Positions 1 to 64,000 of a stretch of 64,000 nucleotides of DNA are shown one piece after another. The DNA lies in contig NC_049997.1 of the NCBI RefSeq assembly GCF_000003815.2, positions 10,852,738 to 10,916,737 of the forward strand, given 5' to 3'. This DNA is from Branchiostoma floridae. Taxonomy: Eukaryota > Chordata > Leptocardii > Amphioxiformes > Branchiostomatidae. Under the pieces are notes generated by a model. The model did no database searches, was not told the DNA's origin, and was given only the letters and a program-made list of their open reading frames with translations. Numbering within the stretch: the stretch's first letter is position 1; each line of letters opens with the position of its first letter. The position numbers and the translations under genes are program-made.

Positions 1-204
1 GCTACTTCCGTCCTTTGTCCACGCTCTGCATTTTGCGGCGATTTCGTGATGTCTTACATGGAACATCTGTCAAACTGTCTTCGGCCGGCTATCTCTTCTT
101 GCATGTTATCTATCTTATTCTATATCTGGTAAATTTCAAATGTTTTCCAGTGACCTGGTAGAGGCTACCGAATTATTCACTTCATTTTCCCGCCTGTGTT
201 CTAG

Positions 205-2803
205 CGAACATCCTGACACTGCACATCCTGATCCGGCGGTGTAAACGTGGTGGCGAGGATAGATGTACCTCCAGCCTGTACTTGATCGCGCTGGCTATCG
301 CCGACTCACTCGTTCTCATCACCATCGTCATCGTATATGAGGTAATACTATTTCACTTATACCCGCAGGGTAACCTAGCTATATCCGTTGATTATAAAGT
401 TTAAGGTGATAAAGTTTTGAAAACGGCCAGCTGTTTCATACCACCATGTTCAACATTTTTATTCAGTATGTTTCCTCTAACTTTACATCATCTACTAAAC
501 AGATGATCTTCTCCATGATTCCGCCCGGTGAGTTCTGCCCATACCTGAACATGCTAGAATACGGAGCACACAACGCGTCCATCTGGACCATTGTGGCTTA
601 CACCATCGAAAGGTGGGTATTAGCTACATTATTACAGGTTTGCGATAGCAAAACCTGTTATATGGTTTGCGATAGCTGCCCTGTTCTGTTTTTGTTTTCA
701 TTTTTTTGGGCGCCGCCATTTTGTTTTGCGATGTATGACGGGAAGGGTGGCGCCATTTTGGATTTGACGGATCAGTGTGTTGTGTGAAGTGGTGTGATGG
801 GATGGCTAGGAAATGTGATCTTGTGCTCTTGTCTTCTTCAGTGTTTGAAAAAAGACGCGGACGAAAAGACAACTTAAACAATGAACCAAATCTTATATCA
901 AAGAAACATTATGCTTTTTTACGTTTTATGAATACAAAATATGCAAAACAAGAGAAAAGTAGATTTTTCTGGGGTGGTAAATACCATTATAGTTCCGGTA
1001 TAACAACCTGGCCTCGAAATGGCGAAAATTGCTAATCAAACTCCGGATCCCCCCGCCAAAAATTATATATATACAAAAAGCTACCTGTTCAAGAAAGAAT
1101 TTGTAAGCAGTGTACAACGAATGCAGTGGAAAATGAAACACATTTTATTTGTGAATGCACCCTATTCGATGCCGAAAAGACTATTTGAAAGAGTGACCGA
1201 AATCACACCAACATTTTCATTGTTAAAAACGCCACAAAAGGTTCTCTTCCTACTAAGATCACCGAATCAATCTATTATAAAATACATTGGGCATTTCATT
1301 TTCAACTGTCTTCAAAAAAGAAGTTAAACCCCGTAATAGTTACGTAGACTTAGTACCCTATTCTGTATCGTATGTACATTCATCCACCTAATATTTGTAT
1401 CTTAGAATTTAGTTTATCTACATGTACTCAGACCACATTCATTCGTTTCATGTATTTAGTCTTTCTTCTCTTGCAATTAGCCCCATGGGCATGAATTTGC
1501 AACAAAACACTTGATTTATATTCCACTGCTCCTAGAACACTGTAAATGTGACTATCCTGTTTACGACAGCCATACCGACACCTACCACCAGTAAATGTGA
1601 TTGCGCCATTTGTAATAAGTGTCAATATCAAAGTTCTGACATATATATTACAGATTCATCGGTGTCTACTTTCCTGTTTGGAAGTTCAAAGTCTCCAACC
1701 CAACCGCGGCAAAGTTCGCTATCTGTGGAGTATTTCTGTTGTCATATCTCTTCGCCATCCCCGAATTCTTCACGGTCAGCGCCACAACAAAGGAAGTACT
1801 CTACGGAAACATTACTACGTATCGCTGCAACCTGAAAGAAAATTTGCCTGTAGAATTTAGACTGGGCGTGATATGGGGGCATAGTGTGTTATTCTATATG
1901 CTTCCGTTCATATTGATTATCGTACTAAATAGTCTGATCATTTGTAAACTAAGAGGATTGAGACGAGTGGGTCCTCAACGAGCTTGGACGTTTCCAAGTG
2001 CATCTAGAATGGCCAATAATAGACTTAGAGTACGTGCGAGGACGACAGAAAGGTCAGAATCTGACCACAAGGTAGTGAGAAATCATTTCCAACCAACGAA
2101 ACAGAGGGGAAATAGAGACGGGCGGACGGAGGGGACAAGAACAGGTAATATCGGCAATTCTCGTCGCCAGTCTCGCGTGACAACACGTGATCAACAACAG
2201 CCTCGCTTTCGCACTAATTCACCAGAACGGCGTGTGCTCTCTTCTATCATAGAGAGGAGCCACAGTGAAATTATCCTAACTGAGTCGGAACCTCGTCTTT
2301 CGGCTGATGAAACAGGTAATCAGCCGTGCAGTTCTGAAACAAACCGCAAGGAGGCTACTTTAGCAGTAAAAACAGACGGAAATCCAACACCTATTTTATC
2401 ATCGCAAGGTCAACGATTCTTTACACGGCCCAGAACGTCCCAAATGGAAAACATCACGCCACATGGAGCCTCAAGATTTAAAGGCAGACCTATTCTCATT
2501 TTAATTATCGTCAGTGCGACGATTGTTCTTCTGTGGTTTCCTCGCTTCATAATCTTTCTAATTCTTCGAATCAACGACCAAAGCAGGTTTGAAATTTTCT
2601 CCCACAAAGTAGCCAGTGAAATAGCCACCATGTTGGGACTGTTAAATTCCTCGATCAACGTGTTCCTGTACTCATTTGTGGACAGTCGATTTAGAAGTAG
2701 TGTTTTTAGGATTCTGTCATGTGGGAAAAAGTCACCCAATCGAACTCTAGCAAGAGCGACACAGAGACAGACCAATAACACGGTCAGAATAGAAAAAGAT
2801 TAA
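205..2803 (+). CDS. Class A GPCR, peptide-receptor type (GPR139/FMRFamide-receptor-like), 5' partial
   Basis: A seven-transmembrane receptor for an extracellular, probably peptide, ligand. Visible coding exons are 205-341 (TM1-TM2), 503-612 (TM3) and 1654-2803 (end of ICL2 to stop). Phases join cleanly: exon 1 enters with two bases of a split codon, the next junction is phase 0, then a codon split AG|A. Seen: NILTL in TM1, LAIAD with the TM2 Asp, FCPYL with the TM3 disulfide Cys, TIERF in place of DRY, YRCNLK with the ECL2 Cys, a long basic ICL3 of about 110 residues, LWFPRF in TM6 and NVFLY in place of NPxxY in TM7. The exon with the N-terminus and start of TM1 is not in the window; the paralogue at 4732-10565 shows what it should look like. 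A polyA signal AATAAA lies at 2873-2878. The exact subfamily is inferred from TM3 and TM7 motifs, and the ligand is unknown. Confidence 0.85.
1030..1330 (+). mobile_element. Decayed LINE ORF2 C-terminus in GPCR 1 intron
   Basis: In one frame 1101-1180 reads ICKQCTTNAVENETHFIC, a CX2C...H...C knuckle typical of non-LTR retrotransposon C-termini. In another frame 1195-1327 gives FLLRSPNQSIIKYIGHFIFN up to the stop at 1325, also typical of such ends. A frameshift separates the two. It lies in the intron between the TM3 exon and the last exon of GPCR 1, in the same orientation. Confidence 0.65.
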
Positions 2804-2872
2804 AAGTAATATAGGAAACATAATATCGTATGAAAGACTTGCATTTGGTAGGATGTATATTTTAGATATCTT

Positions 2873-2878
2873 AATAAA
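2873..2878 (+). terminator. Polyadenylation signal AATAAA of GPCR 1
   Basis: AATAAA 70 nt after the stop codon, followed by T-rich then GT-containing sequence. Confidence 0.6.
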
Positions 2879-3016
2879 CTAAAATGTTTGCATTTAGAAG
2901 TATACTTGTATAGGTTGTAGTAACCGTTGTACCCATAATTAGACAGGTAGAACTCAATACCTTTTTATTGTAATATTGCAGCACCCAATTATCTAATAAC
3001 ATAAGTATGTATATAC

Positions 3017-3316
3017 TAGTAGTATTATTGAATAAAGAGACTCTTTTTACACAACCAGTGCTTTATTCTCACCGACGTTTCGGTGACCGTCTGTCACCTT
3101 CTTCAGGGCAATTCTGACTGGTTCACATTGTACTGCAGGACAGATGTCGCTGCTCACAGTTCAAATGCGGTCACAAAACGAAAAGTATTTACATATGTAG
3201 GTGACAGACGGTCACCGAAACGTCGGTGAGCATAAAGCATTGGTTGTGTAAAAAGAGTCTCTTTATTCAGTGACGTACCAACCTGATGAAACTGTTCACG
3301 GATAGTAGTATTATTG
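3017..3316 (+). mobile_element. Hairpin element with GAAACGTCGG boxes and 14-bp TSD
   Basis: Element 3031-3302 is flanked by a perfect 14-bp duplication TAGTAGTATTATTG (3017-3030 and 3303-3316). Inside, an inverted repeat holds AGAGACTCTTTTTACACAAC and GACGTTTCGGTGACCGTCTG on one arm and their complement on the other, with CTGAAGAAGGTGACAG-type sequence. The right side continues through GTACCAACCTGATGAAACTG. Other copies are at 14775-15123 and 52500-52655, with an end fragment at 51955-52000. The class is uncertain; such GAAACGTCGG hairpins recall Penelope-like or tRNA-free SINE ends. Confidence 0.75.
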
Positions 3317-3792
3317 TATGTATTAGTAGTATGTCGCGTAATGTTAACAGTTGATGTTTCATTAAAGTGTAGCATCAGATGAATATACGTGTTTGTATTT
3401 ATTTATTTAGTAAGTCAAGATATCTTTATGCGCTATCCCTTTGTTGTTCTTATGTTGGACATTAAAGCGATAGTAAACGTTTGAATATCATAAATAAAAG
3501 TCTAGCGTCGTTTATTGGACATAATTAATATCAGAAACTAGTAAGGCCCCCATTCCACTAGACTGTGATCTTGCTAATTTGATGACCTTGCTGCGGTCTA
3601 AATTGGACTTGGTATTCCTTGACTAAAATATTCCTTGATGAATTAAAATATTATTCAAAATTTTAAAAATATGACTAAATAGATAACAAACCACACAAAG
3701 CGTAAAAAGATTTGTAGTGAGGTCGCCTTTCGAGTGAAAAGCGGGTGCAAGGCAACAGCATCTTATTCAACAGTACAACGCAATGTGTAAGC

Positions 3793-4137
3793 TAAGCTAA
3801 GGGCACAACCCGCCGTACGTGCAATTTGTCCGTACGTTTTGTTTTTTTGGAAGGCCACGTCCGCCACGTATTTCTGAAAACCTTCAGGCTGTAAAGCAGG
3901 GAAGGGGCATCGTCCATACTGGCACGTACGGTGTGCGAATCCGCAGACCGATGGCACGCAAAGTTTTGCCTGCACGTAAAGTTCTACGGCGTGTCTGCGT
4001 GCTCCAAAATCCGTCGGATTCCCTACGAGTTCGTTCAGAGGAGGTACTCACCACTTACGGATACCAAAAGATTGCCCACGTTTTGGCACGTAGACAGCAC
4101 GTATTTGCACGTACGGCGGGTTATGCCCTTAGCTTTA
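3793..4137. mobile_element. MITE family 3 (TIR CTAAGGGCATAACCCGCCGTACG)
   Basis: A 345-bp palindrome between the two convergent GPCRs. The left end is AGCTAAGGGCACAACCCGCC, the right end its complement GGCGGGTTATGCCCTTAGCT. The arms are rich in TACGT repeats (GCACGTACGG, TGCACGTAAAG). A truncated inverted copy lies at 19350-19556 in gene A intron 6. Long open frames across it are palindrome translations, not genes. Confidence 0.8.
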
Positions 4138-4731
4138 CAGAAGACTTGGCCATCACGAAAAAGCTCTAACACTTGTAACGTTATACTTCTATTTGGGTGA
4201 AGGATATTATCAACTACTTTAAGCTATGTAAATTAGGACCTTATTTGAATATATAATGAGAAACATATTTAATACATCTGTTGTATTATGGTTAAAATCA
4301 TTTGGCGAAGGCTTGAGGTTGTGGAGTTATAGTTGTATGTATAGTTGATTTTTACAGTATTGTTAATGTTGCTTATAAAGGTGCTTATATATACACCTGT
4401 TTTGTCCTTCATTCTATATTGTGCTTACGATAAATTCAAATAAAGGAAATAGACACAATGTTGCTCTTGATGTCACTTTTAATCAGACTAACATATCATA
4501 TTCTCTTACTCCATCGAGCTAAATACATTAATCTCTATAAACAAGAAAATATCTATAAAGATAATAATATACATTACAAAGAAAGCAGGCAAATTGGTCC
4601 CTTTCTCTTTCTCGCTGAATACAATAAAAAACACATGCAGCAATTAAGTACCGAGAAACGTAAGATGCTAATATCATACAGACAAATATCTCTGAATGCT
4701 TGAAGAAACTATTGAAGAAATCACAAGTGAG

Positions 4732-5943
4732 TCACATGGCCCTTTTTTGGGTGATTGTCACACGTTTTACTGACATTTTCATCCCATCATGGTTTGGCTT
4801 CGTGATAGAAAGTCTAGAAACGGTGTTATTCATGACTTGTGTAGCTGCGACACCTAGCGATTCGTGTGATGGTGGGGGTAGATTAATGTCGTTTGAAATC
4901 TTCCTGTGGTGGCAACACTTCAACAGCTTCCGAAGATTAGCCCGAAATTTCTCGTCGACGAAGCTGTACAGAAATATGTTGATGGCCGAGTTTGAGAGCG
5001 CTATCATGTTTGATATATCCATGGCAAGCGTGAGTGGGAAGTTTTCCAGAAGATGAGAATGTGGAGAGAGTCTAAGAACAAGAAATGAAACGAAACGAGG
5101 CAGCCAGAGCACAACGAAGGCAACGCTAACGCCAAGGAGCACGTACACAGGCTTGTTTCTCCGCCGTCTCGTCACTACGGAGTCTGCGCGAACGTAGTGC
5201 ACAGGTGGCTGCTGGGAGTCTCGTGAGTTCACGCGAGAGAGCGACCGAGACTCTCTACCAGTTGCACAGTCGTCGCAATTAGCCTCAAAACAAGGCTGTA
5301 GACGCCTGGGTCTTTCAGAGCTCACAGACGCAAAGTCTTGAAAATGCCTTTCAGTGCTGATTGTTATGCGCGGTACATTGTTACTTTGGTGTCTTGTGAG
5401 AACATTTGCCGTCATTCTAGCTTTACTATCTCTGGCATTCTTCCATCTCCTTAGCCTACGGATGAGAAGCCCGTTCATAGTAATGATCAGGATGTAAGGA
5501 AGAATGTAAGACAAAAAACTCTGGCCCCAGATTAGCGCTAGTTTGTATCCCCTTGAGAGTTCATCTTTCCAGTCGCACAGGTATTTGGTCGAATTTGTGG
5601 TTGACCGAGCCTCTTCGGCGAAAAAGTGCGGAAGCGAGCAGAGCCACGAGAGGACGAACACACCCGCGATGACCAGCTTCGTCGTGACAGGTTTGCAGAC
5701 TTTGTGCTTCCAGACTGGGTAATACACGCCCGTGAACCTAGACGGAGAATGGAATACATGGAAGATAAAGTTTATTTCATATACGGTGATTTAGTCAGTT
5801 TATCTATACATCAATGTAGTTCTACCGATACTACGTTTTCCAGCATTGGCGAGTGACAAGTTCTCCTCTATTTTAGAGAGAGAGAGAGAGAGTGAGAGAG
5901 TGGGTGAGAGAGAGCGAGAGAGAGAGAGAGAGTGAGTGTGAGT

Positions 5944-5985
<42 letters not shown>

Positions 5986-8900
5986 TCATAGACCTCTGTA
6001 CTGCTAGCGCCTTGTAAACTGTACTGACTGTCTTTCCTTACCTGTCTATAGTATACGCTATGATGATCCAGGTAGAGGCGTTACTGGCGGTATAGTCTAA
6101 GGTGATCAACCACGGACAGAACCCACCAAAGGACACCTGGCGGTCAAGGATGGTAATCTTCACCACCTGTAGAAGAAAAACAATATGCAATCATAAGCTT
6201 TGAAACTTCAAGATTTCTTTTGCTATCTTTCCTTGATTAGGGGTCTCCCATCCAAGAACTGACCGGACCACGCGTTGCTTAACTTCCGAAATCGAGGGAT
6301 CGGGTGTACCAATATTGTTTCTCCAAGAAGAGCAGCTGTCGCAGTTTTAAGCTGTCAACAGCTAAAGGAGTTGATAGAACAATAAACAATAAACATAAAG
6401 ACGTTAAGACTGACCCTTTCTATCAGCACGATGAAGATGAGAACGAGCGCGATCAGGTACAAGCTGGAGGTGGATTTCGCCCCGCCGGGAGCTCTGCGCT
6501 GTCGGACCAACACGATGATCGTCAGGACATTAGCTAAGAGAAAAAGAAATAGCTTGATTAGCCTGTTATCAACAAATAAACATGATTAGATGATGAACTT
6601 TATTGCTCGGCATTTGTACATGGTACAAAGTATGGCAACGACTGTAACACAGTGCAAAAATAAGTGTATAGAATAAGACATAACAAGAAGGGCTAACACA
6701 AGTCTTTGATATAGTGTTACAATCGAGTTGGGCTAATCATGAGTTTCATTATTCTTTCTAATAGCAAAGTAGTCTTTGATATATTTGTTTATCTTTGCAT
6801 TATGGGACTTGTGGCATCTAATAGATGTAATGAAGGCGAGTCAAGTCAACTTTTATTGTACAAAATTGTCTCAGGTACAATGTTGGGAAAAGTAGTGCGG
6901 AAGACTACTTGCTAGCTACATCAATGTAGTGCAAGTACGCCAATAAAGGCACCAAGGCCAGTTACTCAAGCCACTGGATAGGTTTGTTATCCGTTTGGAC
7001 AAACTACTAGTATTTAAAATAGTCAACAAAATTTTTCCCAGCTTTGCACATCGTACCGAACTACAAAAACTGTCTTCCTGTTAGCACCACCCAATGCATA
7101 TGTCTCCCAAAATGTCGGGAATTTCATCCTCCACTGTATACAGAAAAGAAATCAAACCCAATAGTATTCATTTTAGATTAGAAGTATCACTAGTTGATGA
7201 CCCCTATTTCACTTAATGTCCACTTTGTTATTGTATCACTATCATCATTGTACTTTCATGCATTCATTTTTGTAAGTAGCCTTCGGGCATGAGTTTGTTA
7301 TAACGATTATTATTATTGTTATCTTCTGTAATTTACATGTAGATTCAGGGGTTGGTACCGGTACGGTGTACTGGTACAAAACCGTTTTTTCTTGTTGGAC
7401 CGGTCAGGAAAAAACCATACCTGTACCGGTAATAACCCATATTCTAAGGTATTCAAGATTTACGTGTTGTGTACATCCATTGTATAGATTATCTTTTGCA
7501 TGGCGGTATAAATGTATTAGTACATGGCCTAGATACACAGTAATTGTGTCGGGATATGAAATAAGCACATGGAACATATGTACTTGAACAAAGGCCACGA
7601 TATTTTGTTTGGGGCAAAAACATGTGCACATCGCCCACGTGTACTCACCTGTCCTTGGTTCTGAAACACGTGTTTTCTCTATATTATGTACATCAAGTGG
7701 ACGGCAAATACCAACCTCTTGAAATTATATGAAATACTTCCTCACCTTGGAATGATTCAATCATAGAGGGTCTACTTGACAGGGAACATTTCTTTGTCTC
7801 TGAGGCAGGTTCCAACTGATTTATCTTGCAATTGGAGTTGCGACTTCCTCAATAAAAATGTTTGATTTCATTAAACACATATTGCGGTTAGGACTCTATG
7901 TGGTTGGTGCCATCTGCTCTTTTTTGACGGCAATTAATGAAACAGTGAGGTCAGAATTCTCCCGTTCTTGTACTTTGGCACTATGTAGATGGAATTAAAA
8001 AACAGCTAATACAAGCGGTAAAAGTATGTATTTTTCTCGACATACTCTATCACGTCAGAGGACAAAAGCGTCCTTCATTTATGACTAATACCTGTAGCCT
8101 TATCCTCGGAAGATACCACTGATGTTAGGAGAAGGTCGGTAAAGAGGTCAATATAGTTTGAAGAGGATGGCATTTGCCGTCCACTCGATGATCATAATAA
8201 AGACGGAACACGTGTTGCAGTACCAAGGGCAGGTAAGGACACGTGGGCGAAATGCATACGTTCTCAAAACAACTCATGTAAATAACGTTAACGGTTAACG
8301 TCATAGTAAACGATAGGTACATGTATGTGAATATTAGTCAATGTATTTGCATCAAACAGAATGTTCCCTCCATGAATAGTTTCATCAGAGTGGACAATAA
8401 CTAAATAACATTTTATTTCATTCGCAACCAATGAATTACTCAATTCTCTTGTTCCCCAAGGTACTATAGTGCAAACGCATCGATAACACACTTATAGAGG
8501 CTTTCTCAAAATTGTCTTCAAAATATAGATATCCGAGAAGTGCATATGTCTCAGGAACACACAGCGTCACTGACGAAAGATAGTGGATGCTATCTGAACG
8601 TCTGACCGTTTCCAAAATCATATCCAGTAGCTTGAGTAAATGCTTTTTGGCTTTCAAGCAAAATATATTTTTGGGGTGCTGGTTTGATTGTGCCATCTCT
8701 ACATAGTAGTTGTGATGGTGTACGGAGTATTGGTCACGAATAGGGCCGGGTACCGATACCCCGTACCGTTAAAAAACCGTTTTTTCTTATTGGACCGGTC
8801 CGGAAAAACCGGACCTGGAAAAATTAGGTAGACCGGATGTTGGACCTATTGGAAAATGAACAAATTATATGATCCGGCATTCACACATTTCGGGGCTTAC

Positions 8901-10565
8901 CGGTCGATGAAAATATCAAGAGCGAAATAGAGTACAGTCAATAGTCATTTCTACCAAGTTTTACAATCAATAGTGCAGAGGCATTTAGCCGCGTAGGATT
9001 TTAAAACGCCATTGGGAGTCAAATACTCCACAAAACAAATTTCTTTGTTGCAATATGGACCATTGTTTTGAGCATCGTCTATTTACTAGTTCTCACATAC
9101 TGAATCAGGTCCGGGTTCAGGTCCGGACCTGGACCTGATCCTCTGGACCTGAACTGGACCTGGACTTGAAATTTCTGTACCGGTACCCACCCCTAGTCAC
9201 GAACATCCTTCTTGTGAGTCATCAAGCTTTAAAGCTACATTTGAACGTCGAGTACAGGAAACGGCCATAGGCAATCAAGGATATATGATCGAATTCATTA
9301 AGGCAAACTCAAGTACATGGCAAATAGCGGTTCAGTTGTTATGATTAAAAAGTACAGCCACGTGAAGGCCACCTCATGTGTCTATACCCACCCTCGGCTA
9401 AAGAAATCAGTGTAGAACAGTTTCACCTTTATTACATAGGTGGAGGAGATGACAAATACTACGGGTCGTCAATGAATTCTGACCCTACCCAGAAATAAGA
9501 TGCACAACTCAAATTTAGGGGCACAATGGTAGAGTGAAAGCTTTTATCAATATCTACAATACGAAAAATCATTGGGATCACTACTTTGCAGGCTAAACAT
9601 AGCAAGGTTATGTGTTGATGAAAGCTCTTTGGTGAGAGAGATGAAAAAAAACACACGGACAATTGAGCTGCGACCTGAGGTGTATGGGTCAAGTTGCCCT
9701 TCAACAAGAAATATAACCACTTAGATAATGGACAATCCAGTCAAAAGATTTACTTTAGAAATTACACTGAAATACGTGCAAATGCAATGAAATACTATTT
9801 ATGTGGTACCGTTTGGCTAAAGTCACTTTTAAAAAAAAGGGGGGGGGCTGGCCGGGCACTTTGGGGGAACAAAAAGAAGGATATAAAACACAACAAAAAC
9901 ACAAAACGGGCCAAAATTCAACTGCGTGCCTTGTGCATATCTATCGGCGTATACATTAATTGTTCGTTTCCGTTTACTAAGATCACGATGAAATATGGTT
10001 ATATCGACATACTTTCATAAATATTAGTGAAGTAAGTAGTTACTCAAGCAACTGGATATGGTCTTGGAAACGGTTTCAATTAACATCCACTAATTTTCGT
10101 CAGAGGCACTTTATAAATCTTGTTGGATAGGTTTTTTTTATATCCTAGCTGTGAATTGATATGTAAAAGAGATCCAGTTGAAGATTTATCCTAACTGTGA
10201 ATTGCAAAAATAAGAGGAAGACAATGTCAATGTTTATGAAGGCCAGAGAGGAGGCATTTTCTAAATAGTCCAAAAGCTACGAAGGTAAGACAAGTTAAGA
10301 CTGAGTCAATGCAAATGAGTTAACTGACGAAAACTAATGGATGCTAGTTGAAACGTCTGACCTTTTCCAAAACCATATCCAGTTGCTTGAGTTACTGCTT
10401 TTTGGCGTATCGTATTACCTGGATGTCTAACTTTCGTCAAAGTGAAGTAAATAACTTACCTGGTAGGCCAAAGATCACCAGCAAAGGGTAGAATATCTTG
10501 TCGGCCAACTCAAGATCTTCGAACTGGCCCATGATGACGAAAAATTTAAGATAGGCTTCCTGCAT
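4732..10565 (-). CDS. Class A GPCR paralogue, four coding exons, lacking the TM2 Asp motif
   Basis: Paralogue of the receptor at 205-2803, in convergent orientation. Coding exons in transcription order are 10460-10565 (N-terminus and start of TM1, ending FGLP plus a split Ala codon), 6415-6533 (TM1-TM2), 6042-6166 (TM3, TIDRF) and 4732-5737 (TM4 to stop). They total 452 codons including stop. Two in-frame starts are possible: 10565, the first ATG after an upstream stop, or 10532, which has the better Kozak context. The extracellular N-terminus is short either way. Seen: FCPWL (TM3 Cys), YLCDWK (ECL2 Cys), LWLPRF (TM6), NIFLY (TM7) and a Cys pair after TM7. The TM1-TM2 exon is 119 nt against 137 nt in the paralogue; the missing 18 nt are the six codons covering the AIADSL segment. 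Intron 1 (6534-10459) is filled with repeats. Confidence 0.85.
5875..5984. repeat. (AG)n microsatellite
   Basis: About 110 nt of AG dinucleotides with GTGA interruptions, in the last intron of the minus-strand GPCR, 137 nt from the TM4-to-stop exon. Confidence 0.95.
6241..6307 (-). pseudogene. 5S rRNA-derived fragment
   Basis: On the minus strand the block reads like the central part of 5S rRNA: CCCGATC, then TTTCGGAAGTTAAGCAA, then GGTCCGGTCAGTTCTTGG and ATGGGAGACC. This covers the loop B to loop E region, including the internal promoter's box C area, with several substitutions. The 5' third and the 3' end are missing, so it is a pseudogene or the head of a 5S-derived SINE. It lies in intron 2 of the minus-strand GPCR, in the host's sense orientation. 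Confidence 0.75.
6534..10459. other. GPCR 2 intron 1, repeat-filled, no coding exon seen
   Basis: Holds the element at 8742-9197, its fragment at 7343-7436, MITE family 6 arms (6955-7010, 8570-8650, 10037-10408), and LINE-like 3' end sequence near 6585-6640. Open frames here are short and lack family motifs. Confidence 0.6.
8742..9197. mobile_element. Non-autonomous element with CTAGGGGTGGGTACCGGTAC ends, copy 1
   Basis: 455 bp from GGGCCGGGTACCGATACC to GTACCGGTACCCACCCCTAG, with AAAAACCGTTTTTTCTTATT near the left and an internal CAGGTCCGGACCTGGACCTG run. A shortened copy is at 39342-39614 and a left-end fragment at 7343-7436. Copy 1 and the fragment are in intron 1 of the minus-strand GPCR. 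Confidence 0.75.
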
Positions 10566-10909
10566 CAAATAGTGATGGTCATTTCTCTGAGCCAACACGA
10601 AAATATGTTTCAACAATACACTTTTGCTTTAACGGCTATGCCACATTCGTCAAACAGACTTCTACAACCTCGATGTCGTGCGATTTCAACCCAGCCTGGG
10701 ATAGAACAACCGGGTGACAAGGATAAAACAATCGTAACAAGACAGTTCACTATTGTACGACACGATCACGATTAGCTAAATTTTCAATGGCCGGGACGAT
10801 CGCACGACGTGAGCATGTGACCTGGCCCTAAGCATCAACAATACGTCTCTGACCACGTCGAGAGACAAAAACCTTATAGCCACCCACTACCTATATACTT
10901 CTTAATGTT

Positions 10910-11590
10910 AAGTTATGTTAATGTGATCGAGTGTTCACGTGGTATTCACGTGATACAGTAATTCCACGTTCACGTTTAAGGAACCCCATGCTACTCATGA
11001 TGACTTGCTGATGACGTCAGCCGCCCACGCAAATCCCACGCAAACACTGGAGTTTGCTTGACATCTGCTTTAAAGAAAGGCCAGATGACAATTAATTATA
11101 TGTCAGTTTACTTGCGACTAGCCTTCGGGCAAGAATTTCCAATAAGCTTGTCATTTTAACATTGAACATGAATGCTTCTCGGTGAACATTTATGTTAATA
11201 TGAGCGAGTGTTCACGCGGTGTCCACTTGATAGCAATGTCACGTTCACGTTTAAGGAATCCATGTTATTTATGATGACTCACAAGAAGACCTGCTGACTA
11301 CGACAACCACCTGCGAAAATTCAAAGCAAATACTGGAGCTTGTTTGACATCTCCTTCTTAATACCCAGGGAGATCTTCCGGTGACATAAGGAGTTAAGCT
11401 GGCCGAGGAGTACAGTGTTTTGGCCCAGAACATTCTTTGACCAGCTTAACTCCTTATGCCACCGGTAGATCTGCTTGGAGATTACACCTTCTTCAGTAAG
11501 ACCAGATAGTCATTAATTACATTGTCTGCTTCATTGCAATTAGGCTTCGGGCAAGAATTGCCATTTTAATATTGAGCATAAATTCTTAGT
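10910..11590. repeat. Two tandem copies of a ~270-bp unit, the second split by a MITE
   Basis: Unit 1 (10910-11180) and unit 2 (11190-11590) both run from GAGTGTTCACG through CACGTTCACGTTTAAGGAA, the motif CACGCAAACACTGGAG or CAAAGCAAATACTGGAG, and on to TTCGGGCAAGAATT and ATTGA(A/G)CAT. Unit 2 is interrupted by a CTCCAAGCAGA-type hairpin at 11365-11485. The stretch lies between the two minus-strand genes and holds no coding exon I can see. Confidence 0.75.
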
Positions 11591-11822
11591 TGATACTTGG
11601 CCCAGGTCTTGCGTACGGTGAACTAAATCATACTTTATATCACACGATGCAAACATTTCTATGTAAAAGGCACGAACACATTCATGATACGATTTATAGT
11701 TTTATTGCAGTTGTCTGCACGAAGTATAATACAGGTATGACAAACAGTACACGGTTAAAATGCGTTGACAACCAGGATTCTGTGTATATCTACGAACTTC
11801 AACATATAAACCCAGTGTAAGT

Positions 11823-12043
11823 GTAACGCTAGTTCACCTTTATCCACGGGGTAACCTTTATCCGTTGTATATAAAATCAGAGTATTTAGGGATATCAAGT
11901 CGACAAACGGCTGTTTCCAACTGGAGTGCTATGAAAATATGGCAATTTCAAACCAAAGTCCGTCGACTAGATTCTCCTAAGTATCTTCTTTTTGAAAACA
12001 ACGGATAAAGGTCACCATGTGGATAAAGGTGAACTACTGTTAC
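11823..12043. mobile_element. MITE family 1 (TIR GCTAGTTCACCTTTATCC), copy 1
   Basis: A 220-bp hairpin between the two transcription units at 10.6-12.6 kb. The left arm runs GTAACGCTAGTTCACC...GGGGTAACCTTTATCCGTTG and the right arm is its near-perfect complement ending GGTGAACTACTGTTAC; an inner pair (AAACCAAAGTCCGTCGAC against GTCGACAAACGGC) continues the palindrome. It is non-coding. Copies at 17448-17667, 20177-20383 and 55160-55381, and an end fragment at 21134-21178, define the family. Confidence 0.85.
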
Positions 12044-12577
12044 AGCAAAACCGGACTGTATTCATCTAAGTATATAAGAACGTGTGTATATGTAACATGT
12101 TGTGTGCTAGTTTTACAATTGATTATCACTCAATAACATCAACTGAATATGTCAGCTGCAGTAATTAGATTTAGATTAAACGTTCCTCCATGTGTACATA
12201 CATAATAGCATAGAATTTCATTGTCTTAAAATTAGAGATATCAGCATGATAACAAATATACAGCGATTTTCTTTTTCTTCTATTTATATGTTTCATTATG
12301 GATATCTGCTACTAGGCGTTTACTTAATCTGTATCATATAATCTGTTGACTAGTATTATGTCTATGATATATTGATATGATTCAACAGTATGATTCAACA
12401 GTGACTTTCATTTCCGACGGTACTGGACATATACTACAGTGACAGGTGGATTTTGTGCGTGTGGTACTACAAACAAACAAACAAACAAACAAACAAACAA
12501 AGAAGTGATAAGATTCCGGTCTAAGAGTATATACTCCATATCAGTAAAGTTTTAACGTTATCAGTGGAGTCCTGAGT

Positions 12578-13378
12578 TTACAGAACAGTTAGGGCATCGT
12601 CGTCGTTAACTTTAACTGAATAATTGGCTTTAACTTCGTTGTGTAGTTTCATGTCGCCATTTTCTATGCCGCCATTTTGTTGCTCAGCGAGTTCCAGACG
12701 CTCTTTGTCGTCATGTTCAGCTTCTGCGGCTTTTTCCTGGTCTCTCTTATCCCACAGGTCCTAGTGATGGTAAAAAAACATCGACTGTAATATATCCAAT
12801 AGATACATACAAATGTTTGTAAAAATACCGCAAGGCGATCTGTTCAATGAGAGTTACTTTGAGAGTTCATTTGGCCGTATGGCCCTTCTTTTCTATAATT
12901 TGCTAAGCCTTTCTGTTGTCGGGGAAGTATATTTTCCCTAGCAACGGTTGTCATAGAAACACATTAGGCACTTTTGAAGAGTCAGAAAATTATAAATAAA
13001 ACTCCTGCTGCTTGTGACTTACACAGACTTTTATTTTATTTGGACAATTGTTACTTAAAGGTGTGCTGCTTTGTTCTTACTTCATATTTGCCTAATTTGC
13101 ATAAATTGGCACCAAGAGACATGGAGCCATGTTGTAACACCTGTACCAAAGAACACTCACTCACTCACTCACTCACTCACTCACTCACTCACTCACTCAC
13201 TCACTCACTCACTCACTCACTCACTCATTCACGCATGCTCCGGGATGGAGCAATTTAAATGATCGTCAACTGCGTCATGTCTTTGACGTCCTAAAACTAG
13301 CAACTTTACAATAAAGTTGATGTAGGAGTACCTGTTCATCATGCCGGACCCCACAGTGCAGTTTCCTCAGACAACTCA

Positions 13379-13409
<31 letters not shown>

Positions 13410-13696
13410 GCACACACACACACACACAAACGGTGGTATAATGTAGGAGTACCTGTTCATCGTGCCGGACCCCACAGTGAAGTTTCCTCAGACAGCTTCC
13501 CGGACAGCAGCAGCAGACGATATCAAAGAACGGCGAGATCAGCCTGGGGTCGAGCTCAGCAGGGTCCTGCGCACCTGGGAACGAGAAAAGGGGTCACATG
13601 CCAGTAATAACATTACAATCCATCCGGAGGTTCTTAAGTTATACTGACCACAAATTTTCGGAAACCTGTCACACGCACACACACATGCACACGCAC

Positions 13697-13731
<35 letters not shown>

Positions 13732-16700
13732 GACGCACGAACACACAACACAGACGCACACATAAACATGAACACACACACACACACAGACACACAAACA
13801 CACACACATACATACAACCACACACAACCACAAAGCACAAACATACACACACACACATACACACACACAGACTCACATACAGACACACATACAGACACAC
13901 AGTCACACCGAAAACAATAAATCCATTGTTCATGGAGGAAATTTTGCCTACCGGTTATGAAGCTGACGATCAGTCCGACTATGAGGACGGACAGCACAGC
14001 GATGAGACTGTAGTAGAGGTAGGAGACGTTGTACAGCTCCGCTAGGGGCGGTCTGGGGAAACAAAAGAAGACGAGTTACTAAGCTGTAGTATCACAAATT
14101 TCCGCTAGGCGTCGCCTTAACCAGCACCTGGTAGTACCCCTGTTGATTTTGCTGTAACTCTATAACAATGTGCATTACAATTCATCCTAAACACAGTAAT
14201 GTAAGAGCGTTTCAGCACCTGGACAGTTCAGCCCCTAGTCAGTCTGCGGAACAAGACATGCAAAGTTTGCTGTAATAACTTTGCATGTAGCACCACAAAA
14301 TTCCGCTAGGCGTCGATCGTCTTCACTAACAGCCGATATTGTTGGTGATATACTTGGTATCAACTACGATTTATGGCATATGCGCAGAACATTTCGTTAA
14401 TTAGGCAGTTCGGCCCTAGCCGATCAGGCACATATTCTAGGACGATTTGGGCTAGTAAGGGTTAGAATCAGAATCAGGGTTATTGTTATGTCTTCCGATT
14501 TCAATGTGTAACGTCAGAGGACATTACCTTTCAGGGACGTCAGACACAGCCTCTGTCGTGCTCCTAAATAATTCCGTTGCCATGGATACTGCTGACGTAG
14601 TGACGTTGGCTAAGGTCTCATTCAGGCGTTCACAGCCGGCGATGGAGACGGGCGGCCTGGGTACGATGGGTTTCCAGACCTGGGCGCCGATCCCCACCCA
14701 GAAGGTCATCACGAACCCCACCAGCATCCCTGCGTACGCTCCCTGGGGAGGTACAGAATAATGTCGATGAAGGTCCGTGAATAGTTTCATCAGGTTGGTA
14801 CGTCACTGAAAAAGAGACTCTTTTTGCACAACCATTGTTTTATTCATACCGACGTTTCGGTGACCGTCTGTCACCTTCTTCAGGGCAGTTCTGACTGGTT
14901 CATATTGTACTGCAGGACAGGTGTCGCTGTGACCGCATCTGAACTGTGAGCAGCGACACCTGTCCTGCAGTACAATGCTGTGACCGCATCGGAACTGTGA
15001 GCAGCGACACCTGTCCTGCAGTACAATGTGAACCAGTCAGAATTGCCCTGAAGAAGGTGACAGACGGTCACCGAAACGTCGGTATGAATAAAACAATGGT
15101 TGTGTAAAAAGAGTCTCTTTATTCAATGTCGATGCCAAAGGTTAGGCATCCAAACATCATTGCTTCTGTTAGCATATATATCAAAGAACATATTCGTCGC
15201 CACCAGAGAAGAACTTTTTTCAAAATGGTGAACATACCTGTCCTTGGTGCTGAACACTAGCCACAAGTATATCAATAGTATTGGCCATCATACGTGACAC
15301 AAACGCTGACACAAGATGTCCACGTGTATATAGTATTGACCGCCATACCTGTTATTGGTGCTGAACACCAGTGGCAAAAACATATTTTCATAGTACTCAC
15401 CATCATGCCTGTCCTTGGTGCTGAACGCCGTCCATATACAACTATGCCTTACTCTCTGTTTAACTGGAACGAAATACTGCCACGGATAGTGCTTTACACA
15501 GAGTATCTGGAATATACAGTTAGGTTTACTATTCATAATATTGGCCATCATACCTGTCCTTGGTGCTGAACGCCGTCCATAGGCAACTATGCCTACTCTC
15601 TGTATTACTGGAAACAAATTCTGCCACGGATAGAGTTTTACTCATAGCAACTGGAATAAACAGCAAGGTCTATTTTTCATAGTATTGGCCGTCATATCTA
15701 TCCTTGGTGATGAATTCCGTCCATATTAACTACGCCCTACTCTCTGTTTTACTGAAAACAAATTCTGCCACGGATAGAGCCTTACACATAGAAGCTGTAA
15801 TATACAGATAATTTGAAAGTCCACTTACGATAGTGTTGGCCCACGGGAAGAACATGCCGAGAGTGAAAAGGCCGAGAAGGGGACCTCCAATCATCCCAAA
15901 TATACTCAGCGCCGCCTGGATTAGGTCAATACGAAAATAAGTCACCAAAAAATTACGTTATTCTTAATATTCTCTGTTTCATGTCTTTATCTATTGAGAT
16001 TTACCACATTTGATAATCGTTAGTCCCTATATCCGTACACAAACTAAAGTACCAACTTTTTTTCCCATCATTCATCTGATCCTTCTCAAGTTAAAAAGAC
16101 CCGAAGCTTGTGTCAGGTGATCTGGATGGAAGTGTGACGTCAGCAACGGGTCGAAGATGCCCTTCAACTTGAGAAATATCAGAATGAATGACCGAGAGCT
16201 TGTTGACCGGGGGTTCCCTTTGGGTACGGAGAAAACGTTAAAAATATTCACTAATGATCGTCACAGATTGACTGTCAGTGAAATTTTGTCATTCTAAAAT
16301 GTATTAGTCATCGATTTCACACATAAAAGATAAGAAAATGACCCTGTTTTCTGACAGAGTCCTCCCCAGAGGATGGAATAACGGACACCCTCCACTATAC
16401 TCCTAGCCCAGCTCCACTATACTACTTTTGAAATTTAGTGTGTTTTTTCCCTATTTACTTGGTTAGTTTTGCTAAAATAAATGATTTTTGTGGCATCACT
16501 TTTCCAGTCGGCATTGTCTGCAAAAACTTGTGAATAGGCGTTGACAATAGTCGTTTTGCCACTTCACAACAAAGGAATCCCTATAGTGTATTATACTTGT
16601 AGTATTTGACACCTTCTGTCATTACAAAATGAGCCCAATTTCATGAAAGTGCAGCGCGTTGGTTCGGTTTGTTTTTGCCAGTCCCTCCACTATACTAAAA

Positions 16701-19700
16701 AATTCTGGGGAGAACCCTGCTTGATTATCACAAACACGACCCCACTTCAGATATGTACTGTACATCTGAGGACTAATGTTGTATCCAAACCTGTAGAACG
16801 GATCCTAGGTAGGAGGAAACCCACGCCATCAGCACCATCAAGCCGCCATAGATTGCCACTAGAGGAAAAAGAAGAAAACTGAAATATCGACACTCAGAGT
16901 AACCTGGAATCCAGTCTACCGTGGATTGGCCAGGCTACCTTCGGGACAGGAGGGTCTTTCCACCGCCTGGGTAATCTTTCACACCCGGTAGGAGTTTTGC
17001 ACTGTGGGAGTTAAATTTGCGATTTCTGCGCCGAGAACTGTTCCCATTAGCTATTCGCCAGTCTACTACTGGCCGGCTAATTATCCCACTGGGCTAAAGT
17101 CTAACCACGTGAAAATCCTACCGGGTGTTACCGATTACCCCTGCGGCTGGGAGCTACACTGGCCCCGTACAAAGCCTGCACTAACTACGGTAGGCCGAGC
17201 CAGTAGTAGAGTGGATTCCAGGTTACACTCAGAGTGGCCTCAGTCGGATGCGAGGCGTCGATCCCGTGTAATGTTTAGCTCCATACATAGAAAGGTTTTT
17301 TTTTCTTCGCATAAACCGCCTTTTAGCGTAATATATCAGTTTTGTACCATAAGCATAAGCTTCGTAAGACCGGGCAATAAGGTTGCATCCACGTATACGG
17401 AAGGGCCACTATTCCTTTCCATATGTATAGCAGAGAAATAATATTGTGTAACACTAGTTCACCTTTATCAATCGGGTAATCTATATCCGTTGCTTTTTAA
17501 ACATAGTTTTTTGAGGTATCAAGTCATAAATGTTGTTTTTTGAAATTGCAATATTTTTATAATATTGCAATTTGAAACCAAAGTCCGTCAACTTGATATT
17601 CCTGAATACCCTGTTTTTAAAAACAACGGATATAGGGTACCCTCGGATAAAGGTGAACTAGCGTTACATAAGAATACTTAGTACTTTGTAAAATCCTTAC
17701 CGAGTACTTTGGTGATAATGGTATACTGCGCTTCTGTCAGGTTCTTCTTGTAGGGTTTGACGAAATCCTCCAGCGTGACGGCAGACAGGGAGTTCAGGCC
17801 TGAAGACATGGTACTGGAAAAGGGTAAAGAAGAATGAAGTGAAACTTTGTAATTGAATTAAGACCTTTATTGTTAATTTTTGCTCTAGCAAGCCGAGTAA
17901 ATGTCACCGCAAAGACAGAGGTTACATTTAAAAGTAGCTCACTTCTTGATAATGGTGAAAATGTAGCTAGGATCGTTTGGGTTTGGCTATAGTCGGCTTG
18001 TAAAAACACATGAGAAATATATGACTTAACAAATAGTATCACTATCCACAAAACGTGTGTTGGTTGACCATATGCAATATCTCATAGTAGGACTGTATCC
18101 CAATAACCCTCTTAACGGTTACGACTTCACATACAAAGTGAAAAGCCCTCTCTCGTATACAGTCCTTGCCCAGACCATACTAAACATGTTCCGTCATGCT
18201 TCGTGGAACCACGTCTTTGGGACCTTCACCTTTGACATACCACCCATAATTCATATCGTTGTGCATGTGCAGTTAGAAACAGGTTATTGGTGAATTGCAT
18301 AACTACGCCATCAACCGATCCGTGGTTGAACTGTTTATCCCATCCCTTGAGAAAAGCCGGAAACTTAATCACCGAGCAAATTTGTCAGTAGTACTACCAG
18401 TTGGATACTGCTTTCGTCCATTAGAATCCGTCTCATTCCACCGGCAAATCTGCTTGGAGATTAGGAAAACTAACCTTAGCGCGCCTGCGAAAACAGACGA
18501 CACGAAAAGACCCGGGATGCCCGGTAGATAGCTGAGGGTCTCCATGACAGTAAACGGCATCATCTGAAAGTGATCAAAAACGCCCATTATCATCATCAAA
18601 GTGATAAACAGAGTGATAAACAATGACATAGAATGACGTTTACTTCACGACTAGCAATATTTGACCTCGAGTTCCTATGAAAGGATAAGAAAAAAAAATT
18701 GAAAAGGTTATCCCCTTTTTGCGGCCAAGAATTGTCACTTTCTTATATGGTCGCGTATTTGAAGAAGTCTCAAAGACCGGTACAGACCGCTAAGTTGTTA
18801 GTCCCTGTCACACAAGCGACGAGATTCGTCAGATCGCCAGAAGGTCACCGAATTCAGATGAAGACAAGGACAGCTTTTTAACCTTAAAATTGAAAATATC
18901 ACATTCAACGGGGATCGCTCGGCCGATTTCTAAAAACCATGCGATGATTAAGAGGAGACCGGGCGTATTATTGCTGAGACATCATTTCTAAGAGACTCAC
19001 AGACTCGTCGGACGATCAATTTGGCTGCTATGTGACAAGGGTTTTACCGCTATGTTTTCCATAACCTTGTCCGAAAATGTCGTTTGAGCTCGCATACCCG
19101 TCGTAGATCGATTCTGCTGTAACAGGGGCTTTACCACTATGTGTTATTCCCTCACCTGGTCGGATGTCTGGATGAACCCAGCAGTGATGGGGTCACAGTC
19201 GTAGTACCGAGCGTACATCACCAGTCCGCACATGGACGCCAGGGTCACGATCACAACCAGACCGAAACCGTTCAGGTACAAGGCGCTGGAAGTCAAACAT
19301 AAGAATCCTACACACACGAAAATAACACCTAACTTTATCATGCTGGTACATAAAGCGAAGGGCACAACCCGCCTTACGTGCAAATACGTGCTACCTACGT
19401 GCTAAAACATGGGAAATCTTTTGGGATCCGTAAGTGATAAGTACCGCCTCCGTACGAACTCGTAGGAAATCCGACGGATTTTGGAGCACGCAGACACGCC
19501 GCAGTATTTTACGTGCAGGCAAAACTTTGTGTGCCATCGGGCTGCGGATTCGCCAAACCACCCACCCCAAGACCCCCACAGGGGTTTGATTTAGGAAAAA
19601 TTCCTTGTTTCAATTTTAGATGAAAAACATATCATACGACGTATTTAACCACACAATGATTGCATAAACCTTTTCAGGTACAGGTACAGTTAAAAATCAC

Positions 19701-22700
19701 GAAAGCTCTATAAAAGCTAAATGTTATGGTAAAGAAAGATATACAGTAGAACTGCGATTTAGATAAGAACCGTCAAATAAGAACAAAATGGCGGACTCAC
19801 ATTTGCGCACGTGACTTCTTCTCCACGCTGAGGTACCTCTGCACCTGGGACTGGTTCACACCAAATATGGCAACCCAGGTGAACAGCCCGCCAATCAGCA
19901 CGCTCCACGTACTGTGACGTACTCTGGGGTCCGGGTCAAAGCTGGGACAAACGTTAGAGACTGTGAATACATGTACTTTAACAGAGGCTGGCGTGCGTAA
20001 AATAAGTCCTTAGATGTAGTGTGTATGTAAATTTCAAGGGGGGGGGGGGGGTTCGTATTGACTTTTTAAAGGTTTTTCAAAGAAACCAAGAAACTTTTGA
20101 AGGCTTTAAAAAATTAAACAAAGCCCAGACAACCCAATGTCAATCATGAATATAAAAACATGACGATATTTGAAAAACAGTTAGTTCACCTTTATCCGCG
20201 GGATAACCTATGCCCGTTGTTTGTTAAAAGCTGGGCATTTAGGGATATCAGGTCAACGACAACGGACGGTAGTTTCTAACTTCAATGAAATAACTGTCCG
20301 TTGACGGACATCACTAAATACCTAGTTTGTAAAAAAAACAACGGATATACGTTACCCCGTGGTTAATTGCAAACTAGAGTTAACAAACATTTTATCCCCC
20401 CTTACTTGAAGAATTCAACCCTCTCCCCTCTCTCTGCGATCCGCCAGATCTCAGCAAAGCCGCCTTCGTTGATGCTCCCCTGGATGATGACGGCGAGAAA
20501 CCCCGCCAGCATCACACACACCTGGAACGTGTCGGTCCACATCACAGCCTTCATACCGCCCTGGAGTTAACGAAATAACGAGATGTCAAAACCGAACGTT
20601 CCGCTGCAGTACCGTAACAAGACGCTAGTAGCTGAAGGCGCCCCTGGATCATCACGGTGAGAAACCCCGCCAGCATCACACACACCTGGAACGTGTCGGT
20701 CCACATCACAGCCTTCATACCGCCCTGCGATGCACACAACAATCAACAAGCATGAAAGTCAACTCCACAAGCAATGGTTCGGTTCCGGCTGTTTTTGTGT
20801 GAAGCTAGGCGTTTTTATCGGGCTCTCAGTTTTGTGCCGTTTTCTTTATGTCTCGCAGCCATAAAGGCATATATGGCGACGAGACATAACGGCACAAAAT
20901 AGAGAGCCCGATAAAAACACCTACTTACATAATTGAAATGATTAAAAAAAAACACGTCAAAAACAATCAGAGCCGATCCGGTTGGAATAATGGAATATCG
21001 GACACCATCATCAGGGTTAGAATGGCAGGACCTGCTTCTCGCTGCTGATGTAGGTGGCGCTGCAGCAGCGAGAATACCGTCCCAAACGTGTCTCAGTTTG
21101 TATCCCCCTCATCTCTGTTCATCTCTTTTACGGACAACGGATATAGGTTACCCCGCGGATAAAGGTGAACTAGTGTTAGAGGTACTCACTATGGTAGTGT
21201 AGAAAGTGCAGACGACTCCCAGTGATATCACAGCCACCCACACGTTGAGCCCGGTCACGGCTTGCAGGGCGAGGGAGGGCGCGTACAGCACTATCCCCAT
21301 GTACATCACCTGTGTGCAAATACAGCAAGGTTTGAACTATTTGTATATATAATGACAGCCAGATACAACATTGTACAACAAAAATGCTGTGAGTTCGTAT
21401 ATACTTGTTTTAAAAAGAGGGAAGAGGCATGTAAACAATATTTTTAGTAATAGCATAGCTCTAGATATACTTTATCCAATTGTTTGATTGTAGCACTACC
21501 TGTAATAGTATCTAGTCTCTAGTATCCCATGCAATACTATTGAACCACATTAGCCCATGTGGGCAGGAACATGCAAATAAAGATCTCTAATCTAAATAAT
21601 TGGCCTTCTTCTCGGCCTTATAAGAACGCTGGCTGTTATAGTTGGTGAGCGCTGATTTGCCATTTTCAACAAATGGACAACATAAATGTTGTGCAGGTCG
21701 TGTCAATAAACAAGTAAACAAACAAATATGTACAACTCACCATCTGACAGATGAATGTGAACGACCCCAGTCTTCTGATGCCGGGAGAGAACCTCCTCTC
21801 AAGGTACTACAGTAAACAAACAAACAAACAAACAGGTGAGGCAACAGGACACGAAAAACATCATCATCATTATCAATATCATCATTACTATCATTAACGA
21901 TTACGTTAAAGAGAGACCAATGAAAGAAGACACACTGGACATAGTTATAGTTCTCATAAAACAGCACTTTCAGGAGTCCATACAGCAAGAACAAAAGAAT
22001 GCTGCAGTTGGGGGCACGTAAGATAAATAAAGATATATACATGACAACTCTTTTAACAAATAACGTAGTCCAAACCCCAGTTAAAATCCAAACATATTGG
22101 GAAGAAATACTTGACATAATAATACCATGGAAACAAGTTTTTAGACTGATATACAAGACTACAATATGTCCGAGACTAAGATTTTTCCAATTTAGGATGT
22201 TACATAAATTTCTACCTACCAGAAAAATGTTATATATTTGGAAACTCTCGGACAGCCCTATTTGCATACACTGTGGAAATGAGCAAGAAGATACACTGCA
22301 TCTATTTTGGGAATGTCCAAGAGTTTCCTAATTTTGGAGAGATGTTAAGAAATGGCACAAACGAGTATCGAGTGAACCATTACACATAGATTTAGCAAGT
22401 GTAATTTTGGGTGATCTAACAGTAAATTCCCCTAGGCTGAACAATACACTAATATTAATGGCAAAATTTTTTATTTACAAACAGCAAGAAAAACACCTAT
22501 CATTAAACCTTTTTATCTCATATATTAAGACTTCTTACAAATTGGAATTTATAATAGCTTCCAGAAAGAACAAATTGGCAGTTCACTACAGTAAATGGGG
22601 AGAAATACTTCACATCATTTCTTAAACCCCTCTATTTTCTTTTTGTCTTTTGCTACTCTTGTGGTTTTGCATTATTCAATTATTTTCACTAGTATTTGAA

Positions 22701-24130
22701 GCGAAATGTTGTATTGATGGTTTCTTATGTGTCTGTACTTTATTTGAGATTATTCTTGTTTAAAGTTTACCATTAATTTACACTGATGTTACTTTTCTTA
22801 TGTAAACGATACTACCTTATACTGCTGTATTAGTTTATTTGGTTGGTATTATTTTCTTCCCGCTGTAGTATTGTTATCTATTTTTGGATCCGTGGTTTAT
22901 GTTTATGTTTTGTCTCAGTTATTGTCTCCATCTCTATTGTCATTATGTATTCTTCTGTTATTTCTGTTTATTTGAAATGCAATAAATATAAAAAAAAACA
23001 AAAAAAAAAGAATGCTGCATTCCAATGCCCAACCGAAGTGAGATTCCCATTTTTACATGAGTCGAGTGAGGAAAGTCGGGTAAAGCGCCTTTGTCAATGA
23101 CACAATATCAGTAGTATGATAGAATTCGAACCCAGGACCAATTTTACAATACAGTAGAAGCCGGATAATCGCACAGCCTATTCGCCTGCGTATTTTGTGC
23201 AATTATCCGGGTGTTGCAAAAATTATCCAGCTTGACCGCACCGGCGGTTAAGGATTTGGGGATTCCAGAAGTGTTAACAGAAGTGTGCGTTAATCCGTAG
23301 TGCAATTAACTGGCTTCTACTGTAGTAGCCTTCGGGACGGACCACCCTGCAGTTAGCCGCGTTACGCCAGACGAACCCAAGACCCCAGCAAGGGTAAATC
23401 AACAATACAATGTACAGCCTTGTTCAAGTACAGCCATGACTAAGTACAGTACATACAGCACGATAACCTTTGCCCCAGAAAACGTGCCCGTGTTGCATTG
23501 TGCCATTTATAATACTAGTATTGCTGAACAAAGTAAAGGGTTAGTGTAAATACAACCCTTCACCTTGTGAGGAATCGTGGAACTTTTTGACGACGTTGCA
23601 GCTAGCGGTGGGGTCTGTTTTGGTCCCGTTATCTTTGCTATTATCCCATGTACGTAAAATAGAATTTGCACGATAAATCTCTGATTTGATTTTCCAATGA
23701 TTGAATAAGTTACTATCAGATCAGTGTCACACTAAAACATAGATAATTTTTCAAAACTAATAGCAAAATATCAAGTACGACTTTTGAAAATGATGACTGA
23801 TGAAGAGGAGAAGCTGTAAGAAAAATGAAAATTGTTTCATGGCCCCTAAAACATGAGGGAGAGAGAGAGAGACGAACATCTGCTTGGAGGTTATTGAGAC
23901 AGTTTTGTCAGTATATTACTGGCAGCTACAAATATAATCGGACCTTCTTTGCATTTTGAAACAAAAAATGATATGTGTCGCTTCTTGACTGTACTGCTAA
24001 ACAGCCCAGAGAGAGTGAGAGAGAGGGAGAGAGGGGCATAGATGGATAAAGATAAGCGTATGTAGATATAACGTCGTCTCTGAGCTGTCATTTTCCCAAG
24101 CTACGAATAACGTATGTAGATATAACGTTA

Positions 24131-24179
<49 letters not shown>

Positions 24180-24681
24180 GGAGACTATTATTAGATGTAA
24201 ATATAGATATGTGTGTGAACTGTCAAGCGCTATTAGGAATTTTTTTCCATTGGCACTGGACTCCTCCCTCCTATCACACACACAGCACCCCTACCACCCC
24301 GTCAGAGTGACTTGCACATTCCTCGATGATAGTTGAATCTATACTTTGGACCTACACACATCGTCCTTTCATGATATGTCAACAAGAGAAGTCTTAAGGA
24401 TATTCGGCATCGTCGTCAAGTCTACAAAAGACGCCATGCATGGAGACATGTACAGACAAGTTGACAAAAGGGGTGTAACCGGTAAGTAAGACAAGGCGTC
24501 TTTACTCTCACTGTAGTGTCATATGTTACCATTGAATTGTTTATGTCTAAAAAGATAAATGGGGCATTTAACACACAGTAGGAGACCGCCTACCGTCTGT
24601 AATAAATCAATCCAGTAATTACTTCCATGGAGGGAAGTAATTCTCTCTCTCTCTCTCTTTCTATCCCTCTCTCTCTCTCTG

Positions 24682-24744
<63 letters not shown>

Positions 24745-27700
24745 ATTTCCTTTTTTGTCGTACTTAGAAAATGAGGTTGTTATTATTGGACACATGATAT
24801 ATGATGTGAACATAGCACTTCAAACAGTCAAGGTCCTGTGTTTATTCTATTCATATCCGGTAGTGTTCTGTGCTGTTACATTTGCCCTGTGCTGTATCAA
24901 CAGTGTGATACACTCTTTTGAAACATACATAACCTAAGCTCTCCAAGCAAAGTCTCGGCTCCGGTTGTATTTTACGCGTTTTGTTTTTCTTTTATTGTGT
25001 CCTGTTTTTTATTCTTGTTTGACAATAGGGCAAGAAGTAAAACAGGAAAAAATAGGAAGCCCGACAAAACGCCCCCAATCAGGTTTAAAAAGCAGCCGGA
25101 GTCGAACATCTGCTTGGAGAGTATTAAGACATTTTCTCCAGTTCCCCAGGCTACTACAAACAATCAACCTTCTTTATATAATGCAATTTTAAACAAAAAA
25201 TTAGTATTCTATTATTGTTAAAGAACAGCGCTTAGCCCAGACTCATGAACGGAAGGACATATAGCTGTAGAATATTGATCTAAACTTGGTGTCAAAATAT
25301 CTGTCAACAAGCGCCGCTGGTGTAGTGGTATCATGCAAGATTCCCATTCTTGCGACCCGGGTTCGATTCCCGGGCGGCGCAATGTTTTCCTTTTTTTTCT
25401 ACCACTACTCCCGTTTGAGAACGGAACAGAGCTGTTGAGTTAACGGAGCAGTCTGTTGAGTTAACAAAAATGTCACACTTTTTAAAACAATGAATTGATA
25501 AAGACCTTTCTTGCACATTTTTGCCCAACATAGCTAAATATATGTCACGACAGAGACAGAACATACATAATAGTATCATAGACCTAGTCTAACACAGAAG
25601 TTCGTATATTCTTCTCACTACTTGGTAATGGTGAAAATTTAGAACTGTATGGGTTTCGCTATAGTCGGTTTGTCAAACCACATGAGAAATATGAATTTGT
25701 CAGTGCTACTCGTGTGTCAAAAGTAATGGAATCTACTTTTTATATAGCTAAATATATGAGTAAAGGGTTAATGCCCCGGCCCGAGGTGTATATGGTGAGA
25801 TAATCCCTGGTCAGGTGCGATAACCACCGAATAAACCGATTTGCATCGACACTGGTGCCGGTGTCGATGCAAATCGACACCGGTGCCGGTGTCGATTCAT
25901 TCTGAACAATCAGGGGAGCGATACCCACCTGCCTGGCCTGAATCTACGTGTTACGGCGTCATAACCAACGTGGTACGGGGCCTTCTGATTGGTCCGCGGC
26001 GCCTGGCTATATGATAATATGTCTATCATTAACATACATAGTACAATCAACAACGAAGTGCACTTCATCTAGATATTTTACTCTGTCTGAGGCACAAAGC
26101 TGATTGATTCTTTGTTCTACTAGTATATGAACGACAAGGTTATCTTTAAAAACCATGTCAATGTTGACTTTATAACCCCAGTCACACAGGAACGACCTAC
26201 CTACAGGGGCGTTATTATTTAAGGACTGCTTTTAAATGCACTAAATGTTAACACTGTCAAGTAGCTAGGCGCCACGTCTTACACGCCTGTTACATAATGT
26301 CATACATAACACTATTGTAGAAGGTTAACATCCGGTGGGTGTGCTTATGCAATATTTACCGAACTTGGTGACCAATTACAGTTTAACAACAACGCCGAGT
26401 CGTATGGGGGGGGGGGGTAAAAATGGGGATTTTCAGTTCGTTATAACCGTCTAACGCCAGACTAGCTTTTGTCTTAAAAGCGGGTGTATTAACATCAATA
26501 TTTACTGAACTTGGTGGTCAACTACAACGTTGAGTCTTGGGGGATAAAAGTGGGGATTTTCAATTCGCTGTTGATAAAAGCTCCTTGGTCATGAATTTTG
26601 TGGGCGTCTAAAGACGGAATAGCTTTAAATTTTTGTCAGACGAAATTCTGCCTAAAACAAGGAGAAACGAAGTCAATATTTGTCTTATTGTTGTTATTGT
26701 TGTTGTTTTTTTGTGTGTATTTTTTGGCTTTAAGTTGATATCAACGCCAAACAATAACAACACTACTTCTTTTTAGTCATGTAACCACACCCATACTGTC
26801 AAGGCCAATCGTCGTGCCGTCGGGTGTGGTGTAACTGGTAGAGCGTATGGCTCGGAATCTATAGGTGCTAAGTTCGATTTCCGCCGTGCCCCCGACGTTG
26901 TGTCCTTGGGAAAGGCACTTTATACGACCTTCCTCACTTACCCAGGTGTAAAAATGGGTACCTGACTTCGGTCGGGGAGGTAACTGTGTATGCGGGTGTA
27001 CTGTATATGCGGTACTGTTGATATAAGTTACACAACTTGAGTGCTGTGCCACATACATTGTCGTCGTCTGTCCAAAAAGCAAATAGAAAAAGAAAGGCCA
27101 ATCAAAAATAGCTTTCCACGTGTAATAATGGTCAGTTGTTTCCTTGGTGGAGAAAGCAATTGCTAAGTAGAACTTGTCATTTCTGATNNNNNNNNNNNNN
27201 NNNNNNNNNNNNNNNNNNNNNNNNNNNNNNNNNNNNNNNNNNNNNNNNNNNNNNNNNNNNNNNNNNNNNNNNNNNNNNNNNNNNNNNTTCACCACTCCTG
27301 AGCTGCACAATCGGAAGGCACACTGACCTCGGAGGACCCCCAAACAAATGCGCGCGGGCGAAACAAAGAAAAATACAGCAAAAAAAGCCACTAAACCACA
27401 GGACTTAACATCCAGTCCATTATTTTCTAGACTTGTCTAGGTTTGTCTTATGTTCACCTCCAGTAAGACTGTAACATACAATCGTCGTCATTTCAATAAT
27501 GTTTTTATTGCAAATTATTCTTGTCTAAAGATGGGTTGTCAAGACAAAAAACTTCGCAGTACGGCTGAATGCCTTACGTTCAAAAGACACGAGTGTCTAC
27601 CAGACTGTGGCCTGGCCGAATAGTAATAGGGGCTTTAGCAAAGTTAGTAATAAAAGCCAAGGCTAGCAAAAGTTAATTGACCTAGGAGTAACTGACCGGC

Positions 27701-30700
27701 CGGTGATAGCTGGATAGACTGCAAAAGACTGACTAAAACCAATGGCAACTTATTTGTCCTTATTTGGCCAAATCATTCTCTTTTTCATCCAGCTGACACG
27801 TCCGCTTTGAGACTAAAATTACGTAATGATTTGAACAATAAAACACCAGTCAAAGCAAGGGTGTGTGCAGATCTGTGCTGACTTGTGTAAAGACTCTATA
27901 GAAAAGAAAGACTAGGCTCAGTTAACCATTAACTAGTCGCGACATGAAGACATTTAAACCCGCCCCCTCCCCAACTGCTATTTAATGGTGTTTGGCAAAT
28001 GAGTTGCCAAACTATGAGCTGTCTTTTTGCAGGAAAAGTGTAAGGTATTTTCAATAACAGCATTTCGGGCATGTTCTTAGTAGAATGGCATGTGGTATGA
28101 AATTAACGCTCTGAATACAAAATGATGGCATGGGATGGTCAAGTGAAAAACTGTGTCGACCTACTCACCTAGGCCCAAAATACATATATTTTCTCCTTTT
28201 CAATGGTTTACATTAGTGTTCTGACATATCAGACCAAGGTAATTTTTTGGCAGATTTATTTACAACTACAAGGCCACTTAAAAGCCAACCAAGAGGAAAC
28301 GATCTCACAGCACCTGTGAGCTTCTGCTATAGTATACAGATATTGATGCATCTTTTGTAACACCGAGAAAATGTATCGGCTTTGACAAACTTTCTGTATG
28401 TCCTTTTACTCGTTCCTGACACACTTGATCCAAATTGTTATGTTTTTAACTATGGAAAACCTTGCCTCATCTGAAGTACTTGAGCCACACAACCATAGTC
28501 TATACCAGACTGACTACGCTGGCTAGGGAGAATGATTTGGCAGCGGAGTTTTGCTACCAGAAGAGCTGGTCGACCGGAGGAGAAACATGAACCTTAGCAT
28601 GGACTGATTCCCCGGGCCAATTGCCCGATTTGTACCGACTTCTACGCTCCTCGTACCCCCGTAGGAAGGCCTGGTGGTGGCTAGCATAACCATACCTAAA
28701 GGACGCTAGAGTAGAATCACTATACTTCGTCACTCCCATGTCAAAGAACACAGGCAGATAGCAGTGCTAGGACCATAACTACGATCTAACAATCTTGCCA
28801 CATCTGCTTTGAGCTCCAGAATACCCCAACCGCATAACCATATCTAAAGCCAATATAGGACGCTAGAGTNNNNNNNNNNNNNNNNNNNNNNNNNNNNNNN
28901 NNNNNNNNNNNNNNNNNNNNNNNNNNNNNNNNNNNNNNNNNNNNNNNNNNNNNNNNNNNNNNNNNNNNNGTGACGTAGTGGCGAACTTTTGACCCTATAA
29001 GTCGGGTCCGATACTTTGATATGCCCCGATGTTGTGCCCTTGGACATGGCACTTTACATAACTTTCCTTATTGGACGTAGAGGGACGCCCACAGAGCCTC
29101 TCGGCTAATCAGGCTACATGTGTGCGAAAACACACACACACATGGATTTGGTGCGACAGTGTGCAAAGTCTCCAGCAACAGCCGTCAGTTTGTTTTACTG
29201 AAAATTAATCATCCCTGACGCCAAAGACTTGACAGCATTGGCTGTCATATATCCCACACTGTTGTTACAATAAGACCAGTCACCAATAAAACCATAAAAC
29301 GTAATTTGAAACGGAAGGAACCTGAACTTTCATTCCAGGTGGTCTTCACTCTATAAAACACTCCCTTCACTGAAGTCTTTTAATGTCTCACAGTTGCTGG
29401 ACGCGTGTGGGCAAGGTGGCTAACTTGGTTGCCTCGTTCATCTTATACTCGGCTCCAATATGTATATAGTACAAAACAATCGAACAAACAATAGAGATGC
29501 ACAATGATTAGGTTCGAGACTGATTCAAGGAAGGTTGTCCTGAAAGCCCAAATCTCATACCTGAACCCGGGTTCTTGCATAGTATGTAGGAGCTGGCTTT
29601 TGAAGTTCAAGTTTGCCAACAGACTTGGGAGCTAAGGGCAAACTAAATAAGAGTCTTTGGTATTTGAACACTTCTAGCTAGAGTTGTCACGCATATTTCG
29701 GTACTTATTTGAGGAACGTGCGAGTCAGTGGCCGAATGTTAACGTTTCATTTTTCTCAACCAGACTCAGCAAGTTTGGTCTGCCAGAATCCGTGATACCA
29801 TTGACTGGGACTGGCAGTGTTGTTGACCATAGATTATACATTGTTTTCCAATCCCACATTTAGCAAGGTGTACACAGTGGTCACTACTTGTGGTCTGAAT
29901 AACATCCTGTTTTCACAAAAAAAAACGCAATCGCGTTTCCTGCTCATTAATCACATGTCACATGTATTCTTCAACGACACGAGGGAGGAAAAATTCATGT
30001 AGCGCAAGAAGGTCATGTTACTTCCTGTGTGGTTCGTCGAAAATCGTACAGCGTTTATCCATAAACAAATGTGGCAAATGGAATGGCTGTTCATAGTTCT
30101 TCGTGACTTTCATTGGTTACATACGAATCAAAACTTGTTTCAATGAAGAGAACAGATGTTGTGATACTAAGTGAAAGAAAATGATAGTGATTTCGAACCT
30201 TTTAACCCCACGGAAGAGTCCTTCTTTTACTAGTCGTGACAGGGAAGACAGACGCTATGTAGTATTTACAGGCTAGGTTCATTGTTGAAATTCCCCTAGG
30301 ATCTTTTCCACAAACACAATGGACAGTGGGCCGAGGTTTCACGTCCTAATACCCCCCTCACATTAGGCGAAAATCGATCGGACGACGAGTCAGACATGAC
30401 CCTGCTGCCGACGAAGAAATGGCAGAGTTCCCCCTTCCCGTCAGGGTCATGCCTCCTCGTAATTTAGAGCTCGCAGACTCGTCGTCCGATCGATTCTCGC
30501 CTAATATAAGGGGGGTATAAGCCATAAGGACTGCAAGTGCAACCCTTTCTAGAAGTGCGCATGTCGAACGAGAGACACAGCAACGCCACAGTTCCAGAGG
30601 CAGAGCCCCTAACTACTGGACTACGCACCCCTCAAAGTCCTGTATTTGCATATGTGTAGTATTTGCATATTAACTAACTCAGTCTAATAAAGTAACTCAA

Positions 30701-32013
30701 GAACAAAACCTCATCTCCTTGGCTCCTGAGCACTGAGCAATCACAATGCACAGTCAGTGTTGTCAAGATCTGGTAATCTCCAAGCAGATCCTACGGTGCC
30801 ATAAGATAGTATCAAAGCTGGCCAAGGAGTATAGCAGGCCAAAGGGAGTCAAACGGTGGGTTTGATACTATATTACGCCACCGTGGATCTGCTTGGAGAT
30901 TAAAGATCTGGCATGGCAATGTTTAGGTACTATCTGCTTTCAACGCGTTACCTGCGTGTATTCTATCTGAAAAATGCTTGTCAACATGGTCATATTTGGT
31001 TAGCTTCAGGTCAACAGTCCTCAGAATGGACCTTAGACCTCTCAANNNNNNNNNNNNNNNNNNNNNNNNNNNNNNNNNNNNNNNNNNNNNNNNNNNNNNN
31101 NNNNNNNNNNNNNNNNNNNNNNNNNNNNNNNNNNNNNNNNNNNNNAGAATACCCGAGCAGTATAACTTAAACTTCTATAACCGTACCTAAAGCCAATATA
31201 GGACGCTAGAGTAGAGAGTCACTGTACCTCGTAAGCACTCGTCACTCCCAGATCGAAGAACACAGGCAGATAGAAGTGCGCTGAGACCATGACCATGATC
31301 ATGTAGGTGATCCAGAACATCCAGAACATGGTCCCGTACGTGTAGACCTCCGACGGCGTGCCGAGAACCGTGATAGCCGACATGAACGACGCTAAGAGTG
31401 ACATAGCCACCGGCGTGATCGACATAGAGCGGCCGGCTAGCAAGAACTCCTTCGTCGACTTCTGTCCGCCGCCTTTAAAGGCGTAGAAGATGCCGATGCC
31501 GGCAGATATACACAACATGATGGCGAAAACCACGTAGTCCCATGCTGAGAAGAGTGGGTAGTTTCGCGGAGCCAAGCCTTCGGCGACCATCTTGAGTCGG
31601 TACTACGTCGTCTGTGAGTAATAAGTAATGTGACGACAAACTTACGTAGACTTAAGCACCGAATAACGGGCGGTGCGTCAGCATAGGGCGGAGTCACACA
31701 TGCGTAGTTGTGTAAACAGCGCTGTTTGCATGTGACGGCAAATGTAAACATAAACACAGAACCTTTATTGGCTGACTCAAGTGTGGAGACTTTTGCTGGG
31801 TCATCGAATGGTAGAACCAGACTGCTACAGATATCTGAACTGGACGGTCTGCTGTAGTACCATGGGAAGTCGCTAGGGGGATCGTAATTGAGCCATCCTT
31901 AGTTTTACCGACACCTATACCCAGCACTTAATCTTATAAGGATCCAAGACCACTATAGCTACTTCTCGAGTTGTGCTGCTCAAATGCTTGCGCGCGCGCA
32001 CACACACACACAC

Positions 32014-32079
<66 letters not shown>

Positions 32080-34038
32080 ACAAACACACACACAGTGCCC
32101 CAACGGTCATAATAACACAGGTGTTTGTTTTGCCCTTAATGAGGCATACGTCTAATAAGTGTTTATTTGATAAAGAGAGAGCAAAACAAGCACCATGGCC
32201 ACGACCTTGTGGACAGATCTGGGTGAAAAAAAATAATTACATGGATGTCTGTCAGTCAATAAACACCCGAGTTCAGAAAAATAGAAAGGATCTCGATCCA
32301 GTTTTAGCTCACTGAAGAGATAGTCTTCCACTGGCCGTGACAGAGAGGACAGACACTATGTACAATATTTACAGTTTCATTGTACCGGTGAAATTCCCCT
32401 TGCTCAAGTATGATGAACAGTGGACTACGTATACGGCTTAAAACACTTTGCGGTAGCGTGAATGTCGGGAGAGCGATACATATAGTTGAATCGAACTCAC
32501 GGCTTCTAGTTCCAGAGTCAGGGCCGATAACCACTGAACTACGCACGCTACGCAGAATGAACACGTATAGACGTATGCACGTATATAAAAGGAGCCCTCG
32601 CCGGGTAGTTTCCGGACTGTTTTTCTTTTTCCTGCACTTCCGGCCGGTCGTGACCCGTACGAGGACCGTGCGGCTACCGGGCTATTTTGGAGCACGGCCG
32701 GGACCCTAGACTTTTTTTTAAACTACCAGTTAATAGATACCGTCACCTAATGAAAAGTGGACGATTTGGTCTTCTCATGAAGACTTAAAGGTTCATACAA
32801 ATCGTGAGGACACCGAGCGGTATCCTCGGCACCCGGCAGGTCCAACAGGACAACTTGGTGGCTTCAGCCTGGTCGGGGCTTCATCCGCTACGGGTACCAG
32901 TGAAATGCTTGAAGTCACATTTCCAAACCGAGGCCCAACCATGCTTTAGGAAACTAAAAACACAAAATGTATACATAGAAATAAACACAAATCATGCCAA
33001 CGTCTCTTTTTTTACGTTTTGTGTATTTTGGTGTATTTTATATAAAATTTGTCGTTCCCGAAAGCCGCCCGGTCGGGCCCCGGTCTGAAAATGTGACATT
33101 GTGGGCTTGAAACCGCAGAGGTCCCAAGCTCGATACTCCCTGTGTCCCCGCCGTTGTGCCCTCGTGTATTTTACATACGTAGCGTAAGCTACTTCACATC
33201 CCGTACTATGAACACATCACAAACGAGTATGTGCGGGAACAGGTACACCGCCTCGTTGGCCCTCAAGAACCACCGTCGTACGATTTTGATGCCATAAAAT
33301 TTTCAAACAGGCCGTGACAGAACCAACCACCGACATGGATTCAAAACAGAATTTTGTCTAGCAAGACTAATGGACTTTGCAGAGGACGCAAATTTTGTCC
33401 TCCAAAATGCCGGAAGATAGCGATCGTACGACGATCGCACGACCTATGTGACTGCGCCCTTATGCACGATCTATGTGACCGCGCTCTTACCGTGCCTCGA
33501 ACGCACTTGTCGCTCCCAAGTCGAAGAACACAGGCAGATAGAAGTGCGCGGTTATATAATCATGCCATGACCTGTTCGAGTACTTGTATTCCCCTAATAA
33601 AGAGGTTAACTAAAGGGTAACCAAAACCTAATTTAGTCCAGTGAGATAGATGAGAAAAAAAATGAGTTACCGTACCTCGAACGCGCTTGTCGCTCCCAGG
33701 TCGAAGAACACGGGTAGATAGAAGTGCGCGGTGACGGGGATCATAACGGCGTAGGTGGCACACGTCATCCAGTACATGGTCCCGTAGTTATAAATCTCAG
33801 CCGGCGCGGAGAGAACCACTATGGCTGACATGAAGGAGGCTAGGAGAGACATTGCGACGGGCGGGACAGACATCGAGCGGTTAGCTAAAAGAAACTCCTT
33901 CGTCGACTTCTGTCCGCCGCCCTTGAAGGCGTAGAAGATCCCGATACCGGCAGAGATACTCAACAGAATGACGAAGACAACGTAGTCCCATGCTGTGAAG
34001 AGCGGGTAGGCCCGAGGAGCCAGGCCTTCAGCGACCAT
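12578..34038 (-). CDS. SLC5A8-like: SLC5 sodium-coupled monocarboxylate transporter (SMCT/NIS branch), gene A
   Basis: Sodium:solute symporter of the plasma membrane. The SLC5A5/A6/A8/A12 branch moves iodide, vitamins or monocarboxylates with Na+; the substrate here is not determined. Exons in order: first exon 33676-34038 or 31228-31590, then 21741-21806, 21190-21309, 20406-20560, 19801-19941, 19156-19285, 18475-18563, 17701-17813, 16791-16858, 15829-15915, 14528-14742, 13952-14052, 13453-13574 and 12578-12760. The sum is 1953 nt, 650 aa plus stop, with all phases consistent; SLC5A8 proteins are about 610 aa. Family landmarks: LLASFMSAI (TM2), TSAYE joined to [44 protein letters not shown] (Na+-site Ser/Thr region) and [11 protein letters not shown]. 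Two sequons (NET, NVT) sit in the late loop encoded by exon 14528-14742. The tail is charged and ends LTVL, a class I PDZ ligand, a feature also known in vertebrate SMCTs. Confidence 0.9.
13154..13228. repeat. (ACTC)n microsatellite
   Basis: About 19 uninterrupted ACTC units in the last intron of gene A. Its translation (LTHS repeats) produces spurious open frames. Confidence 0.95.
13320..13441 (-). repeat. Tandem duplicate of gene A exon 14 3' end plus a (CA)n/(CG)n tract
   Basis: Positions 13320-13373 repeat 13441-13495, the last about 45 nt of exon 13453-13574 with its donor (GAACAGGTACTCC type). Between them is a CA/CG dinucleotide tract (13376-13428). The copy has the donor but no acceptor-side half, so it cannot be an exon on its own. 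It is a slippage or unequal-exchange duplication of about 122 bp at the end of a coding exon. Confidence 0.75.
13667..13905. repeat. (CA)n-rich microsatellite
   Basis: About 240 nt of CA repeats with interruptions in the intron before exon 13453-13574 of gene A; explains the Val/Cys-repeat open frames on the minus strand. Confidence 0.95.
14775..15123 (+). mobile_element. Hairpin element with GAAACGTCGG boxes, copy 2
   Basis: Same family as 3031-3302, in intron 11 of gene A. It begins CCGTGAATAGTTTCATCAGG and holds the long inverted repeat. It also carries an internal duplication of about 60 bp (GAACTGTGAGCAGCGACACC appears twice, near 14940 and 14993), so the unit is longer than copy 1. Confidence 0.75.
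15240..15820. repeat. Minisatellite of ~130-bp and ~75-bp units
   Basis: Units share CCTGTCCTTGGTGCTGAACG, then CCGTCCAT...ACTATGCC, TACTCTCTGT and GCCACGGATAG. Three long units start near 15410, 15552 and 15695; two shorter ones precede them. The array ends against exon 15829-15915 of gene A, whose donor lies at its edge. Confidence 0.8.
17448..17667. mobile_element. MITE family 1, copy 2
   Basis: Hairpin in intron 9 of gene A with GTAACACTAGTTCACC at the left and GGTGAACTAGCGTTAC at the right; the AAAACAACGGATATAGGGTA arm is intact. Confidence 0.85.
19350..19556. mobile_element. MITE family 3, truncated copy
   Basis: Matches the complement of 3945-4135: AGGGCACAACCCGCCTTACG, then ATCCGTAAGTGATAAGTACC, GGAGCACGCAGACACGCCGC and GTGCAGGCAAAACTTTGTGT. 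One terminus is missing. It lies in the intron between exons 19801-19941 and 19156-19285 of gene A. Confidence 0.75.
20177..20383. mobile_element. MITE family 1, copy 3
   Basis: More diverged hairpin in the intron between exons 20406-20560 and 19801-19941 of gene A. The right arm ends only 22 nt from the exon's donor side, so the insertion sits close to a splice donor. Confidence 0.75.
20640..20724 (-). pseudogene. Partial duplicate of gene A exon 5 ([10 protein letters not shown] exon)
   Basis: On the minus strand an acceptor TCGCAG is followed by 85 nt nearly identical to the 5' half of the functional exon 20406-20560, encoding [20 protein letters not shown] and then FLTVMIQG. The second half of the exon (the EIW...EFF part) and its donor are missing, replaced by unrelated sequence. 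It lies about 80 nt upstream of the intact exon and keeps a usable acceptor, so it could cause a cryptic splice form with a premature stop, or simply be a dead tandem copy. Confidence 0.8.
20798..20928. mobile_element. Hairpin MITE with GGGCTCTCAGTTTTGTGCCG arms
   Basis: GTTTTTATCGGGCTCTCAGT...GCCGTT and GTCTCG on the left pair with CGAGACATAACGGCAC...AGAGAGCCCGATAAAAAC on the right. It lies in the intron between exons 21190-21309 and 20406-20560 of gene A, just upstream of the duplicated exon 5 fragment. Confidence 0.75.
22007..23005 (+). mobile_element. 5'-truncated LINE (L1/Tx1-like) with target-site duplication
   Basis: C-terminal part of a non-LTR retrotransposon ORF2: [17 protein letters not shown], then a CX2CX8HX4C knuckle ([18 protein letters not shown]), then about 95 more codons to a stop near 22624. 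One in-frame stop (TAA at 22329-22331, just after the knuckle) breaks it. The 3' end is AT-rich and closes with an A-rich tail (22985-23005). A 14-bp direct repeat, AAAAGAATGCTGCA, flanks it at 21993-22006 and 23006-23019. It lies in intron 1 of gene A, antisense to the gene. Confidence 0.88.
24135..24178. repeat. (AG)n microsatellite
   Basis: Perfect AG run of about 44 nt in gene A intron 1; a (CT)n run follows at 24641-24742. Confidence 0.95.
24641..24742. repeat. (CT)n microsatellite
   Basis: CT dinucleotides with few interruptions in gene A intron 1. Confidence 0.95.
24938..25123. mobile_element. MITE family 2 (TIR CTCTCCAAGCAGA)
   Basis: Hairpin with ends CTCTCCAAGCAAAGTCTCGG and GTCGAACATCTGCTTGGAGAG, T-rich then A-rich across the middle. 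The same terminal motif marks other elements at 11365-11485, 30776-30900, 39691-39839, 45831-45897 and 50880-51064, a degraded one at 44806-44967, and lone ends near 18440, 23880, 43575, 49040, 60965 and 62460. The interiors differ between copies, so several subfamilies share one terminus. Confidence 0.75.
25311..25381 (+). tRNA. tRNA-Gly (anticodon CCC)
   Basis: A 71-nt cloverleaf: acceptor GCGCCGC pairs with GCGGCGC, D-arm box A TGGTGTAGTGG, anticodon stem CAAGA/TCTTG with loop TTCCCAT (anticodon CCC), box B GGTTCGATTCC, discriminator A. No intron. A T-rich Pol III terminator (TTTTCC then eight T) follows at 25384. It lies in intron 1 of gene A on the opposite strand. Arms pair perfectly, so it is probably functional and not a SINE head. 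Confidence 0.95.
26816..27030 (+). mobile_element. tRNA-derived SINE, family S2 (conserved CCTTGGGAAAGGCAC core)
   Basis: tRNA-like head with box A TGGTGTAACTGGTAGAGCG and box B-like AAGTTCGATTTCC, then a core TGTCCTTGGGAAAGGCACTT, TACCCAGGTGTAAAAATGGG. Diverged copies or fragments are at 28970-29100, 33085-33180 and 50695-50850. It lies in gene A intron 1, antisense to the gene. Confidence 0.75.
27188..27287. other. Assembly gap (100 N)
   Basis: Exactly 100 N, so the true size is unknown. In gene A intron 1. Confidence 1.
28670..28870 (-). pseudogene. Decayed SLC5 first-exon ends next to an assembly gap
   Basis: Positions 28671-28760 repeat, with changes, the intron/exon junction of first exon 1b: the intronic ACGCTAGAGTAGA, a degraded donor, and codons for [13 protein letters not shown] second partial repeat of the intronic part (AAAGCCAATATAGGACGCTA) runs at 28843-28869 straight into the N block. 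The exon body is absent in both. Either these are dead duplicates or the rest of further first exons lies in unsequenced or collapsed DNA. Confidence 0.65.
28870..28969. other. Assembly gap (100 N)
   Basis: 100 N placed within a repeat of the gene A first-exon flank; duplicated sequence may be collapsed here. Confidence 1.
30213..30632 (-). mobile_element. tRNA-derived SINE (family S1) interrupted by a MITE
   Basis: On the minus strand a tRNA-like head (GCGTAGTCCAGTAGTTAGGG, then GGAACTGTGG) is followed, after an interruption, by a body with TTTCAACAATGAACCTAGCC, AAATACTACATAGCGTCTGT and TGTCACGACTAG. Positions 30349-30518 inside it are a complete hairpin MITE of family 5. Other copies of the SINE are at 32310-32556 (minus) and 53335-53600 (plus). 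Confidence 0.7.
30349..30518. mobile_element. MITE family 5 (TIR ATACCCCTGTCACATTA)
   Basis: Inverted arms ATACCCCCCTCACATTAGGC/GCCTAATATAAGGGGGGTAT, followed inward by GAAAATCGATCGGACGACGA/TCGTCGTCCGATCGATTCTC. A second copy at 35224-35457 confirms the family. It is nested in the SINE at 30213-30632. Confidence 0.8.
30776..30900. mobile_element. MITE family 2, short hairpin copy
   Basis: Palindrome from ATCTCCAAGCAGATCC through GGTGCC...ATAGTATCAAAGCTGG to the complementary GATCTGCTTGGAGAT, in intron 1 of gene A upstream of the gap at 31046. Confidence 0.8.
31046..31145. other. Assembly gap (100 N)
   Basis: 100 N, 82 nt before the donor side of gene A first exon 1b. Confidence 1.
31228..31590 (-). 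CDS. Gene A candidate first exon 1b (TM1-TM3 module)
   Basis: Also exactly 363 nt, from ATG at 31590 (context CTCAAGATGG) to GAG|GTACAG. It encodes [14 protein letters not shown], then [34 protein letters not shown] and a TM3 with [18 protein letters not shown], ending TSAYE. It is the first exon nearest to the shared body of gene A and therefore the default choice. The donor-side intron carries a short sequence (ATAGGACGCTAGAGT) that recurs at 28680 and 28858 beside assembly gaps. Confidence 0.88.
31990..32093. repeat. (CG)n/(CA)n microsatellite
   Basis: A short CG run then about 95 nt of CA repeats, between the two candidate first exons of gene A. Confidence 0.95.
32310..32556 (-). mobile_element. 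tRNA-derived SINE, family S1
   Basis: Minus-strand head GCGTAGTTCAGTGGTTATCG with box B-like GTGAGTTCGATTC, then a body with CCGGTACAATGAAACTGTAA, ACATAGTGTCTGTCC and TCTGTCACGGCCAGTGG. It lies between the two gene A first exons. Confidence 0.75.
33270..33489. mobile_element. MITE family 4 (TIR CATAGGTCGTGCGATCGTCG), copy 1
   Basis: Hairpin with CGTCGTACGAT at the left and CGATCGTACGACGATCGCAC then GACCTATGTGACTGCGCCC at the right. The inner part has AGGCCGTGACAGAACCAACC and TTTTGTCCTCCAAAATGCCG. Other copies are at 48609-48817 and 58733-58947. Confidence 0.8.
33488..33550 (-). pseudogene. Fragment of an SLC5 first exon 3' end
   Basis: On the minus strand this 60-nt stretch matches the last codons and donor of first exon 1a (the part encoding [15 protein letters not shown], then GAGG), about 130 nt downstream of exon 1a's own copy. 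Similarity stops on both sides; upstream on the minus strand it runs into unrelated sequence (TTATATAATC), so it cannot encode the N-terminal module. I read it as a remnant of first-exon duplication. It lies at the edge of a GTACGATCG-type MITE copy. Confidence 0.7.
33676..34038 (-). CDS. Gene A candidate first exon 1a (TM1-TM3 module)
   Basis: A 363-nt exon of 121 codons from ATG at 34038 to GAG|GTACGG. It encodes [14 protein letters not shown], a first membrane segment ([20 protein letters not shown]), the [17 protein letters not shown] loop and the [13 protein letters not shown] segment, ending TSAFE. It would splice to the exon at 21741-21806. It is closely similar to exon 1b (31228-31590) but differs through TM3 ([13 protein letters not shown] here). 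The start context CTTAAGATGG resembles that of the other three first exons. No second set of downstream exons lies between 31.6 and 33.7 kb, so either both first exons feed one transporter body or this one is an orphan. Confidence 0.85.
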
Positions 34039-35860
34039 CTTAAGTCCTGAGTGTCTTCAGATTTGTGTCCACTTTATGTAAGACGGACGTCCTTTTCTTA
34101 GACGGACCAAGACGTTATGTAAGTTTCAAGAACGCGTCACGCGGGAAGAGAAATCACTTTATAACGTCGTTACGTCACACAGGATAAGGCTCAAAGTGCA
34201 AACCAATTGTTGTTGTTGTTGTTGTTGTTTTCTTCATTTTTTTTCATAAAAATCAACAGAATTGTTTCCAACATGCGAACTGTGTTAAAAATTCCGTTAA
34301 ATGTTTAAATAAATCTTGGGCATTTGTACAAAAGAACCTAACAGATTCAGGAGTGACCAGGTATGTTTGGTCCAGTTGTTTGAGGATCGAGAGACCCATG
34401 CCATCCAAGTCGTATTTCTCGTTAATGGATAACCAAGGTAAAATGAGAGATACGATAGACTCTTGGTTGTAGGTCGTCAGTGTCCTACAGGTCGTGTTTT
34501 CGTAAAGAGGAGCCGGGGGGGGGGGGGGGGGGCAAGGTCTCCTCTGAACAAGATATAGGAAAATATATCAAAGAAGGTTTGGATATTAGAAACTCCTCAA
34601 CTGATTGTAAAAGCTTCCAATGATTGTAAGAAGCTTATCCCATACTACAACTCCGGTATTAGTTAGTTAAGCTATGGAACTGTAGTTATGTAGATGCCAT
34701 ACTTTGTACCTCATACAATTGTTGTGCAATAAAGTTATATGTAACTTTGAGGGGGTCTCTTACTTATGCCTAGGTCACATTTCCAAACCGGCGCCTGACC
34801 GGGCAGCTTTAAGAAACGAAATGTAAGACATCAAAATGTACATGACGCAAAAAGGAGTGGTGTGCATGATTTGTGACATTTTAATTCTTCGTTCCTAAAA
34901 TAGAACAGCCCGACCTGGCTCCGGTTTAGAAATGTGACCCTTGCACGAAGCTACGGTACGTTGAGCCATTTGACAGAGCTCTGGTGTCATCAATAGGAAA
35001 TTACAAACTTTTTACGCTCTTGGTTGCATTTTGATGTTTTTTTAGTCATACTGGTACGCATGCACGCACGCACACACGCACAGGCACACACGTAGACATA
35101 CACACAGACATTGACACGCATACACAGGTACACAGGTACACACAAACAAACTTAGTTCTGATCAGAATACCAGACTGGAGGAATTTAAAATGCGCGCAAT
35201 CTGAGTCTACATGTACGTGTCATTATACCCCTGTCACATTATGCACTATCTTCGGGCGTATCGATGGAAGATCGTCCATATTTAAGACTGACAGAGGGTT
35301 GCGCTTATTTTTCACCTGAAAACCGTCCCTGACACATATAAGCCATACTTGTACCTTGTAGAATTGTTATACAACGAAGTTATCACTATAAGCGTTGCTC
35401 GGGCGATTGCCGCAGACTCGTCGTCCGATCGATTTTCGCGTAATGTGACAGGGGTATTAAGAAGCAGTTAGACGAGCCTGATACACCAGCAGTCGGACAA
35501 TCAGACTACTGCTTAATCCCGTCTAACCACTTCATAATGACACGTACACTCAGATTACGCGCTGTTTAAAACCCTTCATTTCCTCCTCTCCTACGTGTAG
35601 GTTTTCCTGCCGTGTTTGCAAAAAGAAGTCTACTTCAATATCGACGGACTACAAAGCACAGGTGTGGACTCACTATGTCGCACTGAGGGGGGCTGAAAAC
35701 TCCTAAAACTGAGCAGGCAGGAGTTTTCTGTGCCCCCCAAGAGCGTCTGTGCCGCAGCACCTCTCAGAGTTAGTCTTGTAGATCAGTTCCTTCAAGTCTC
35801 TCTGGACTGCGACCTTGCTAACCTAAGGACTAAGACCGTGGCCACCAAGAAGTCCTCAAG
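34039..35860. promoter_or_regulatory. Divergent interval between gene A and gene B first exons
   Basis: 1.8 kb between two ATGs pointing away from each other. It must hold the promoters of gene A exon 1a and gene B exon 1a if these are used. It contains a short CA-rich stretch (35050-35150), a poly-G run near 34510, the 3' end of a LINE-like repeat with TTGTGCAATAAAGTT at 34724-34738, and the nested MITEs at 35187-35575. I see no clear TATA box. The 300 nt before each ATG is free of recognisable repeats. Confidence 0.5.
35187..35575. mobile_element. Nested hairpins in the divergent gene A/gene B interval
   Basis: A family 5 MITE (35224-35457, ends ATACCCCTGTCACATTATGC and CGTAATGTGACAGGGGTAT) sits inside another palindrome, whose arms are ATGCGCGCAATCTGAGTC...GTACGTGTCATTAT (35191-35226) and ATAATGACACGTACACTCAG...ACGCGC (35534-35562). 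The whole lies about 300-650 nt upstream of gene B first exon 1a. Confidence 0.7.
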
Positions 35861-36223
35861 ATGGCGAACCCAGGCTTCGCTCCCCGGCACATCGCCCTAT
35901 TCTCTGCCGCAGACTATGCCGTGTTTATTGTCATGCTCGTGATTTCCGCGGCTATCGGGGTCTTCTTCGCCTTCGCCGGCGGTCGACAGACTTCCACCCG
36001 AGAGTTCCTCCTGGCGGACGGAAAGATGAGCATATTCCCCGTCGCCATGTCGCTGTTAGCCAGCTTTACGTCCGCTATAACCATTCTAGGAATGCCTGCG
36101 GAGATCTACATGCACGGGACGATGTTTGCCATGATCGGGCTGTCTTTCGCACTGATGAGTTTGGTAACTGCATACATCTACATGCCTGTGTTCTACTACC
36201 TGGGTGTCACAAGTGCTTATGAG
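35861..36223 (+). CDS. Gene B candidate first exon 1a (TM1-TM3 module)
   Basis: A 363-nt exon from ATG (context CTCAAGATGG) to GAG|GTGAGT, encoding [20 protein letters not shown], the [17 protein letters not shown] loop, [17 protein letters not shown] and a divergent TM3, ending TSAYE. It is the most divergent of the four first exons: Gly-Lys replaces the Arg-Ser/Arg-Gln pair after LLAD, and Thr replaces Met in the ASFMSA motif. To be used it must skip the first exon at 41174 and join the exon at 47240, across an 11-kb intron that carries a TG microsatellite and the 37081 repeat element. Confidence 0.82.
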
Positions 36224-39200
36224 GTGAGTAAATACTGTTATTAATTGTCTTCGCCAAGTTGGTTATTTTTTCGCGCGTGTGTGTGTCTGTCTGTGTGTGT
36301 CTCTTTGTGTATGTGTGTCTGTCTGTGTGTGAGTGTATGTATGTATGTATGTGTGTATGTGTGTGTGTGTGCGTGTGTGTGTATGTGTGAGTCTGTGTGT
36401 GAGTGTATAATTTATGTGTATGTGTGTGTGTATGTGTGAGTCTGTGTGTATTTGTGTGTGTGTGTGTGTGTGCGTTTGTGTGTCTGTGTGCCTGTGTGTG
36501 AGTGTGTTTCTTTCTTTCTCTTTGTTTCTGTTTCTGTGTGTGTGTGTGTTTGTGTCTGTGTATGTACGCGTGTGTGTCTGTGTGTCTGTGAACAGCATGA
36601 CTCATGACACCTTTGTCGATGGATCTCTATACTGTTTTGTATGTTGGAGACTGCTTGCCGGTATGATATTGCTGCCCCTTAGTGTATAGATTTAATAATG
36701 TACTTTAGTCTATACCACTGATCACCATTAGCTAAGACGAAGAATAGTCAGAGGAACTAGCGTTATATATATTATAATGTTCGATATACTGCCATGCGGC
36801 CATTCCTGTCCTATCTTTCTGTCCCGGTAAAAGATACATGCACGGGCGCAAAATGGCACAACACTAGTGACATCTATCTGTCTGCTTTGGAATTGCATTA
36901 AAACTTCGGTACGCCGCATTGCCGTGATTTTGCATGATAAAGGTGAACATACACGTTACATGCTAACGCTACCAGGGTCAAAGTCAAAGTCAAGGCTGTG
37001 CAGTTGGCTCGGCCCCTATATATAGCCCCATAGACCCATAGCAGACTCCACATAAACGATTATTATAATTATAATTATTACCTGCATGTATGCAGGTATG
37101 GTTTTGATGCTGGTGGAAACTTTTCGGTAGCCGGGGATGTAGGGCGCTGTATCTCGTGAACGGATGGTGCGAGCACGACGATTTTTGGTACGTGGGTTGG
37201 GGGTGGTAGCCTGACACTCAGGTGTGATTTTGGGCCTCCTGGCGCTTGACCTTGACATTGAAGGTGGCATTTTTTGTGTTTTTGGGGCACTTTTGGCGCT
37301 GTGTGTCCTGAACGATACGCGCGATTGCGACGATTTTTGGTGCATGGGTGGGGGGTTGTTGCCTGTTGCCTAGGATTGACTTTGGGCCTTGTCGCGTTTG
37401 AACTTGACCCGGCAGGTCGAATTTTGTGTCCGGGAGGGGTGTTTCCGGAGTTATATCTTCTGAACGGCTGGTGCTGGCGCGATGATATTTGGCACATGTG
37501 TCGGCGGTGGCTGAATAATGCTCAATTTTGATTTTGGCGCCCTTGGTGCTTGAACTTGACATTTTAGGTTACCTTTTGTGCGGGCACGGGGCGTGCGCTG
37601 TATCTCCGGAACGCAAGGTGCCATTGTGTTGCCATTTGGTACGTGAGTTGTTTGTGGTGTCCTGGTGGTCAGGTTTGATTTTGGGCCTCCTAGTGCTTGA
37701 ACTTGATACTGTATAGGTTGACCCTGTTTTAGTGTGGTTGGGGCATCCTCCCAATATCTGCTTGGTTTTAAAAACAGATTATGGTTGGGTGTAGAACCAT
37801 CATCTGGCCTGGGCCACCTTCAATGTATCAGGTTACTTAGTGGCACTGACAGTTTGCCAGATGACGGGAGTGTGCCAGATTATATATATCTGTTGGTCAG
37901 GTATAATTGGAGTTTGCTTATTACTCTTTGTGGTGTTTCTAGAGCTGTATAGTACTGAGTTTTAAGTTCCGGTACAAGTTCCTTTACCCTGTTGGCAATC
38001 ATGGTTGAACTTGAACTTAAACAGAAGAAGATGCAATTTTCTAATGTGGAGGAGAACTGTATAGAGTGTGGGCATAAGAGAAAGGTATGTGTATGATTTG
38101 TCCTGTGTTTCTTTTTGTTTCTTTGGTAATGCCATTTCCATACTGTATACAGGTAATTTGTTGTTTTGGGCTAGTCATATTCGCTTGGTTTTTGGGCCTG
38201 CTTAATCTATGGTACAGGCAGGGTTAAGTGGTGGAGGCTTAGCTTTGTTCTGTTTTAAATTCAGTATCGTTTGTTGCATTTTGTCGCGGCAAATATATGA
38301 TGAAATTCCCCTTCTAAGCAACTGCTCATTGGTTTGCGGGGATGTTTGCTGGGTGTTTGCTCTGACTACAACAGCTTCTGAACTTTTCAAAGCTTCCATT
38401 GCTAGCAGCTTGCCATCTATAAATGGGATTGACAAGGACATTTTTCATAGTAAATTGTGCTGTTAAATTTGGCTTAGATACTACAGGAGATTTAGGTTTG
38501 GGTTGGATGGATTGAATGAAAATATCATACCACCCTGGGGACTAACTGTTGCTGCTGCATGGGGGCTACCACTATTCATATTGTCTAATGTCTATGGAAC
38601 TACAGATAAAAGTATCATTGGTCAAATTATGCGAGTAACATTCCGATGTCAAGTGAATAACACCCCAGAAATAAATCTTTAATGAATATCATTGGAAGAA
38701 CACAAACCAAGGAGACTTAGCAGCTGCATTAGGTCAGTACATTGAAATAGGAAGATATTAGTATATCATGTGACAGAGTAACTACATGTGCATGGGCCAT
38801 TTGAGACAAAAAAAGGTAGCGTCTCAACAACTTCAAAGTACTGTGGTTGGTTACATACTTAAGAAATCCAAAATAAGTAATGTTCATCCATGTCCAAACT
38901 TACAAATTCAGAAAATGGAATTTCAGAGTCAGACTTTTGCATGGTGCACAACCAACACGGTAAAAAGCTCATTTTTCCAACCACGTACCACAGACAAAAA
39001 GGCAAAAATACACAATAGGTCTACAGAAACCCAATACATTTCATGCAGGCCTGAGGTCTACGAACTCTTGTTGTAATTTTTCTTGAGTATGGAATTTTTC
39101 ATCAGCGCGGGCTCTATTGGCCGGTATGGAAAAGGTGGTTGCCATAAAACCGCGACCGAAATCAAATAACAGCAGACTCTGGAGTCTTGTCTTGTTATTT

Positions 39201-42200
39201 TGGTCAGAGACTGGGTTCTAGGCTAAGATAACAGTTTATTATCAAAGAGAGAAATACACTAATTGATAAAGATCACTAAACGTTGTATCAAAACCGCCCG
39301 ACAGCCTGTCTTATAAAATCAATGCAGTAGTCGGGATTAGGGCTTGGTACCGGTACGGACTCTATATTAATTTTACCAACCTTTACAGTCAATCGTACAG
39401 AGGTAGTTAGCCTTCTGCCTGAGATTTTTAAAACGCCAGTGGAAGTCGAATACTACACAATACTAGATGTCTTTGCAGCAAATTGGACCGTTGTTTTGAG
39501 TATCGTCCATTCACAAGTTTTCACATGCTGAATCAGGTCCAGGTTCAGGTCCGGACCTGGACCTGATCCTCTGGACCTGAACTGGACCTGGACCACCGGT
39601 ACCCACCCCTAGTCTGGAGATACCAGACTGTTTCCATGGTAGTATGCACATGTATCTACTACAGGCCAACTCCTCGGCTCTATGTCAAACATGCCTATTC
39701 TCCAAGCAGAGGTTGGTTCGCGGAAATGATACTGATAGTCGACAGGATTTTTACTGGATGGTGAGAAAAGCGATCCATGGCCAGTAAAAATCCCGACGAC
39801 AACTACTCTCTCCGCGACCCAACCTCTGCTCGGAGAATAAAACATGCCCCCAACTAGCCTGACTAAGTAAAATCGCGCTCCTAGCGGCCGGCCTTGTAGT
39901 TGCCACCAGCTAGGAACCCCAGCCAGCGAGACATTTTGCAAACGCGGGATAGCCCCAATGGGCCAAAGAAATTCTACAACAGGGCCAGGGTCTGGCATCC
40001 AGGCTAGAAATATGGAAATTACTCGATAAGAACCCTTTTGACCTCGCCTCTTCTCCTGCACAACATGTCGTCCTTATGCACAGCTAGTTGGTCGCACGAT
40101 CCCCTTAGGGATGGTACATTTTACACTAAGGCAGGAGAAGCAAATGTGCAACGTCGAATCCAGTTTGTCCATATGAAACGCCACCACTCAACTTTTTCAC
40201 AACTTTTTAAAAGAACGATTCATGTATCCATTCTTGACCATCTCGTCAGGCAATAATAAAAAGAACAGTTAGTAAAAGTAGATTAGTTCAAGTTAGTCAG
40301 TTTTCAAAGAAAGCATTCAAGTTGCCCTCTGGCTGAGTGGCTGTCCTATTTGACCGAACAATGTACATAGTTTGTTGCGTCAGTTTTTACCACTTTAGCA
40401 CACATTGTAACATCATGTTTATAAATTAGGGGGCGCAAGTCATTCCCTGCACATGATAGTTTGTGGCTTTAATAAATAGGTACTACTGTGCTAATAATGC
40501 AATTCACGACAAAAAAAACATGCCGCCCCACCCCGTCTGAACTTCACAGGTAGGTCCGTCCATTTTCGACTAATCATAACTGACAGCTGATACACCCCGG
40601 GTACCCCTTACCCCGTCCCGGTTCCCAGTACGCAGGCGTGGGGTCAGTAAGTAATCCAACCCGCCAGGCCTTATCGCAAGGCCACCAGGTGAACTCTTCT
40701 CACGACGATCCTGCAGTGTTCCGGCTTTGTTTGAGTTCTTCTAACTGTCTCTTCCCGTGAGTTTCATCCGCCAGTGTTTGCACACCGGTGTCCGGTTCTG
40801 TGTACGCTTCGCTCCGACTATAGCTACCGTACGTACGCAGAGACGTCGCACAACAGTCTGGATTTATTTTCCTACCAAGGACGCTTCGTGAAGAAGAAAT
40901 TCTCCGAGCTCTCACGACACAGAAGTCGTCGCTGACTCGCGTTATTCTACAAACTGTAGCGTCTTTTCAAGTGTCTGTGACCGTCTTGTGACGTTCTGCA
41001 GCTGTTTTGTGTACTGCCAGCAGGCCTTGAAAACGTTTGATTCAGTTTCGTTCCGCTTGACGAACGCGTCCCCTGGACTGTGTTTAGGTCGCCCCTCCCC
41101 CTTCTCGGCGGAAGTACTAAATCCACCAAGGAGTTGAAAGATTCTTCAAGACGCCACACAAGACGTCTTCAAGATGGTGAACCCAGGCTTCGCTCCTCGC
41201 GACATCCCCTTATTCTCGATCCCCGACTATGTCGTCTTCGCGATCATGTTGGCGATATGTACCGGGATCGGGATCTACTACGCTTGTGCGGGCGGAGGGC
41301 AGAGAACGACCCGCCAGTTCTTGCTAGCCGACCGGCAGATGCAGATCCTTCCCGTGGCCATGTCTCTACTGGCGAGCTTCATGTCAGCCATAACTGTGTT
41401 AGGTACCCCAGCGGAGACCTATGTCTACGGGACTATGTACTTCATGTTTTGTATCTCCTACCTGATCATGGGTATGGCGGCAGCGCATATCTACATGCCC
41501 GTGTTCTTCAACCTGGGAGTCACCAGCGCTTACGAGGTAAGACAAAATATTTGTGTCATCAAAAGAAAACAAAAGGGCCACAAAAAGTTACTAAATATTT
41601 ACATGTTTTCGGGACTTGACTAAACGCAAATGTGTAATTGTAAAAGTTCACAGGGAAGGTCTTCGTGTTTTTCTTTCTTTCATAAATTTGATTACCTCGG
41701 GGTCACCAGTGCTTTGATACGAGGTAAGACAATTTATCATCATAACAAAACAAAAGGCCACAAGAAAAGAACTGAATTACATGTTTTCAGGACTTGACGA
41801 GCTTAAAAATTACATGAAAATGTGTAATTATGAATGTTCACAGCCGTCTAGATATGTGTTGGTTTTATGTATGTAGGTGTTTTTCTTTCTTTCAATGATT
41901 ACACTGTGTTTACAAAGCCATGGCTTTGCTTGAGTAGTTCAGTAGGGGACTAACCAAACATGATACCGAGGGGTGTCAAAATGACAGAAAGAACTCTTAA
42001 AACACTTTTAGCGCACCTTTGTCTTTTGATTTCTCCTCAACATCGATTTGCTTGTATGGTTTTGTGCAAATCATGGATTCATAGCCCACCGACTTTCTGC
42101 CATACAGTCCACAAACGTATATATAGCGAAGTGTCCCTAATTCTCATACAATGTTCGAAATACGTCGTTGCCCAGTTGCACAGAAGTATGTGACCACGTA

Positions 42201-45200
42201 TTTTCAAGCCTACGGCTATTCTCAGCTTCCCAAAACGTCTCGGGTTGCATAACAAATGTGTTTGCATGTAACTCTGCATAAACTAACATCTAAAACTTTT
42301 TTCTGACCTTGAAAGTAGCGTGAGATTATTATTAATGTCTGAATTAACAATCTTCAGTTCCAAATGTATATACACAGTTCAACGCCTCAATCTTCTTTCC
42401 ACCGTAACAATTTACGTGTATATTAATTTATTACATTGTAAATACAAGTACTTTTCGCCCCTGCTGAGAAAGTCCCTAGACCGAAGGGGGGGGGGGGGGG
42501 TGTCAAATTGTAAATCATCCGAAAATCGTTGGTGTAGAAAGGGTTGAATGTTACCTACTAGGCCGAAATAATTATCATCCAGTATCCTTGAATCTCTTCT
42601 AGTTCAGCAGTCGGTAGGGTTGGTTATACTGTACTACTAGTCTCTTTCTTAGGTCGTTGACCCTTTCCATGTACCTCATCGGAACTTTAGATATAGCCAT
42701 ATCTAATTGGTCACGTTTACTTACTACAGCGCTACTACTATGCATCCAACTTGCCAAGTACAAACTTCCTGTTAGAATCTTAGATTCTGAGAGGAATAAC
42801 TCTGAATCACACTCCAACGCACAATGATACAAATAGCAGCAGTTGTATCTCATGATTATATGCAACGTCCAAATGTTTAACTTCTTTCCATTCAAATAAC
42901 GATGAACGTATAACTTCTTTGACTCGATCTAAAGACCATTTCCTTGTTTTTGGCATGTTTGAGAGAGGTGGTTGTTTTCCCGTCCGAGTATGTGTTACAA
43001 GGTCGTCATGTTACGAATCTGACACCACACTGTATGTACACATTGTTCGAACGTGCCCTGTACAGAACAAAAGGAAACGCGCTTAGAGGTCGTTCACCTC
43101 TCACACCTGCGTGTAACTGTACAAGTAAAGCGTTATAAACTTCCTGTCACGTTTGACCAATTGCTGACGTCACGAATCTGCAAGATCACGTCTCTGTAAC
43201 TGTGATTGGTCATAAGTATTGATCCTGAAGAAGGTGACAGTGGTTGAAAATTTGATCCGTGTATACCTTTTTGTTGGAAGGAAGTTTAGTATTGTTACTA
43301 TTGTACTATGATTACTACCAACACAGATGAGCTTCGATGATGATACAAGGAAGAACATTCCGCTATATAACACCATTCTCTAGAACCCCTTGACCAAGCA
43401 AAGGTTAGGCTCGGCTGGCTTTTTTTACGTTTTTTAGTCATTTCTATCGGGCTTTCTATATTGTACTGTTTCTTAAAGTCTACTAAACAAGTTATGTTTT
43501 CACAATACAAGATACAATACAAAATAGAAAGACCGTTGAAAACGACTTACAAAAACGTTAAAAAGACAGTCGGGGCCTAACATCTGCTTTGAGAGTACCT
43601 TTGACCTTGACCTGTCGTTTTTCACGCCTTCTAACGCCTTCAGACGTTGAAGCGTGTCTGTACACACAGTACAGATGTACCCTGGGGGAAAGGTAAACAC
43701 CACACATGCCATCAATACTACTGAAACTTACACAGGCACGGTTCAAGGATATACACTGATACAGTCCTTTGGGATACGTATGAAGTCCCACGGTATATCT
43801 CTCAGGATTTCGCGGGATCGCTTTCGTGATTTTGTGGGATAACTTTCGGCATTTTTCTGCATACTTTTCGATCTTTCGCCGGATGATTTTTTTTATTCTT
43901 TTCATTTTATTTTTAGAGATCTCGTGGATGGATTTGGCTATAGGACAACTTAAGTAAAATGCTCTAAAAGAATGTGTGTATTTTATTTAGTAACTGTTTT
44001 TTTTTTAATTGAAAAAAAACTGTGATTATGCAACACTTTCATTTGATTGCAGCAAGTAATCAAGTAGTAAATATAGTAATTGTAATAGTTGTATATATAT
44101 ATATATATCCATAAACTTCCTTTACAGTTATGTTGCTTTCGATAGTGTTTTGTATATATTACTAGAATTTCCTGCTTGGGCCCACGATCAAAACCAAGTA
44201 GATGTATTGTTTGTTTTGCTTTGCGGTTGTCCTCAGTTGACCTTCGGGCATCTGTCGTCGTCCCGAGACTTCCTCCTGCCGTTTGACCGTTGAAACAGCT
44301 CACACATGGCGACAATGTTAAAATGTAGATCCTTCCGGTCACCACGTACTTTATCAAGAACACATGGAAGCATGAACACATGCAATGATGCAACATTCCA
44401 AGAAACGTGTCTGCCCTTAGTTGTCTCTCCGCCAATTTTTCTCTACCCCTCTTGCCCTTTCTCCCTACCCGACTTCTTTTCCCCTTCCTTTGGCCTTTCG
44501 TCTGATGTTCTCGCGTTTTTCTTGGAACTATCTTGAGCATTTTTACGGCCAACAAAAGATTTATCAAACTGTCGTCCGCAATGACTTGACATGTACCGTT
44601 ACCAGGTCGTGAAACTGGAACGAATCGGTAACACTTAATAACTCCAAATATGGTGTTTTCTAATTCTTTTCATTTGATTCTTAGCGAGGGGCGACCCAAG
44701 ATTTACATTTTGCGGCACGGAGCTTGGAGAGTAATCGGAGAGCTACAGACGAGATAACATCAAAGTTCTGACATATGTATTACTGAATCACCAACTGAGT
44801 AATCAAGCAGATTCTGCGGTGATATAAGCTGGCAGAGGGGTGAAGCCGGCTTAGGAGTGTGTATGCGACCAGAGCCCGTCTGACTCCTTTGGGGCGGCTA
44901 TACTCCTTGGCGGGCTTTTATACTATCTTATGGCACCTTTGATGCTATCTTATTAAAGATCTCCTTAAGGGGATCACGTTTGATAGGAGGTCAGAGGGCA
45001 TCTGTTGGTACCAAAAGGACAAAATGTCGCCGGCGGGGACATGTCCCACCTCTTTTACCTGTGCCTGGGGCACACGCACACCTGGCTTACGTGACACCTG
45101 GTAACTGCTTCAGACCTGTAGGGTTCGAGAGTTCGATTTTTCTGCTCGGTTGGGTCCAACTCAACGACATGTCACGAAAGTGCAAAGAACTTCTTTTTTT

Positions 45201-48200
45201 TCAAGACAACAAGACTAGACGGCTTTCCTATGACAAGTAGAAGTAGAGGATGGTATAAGTCTATAAGAACATCACCGCCGGATATGTGATTCGACAGTCG
45301 AGATGCAAAGCTAAGGTCCAGGATGTCATAGTTTACAGGGCCTACACAGGTCCTTTTAATACCTTCCTTGGGGTCATGTTGGCCATAGACTGGCCGAGAA
45401 GTTGACCTTGAAACAGTATCGCATGTAGTCAAGTCCAACCACAGCCATGGAAAGGAGATAGTCCATGTCAAAGAAGGGCAAAGAAGCTACTCCTTCATAG
45501 ATTCAGGTTTATCAGGCCCACGAGAAGGGCCGTCTTTCTCGTTTCTCCAAGTCAGGTAAGTCAGCTAGTAGTCTGTGTAACGCAAATTCCGCTATCCGGA
45601 GCTTGTAGACTCCTCCCCGCGGATATGTACGACGGGCCTGAGAAGCGCGATTAAATCAGGCTAGTCAGCTAGCTGTTTTGCCAGACGTTCTTTCACACCG
45701 CAAAGGTCACTCACAGGGTCACTCACTCCAGGCGCTCCGCCCCTCGGGCGCTCTGTGGGGAGTTTTCAATTAGGGACGTTCCATTTGATACGCAGGGTTG
45801 GAGGATTGGACGGAATGTGCCTTTCGGCTACTCTCCAAGCAGAAGTTGGTCGACAAAGGTCACGATTTTCCCCACCAATCTCTGCTTGGAGAGTGCCTTT
45901 AGGCCATGTTGGTTTGATTATATGGATGGAATCATCAATTTTTGTCCGTTTCCAATGATAAAAAGTTTTCACCTATAGTTTTAATCGTACAAAGCAGCTG
46001 CAAAAAGAGCAAATACATTCCGTAGATTGCAAGAAAAAATATCGGGAAATGTATTCTAGTGACATAGAGTGCCAATGTCAATTCCAAGGTCATCCATATA
46101 ATCGAAACAACATTGACTAACTTGTAAAGAAAAGCCCCCCCCCCCCTTCTCTAGTTCTCTTTTTACCCATTACCCTGCACGCTAGGGGCCTGACCCTTCT
46201 AAGATCAATCGTAAGACATCTTTCGTTAGGCAGGTGTGAGAACTCCTTCATGACAGTTCACGCCGTTGCTAGGCAACCACACATTCCTCTGACAACATCC
46301 AACCAAACACAACTCCAGTCTTGTTTACATCGTCATGGGTGCAAAACAAACTGTTTACAGTTTAGATGTCCTGATCAGGGTTTGGAGTAAACATTCCGTT
46401 ACAGAGTCTTAACTTTCAAGAATGAAGAAGAAGAACTTTCAAGGTACAAATATGAAATTGAATGACGATCTATTCTACTATACTATACTCTGCTATACTC
46501 TAATAAAAAGGGTAAATTTTTCTACGAATGTACTAAATTTTATCTTGCTAATGTCAACAGTTTTTCCTTGAAATAAAATTGCATTCATAAGGCAAAAATA
46601 TATCGCTGTGTTCAAAATCAGTTATAAAAAGAGTAATGTCTTGCTACTGGACTTACTACATATATATATCAATGAATGACAGCAAATATTGTAAACTTTG
46701 CTAGTCCATTGCGGTCTTCATGGGTCCATAAATTTTCAAACGATTTATCTGTTGAGTCCACTGGAGTTTCAGCAAGTTATACCAGGTCACGCATTTCTGT
46801 CTCCCAAAATAAGCAAATATGTGGGAGAAAAGTACACAAACATGAACATCTGCCACTTTCCCTAGGCCCTGACCAAAGTTCGGGTAACCTGCAAAGACAA
46901 GTTTCAACAGTTCGTACATGATTTCCTAACAAAATCACTTTCTTAACTGAAAATAAATACGCTAGAATGAACAGATAGTAAACACATTTCACAAATTCAG
47001 TCTATATAGCAATGCGGCATCAATAGGGCTCGCGTACAAAACTGGTAAACCCTTACTATTCTCGAAAAGTGTGTTCAAAAGTGTCAAAAGCCGTCACATA
47101 CACGGGATCGGCTTTTCTGTGTACAAGTATTCAAAGCAATTAATCCTGAATATGTTTTTTGATTCATTAACCAATTGATTGATTGGTTGATTGATTAATT
47201 AATCGACAAATTGATTTATTGATTTTATTTGCCACACAGTACCTTGAGCGACGGTTCTCCAAGGGAGTACGCCGGGTGGGATCAGCAACATTCATTCTGC
47301 AGATGGTGAGTACCTGCAAATACAGTAAGAGTCGCTAGATGGTGCTGCCTTCTTGCATTGAATGTCGACCATGAAATGGGACTTTAATGTCGTTTTTACG
47401 AAAATCGAGTCACAAAAAATATCAGATTACAGGTAAAACCTGCAAATACAGTAAGTCAGAAGAGTCGATAGGCGTTGCAGTCTTCTTGAATTGGATTTCG
47501 ACCGTGTAATTTCGTAATTTCCGGAGAATTTCGTTTTTACTATGTAAACAACACAAGACGTGAGCTGCATTGGTTTCTCTTGCAGGTGATGTACATGGGC
47601 ATTGTGCTGTACGCGCCTTCACTGGCACTGGAGGCAGGTGGGTTGATTGAATGGACGATTGAATGAATGAAATAATGAAGGAAGGAAGGAAGGAATGGGG
47701 AAGGAAGGAAGGAAGAAAGTAATCAACACAGGAAGAAGGGAATGGAGGAAGGAAGCAAGGAAGAAAGTAATGAAGGAAGAAAGAAAGCAATGAAGGAAGG
47801 AAGGAAAGGAGGGAATGAAGGAAGGAATGGTCAAATGAATGCAGAAAGAAAAGGAGTAAGGGGTGAAGGAAGAAGGAAGAAGGAAGAAGGAGGGAAGAAA
47901 AGTGAAGTCCCCTTCTCTAAACTACAGATTACAAAGATGTTGATTCCTCCTCAGAGATGACAAGTGGAGGTAAGAGATGAGATGCCTTGGTTGGCGCTAC
48001 GTTGTGCATACACATTATGCCCACCTGTAAACTATCGTTACCTTGTCTTACCTCTGCAGTGACGGGCATGAACGTGTGGGCGGCCGTCCTGTCTCTGGGT
48101 ATCATCTGCACCTTCTATACAACTATCGTAAGTCGGCAATCTCTACAAAGATGATAGGATATTAGGTATAGCTCTTTTGTTACGGAAAAAATATCAAACG

Positions 48201-51200
48201 AAAAGTAAATCAAAGTCTTTTTTTTAGCCTTTAGAACAAAGCATACATATCCCATACATGTGCGCAATCAAAAAAGTGTTAACAACACAGTTGTTATCTA
48301 GGGACTCCAGGAAATATGGGAGCGATGGCAATTAAATACTGAAGATCAGGTCTCTAGACCTATTTGATACCACAATGGTACCACCATGGCCACGTACGGA
48401 GTTATACAAAAGCACGATGTTGTCCCTCCAGGGCGGTATGAAAGCCGTGCTGTGGACCGACACGTTCCAGGTGTGTGTGATGGTAGCGGGGTTTCTCGCC
48501 GTCATTATCCAGGGGTGCCACCAACTGGGCGGGATCGCTGAGGTCTGGAAGGTCAACTACGAAGGAGGGCGGCTGGAATTCTTCAAGTTCGTATACTGAT
48601 ATAACTTAGGGCGCTGTCTCATAGGTCGTGCGATCGTCGTACGATCGCTAACTTCGGGCATGTTGGAAGACAAAATTTACGTTTCCTGCAAAATCCAACT
48701 GTTTTTGTACACAAAATGCTGTTTAGGATCCATGTTGGTGGTTGGTTCTGTCACGGCCTGCTTGAAAATCCTAAATCAAAAACGTACGACGATCGCACGA
48801 CCTATGTGGTCGCGCCCGAAAATATAAACTAGTATAACAAGCGACATACGTTCTACTAGCTGTGTTGAAGTATTTGTCAGGGTAGCTCTGCATAAACTGT
48901 GAACTAGCGGTTAGCGATCCCCTTCACGATTACAAGGTGTTATAGGGTCGAATCCTTGCCGAACCGTTAATGACGTAATCTCTAATTTACATACTGCCAC
49001 TTCACTTTCCCTTTCTTACTAATAAAGGAGTAGTACCGAACCTCTGCTTGGAGAGTAACGAAACCCTTCCTTTGTTTGTGCAGTTTTGACGTGGACCCCC
49101 GCGTGCGCCACTCCTCCTGGTCCGTGCACATCGGCGGAACCTTCATGTGGATCGCCATCTTCGGGGTGAACCAGGCTCAGGTCCAGCGCTACCTCACCGT
49201 GGACAAGCTCAGCAGGGCTCAGATGTAAGGCTCAACCTTCCTTTTCTCTTAGCCATGAAGATTTTCTCTTAAGGTGTCAGAACACAGTATTTAGACCACC
49301 AGAGCTAAAAAGGTAGTTCGGGTTTAAGTTGTGCATCAGGTCCAGCGCTACCTCACCGTGGACAAGCTCAGCAGGGCGCAGATGTAAGACACAACATTTG
49401 TTTTCTCTCTGCCCAGAAAAACATATCCACCAGAACGTTAACGACCCAGAGGGCTGTCTATTGTAAGAAGTATAAGATTTAGTAAGTAGTAAGTGACTGA
49501 GTAAACTCGTCCAATGTTAGCATATTTTTCAGTGCTTTGTTTTGGTTGTTGCGATCTTGTGTTTATAATCTCATTGTTTTGTGACAACCTTACCTGTTTG
49601 AGTAGAGTAGAGTAGATCAGGTACAGTAGCCCAGGAAGGAGATTCTGGCTTCAGTTTGGGTCGCACATTCAGTTGATCACAATATCATTATGTTTCTAGT
49701 ATTCTGATTTTTGGTGCCCAGTATATGGATAGAATTTCAGTGCCTAGAAAATGGTTATAGTTGTTCCTTGTTGACGATTTTCACTGTCCTGTACATGATT
49801 ATGAATGTGCCCTGTGAACAATTTTCAGTGCCCTGTACCTGAACGTTGTTGGGCTGTGGCTGATCGTGACCCTGGCTACCCTGTGCGGGCTGGTCCTGTA
49901 CGCTTTCTACAAGGACTGTGATCCCATCGTGGCCGGGTATATCAGAACCTCTGACCAGGTGCGTTTGGGCATGAATCTGCAATCGTTTTTCACTCACTCA
50001 CTCACTCACTCACTCACTCACTCACTCACTCACTCACTCACTCACTCACTCACTCACTCACTCACGCACTCACTCACTCACTTACTCTCACACACCCACT
50101 CACCCACTCACTCACTCACTTACTCACTCTCACTCTCACTCACTCACACACTCACTCACTCATTCACTCACTCACACACTCACTCACTCTCTCACTTAAC
50201 CACTCACGCACTTATTCACACACTCACTCGTTCACTCACTCATTTACTCACTCACCCACCCACTGTCATTCATTTATTCACTCAATCACTCCTCACTCAC
50301 GGACTCCCCATTCATTCATTCAGTCACTCACTCACCCAGCCATTAAATTTTTTACAGATGTGTGTATCTAAATAGATGTGAATGAGTGGACTAGCAACAT
50401 TTATCCCTTCTCTCGCTTTTCTTTCAATTTATCTGTGTGTATGTTTTCCAGTTTCTTCAGGAAAAATATTATCCCCTTGTTTTTGTAACAACCATTTCCA
50501 CTATTTTTGTAGCAACTCTTTCTACTTTTTCGCATCGTAGTTATATGTTAGCATTGGTTATTTCCCCCCTGCGCAGCTGATGCCCCTAATAGTGATGGAG
50601 ATCCTGAGTTGGTTACCAGGTCTGCCCGGGCTGTTCGTGTCGTGTGTGTTCGCCGGGGCTTTGAGGTATGTTTGTTTATTGTTCATTATTTTGTACATGG
50701 AAGGTCGTATGGCGTACCTGCGTGGTATTTGACCCCAAACTTGGTCCAGTGGTCCTGGGTTTGAATCCTGTCATGCTCCCAATCTTGTACCTTTGGGGTA
50801 GACACGTTACACGACTTTCCTCATGTGAATCAGTGGTGACATAAAGCGGAGATGCAACTTGTGCGGACTTACATCTACAGTAGTCTCCATGCAGACCCTA
50901 CGGTGCCTTAGAAATAGTATCAAAGCTGGCAAGGGACTTAGTATAGCGGCACCAGGTGCCCGTTTGACTCCCTTTGGCCGGCTATCTCCCTTTGGCCGGC
51001 TATACTCCTTTGCCAGCTTTTATACTATCTCTTTAGGCACCGTAGGGTCTGCTTGGAGACTACGTCTACAGTGGAAACCGCAAATAGGAAAAGACAAGAT
51101 TCACAGAGGCCTTCTTTTGCAGTCATTGATAAGACTTGTGATAACAACATGATCCGTAACACCTAGATTTTGATAGAAGGTCATAGAATTCTTTTCCTTT

Positions 51201-54200
51201 TGCAGCACGATGTCTTCCGGCTTAAACTCCCTGTCCGCGGTGACACTCGAAGATTTCGTCCGCTCCTACAAGAAGGATCTGACAGAGGCCCAATACACCA
51301 TGATATCTAAGATTCTCGGTAAGACGGATTTGATACTTGCCATGGTCCGATGTTGTGTCCTTGCATGTTGGTAGTGACTACCACCGTGTACTGTGCTATC
51401 CTGTCAAAATTGTGCCAAAAAGGGCATGCCACTAAGAGCCGTGGTGTCATTTCTTATTTACCTAATATAATGTTTATGAAGGTTAGACATCCAAGCAAAC
51501 ATTATTCAACGGCAATCTCTACAACTTGATAAAAATTGCAGATTTACTCTTGGAAGTTTCAAGTGACATCAAGTACATCTTACTGGGTTTCCCATTTTTT
51601 TACAATAAGATTTACTATTATTGAATTGTTCTACGAGTTCATTCCAGTAACGCTGAGGAAGAGTAACAGATGTCAGTAGAAACGTCCGTAAATGATTTAC
51701 AGTTTTTTGTCCAGTTATAGGGATTGCATTGTCTTTATATACTTAATTTTACATATGTGATGACAACATGGCTACTGTTTTGTCTCGTCCCCAGTGGCCA
51801 TCTACGGCGGGCTGATGATGCTGATGGCTTACGTCTCTTCTTTCCTGGGAGGAATCTTGCAGGTGATTCTACAATCTTACACTTACAGTATTTAAGAGAC
51901 TTTTTTCTCACAAGCCTTGCTTTATTTCCATCGATATTTTGTTGATCATATGTCAAAGAGTTTCTTTATTCAGTGACGTACCAACCTGATGAAACTATTG
52001 ACGGAACAATTGTTACGAAAATATACAAAGCAGTGAGAACACTCAGCTTTCTTTGTCCCCTTCCAAATCATTACTTTTTAATTTTTTTGGTTGATAGCTG
52101 GTATACTTTCGGTCCAAAACGTTCAGCATTACCTAAGGCTTTTATTTAGGAGATGAAAATTCTTTACGGTTATTTGCAATGTTGATGTCCTTTCCAGGCG
52201 GCGCTGAGTATATTCGGCATGATCGGCGGTCCTCTACTGGGACTCTTCACTCTGGGCATCCTCTTCCCGTGGGCGAACGCCTGGGTAAGCTTTTCTTCTT
52301 TGTTTTGCGTACCCGGTAAACCATTCTTATGGTGTAATACACTTTCCGATAGTGGTACCAGTATTCTTAAGAAGTAGACGAACTGTTACATCTTTTCACC
52401 GTTAATTTGACAACTGTTATTGATGTTTTACACTCCTTTGCGTTTGGGACCTCATTGTAAATATTTTCCATAAATCTGTCTGTACATATGTAAATATTTT
52501 ACGTTTTGTGACCGCATCTGAACTGTGAGCAGCGACACCTGTCCTGCAGTACAATGTGAACCAGTCAGAATTGCCCTGAAGAAGGTGACAAACTGTCACT
52601 ATAACGTTGGTGTGAATAAAGCAATGGTTGTGTAAAAAGTCTCTTTATTCAGTATAGTGGGTTCTCAAGGTGTGACTATAAGCACATTCGTGATTCCGAG
52701 TGCAGCGATAGGAGTTTTGGGTAACATAATACATGTAAAAGTAAAGGACCCATAGACATAAACAAAGCAGGTCTGGATATCGTTATGCAAATCTAGACAA
52801 TATTAGTCGAGGCGTCAACTGACAACACGTCAGTGGCCTTCACCTTTGACATATTACCCAGAATTCCCGCCGCTGCACGTGCGTGCTCATAACCGTGAAT
52901 GTGCTTGTTTTTACACAGTGGTGATGAACTCTAGGAAGCTAGTAATATCATGAGCATTACCAACTGAATTTGATAATGACAACTGCAAGTATGATAACAA
53001 ATAATTATATAATACAGCATTTGTGCAGTCCTCTGTGGAAGGGAAAGCGTAAAACAGCGTCATATTTTCTTTTTTAAACCAGGGAGCGTACGCGGGGACC
53101 GCCACCTCCTTCCTGCTCGTGTTCTGGGTTGGAATCGGCGCACAGATATACAAACCTCCCGTCAACAAACCGCCCATCTCCGTCGCCGGCTGCCCGCGGA
53201 TCAACGAGACCATCAGCAATGTTACCATGTCGACCGTTACCATGGTGACGGACATGTTCACGACGACCGAGGCGGGTCCTGTGGTAGACGACAGGTAGGT
53301 TGAATATGGTCAGGGAAAGAATATGGTCACTTCTCAGAGTTATTGGTAGCGACCCTGGCTCTGCCTCTGGAACTAGAAGCTGTGAGTTCAAATTCAAGCT
53401 GTGTCGTTCACCCGAAATACACGCTATCGGAAAGGATTCTTAGGACGGGACTTTATACAAGACTTGGTCTATTGTTCATTGTGCTTGTCGACAAAAGCTA
53501 CAGGCATTTTCCGGTACAATGAACCTGTAGATACTATACATATACATGTAGCGTCTGTCCTCTCTGTCACGACCAGTGGAAGGATAGCTCTTCTGTGAGA
53601 TAAAACCGGATAGATATTGCTATCACTTTTAAGCCGCTGTACGTTTGTTGTAACAAACACATTTCACTGACAACATAGAAACTTAGGCCACAGCAAGTGA
53701 ATTTAATGGATGACATCCTCTGCAGACTGCAAAAATAGTGCGATAGGGCGAAAAAAAAACAAGATGGGTGAAAAAAACAAGATGGCTACATTTTCAAAAA
53801 TGGACACCTTTAAGTTGTGATGAATGTTGTAACAAGAATTAAAGGGACAAAACATGGAATCAGAGCCAACAAGGTATTCATCCCCGTATCTATTAAAGAC
53901 ATGTACTGGTGACACTAGTGTGGCAGACTGGCATCACCAACAAAATTGGTAACCACACTCATGGCTTCCATATTGGTGTCACCTTTACAACTATCCAATA
54001 AGTTTTATTTCTACAAATACAGTCCTGGGTACCTCGCGAGTGTCACTTCTACAAGTACAATTATTAGGCTACAACACAACATATTTGCTCATTTTGGTAC
54101 TTTGTCGTCATGTTGACCATCCCTGCAGAAGAAAAAGATCTTCTTTTTGTTTTCTTCTGAAATCAGGCGAAAATTAGTGCGCGCGCTGATGTCATCCATA

Positions 54201-57200
54201 AAATTTACTTGCTGTGGCCTTATATAGAATAGCTCTTCAGAGAGATAAACTGGATCGATACCTTTTCAGACCGGATATCGCGAAGTACTGGTACTCCATG
54301 TCGTACCTGTACTACAGCGTCATCGCCGTGCTGACGGTGCTCATCGTGGGACTCGTGGTCAGCTTCATCACAGGTGCGTCATGGGTAATATGCGCCTAAA
54401 GGCAGTTACTCCAGCAACGGGCTGTGATTTTAGAGACAGTCAGACGTTTCAGATAGCACTTCTACATGTACTTCACTTTCGTAAGTGTCGTTGATGTTAT
54501 CTGAAACCTGGCCGTTTCCAAAATCATATCAGTTGCTGGAGTAACTGCTTTTTAGTGTATCTCAATGTATTACCTGGATGTCAAACTTCATGGACGTACG
54601 GCTATGTATACTGCGGTAATAAGCATCTGCGTTCTTCTTTCTCATTGGCCGAGGGAAAGGCTAATGGTCTCGTCGAGAGTGATTTTGGTCCTAACGTAAT
54701 CTGACGATGAAATTATGTAAATGTTAAAACAGGTGAAATTTTGGTTACTCTTTTACCGAATGAATAAATTTAATGAATCGAACAATCTTTCTATCAATCA
54801 GTCAATCAATCAATGAATTCATGAACGAATATTCCATACGGTTATGGGCTTATAGTCAAAAAGATGCAAAGATTACCTTACCAAAGCAAGTTTCGGATTG
54901 AAGAAACATCGCCTTACCAAAGCAGCTGTCGGATTGAAGCATTTCTGTTCTCGTTCCCAGGTGCCCAGGACCCCGAGGAGCTCGATCCCAGGCTGATCAC
55001 CCCGTTCTTCGACACGGTGTGCTGCTGCTTCCCCGAGCGCTGGCGCGCCAAGCTGCGGTGTGGGGTCCCGCAAGAGGACAGGGTACGAACTTGTCTCTGT
55101 ACAATTTTAAACAGTTTATACGTTTTATACAGTTTACATTTATTTTATAAAGATTAGATTGTGTAACTGAGCGCTAATTCACCTTTTTACGCGGGGTAAC
55201 CTATATCCGTTGTCTCTAAAAAGAAGGTATTTCGGGACATCAAGTAAATTGACGGCGGTTTCAAATTGCAACATTTTCACAATTGTTTAAGACCACCGTC
55301 CGTCGACATGATGTCCATAAGTACCTTGCTTTTAGAAACAACGGATATAGGTTACCCGCGGATAAAGGTGAACTAGCGTTATACTTCAGATAAAGATCAT
55401 TCTATAGTGGCAGCTTCTTCTCTCGGACTACAAAACTAAGAAACTTGCTCCTCTCTGACAAATGTTTCCATTCCTAATACAGTACGCGACAGCTTCTTTC
55501 CACTGACTGCCCCGATTATTGAACTTTCTTCTTAATCTTGACAAATTTTTCCCTCCCAATACAACCATAAAGCCCTCAAAACCAACGTTCGCCGCCATCT
55601 CTCTGGTTCTCTCACCAACACATTTCCCATTTTGTTGCCATCTATATTTATACATATATTAAATAATAAATGTCACCTTCCTAGAAGTTTGACTTGAGCA
55701 ACGTGCCAAAGGTCATTGAGAGTCGGTATCGGCCTCCATCCCGTTAGAAGGAAGGGTACATAATAAGACTTGTTAGCTTCTTTTACTCGTTCATTTTTGG
55801 TATTTGTAATGTGGTGATCTTTATTTGCATGTTCCTGCCCATGTGGGCTAAATGTAACAAATCCCATGATGGGATACTAAAGACTAAGTACTATTTCATG
55901 TAGTAGAGAGCACTGATAAAAGAGTTGCGTGTATCATTGTATAAAGAACATTCTAATATAAAATGGACTTCATTTTCTTTACGGTTAGAGTTACAAAGTG
56001 TACATTCAGAGCATACAAGGTATAGAATAAAGTCTATATATTATTATTGAATGTTAAAGAATTAATCATAAAATGAAACCCTTTTCCACATGCGTTACAA
56101 AAGGAACTGTGGATGGAAAAGGACGCAGAGGAGTTCGAACAAGGTCAGGAACTTGTCGAGTTGAAACCAGTCGGTCGGGACTCACAGAAACAACTTCTCA
56201 GGCGCAAAACGCCATGGGATAACGAACCAGAGGTGTTTCACTAACTTCGTAACAATGGTGTTCACAGCGGTGGTTACCCTGCGAGCCAGCCAGGACCGGG
56301 TAGCTAGCGAGTTTTGTTCGGGGAGCCAAGGCAGTCAGCCCGCCGACCTCACATAAGCGCTCCGGGGAGTTAAAGCCTGAAGGCTCAGCTACCTCCAAAG
56401 AAGAGGAGTTATCATCGGGCTTAAACTCGCCGGGGCGCTAAGAGGAGATCGGGCGGGCCTGACTGTCTTGGCCCACCGAATAAACTGTCCTAGCTGCCCG
56501 ATCCTGGTTGGCTCCCAGGGTAAGCGGTGGTGGTTATCCTATCATATTAGTAAGAACATTCTCCTTCGCAAGCTTGTTCAATATACCTTGTGGAGGCTCC
56601 TCTAAACTAGACTGAGGTTTCCACTCTTGTGGGTGGGCGTGGCGTCTGACAGCTGTTAAGCAATCAGAAAATTGCATAAATGTTTTCTTTAGGTGTAAGA
56701 TTCTCTGATTGGCCGACAGCTGGTTACAGGTCAAGCCCACAGAAAACCTCGGTCCGATTTAACATAGCCTCCTCAAGGCATACTAGTCTTGTGTAGGTTG
56801 TAGGCGAGTTGAATGTGTTAGACCTGCGTGTTAGTATTGCACAAGGTGACGGCGAAAAGGTGGTTTAGTGATTTATATATCTTTGTGATTTGTATGTTTT
56901 ACACGCCTTTATTTGTTATCATGGTACCACAACCAACCGACTGGGCTCTTTCTGCCACGGGGTGGCTNNNNNNNNNNNNNNNNNNNNNNNNNNNNNNNNN
57001 NNNNNNNNNNNNNNNNNNNNNNNNNNNNNNNNNNNNNNNNNNNNNNNNNNNNNNNNNNNNNNNNNNNATTTGTCACCGGGTCCCGGGCTGATTTTAACCG
57101 TGAGTTGAAAAGAAGTCCGGAGGCCCGGCTGTGCCCCAAAACAGCCCGAAAGCCACAGGCTGTGCCACGGGAGCACTTAGGGTTCACGCCCAAGAGTGTT

Positions 57201-57473
57201 AAAAAAAATACCGGTTGAAACCCCATCACCCAATTGAACAAGAAATTATTAGTAACCCTAAGATAATTTTTGCAAGGTCTCACGACGCTTCTGTCTGTAC
57301 AGGATTACTACTCAAAGAAATACCAAGACGGGGGACCGCCGAGGGATGAAGAGATGAGAAACTTGAAAGGAGAAGAAGATCACGATGGCGACAAACCGCC
57401 GGCCAATCCGAACGGGAATGTCCCGGATGAGAGGAGCAGCAAGAGCAGCGTGGACTTCGAGAGCTCCATCTAA
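35861..57473 (+). CDS. SLC5A8-like: SLC5 sodium-coupled monocarboxylate transporter (SMCT/NIS branch), gene B
   Basis: Second complete SLC5 paralogue, head-to-head with gene A. Exons: first exon 35861-36223 or 41174-41536, then 47240-47305, 47586-47637, 48060-48127, 48432-48586, 49084-49224, 49829-49958, 50577-50665, 51206-51318, 51795-51862, 52198-52284, 53083-53294, 54270-54373, 54961-55082, then last exon 56104-56244 or 57303-57473. Total is 636 aa or 646 aa, both in frame. Most internal exon lengths equal those of gene A (66, 155, 141, 130, 89, 113, 68, 87, 122), so the two are duplicates. One 120-nt exon of gene A is split here by an intron (47638-48059). Motifs: [58 protein letters not shown], and sequons NET and NVT in 53083-53294. 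The role is Na+-coupled uptake at the plasma membrane; the substrate is inferred only from the family. Confidence 0.9.
36265..36595. repeat. (TG)n-rich microsatellite
   Basis: 330 nt of TG repeats mixed with TATG and TCTG units, beginning 42 nt after gene B first exon 1a. It yields long spurious frames on both strands. Confidence 0.95.
37081..38595 (+). mobile_element. 1.5-kb dispersed element, copy 1
   Basis: Nearly identical (about a dozen differences) to 62506-64000, with unrelated flanks on the left, so it is a mobile or transduced unit. It starts with a 16-nt hairpin CCTGCATGTATGCAGG (7-bp arms). Then come about four imperfect modules of roughly 115-125 bp (37125-37720), each with a CTGTATCTCnnGAACG-like box, an ATTTTTGGTACGTG-like box and a TTGATTTTGGGCCTCCT-like box. 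Next is a short exon-like frame at 38001-38084 ([18 protein letters not shown]..., with CIECGHKRK before a GTATGT donor), then an 85-codon open frame at 38209-38466. The right end is not defined; copy 1 may run to about 39080. No known transposase is recognised. Confidence 0.8.
39342..39614. mobile_element. CTAGGGGTGGGTACCGGTAC-ended element, internally deleted copy
   Basis: Shares TTTTAAAACGCCAGTGG, the GGACCTGGACCTGATCCTCT run and the right end ACCGGTACCCACCCCTAGTC with 8742-9197, but lacks the left AAAACCGTTTTTTC part. In the first intron of gene B. Confidence 0.7.
39691..39839. mobile_element. MITE family 2, copy with GCGACCCAACC inner arms
   Basis: Ends ATTCTCCAAGCAGAGGTTGG and CCAACCTCTGCTCGGAGAAT enclose a second inverted pair around GATTTTTACTGG/CCAGTAAAAATC. 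It lies within a larger degraded repeat in the first intron of gene B. Confidence 0.75.
41174..41536 (+). CDS. Gene B candidate first exon 1b (TM1-TM3 module)
   Basis: A 363-nt exon from ATG (context CTTCAAGATGG) to GAG|GTAAGA, encoding [48 protein letters not shown] and a TM3 with [19 protein letters not shown], ending TSAYE. It lies nearest the shared body and is the likeliest default first exon. About 600 nt of unrepetitive sequence upstream (40540-41173), with no in-frame continuation, is probably promoter and 5'UTR. Weak fragments of the exon end with its donor recur at 41703-41730, apparently from a small tandem duplication of the exon/intron boundary. Confidence 0.88.
43395..43590. mobile_element. 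Hairpin MITE, AT-rich
   Basis: GGCTCGGCTGGCTTTTTTTACG...TATCGGGCTTTCTATATTGT is mirrored by ACAATACAAAATAGAAAGAC...AACGTTAAAAAGACAG. Imperfect arms, in the first intron of gene B. Confidence 0.6.
45831..45897. mobile_element. MITE family 2, 67-bp minimal hairpin
   Basis: ACTCTCCAAGCAGAAGTTGG and its complement (CCAATCTCTGCTTGGAGAGT) with little between them, in the first intron of gene B after exon 1b. It is the smallest member seen. Confidence 0.7.
47641..47905. repeat. (GGAA)n-rich purine tract
   Basis: Purine-only GGAAGGAA and GAATGAAG repeats with GAAGAAGGAA runs. It fills most of the intron (47638-48059) that splits an exon which is continuous in gene A. Confidence 0.9.
48609..48817. 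mobile_element. MITE family 4, copy 2
   Basis: Hairpin just after exon 48432-48586 of gene B, in the intron; ends GGGCGCTGTCTCATAGGTCG and CGACCTATGTGGTCGCGCCC. Opposite orientation to copy 1. Confidence 0.8.
49336..49387 (+). pseudogene. Duplicate of gene B exon 6 3' end with donor
   Basis: These 52 nt repeat, with a single change, the last 48 nt of exon 49084-49224 and its donor (encoding [15 protein letters not shown] then GTAAG), 159 nt downstream. The preceding bases are GTGCATCAG, which could serve as an acceptor, but inclusion would repeat the VQRY loop and shift the frame. I consider it an inert duplication. Confidence 0.8.
49989..50345. repeat. (ACTC)n-rich microsatellite
   Basis: 350 nt of ACTC units decaying to CATT/CACC variants, immediately after exon 49829-49958 of gene B. 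The open frame running from the exon into it is not coding beyond the donor at 49959. Confidence 0.95.
50695..50850 (+). mobile_element. SINE S2, diverged copy
   Basis: Box B-like CTGGGTTTGAATCC, then CCTTTGGGGTAGACACGTTA and CGACTTTCCTCATGTGAATC, matching the S2 core with changes. It abuts the hairpin MITE at 50880 in gene B intron 8. Confidence 0.6.
50880..51064. mobile_element. MITE family 2, copy in gene B intron 8
   Basis: Arms AGTCTCCATGCAGACCCTAC and GTAGGGTCTGCTTGGAGACT, with inner ATAGTATCAAAGCTGGCAAG and its complement, plus a small internal duplication of TTTGGCCGGCTAT. It is fused on its left to a SINE fragment. Confidence 0.8.
52500..52655 (+). mobile_element. Hairpin element with GAAACGTCGG boxes, half copy
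   Basis: Right half of the family seen at 3031: TGTGAGCAGCGACACCTGTC, CTGAAGAAGGTGACA, a degraded CACTATAACGTTGG box, then GTGTAAAAAGTCTCTTTATT. Located in intron 11 of gene B. A separate end fragment lies at 51955-52000 in intron 10. Confidence 0.65.
53335..53600 (+). mobile_element. tRNA-derived SINE, family S1, plus-strand copy
   Basis: Head TTATTGGTAGCGACCCTGGC...GGAACTAGAAGCTGTGAG with a box B-like GTGAGTTCAAATTC, then the shared body (CCGGTACAATGAACCTGTAG, GCGTCTGTCCTCTCTGTCAC). In the intron after exon 53083-53294 of gene B. Confidence 0.75.
54402..54562. mobile_element. MITE family 6 (TIR GCAGTTACTCCAGCAAC)
   Basis: A 160-bp palindrome: AAAGGCAGTTACTCCAGCAA...AGTCAGACGTTTCAGATAGC against GTTATCTGAAACCTGGCCGT...GTTGCTGGAGTAACTGCTTT. 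Related single arms are at 8570-8650 and 6955-7010, and a pair of inverted arms split by 200 nt at 10037-10110 and 10318-10408. This copy sits 29 nt after exon 54270-54373 of gene B. Confidence 0.75.
55160..55381. mobile_element. MITE family 1, copy 4
   Basis: Hairpin 78 nt downstream of exon 54961-55082 of gene B, with arms GCTAATTCACC and GGTGAACTAGCGTTA and the inner AAACAACGGATATAGGTTAC. A one-arm fragment of the same family lies at 21134-21178. Confidence 0.85.
56104..56244 (+). CDS. Gene B candidate last exon A (tail ending EVFH)
   Basis: After an AAAAG acceptor, a phase-0 open stretch of 46 codons plus TAA begins [13 protein letters not shown] and ends WDNEPEVFH. Its start matches the last exon of gene A (DLWDKRDQE), so it is the homologous terminal exon. 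It joins in frame to 54961-55082. A polyA signal AATAAA follows at 56479-56484, 235 nt after the stop. Unlike the alternative tail it lacks a class I PDZ ligand. Confidence 0.75.
   Translation, partial: ELWMEKDAEEFEQGQELVELKPVGRDSQKQLLRRKTPWDNEPEVFH
56968..57067. other. Assembly gap (100 N)
   Basis: 100 N between the two candidate last exons of gene B. Confidence 1.
57303..57473 (+). CDS. Gene B candidate last exon B (tail ending ESSI)
   Basis: After a good acceptor (CTGTCTGTACAG) comes a 57-codon phase-0 exon including the stop. It begins [11 protein letters not shown], is rich in Asp/Glu/Asn/Pro, and ends FESSI, a class I PDZ-type C-terminus. It joins in frame to 54961-55082. It has no clear counterpart in gene A and lies 1.06 kb past last exon A, with an assembly gap (56968-57067) between. 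Composition and frame are coding-like. Which tail is used, and in which tissue, cannot be seen. Confidence 0.72.
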   Translation, partial: DYYSKKYQDGGPPRDEEMRNLKGEEDHDGDKPPANPNGNVPDERSSKSSVDFESSI

Positions 57474-58732
57474 GGGCGAGACCATTCGAAAAGGGGTTCC
57501 ATCTCAAAAGGGGTGTAAGATTTAAATTTTTTAATGCAGAAGAAGTAGTGATAATGGGGGGGGGGGGGGTATAATATGTTGTAATCCCCTTCAACCTTTT
57601 GAGTGGAATAGCCCGAACAAGAAAGCGGTTTTCTTACAAACTGTTTGTTGTGAGAGTACAATGTCTTCTCCAAGTAAACTGTTGTGAGTTAGAAAGAAAC
57701 GTTCAATGTGTTGGGAGTCGTTTGTCCAATGTCCGGTTTCTTTCCAACAGTTCGCTGTTTCGGAGAGAGACAGCCAACTTTCCTGGTACTTAATTTGAGT
57801 TGTTTTCTTTTTTTTTTCCAGTGAACTTTCAGTCATAATTATTTTTGCCAGCATACTGAAAATAAGGGCGAGTACAATCAGTCATTGGAACGGCTAAAGA
57901 ATACATGCATTAGCGACGTAATTAAGTGGGGTTGTGAAATGAAAAGGTCTTTGGCAATGAATTGAGGGTGTCAATGAAATGAGGGTGAAAAGAAAACGCG
58001 ATGACTTACCTCCCCGTGAACTTGAACCAAATAGACAAAAAATCTGTGGTAACAAAATGTCCAAAGTGTTTTTTCTCGATGCCATGACAAGACATTCCAA
58101 ACAAGAAGTGCTTATTTTTGTACAGAAAATGTATCTATTAGATTTTCTTGATGAGGATTTCTACACCTCATTATTTCAAAGGCAGAGATTATTCTTGTCA
58201 TATTTCTAGTCAATTTCGTTTCTTTTTAGGCAATTTATGTTTACATTTTGGATCATTTCTGTTCGATGATTTTGTCAGAAGTGAGTTTTGGTGATAATGT
58301 AATGCTTACTAAACAATGAACAGATGTCTTGGCTTAATTGATTGGCCAAAGCTTCTTTATTATTTTGATTGGATAATAGGACTGACCTATCAGGGCGTGT
58401 TTCAGCGATCTAATCTTTCATTGGCTGTAACGAACTGCCAATCGGAGTGAATGCTATGCTACTTGATATCACTTCGTATGAACAATAGAACGTGTAATGC
58501 GATTAAGTTTACTAATGCAGAGCTTAAGTTTCATCGATGATGCTAATTATTAATGTCCTCATTATGCACATATAATTCGCTGTGATTTTAACGGTGTGTG
58601 TTTGACATAATCGGTCATTTATATGTAATATTTCTTTGTATGAACTTACAAACTAAGGAATGTGTGACGTTAGTAGCGGAAACTCTAATCATGGCATATG
58701 CAAATAATCTTAGGTTTCGTCTGTATCGAGTT

Positions 58733-58947
58733 AGGGTGCGGTTACATAGGTCGTGCAATCGTCGTACGATCGCTAACTTCGGGCATTTTGGAGGATGGAA
58801 ATGTACGTGTCCTGCAAAGTTCGACTGTCTTGGTACACAAAATGCTGTTTTGGATCCATGTCGTTCGTTTGTTCTGTCACGGCCTGCTTGAAAATCTTAT
58901 GTATCAAAATCGTGCGACGATCGCACGACCTATGTGACCGCGCCCTC
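58733..58947. mobile_element. MITE family 4, copy 3
   Basis: Ends GGGTGCGGTTACATAGGTCG and CGACCTATGTGACCGCGCCC, with the same inner sequence as copy 2. It lies between genes B and C. Confidence 0.8.
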
Positions 58948-59619
58948 AGTTAACATTTATTTTCCACCGCTTTAATTTCCGTTCTCTTTGTGGTTTGTGT
59001 ATGCAGACAAGGAAATAAAGATGGTTTTATCTATCTCTGTGAATGTCGAAACTTTATGGGTTGAAGTCACTGGCGTTTTTCTGTTTTGGCTCATAAACTA
59101 CACGGTACCATGGTCTTTAATCATTTATATCTGATCAATTTTATCAATTGTAGGTTACAAAATCGAATAGTTTACAAAAAACGACAAAAGACCGCCAGGG
59201 TTCTGTGGCAAACACCCCAACACTACGCCACGCGACGCCACATTTTCATAGCTTGGAGTCAGCCTTGTTTGCTTTTAATAGGCTCCTTTAGTCCGCTCCC
59301 GAAGGTCTCTACCCGCCAACAACAGCGCCCGCAAATCTTTTGGGCGAATAACGTCACCGTCGAGTCTTACATCTTCCGCAGGTAGGCCTGATGGCCTGTC
59401 ACCGTCAATCGTTTGAATGGTAACGGCGCCCAGACTTGTTGGTGGGTAGCGATCTTCGAGCGCAGACTAAAGCTAACAAACAAACTGGCTGGACTCCAGG
59501 CTATCATTTCCATACATACTAGCTCATAGCCTGGGTACCATCCTATTTCTACCGGGGCTTCTTACACTCACTTTCCTAACATCCGTATTCTACCGGGGCT
59601 CCTTACACTCACTTGAGGG

Positions 59620-59830
59620 CCCCAGTGCCCTTTTGCGTAGAGTGTAATCGGCCGTTTTAATTTTACGTAGAGCGTAGACGGATCGCTCAATTCAACGTAG
59701 AGCGTAATCGGTGCATTTTGCGTAGAGCGTAATTGACTCTTTTAATTCTACGTAATACGTTGTAGCTCCCCGGAATTTACCGTAAAACGTAATGGATGAA
59801 TTGTGCGTATAGCGTAATCACACCTGCCCT
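59620..59830. repeat. Short tandem repeat of a ~36-bp GCGTAGAGCGTAATCGG unit
   Basis: Five to six imperfect units: TTGCGTAGAGTGTAATCGGC, TACGTAGAGCGTAGACGGAT, AACGTAGAGCGTAATCGGTG, TGCGTAGAGCGTAATTGACT, TACGTAATACGT, then CGTAAAACGTAATGG and GCGTATAGCGTAATC. Spacers carry TTTTAATT. An outer inverted pair (TACCATCC...CGTATTCTACCGG near 59538-59600 and ATACGGTAGAATACGGATGG at 59930-59950) suggests it is the interior of a transposon. It lies between genes B and C. Confidence 0.7.
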
Positions 59831-61122
59831 AACAATTGCCCTTAGTCCCGTCAAAATGCAGGAAACTGCGTTTCAGAGGGTCGAGATTTCCAAATTTCCG
59901 TGGACCTCCTTTCACGAGTAGCGAGTGTAATACGGTAGAATACGGATGGTACCCAGGCTAACCACCTCACCCAGACGCGGGTACCTTCCAACTGATGGGA
60001 ACTTTGAGCCCGGTACAACCTTTGACGTCATCGGTTTGAGCTCTCCGTGCTGCAGTAACAAGAACCACCTGTTTAGGGGCAGAGTTGGGGGACGGTTCGT
60101 TCTATACTGAGTACAGGGCTATGATCCGGGACAATCCAAGCATACTCAAGAAAGGAGGAAGAGGAAGCAAACGTCTGCCACAAACAATGGTTTATCCCTG
60201 ACTGTTTCCAGATGTTCAGTCCGTGTTTATGTAGGTCCCGCGATGTTTTGGTGCGAGTCGACCTGGGGTGCTGACATTCAGACGTGATAGCTGTTTTCCA
60301 GGGTTTCCATAATATGTAGACTAGTTCCCTACTTATTGCAGTTAGTAGGTACCCAATCTGAGTAATAAGGCTGTTTACGTGCTCGAGACCTCCATTTTAC
60401 GTCCCTTCCGAAAGACGATGATGCAATACATGTTATCCGAGCTGAGCCGACCCTGGGATCGACCGTAAAGTCGGAGTGCCTGTCAAGTTACCTTCTTTGG
60501 TCACGCTTCAAGTTTCATGTCTTCAAGGTCAACCGCTCCACGTCTTGAAGGATCTTGTAGGAAACCTAGCGGGGCGTAACACTCGATGGCAGCGGGTCAA
60601 GTACACGTTCAGTAGATTACGAGTTCTTCGTTCGCGGAACGTCTCTTGTTCCAGAGCTGTGACTGAGTTCTTCCAAATAACCGAGTATATACTGTCTTAA
60701 CAACAGTCAACTACAAGTAGTAGGTCTGCAACTAGCCAGGGCTAGGGGTTCGCAGGGGTTCTTTTTCTTCTCGCACACGTGTGATCACGTGTCGTTCGCG
60801 AACTCTAGCCAAGACAAGAGACGTGTCTTCACTACAGTCTACATGCTTTCGCTCCAGAACTCCACGCACGCCCTTCCTCTGAGGGCCAGAGCTTCCAGAT
60901 CTTCCTTGCTGGTGTATGGTTCGGGCAGGAGGGGGCATACTCTGCAGAACAACCGGAGACTAACCTCTGCTTGGAGAGTAGAGGAGGCATGCAAGAAGGT
61001 GTTTCATGGTCTGCTCTTAACTGCAGTCACAAGCAATCTGTCCATCTGGGCTCTGATACCCAAGAGACCACGTCTAGCGAAATAATAGACAAGGACAACA
61101 ACAACGATCGGACCCAATCGCC

Positions 61123-62353
61123 ATGGCTGCGGAGGGTGAGCTGCAATTCAGTGGTTGGGACTACGCCGTGTTCTCGGTCATGTTCGGCGTCTCCGTTGCC
61201 ATCGGCTTCTACTACGCCTGTACGGTAAGTCAGAAGTCTAACTCAAGCAAGCCCCCATAGGTCATGTGAATAAATGAACTATATTGGAAAATAAAGTATA
61301 TATTTGTGTTGAATCATGATAATTATGATCCTCTTAGCAGGTTCTACTAGCCGGTGAATTTTTATGGAAAAATATTGATGTTTAATTTTTTGCCCCTCCC
61401 CTTGTTTAACTTACACGAAATTTCCAGATCATTTAGGTGGTGATAGGTTTGAAGACAGATAGCCGGTAGAAAGCTATCATACCAGGATGGCCATCACACC
61501 AAAATATATGCCACAGGCCTTCTACTATTTAAAAAAAAAAAGCAAGGAGAATAAATATTGTCATTCCCGTAGCCAGGGGGGGGGGGGGTAGGAAGAACCC
61601 CCCTCCCCTCCACACGCTCAAAAAGTCCACTTTTTCATGTCCAAGATTTTTTTCAAAGGAATGACTGATTTGCATTTTTCACTGATAGACATTTCAGTCA
61701 ATCTTAGTCTATCGGCAAAATTTGCCCCAGAAAGTGCAGGAAATGGCTTTTCAGAGGGTCCAGATTTCAAAATTTCCCCGGACCTCCATTGTGGCGCCTT
61801 GCGCCTTTGGTGTCGGACATGGTGAAAATATGTCGAGGGAGTTGGCCTCAAAGACTTCTGCCAAAAGCCTTGTCTTTTAATAGAAATTACATTAAACTTC
61901 GCCAGCGATTTTTGCCCGTCAAAATGCAGGAAATTGCGTTTCAGGGGGTCACAATTTCAAATTTTCCGGGGGAACATGCCCCCGGACCCCCCTAGATAAG
62001 CTCACGGCGCTCGATGGTCCCACAAGTACTAAAAAGACCTGGCTACGGGCATGATTGTGCCACCCCGGAGGTAACGATTTTTTTCCTCTGGCCCAACATT
62101 GGACTAGGGCGGCAAGCAGCGAACACAGCGGGAGTATCTCATGGCCGACCGCTCCATGTCGGTTCTACCCGTGAGTCTGTCCCTCCTCGCGTCCTTCATG
62201 TCCGCTCTCACCGTCCTCGGCACCCCGGCGGAGGTCTACACCAACGGGACCATGTACTGGATGTTCGCAGTCACCTACGTCATCGTGATCGTGCTGACGG
62301 CTCACCTGTTCCTGCCGACCTTCTACAGACTCGGGGTCACGAGTACTAACGAG
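61123..62353 (+). CDS. SLC5 sodium-coupled transporter, gene C, 5' partial (first two exons)
   Basis: Third SLC5 paralogue, 3.6 kb after gene B and on the same strand. Exon 1 is 61123-61224 (34 codons, [20 protein letters not shown] and on, ending YYACT, donor GTAAGT). Exon 2 is 62108-62353 (82 codons, starting [17 protein letters not shown], containing [17 protein letters not shown] and ending TSTNE, donor GTTCGT). Together they equal the single 363-nt first exon of genes A and B less five codons, so an 883-nt phase-0 intron splits that unit here. The intron contains degraded repeat sequence and a poly-G tract. No further exon is seen before the window ends; from 62506 onward the sequence is the 1.5-kb repeat element. 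Confidence 0.8.
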
Positions 62354-62505
62354 GTTCGTACCAGAAAATCTTGTAATTACTACTAGTATCTCATAGTTCC
62401 ATGTTTTTACATCACAGCACTGACACTTTTGACGCCACTGAAATAAATATGTGAACAGCTACTCTCCAAGCAGAACTTAGAGCTGTTTTTTTTCTAACGT
62501 TTTTA

Positions 62506-64000
62506 CCTGCATGTATGCAGGTATGGTTTTGATGCTGGTGGGAACTTTTCGGTAGCCGGGGATGTAGGGCGCTGTATCTCGTGAACGGATGGTGCGAGCA
62601 CGACGATTTTTGGTACGTGGGTTGGGGATGGTAGCCTGACACTCAGGTGTGATTTTGGGCCTCCTGGCGCTTGACCTTGACATTGAAGGTGGCATTTTTT
62701 GTGTTTTTGGGGCACTTTTGGCGCTGTGTGTCCTGAACGATACGCGCGATTGCGACGATTTTTGGTGCATGGGTGGGGGGTTGTTGCCTGTTGCCTAGGA
62801 TTGACTTTGGGCCTTGTCGCGTTTGAACTTGACCCGGCAGGTCGAATTTTGTGTCCGGGAGGGGTGTTTCCGGAGTTATATCTTCTGAACGGCTGGTGCT
62901 GGCGCGATGATATTTGGCACATGTGTCGGCGGTGGCTGAATAATGCTCAATTTTGATTTTGGCGCCCTTGGTGCTTGAACTTGACATTTTAGGTTACCTT
63001 TTGTGCGGGCACGGGGCGTGCGCTGTATCTCCGGAACGCAAGGTGCCATTGTGTTGCCATTTGGTACGTGAGTTGTTTGTGGTGTCCTGGTGGTCAGGTT
63101 TGATTTTGGGCCTCCTAGTGCTTGAACTTGATACTGTATAGGTTGACCCTGTTTTAGTGTGGTTGGGGCATCCTCCCAATATCTGCTTGGTTTTAAAAAC
63201 AGATTATGGTTGGGTGTAGAACCATCATCTGGCCTGGGCCACCTTCAATGTATCAGGTTACGTAGTGGCACTGACAGTTTGCCAGATGACGGGAGTGTAC
63301 AAGAATATATATCTGTTGGTCAGGTATAATTGAAGTTTGCTTATTACTCTTTGTGGTGTTTCTAGAGCTGTATAGTACTGAGTTTTAAGTTCCGGTACAA
63401 GTTCCTTTACCCTGTTGGCAATCATGGTTGAACTTGAACTTAAACAGAAGAAGATGCAATTTTCTAATGTGGAGGAGAACTGTATAGAGTGTGGGCATAA
63501 GAGAAAGGTATGTGTATGATTTGTCCTGTGTTTCTTTTTGTTTCTTTGGTAATGCCATTTCCATATATACTGTATACATGTAATTTGTTGTTTTGGGCTA
63601 GTCATATTCGCTTGGTTTTTGGGCCTGCTTAATCTATGGTACAGGCAGGGTTAAGTGGTGGAGGCTTAGCTTTGTTCTGTTTTAAATTCAGTATCGTTTG
63701 TTGCATTTTGTCGCGGCAAATATATGATGAAATTCCCCTTCTAAGCAACTGCTCATTGGTTTGTGGGGATGTTTGCTGGGTGTTTGCTTTGACTACAACA
63801 GCTTCTGAACTTTTCAAAGCTTCCATTGCCAGCAGCTTGCCATCTATAAATGGGATTGACAAGGACATTTTTCATAGTAAATTATGCTGTTAAATTTGGC
63901 TTAGATACTACAGGAGATTTAGGTTTGGGTTGGATGGATTGAATGAAAATATCATACCACCCTGGGGACTAACTGTTGCTGCTGCATGGGGGCTACCACT
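62506..64000 (+). mobile_element. 1.5-kb dispersed element, copy 2 (runs off the window)
   Basis: Second copy of the element at 37081, same orientation, offset 25425 at the left and 25427 near the right because of a 2-nt insertion. It begins 153 nt after exon 2 of gene C. It retains the terminal hairpin, the four modules, the MVELELKQ exon-like frame (63424-63510) and the 85-codon frame (63636-63893). Its end lies outside the window. Confidence 0.85.

Follow-up and report, generated by a model that had tools for sequence, protein, structure and literature searches.

Two head-to-head SLC5 genes of the lancelet Branchiostoma floridae, each with two putative alternative coding first exons

The closest described arrangements are those of vertebrate UGT1A and of PCDH alpha and gamma, for which the available passages of PMC1885805 describe tandem first exons, every one encoding its own variable N-terminal module, joined to common constant exons, together with relic exons and birth-and-death evolution. 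The locus reported here, from the lancelet Branchiostoma floridae, resembles UGT1A in having homologous tandem coding first exons of the same phase, a single downstream set of exons, none of that set between the first exons, and relics, all read here from sequence alone and with N gaps on the minus side. It differs from UGT1A and PCDH in two respects: there are two first exons per body rather than about a dozen, with two such sets placed head to head, and the module encoded by the first exon is part of a transporter membrane core, whereas in the known systems it is soluble or extracellular.

Among transporters, alternative promoters are on record for SLC2A9 (GLUT9), as a table entry, and for SLC2A11 (GLUT11), through a cited title, in the accessible portion of PMC12347752. 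The likeness to the present locus is that of one transporter gene with alternative promoters, the latter being putative here. In SLC2A9 and SLC2A11 the promoters change mainly the cytoplasmic N-terminus and are not known to select among homologous duplicated exons for core helices. Homologous alternative exons coding for a core helix occur in SLC12A1 (NKCC2), in which the A, B and F forms of exon 4 change ion affinity; these differ from the exons considered here in being internal, mutually exclusive and picked by splicing, not by a promoter. Human SLC5A12, which belongs to the same SLC5 clade as the genes described below, is cited in PMC2923625 to illustrate expression that comes mostly from one of two promoters; that source counts any distinct first exons, and its accessible text has nothing on duplicated coding exons. 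The initial annotation of this DNA held that SLC5 genes were not known to be organized in such a way. This stood for duplicated coding first exons, which are reported for no SLC5 gene among the literature matches listed (mostly titles and abstract openings, with few subscription papers), but not for alternative promoters as such, given the record for SLC5A12. The words 'exon' and 'amphioxus' are both absent from the SLC5-family paper PMC9309457, and the available part of the thyroid review PMC13078365 contains nothing bearing on paired first exons. The paired-first-exon layout is known from other gene families and looks unusual for SLC5.

The window, by which we mean the whole 64,000-nt stretch analysed (contig NC_049997.1, positions 10,852,738 to 10,916,737), contains four first exons, two on each strand. 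On the minus strand, the distal exon M1 (33676..34038; 121 codons) ends in GAG/GTACGG and the proximal exon M2 (31228..31590; 121 codons) in GAG/GTACAG, a weak donor; on the plus strand, the distal exon P1 (35861..36223) ends in GAG/GTGAGT, a strong donor, and the proximal exon P2 (41174..41536) in GAG/GTAAGA. Each is 363 nt long, open from its ATG to GAG/GT, and has a phase-0 donor, so that the positions, length, final Glu and common phase given in the initial annotation were confirmed on the sequence. The start context (C/T)T(C/A)AAGATGG was nearly right, since all four exons carry YTYAAG before ATGG and M1 (CTTAAG) is one letter off the exact motif. The AAG beside the ATG was considered as a splice acceptor and set aside, the upstream sequence having no pyrimidine tract by eye. 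The identical length was dropped as evidence because the first segment of the paralogue G4, which is split by an intron, also sums to 363 nt, making the length a family trait.

We propose, with a probability of about 0.7, that two SLC5 genes of the SMCT/NIS/SMVT clade stand head to head in the window and that each of them has two alternative coding first exons on a common body. Transcription would begin separately at each first exon, driven by a promoter directly upstream, and the phase-0 donor of that exon would splice to the single exon 2 of its own gene, so that the choice of promoter would decide the first 121 residues of an otherwise unchanged protein. The proximal exon appears to retain the more conserved sequence, and the distal exon has diverged, also at positions that line the substrate and Na+ sites in NIS. 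The four exons had been called interchangeable. The two on each strand are compatible in phase, but exchange would be possible only within a strand pair, since each pair has its own body.

Protein identity is 79% between M1 and M2, 71% between M2 and P2 and 59-63% in the remaining four pairs, DNA identity is 78.5% for M1/M2 and 68.6% for P1/P2, and tblastn between different first exons gives E values of 4e-42 to 2e-63, a likeness that is by these measures far above chance. The NG86 dN/dS values are 0.14/0.80 for M1-M2, 0.24/1.64 for P1-P2 and 0.20/1.22 for the bodies. With the exon alone as query, M2, P1 and P2 score above the Pfam SSF cut-off of 22.8 bits and M1 just below it (21.8 bits). For M1/M2 the blastn homology reaches 8 nt upstream of the exon and 12 nt downstream of it, and for P1/P2 about 20 nt and about 5 nt, respectively; because homology is absent just outside the exons, the duplications look old, with unselected sequence drifted apart.

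The bodies, one per strand, were located by tblastn with an SMCT1 probe. The minus-gene body (13952..21806) consists of E2 (21741-21806), E3 (21190-21309), E4 (20406-20560), E5 (19801-19941), E6 (19156-19285), E7 (18475-18563), E8 (17701-17813), E9 (16791-16858), E10 (15829-15915), E11 (14528-14742) and E12 (13952-14052). The plus-gene body (47240..54373) consists of E2 (47240-47305), E3 (47586-47637), E4 (48060-48127), E5 (48432-48586), E6 (49084-49224), E7 (49829-49958), E8 (50577-50665), E9 (51206-51318), E10 (51795-51862), E11 (52198-52284), E12 (53083-53294) and E13 (54270-54373). Further C-terminal exons probably lie outside the models, near 13593 and 12760 for the minus gene, where there are open frames, and in the open frame 54825-55157 and beyond (one or more exons) for the plus gene. 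A truncated copy of the minus-gene E4 was also observed, at 20644-20727. Splice-exact models of both genes, which leave out the last C-terminal exons, are in frame with 549 aa each and agree with the initial annotation in starting exon 2 at 21806 (minus) and 47240 (plus). Pfam PF00474 (SSF) covers the core with 139.3 bits in the P2 model and 148.9 bits in the M2 model (cut-off 22.8). The best PDB match of the P2 form is 7sl9 (SMCT1; E=8.6e-173), and other matches are NIS (3.6e-142), SMVT (5.9e-141) and the sodium/glucose cotransporter 2xq2 (1.7e-25). By these matches, with the PDB comparison made on the P2 form only, both genes are assigned to SLC5/SSF and to the SMCT/NIS/SMVT clade rather than to the glucose cotransporters.

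Each pair of first exons had been said to have one set of downstream exons, and this was borne out. Two bodies only were found, and tblastn with both modelled bodies (without their last C-terminal exons) and the SMCT1 probe, at E up to 1, found no body exon in seven intervals (M1-M2, P1-P2, P2-E2, M1-P1, E2-M2 and the two outer flanks), the minus side of which contains N gaps; a reversed-body control also gave zero matches in the seven intervals. Hidden second bodies were rejected on this basis.

When scored with a matrix built from the 23 body donors, which themselves score 5.0-10.9, the donors of P1, M1, P2 and M2 reach 10.0, 7.0, 7.0 and 1.6, respectively, the last falling below the whole range of the body donors. 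The weak donor sits on M2, the better-conserved exon of the minus pair. Because of this donor and of three N gaps between M2 and the body, the minus side is less secure. The interval between the two distal start codons (34039..35860; 1.8 kb) would hold both divergent distal promoters. TATAA occurs 125 nt before the M1 ATG, and no TATA[AT] is present in the 300 nt upstream of M2, P1 or P2; the 120 nt upstream of the four ATGs gave no convincing alignment and no common promoter motif, so that the promoters are putative. A scan of the intergenic stretch for bacterial-type promoters and terminators gave results at chance level and is not informative for an animal.

Paralogues were compared for the history of the doubling. 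A third gene, G3, has its first coding segment on the plus strand of the window (61123..62353), split into 61123-61224 and 62108-62353; its body lies beyond the window, with body matches within 13 kb past the window end. G4 maps to the same contig at a distance of about 200 kb, and its first segment is split by an intron at a different place from that of G3; its exon 1b is present in four tandem copies, three truncated and the last one intact. Over 50 kb around G4, 30 kb past the window and further flanks (nine 10-kb loci, in part the same stretches), G3 and G4 were each seen with a single first-exon set for their body, and the doubling is found in two of the four paralogues, the minus and plus genes. 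A Pfam search of the whole genome (513 Mb, 431 contigs) returned at least 69 matches, by which G4 and the C13 and C18 genes were found; M1 and P1 are absent among the matches listed. Three C13 genes and one C18 gene have one first-exon set each, as judged with M2 as query at E up to 0.01 over 10-20 kb per gene, a check of short upstream reach, and three of these four genes served as outgroups in the 12-row tree.

In the exon trees, M1 groups with M2 (95/91 in the 8-row tree, 94/96 in the 12-row tree), and P1 with P2 (86/88 and 75/84, which is not strong support). The grouping of M2 with P2 is rejected (p-AU 0.005 with 8 rows, 0.0004 with 12 rows), as is that of M1 with P1 (p-AU 0.015 and 0.028). 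In the 8-row tree the four exons form one group at 79/89; in the 12-row tree G4 joins M1+M2 at 53/43, and the grouping of all four is not rejected (p-AU 0.156). Since the exons group by side and the cross-pairings are rejected, the doublings look independent. Orthologous pairs M1-P1 and M2-P2 inherited from a two-exon ancestor are rejected by the AU tests, unless gene conversion within each side erased the signal. Either each gene would have doubled its first exon separately, or an old doubling would have been homogenized within each side, the sequences being short and saturated. A near-identical 2.0-kb repeat is present at 37075 and 62500, within the first introns of the plus gene and G3; it had hinted at a link between P1 and G3, which was abandoned because the trees do not join them.

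Of the rival explanations, the one that survives best, which we regard as unlikely, is that M1 and P1 are orphan first exons, undecayed leftovers of a partial tandem duplication that are unused now or always were. Partial copies are common here, as illustrated by the E4 copy (20644-20727), the G4 exon 1b copies and three relics of first exons. Relic a (33487..33555, minus) repeats the last ~60 nt of M1 within the M1 intron at 92% nt identity, with the donor GT changed to GC; relic b (28697..28869, minus), ~2.5 kb downstream of M2, derives from an M-type first exon, of which it retains the 3' end and the beginning of the intron, and abuts the N gap 28870-28969; relic c (41694..41843, plus), directly downstream of P2, holds the last ~26 nt of P2, the donor and the intron start. 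These relics suggest exon birth and loss, which also fits the alternative-first-exon reading. The distal exons have longer end branches (M1 0.24 vs M2 0.024; P1 0.46 vs P2 0.13). Relative-rate counts of amino acids are mixed: 13 to 3 for M1 vs M2 with P2 as outgroup (p=0.021) and 8 to 4 with P1 (p=0.39), and, for P1 vs P2 with two outgroups, 21 to 10 and 17 to 12 (p=0.07 and p=0.46, respectively). In a codon model (our own implementation, F3x4, one fixed tree, with synonymous sites saturated and branch lengths at bounds), omega was 0.167 on the two distal branches vs 0.033 elsewhere with G4 as outgroup (LRT 9.58, p=0.002), whereas the two classes were no different with G3 (LRT 0.52, p=0.47); the distal exons thus seem to evolve faster with one of the two outgroups, as the orphan explanation would have it.

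Against this explanation, joint neutrality of the M1 and P1 branches was rejected (LRT 7.55, p=0.006; G4 outgroup only). The tests of single branches are weak and vary with the outgroup: neutrality of P1 gave p=1.4e-5 with G3 and p=0.034 with G4, for M1 it was not firmly rejected (p=0.028 with G3, p=0.12 with G4), and M2 gave p=0.14 with G4. Both M1 and P1 have good donors, no stops and no indels, and the proteins of the four exons align without a gap. The lack of stops is weak evidence, as its probability if half of the differences were neutral is 0.25 for M1 and 0.245 for P1, and the 25 aa differences of M1 are then also as expected. For indels, non-coding repeats of the window (33 pairs, with coding stretches excluded by a hand-made list) provided a yardstick of 97 gap openings in 1394 mismatches, or 0.070 per mismatch; if half of a pair's differences were neutral, 2.7 indels would be expected in M1 and 4.0 in P1, and the probability of the zero found is 0.066 and 0.019, respectively. 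The end of blastn homology a few bases outside the exons also speaks against unused leftovers. Together, the codon and indel tests favour function for both distal exons, for P1 more firmly than for M1.

A considerably less probable explanation is that a mis-join or haplotype duplication in the assembly set extra first exons beside one body. The available text of PMC7269912 describes the B. floridae reference as two divergent haplotypes merged by software, and the near-identical repeat at 37075 and 62500 would fit such an artefact. The window has four N gaps of 100 nt (27188-27287, 28870-28969, 31046-31145 and 56968-57067), and three of the four (27188, 28870 and 31046) fall between M2 and the minus body. 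However, the M1-M2 interval is gap-free, the plus side has no N from 35861 to 54373, that is, from P1 through the end of the modelled body, and the DNA identities of the two pairs were judged too low for alleles. Least probable is that the distal exons are transcribed for another use, in short proteins ending in intron 1, by splicing outside the window or by trans-splicing to another body, since, although the 11-12 kb that separate them from the body far exceed any intron in the body models (up to about 1.1 kb), M1 and P1 have a good phase-0 donor at the same place and the common body is the only SLC5 continuation found per strand pair before the next gene.

We return to alternative first exons on a common body. 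The proposal of the initial annotation that alternative promoters swap the N-terminal module fits the anatomy in that there are two intact exons per body, a shared phase, one body, joint constraint and a gap-free plus side; it needs restricting in that exchange would occur within pairs only, and the minus side has its gaps. Comparison with solved relatives suggests that the 121-residue module would comprise the N-terminal helix together with the bundle helices TM1 and TM2 of the LeuT fold. The four first exons differ at 63 of 121 columns. With NIS numbering anchored on residue 12, positions 66, 67, 69, 72, 91 and 94 are those we take to line the iodide and Na+ sites of NIS. S66, F67 and S69 are unchanged in all four exons, which vary at positions 68, 72, 75 and 90-94: at position 72, M1 has V where M2, P1, P2, G3 and SMCT1 have T; at position 75, M1 has S and the seven other rows have G; at position 68, P1 has T, SMVT has Q and the remaining rows have M; at position 91, M1 and P2 have C, M2 has W and P1 has G; and at position 94, P1 has F where M1, M2 and P2 have Y. 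Departures from the residues common to G3 and SMCT1 (62 columns) are more numerous in the distal exons (18 in M1, 21 in P1, 12 in M2 and 15 in P2), but those from the residues common to G3, SMCT1 and SMVT (42 columns) are nearly even (M1 8, M2 7, P1 7, P2 6). Because the distal exon has diverged also at the positions taken to line the substrate and Na+ sites of NIS, it is probable that the two isoforms of a gene prefer different substrates or differ in coupling or in tissue.

More tentatively, we suggest that one body may take either of two TM1-TM2 halves of its moving bundle with different substrate or Na+ contacts, giving two selectivities, and that this may have arisen twice side by side in two paralogues, in each case with the diverged exon lying distal to the conserved one. 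The new part would be duplicated coding first exons that exchange two LeuT-fold core helices, twice in adjacent genes. If this is true, the principle of UGT1A, in which a substrate-facing module is swapped and the rest is kept, would also apply within the membrane core of a secondary transporter, and the isoforms would offer natural chimeras for measuring, on an identical remainder, how TM1-TM2 influences selectivity and Na+ coupling. In a lancelet, such an arrangement would also be relevant to how the transport of iodide and monocarboxylates in the endostyle and thyroid originated.

The donor site of M2, the proximal first exon of the minus gene (at 31228, minus strand), scored 1.6, the lowest value among the four first exons; M2 is the better conserved member of the M1/M2 pair. 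Near M1, M2 and P2, three exon-1 relics were found at 33487-33555, 28697-28869 and 41694-41843, in which, as far as detected, the exon is represented only by roughly its final 26-60 nt, accompanied by some intron, and its front was detected in none of the three. A body exon of the minus gene, E4 (20406-20560), is accompanied by a truncated tandem copy on the minus strand at 20644-20727, which shares about 95% identity with E4 over 90 nt, the remainder of the exon being absent. Elsewhere in the window, two long open frames in opposite orientation, at 1640-2803 (plus) and 4732-5790 (minus), look like parts of seven-helix receptors (GPCRs).

In G4, the fourth SLC5 paralogue, the second part of the split first coding segment is present as four tandem repeats (L011 4557-5290) at steps of 164-181 bp; the first three of the four are truncated, and the array adjoins an N gap. 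The plus gene and G3, the third paralogue, each carry in intron 1 a copy of a 2.0-kb unit (37075-39075 and 62500-64502, respectively, the latter extending past the window end), and these copies are 98.9% identical, with internal repeats spaced near 150 bp. G3 also contains a truncated body-exon copy (L009 7381-7473) displaying 93.5% identity to the plus-gene protein, compared with 68.6% for G3's own corresponding exon. Given these identities, exchange between paralogues is a possible source of the truncated copy in G3.
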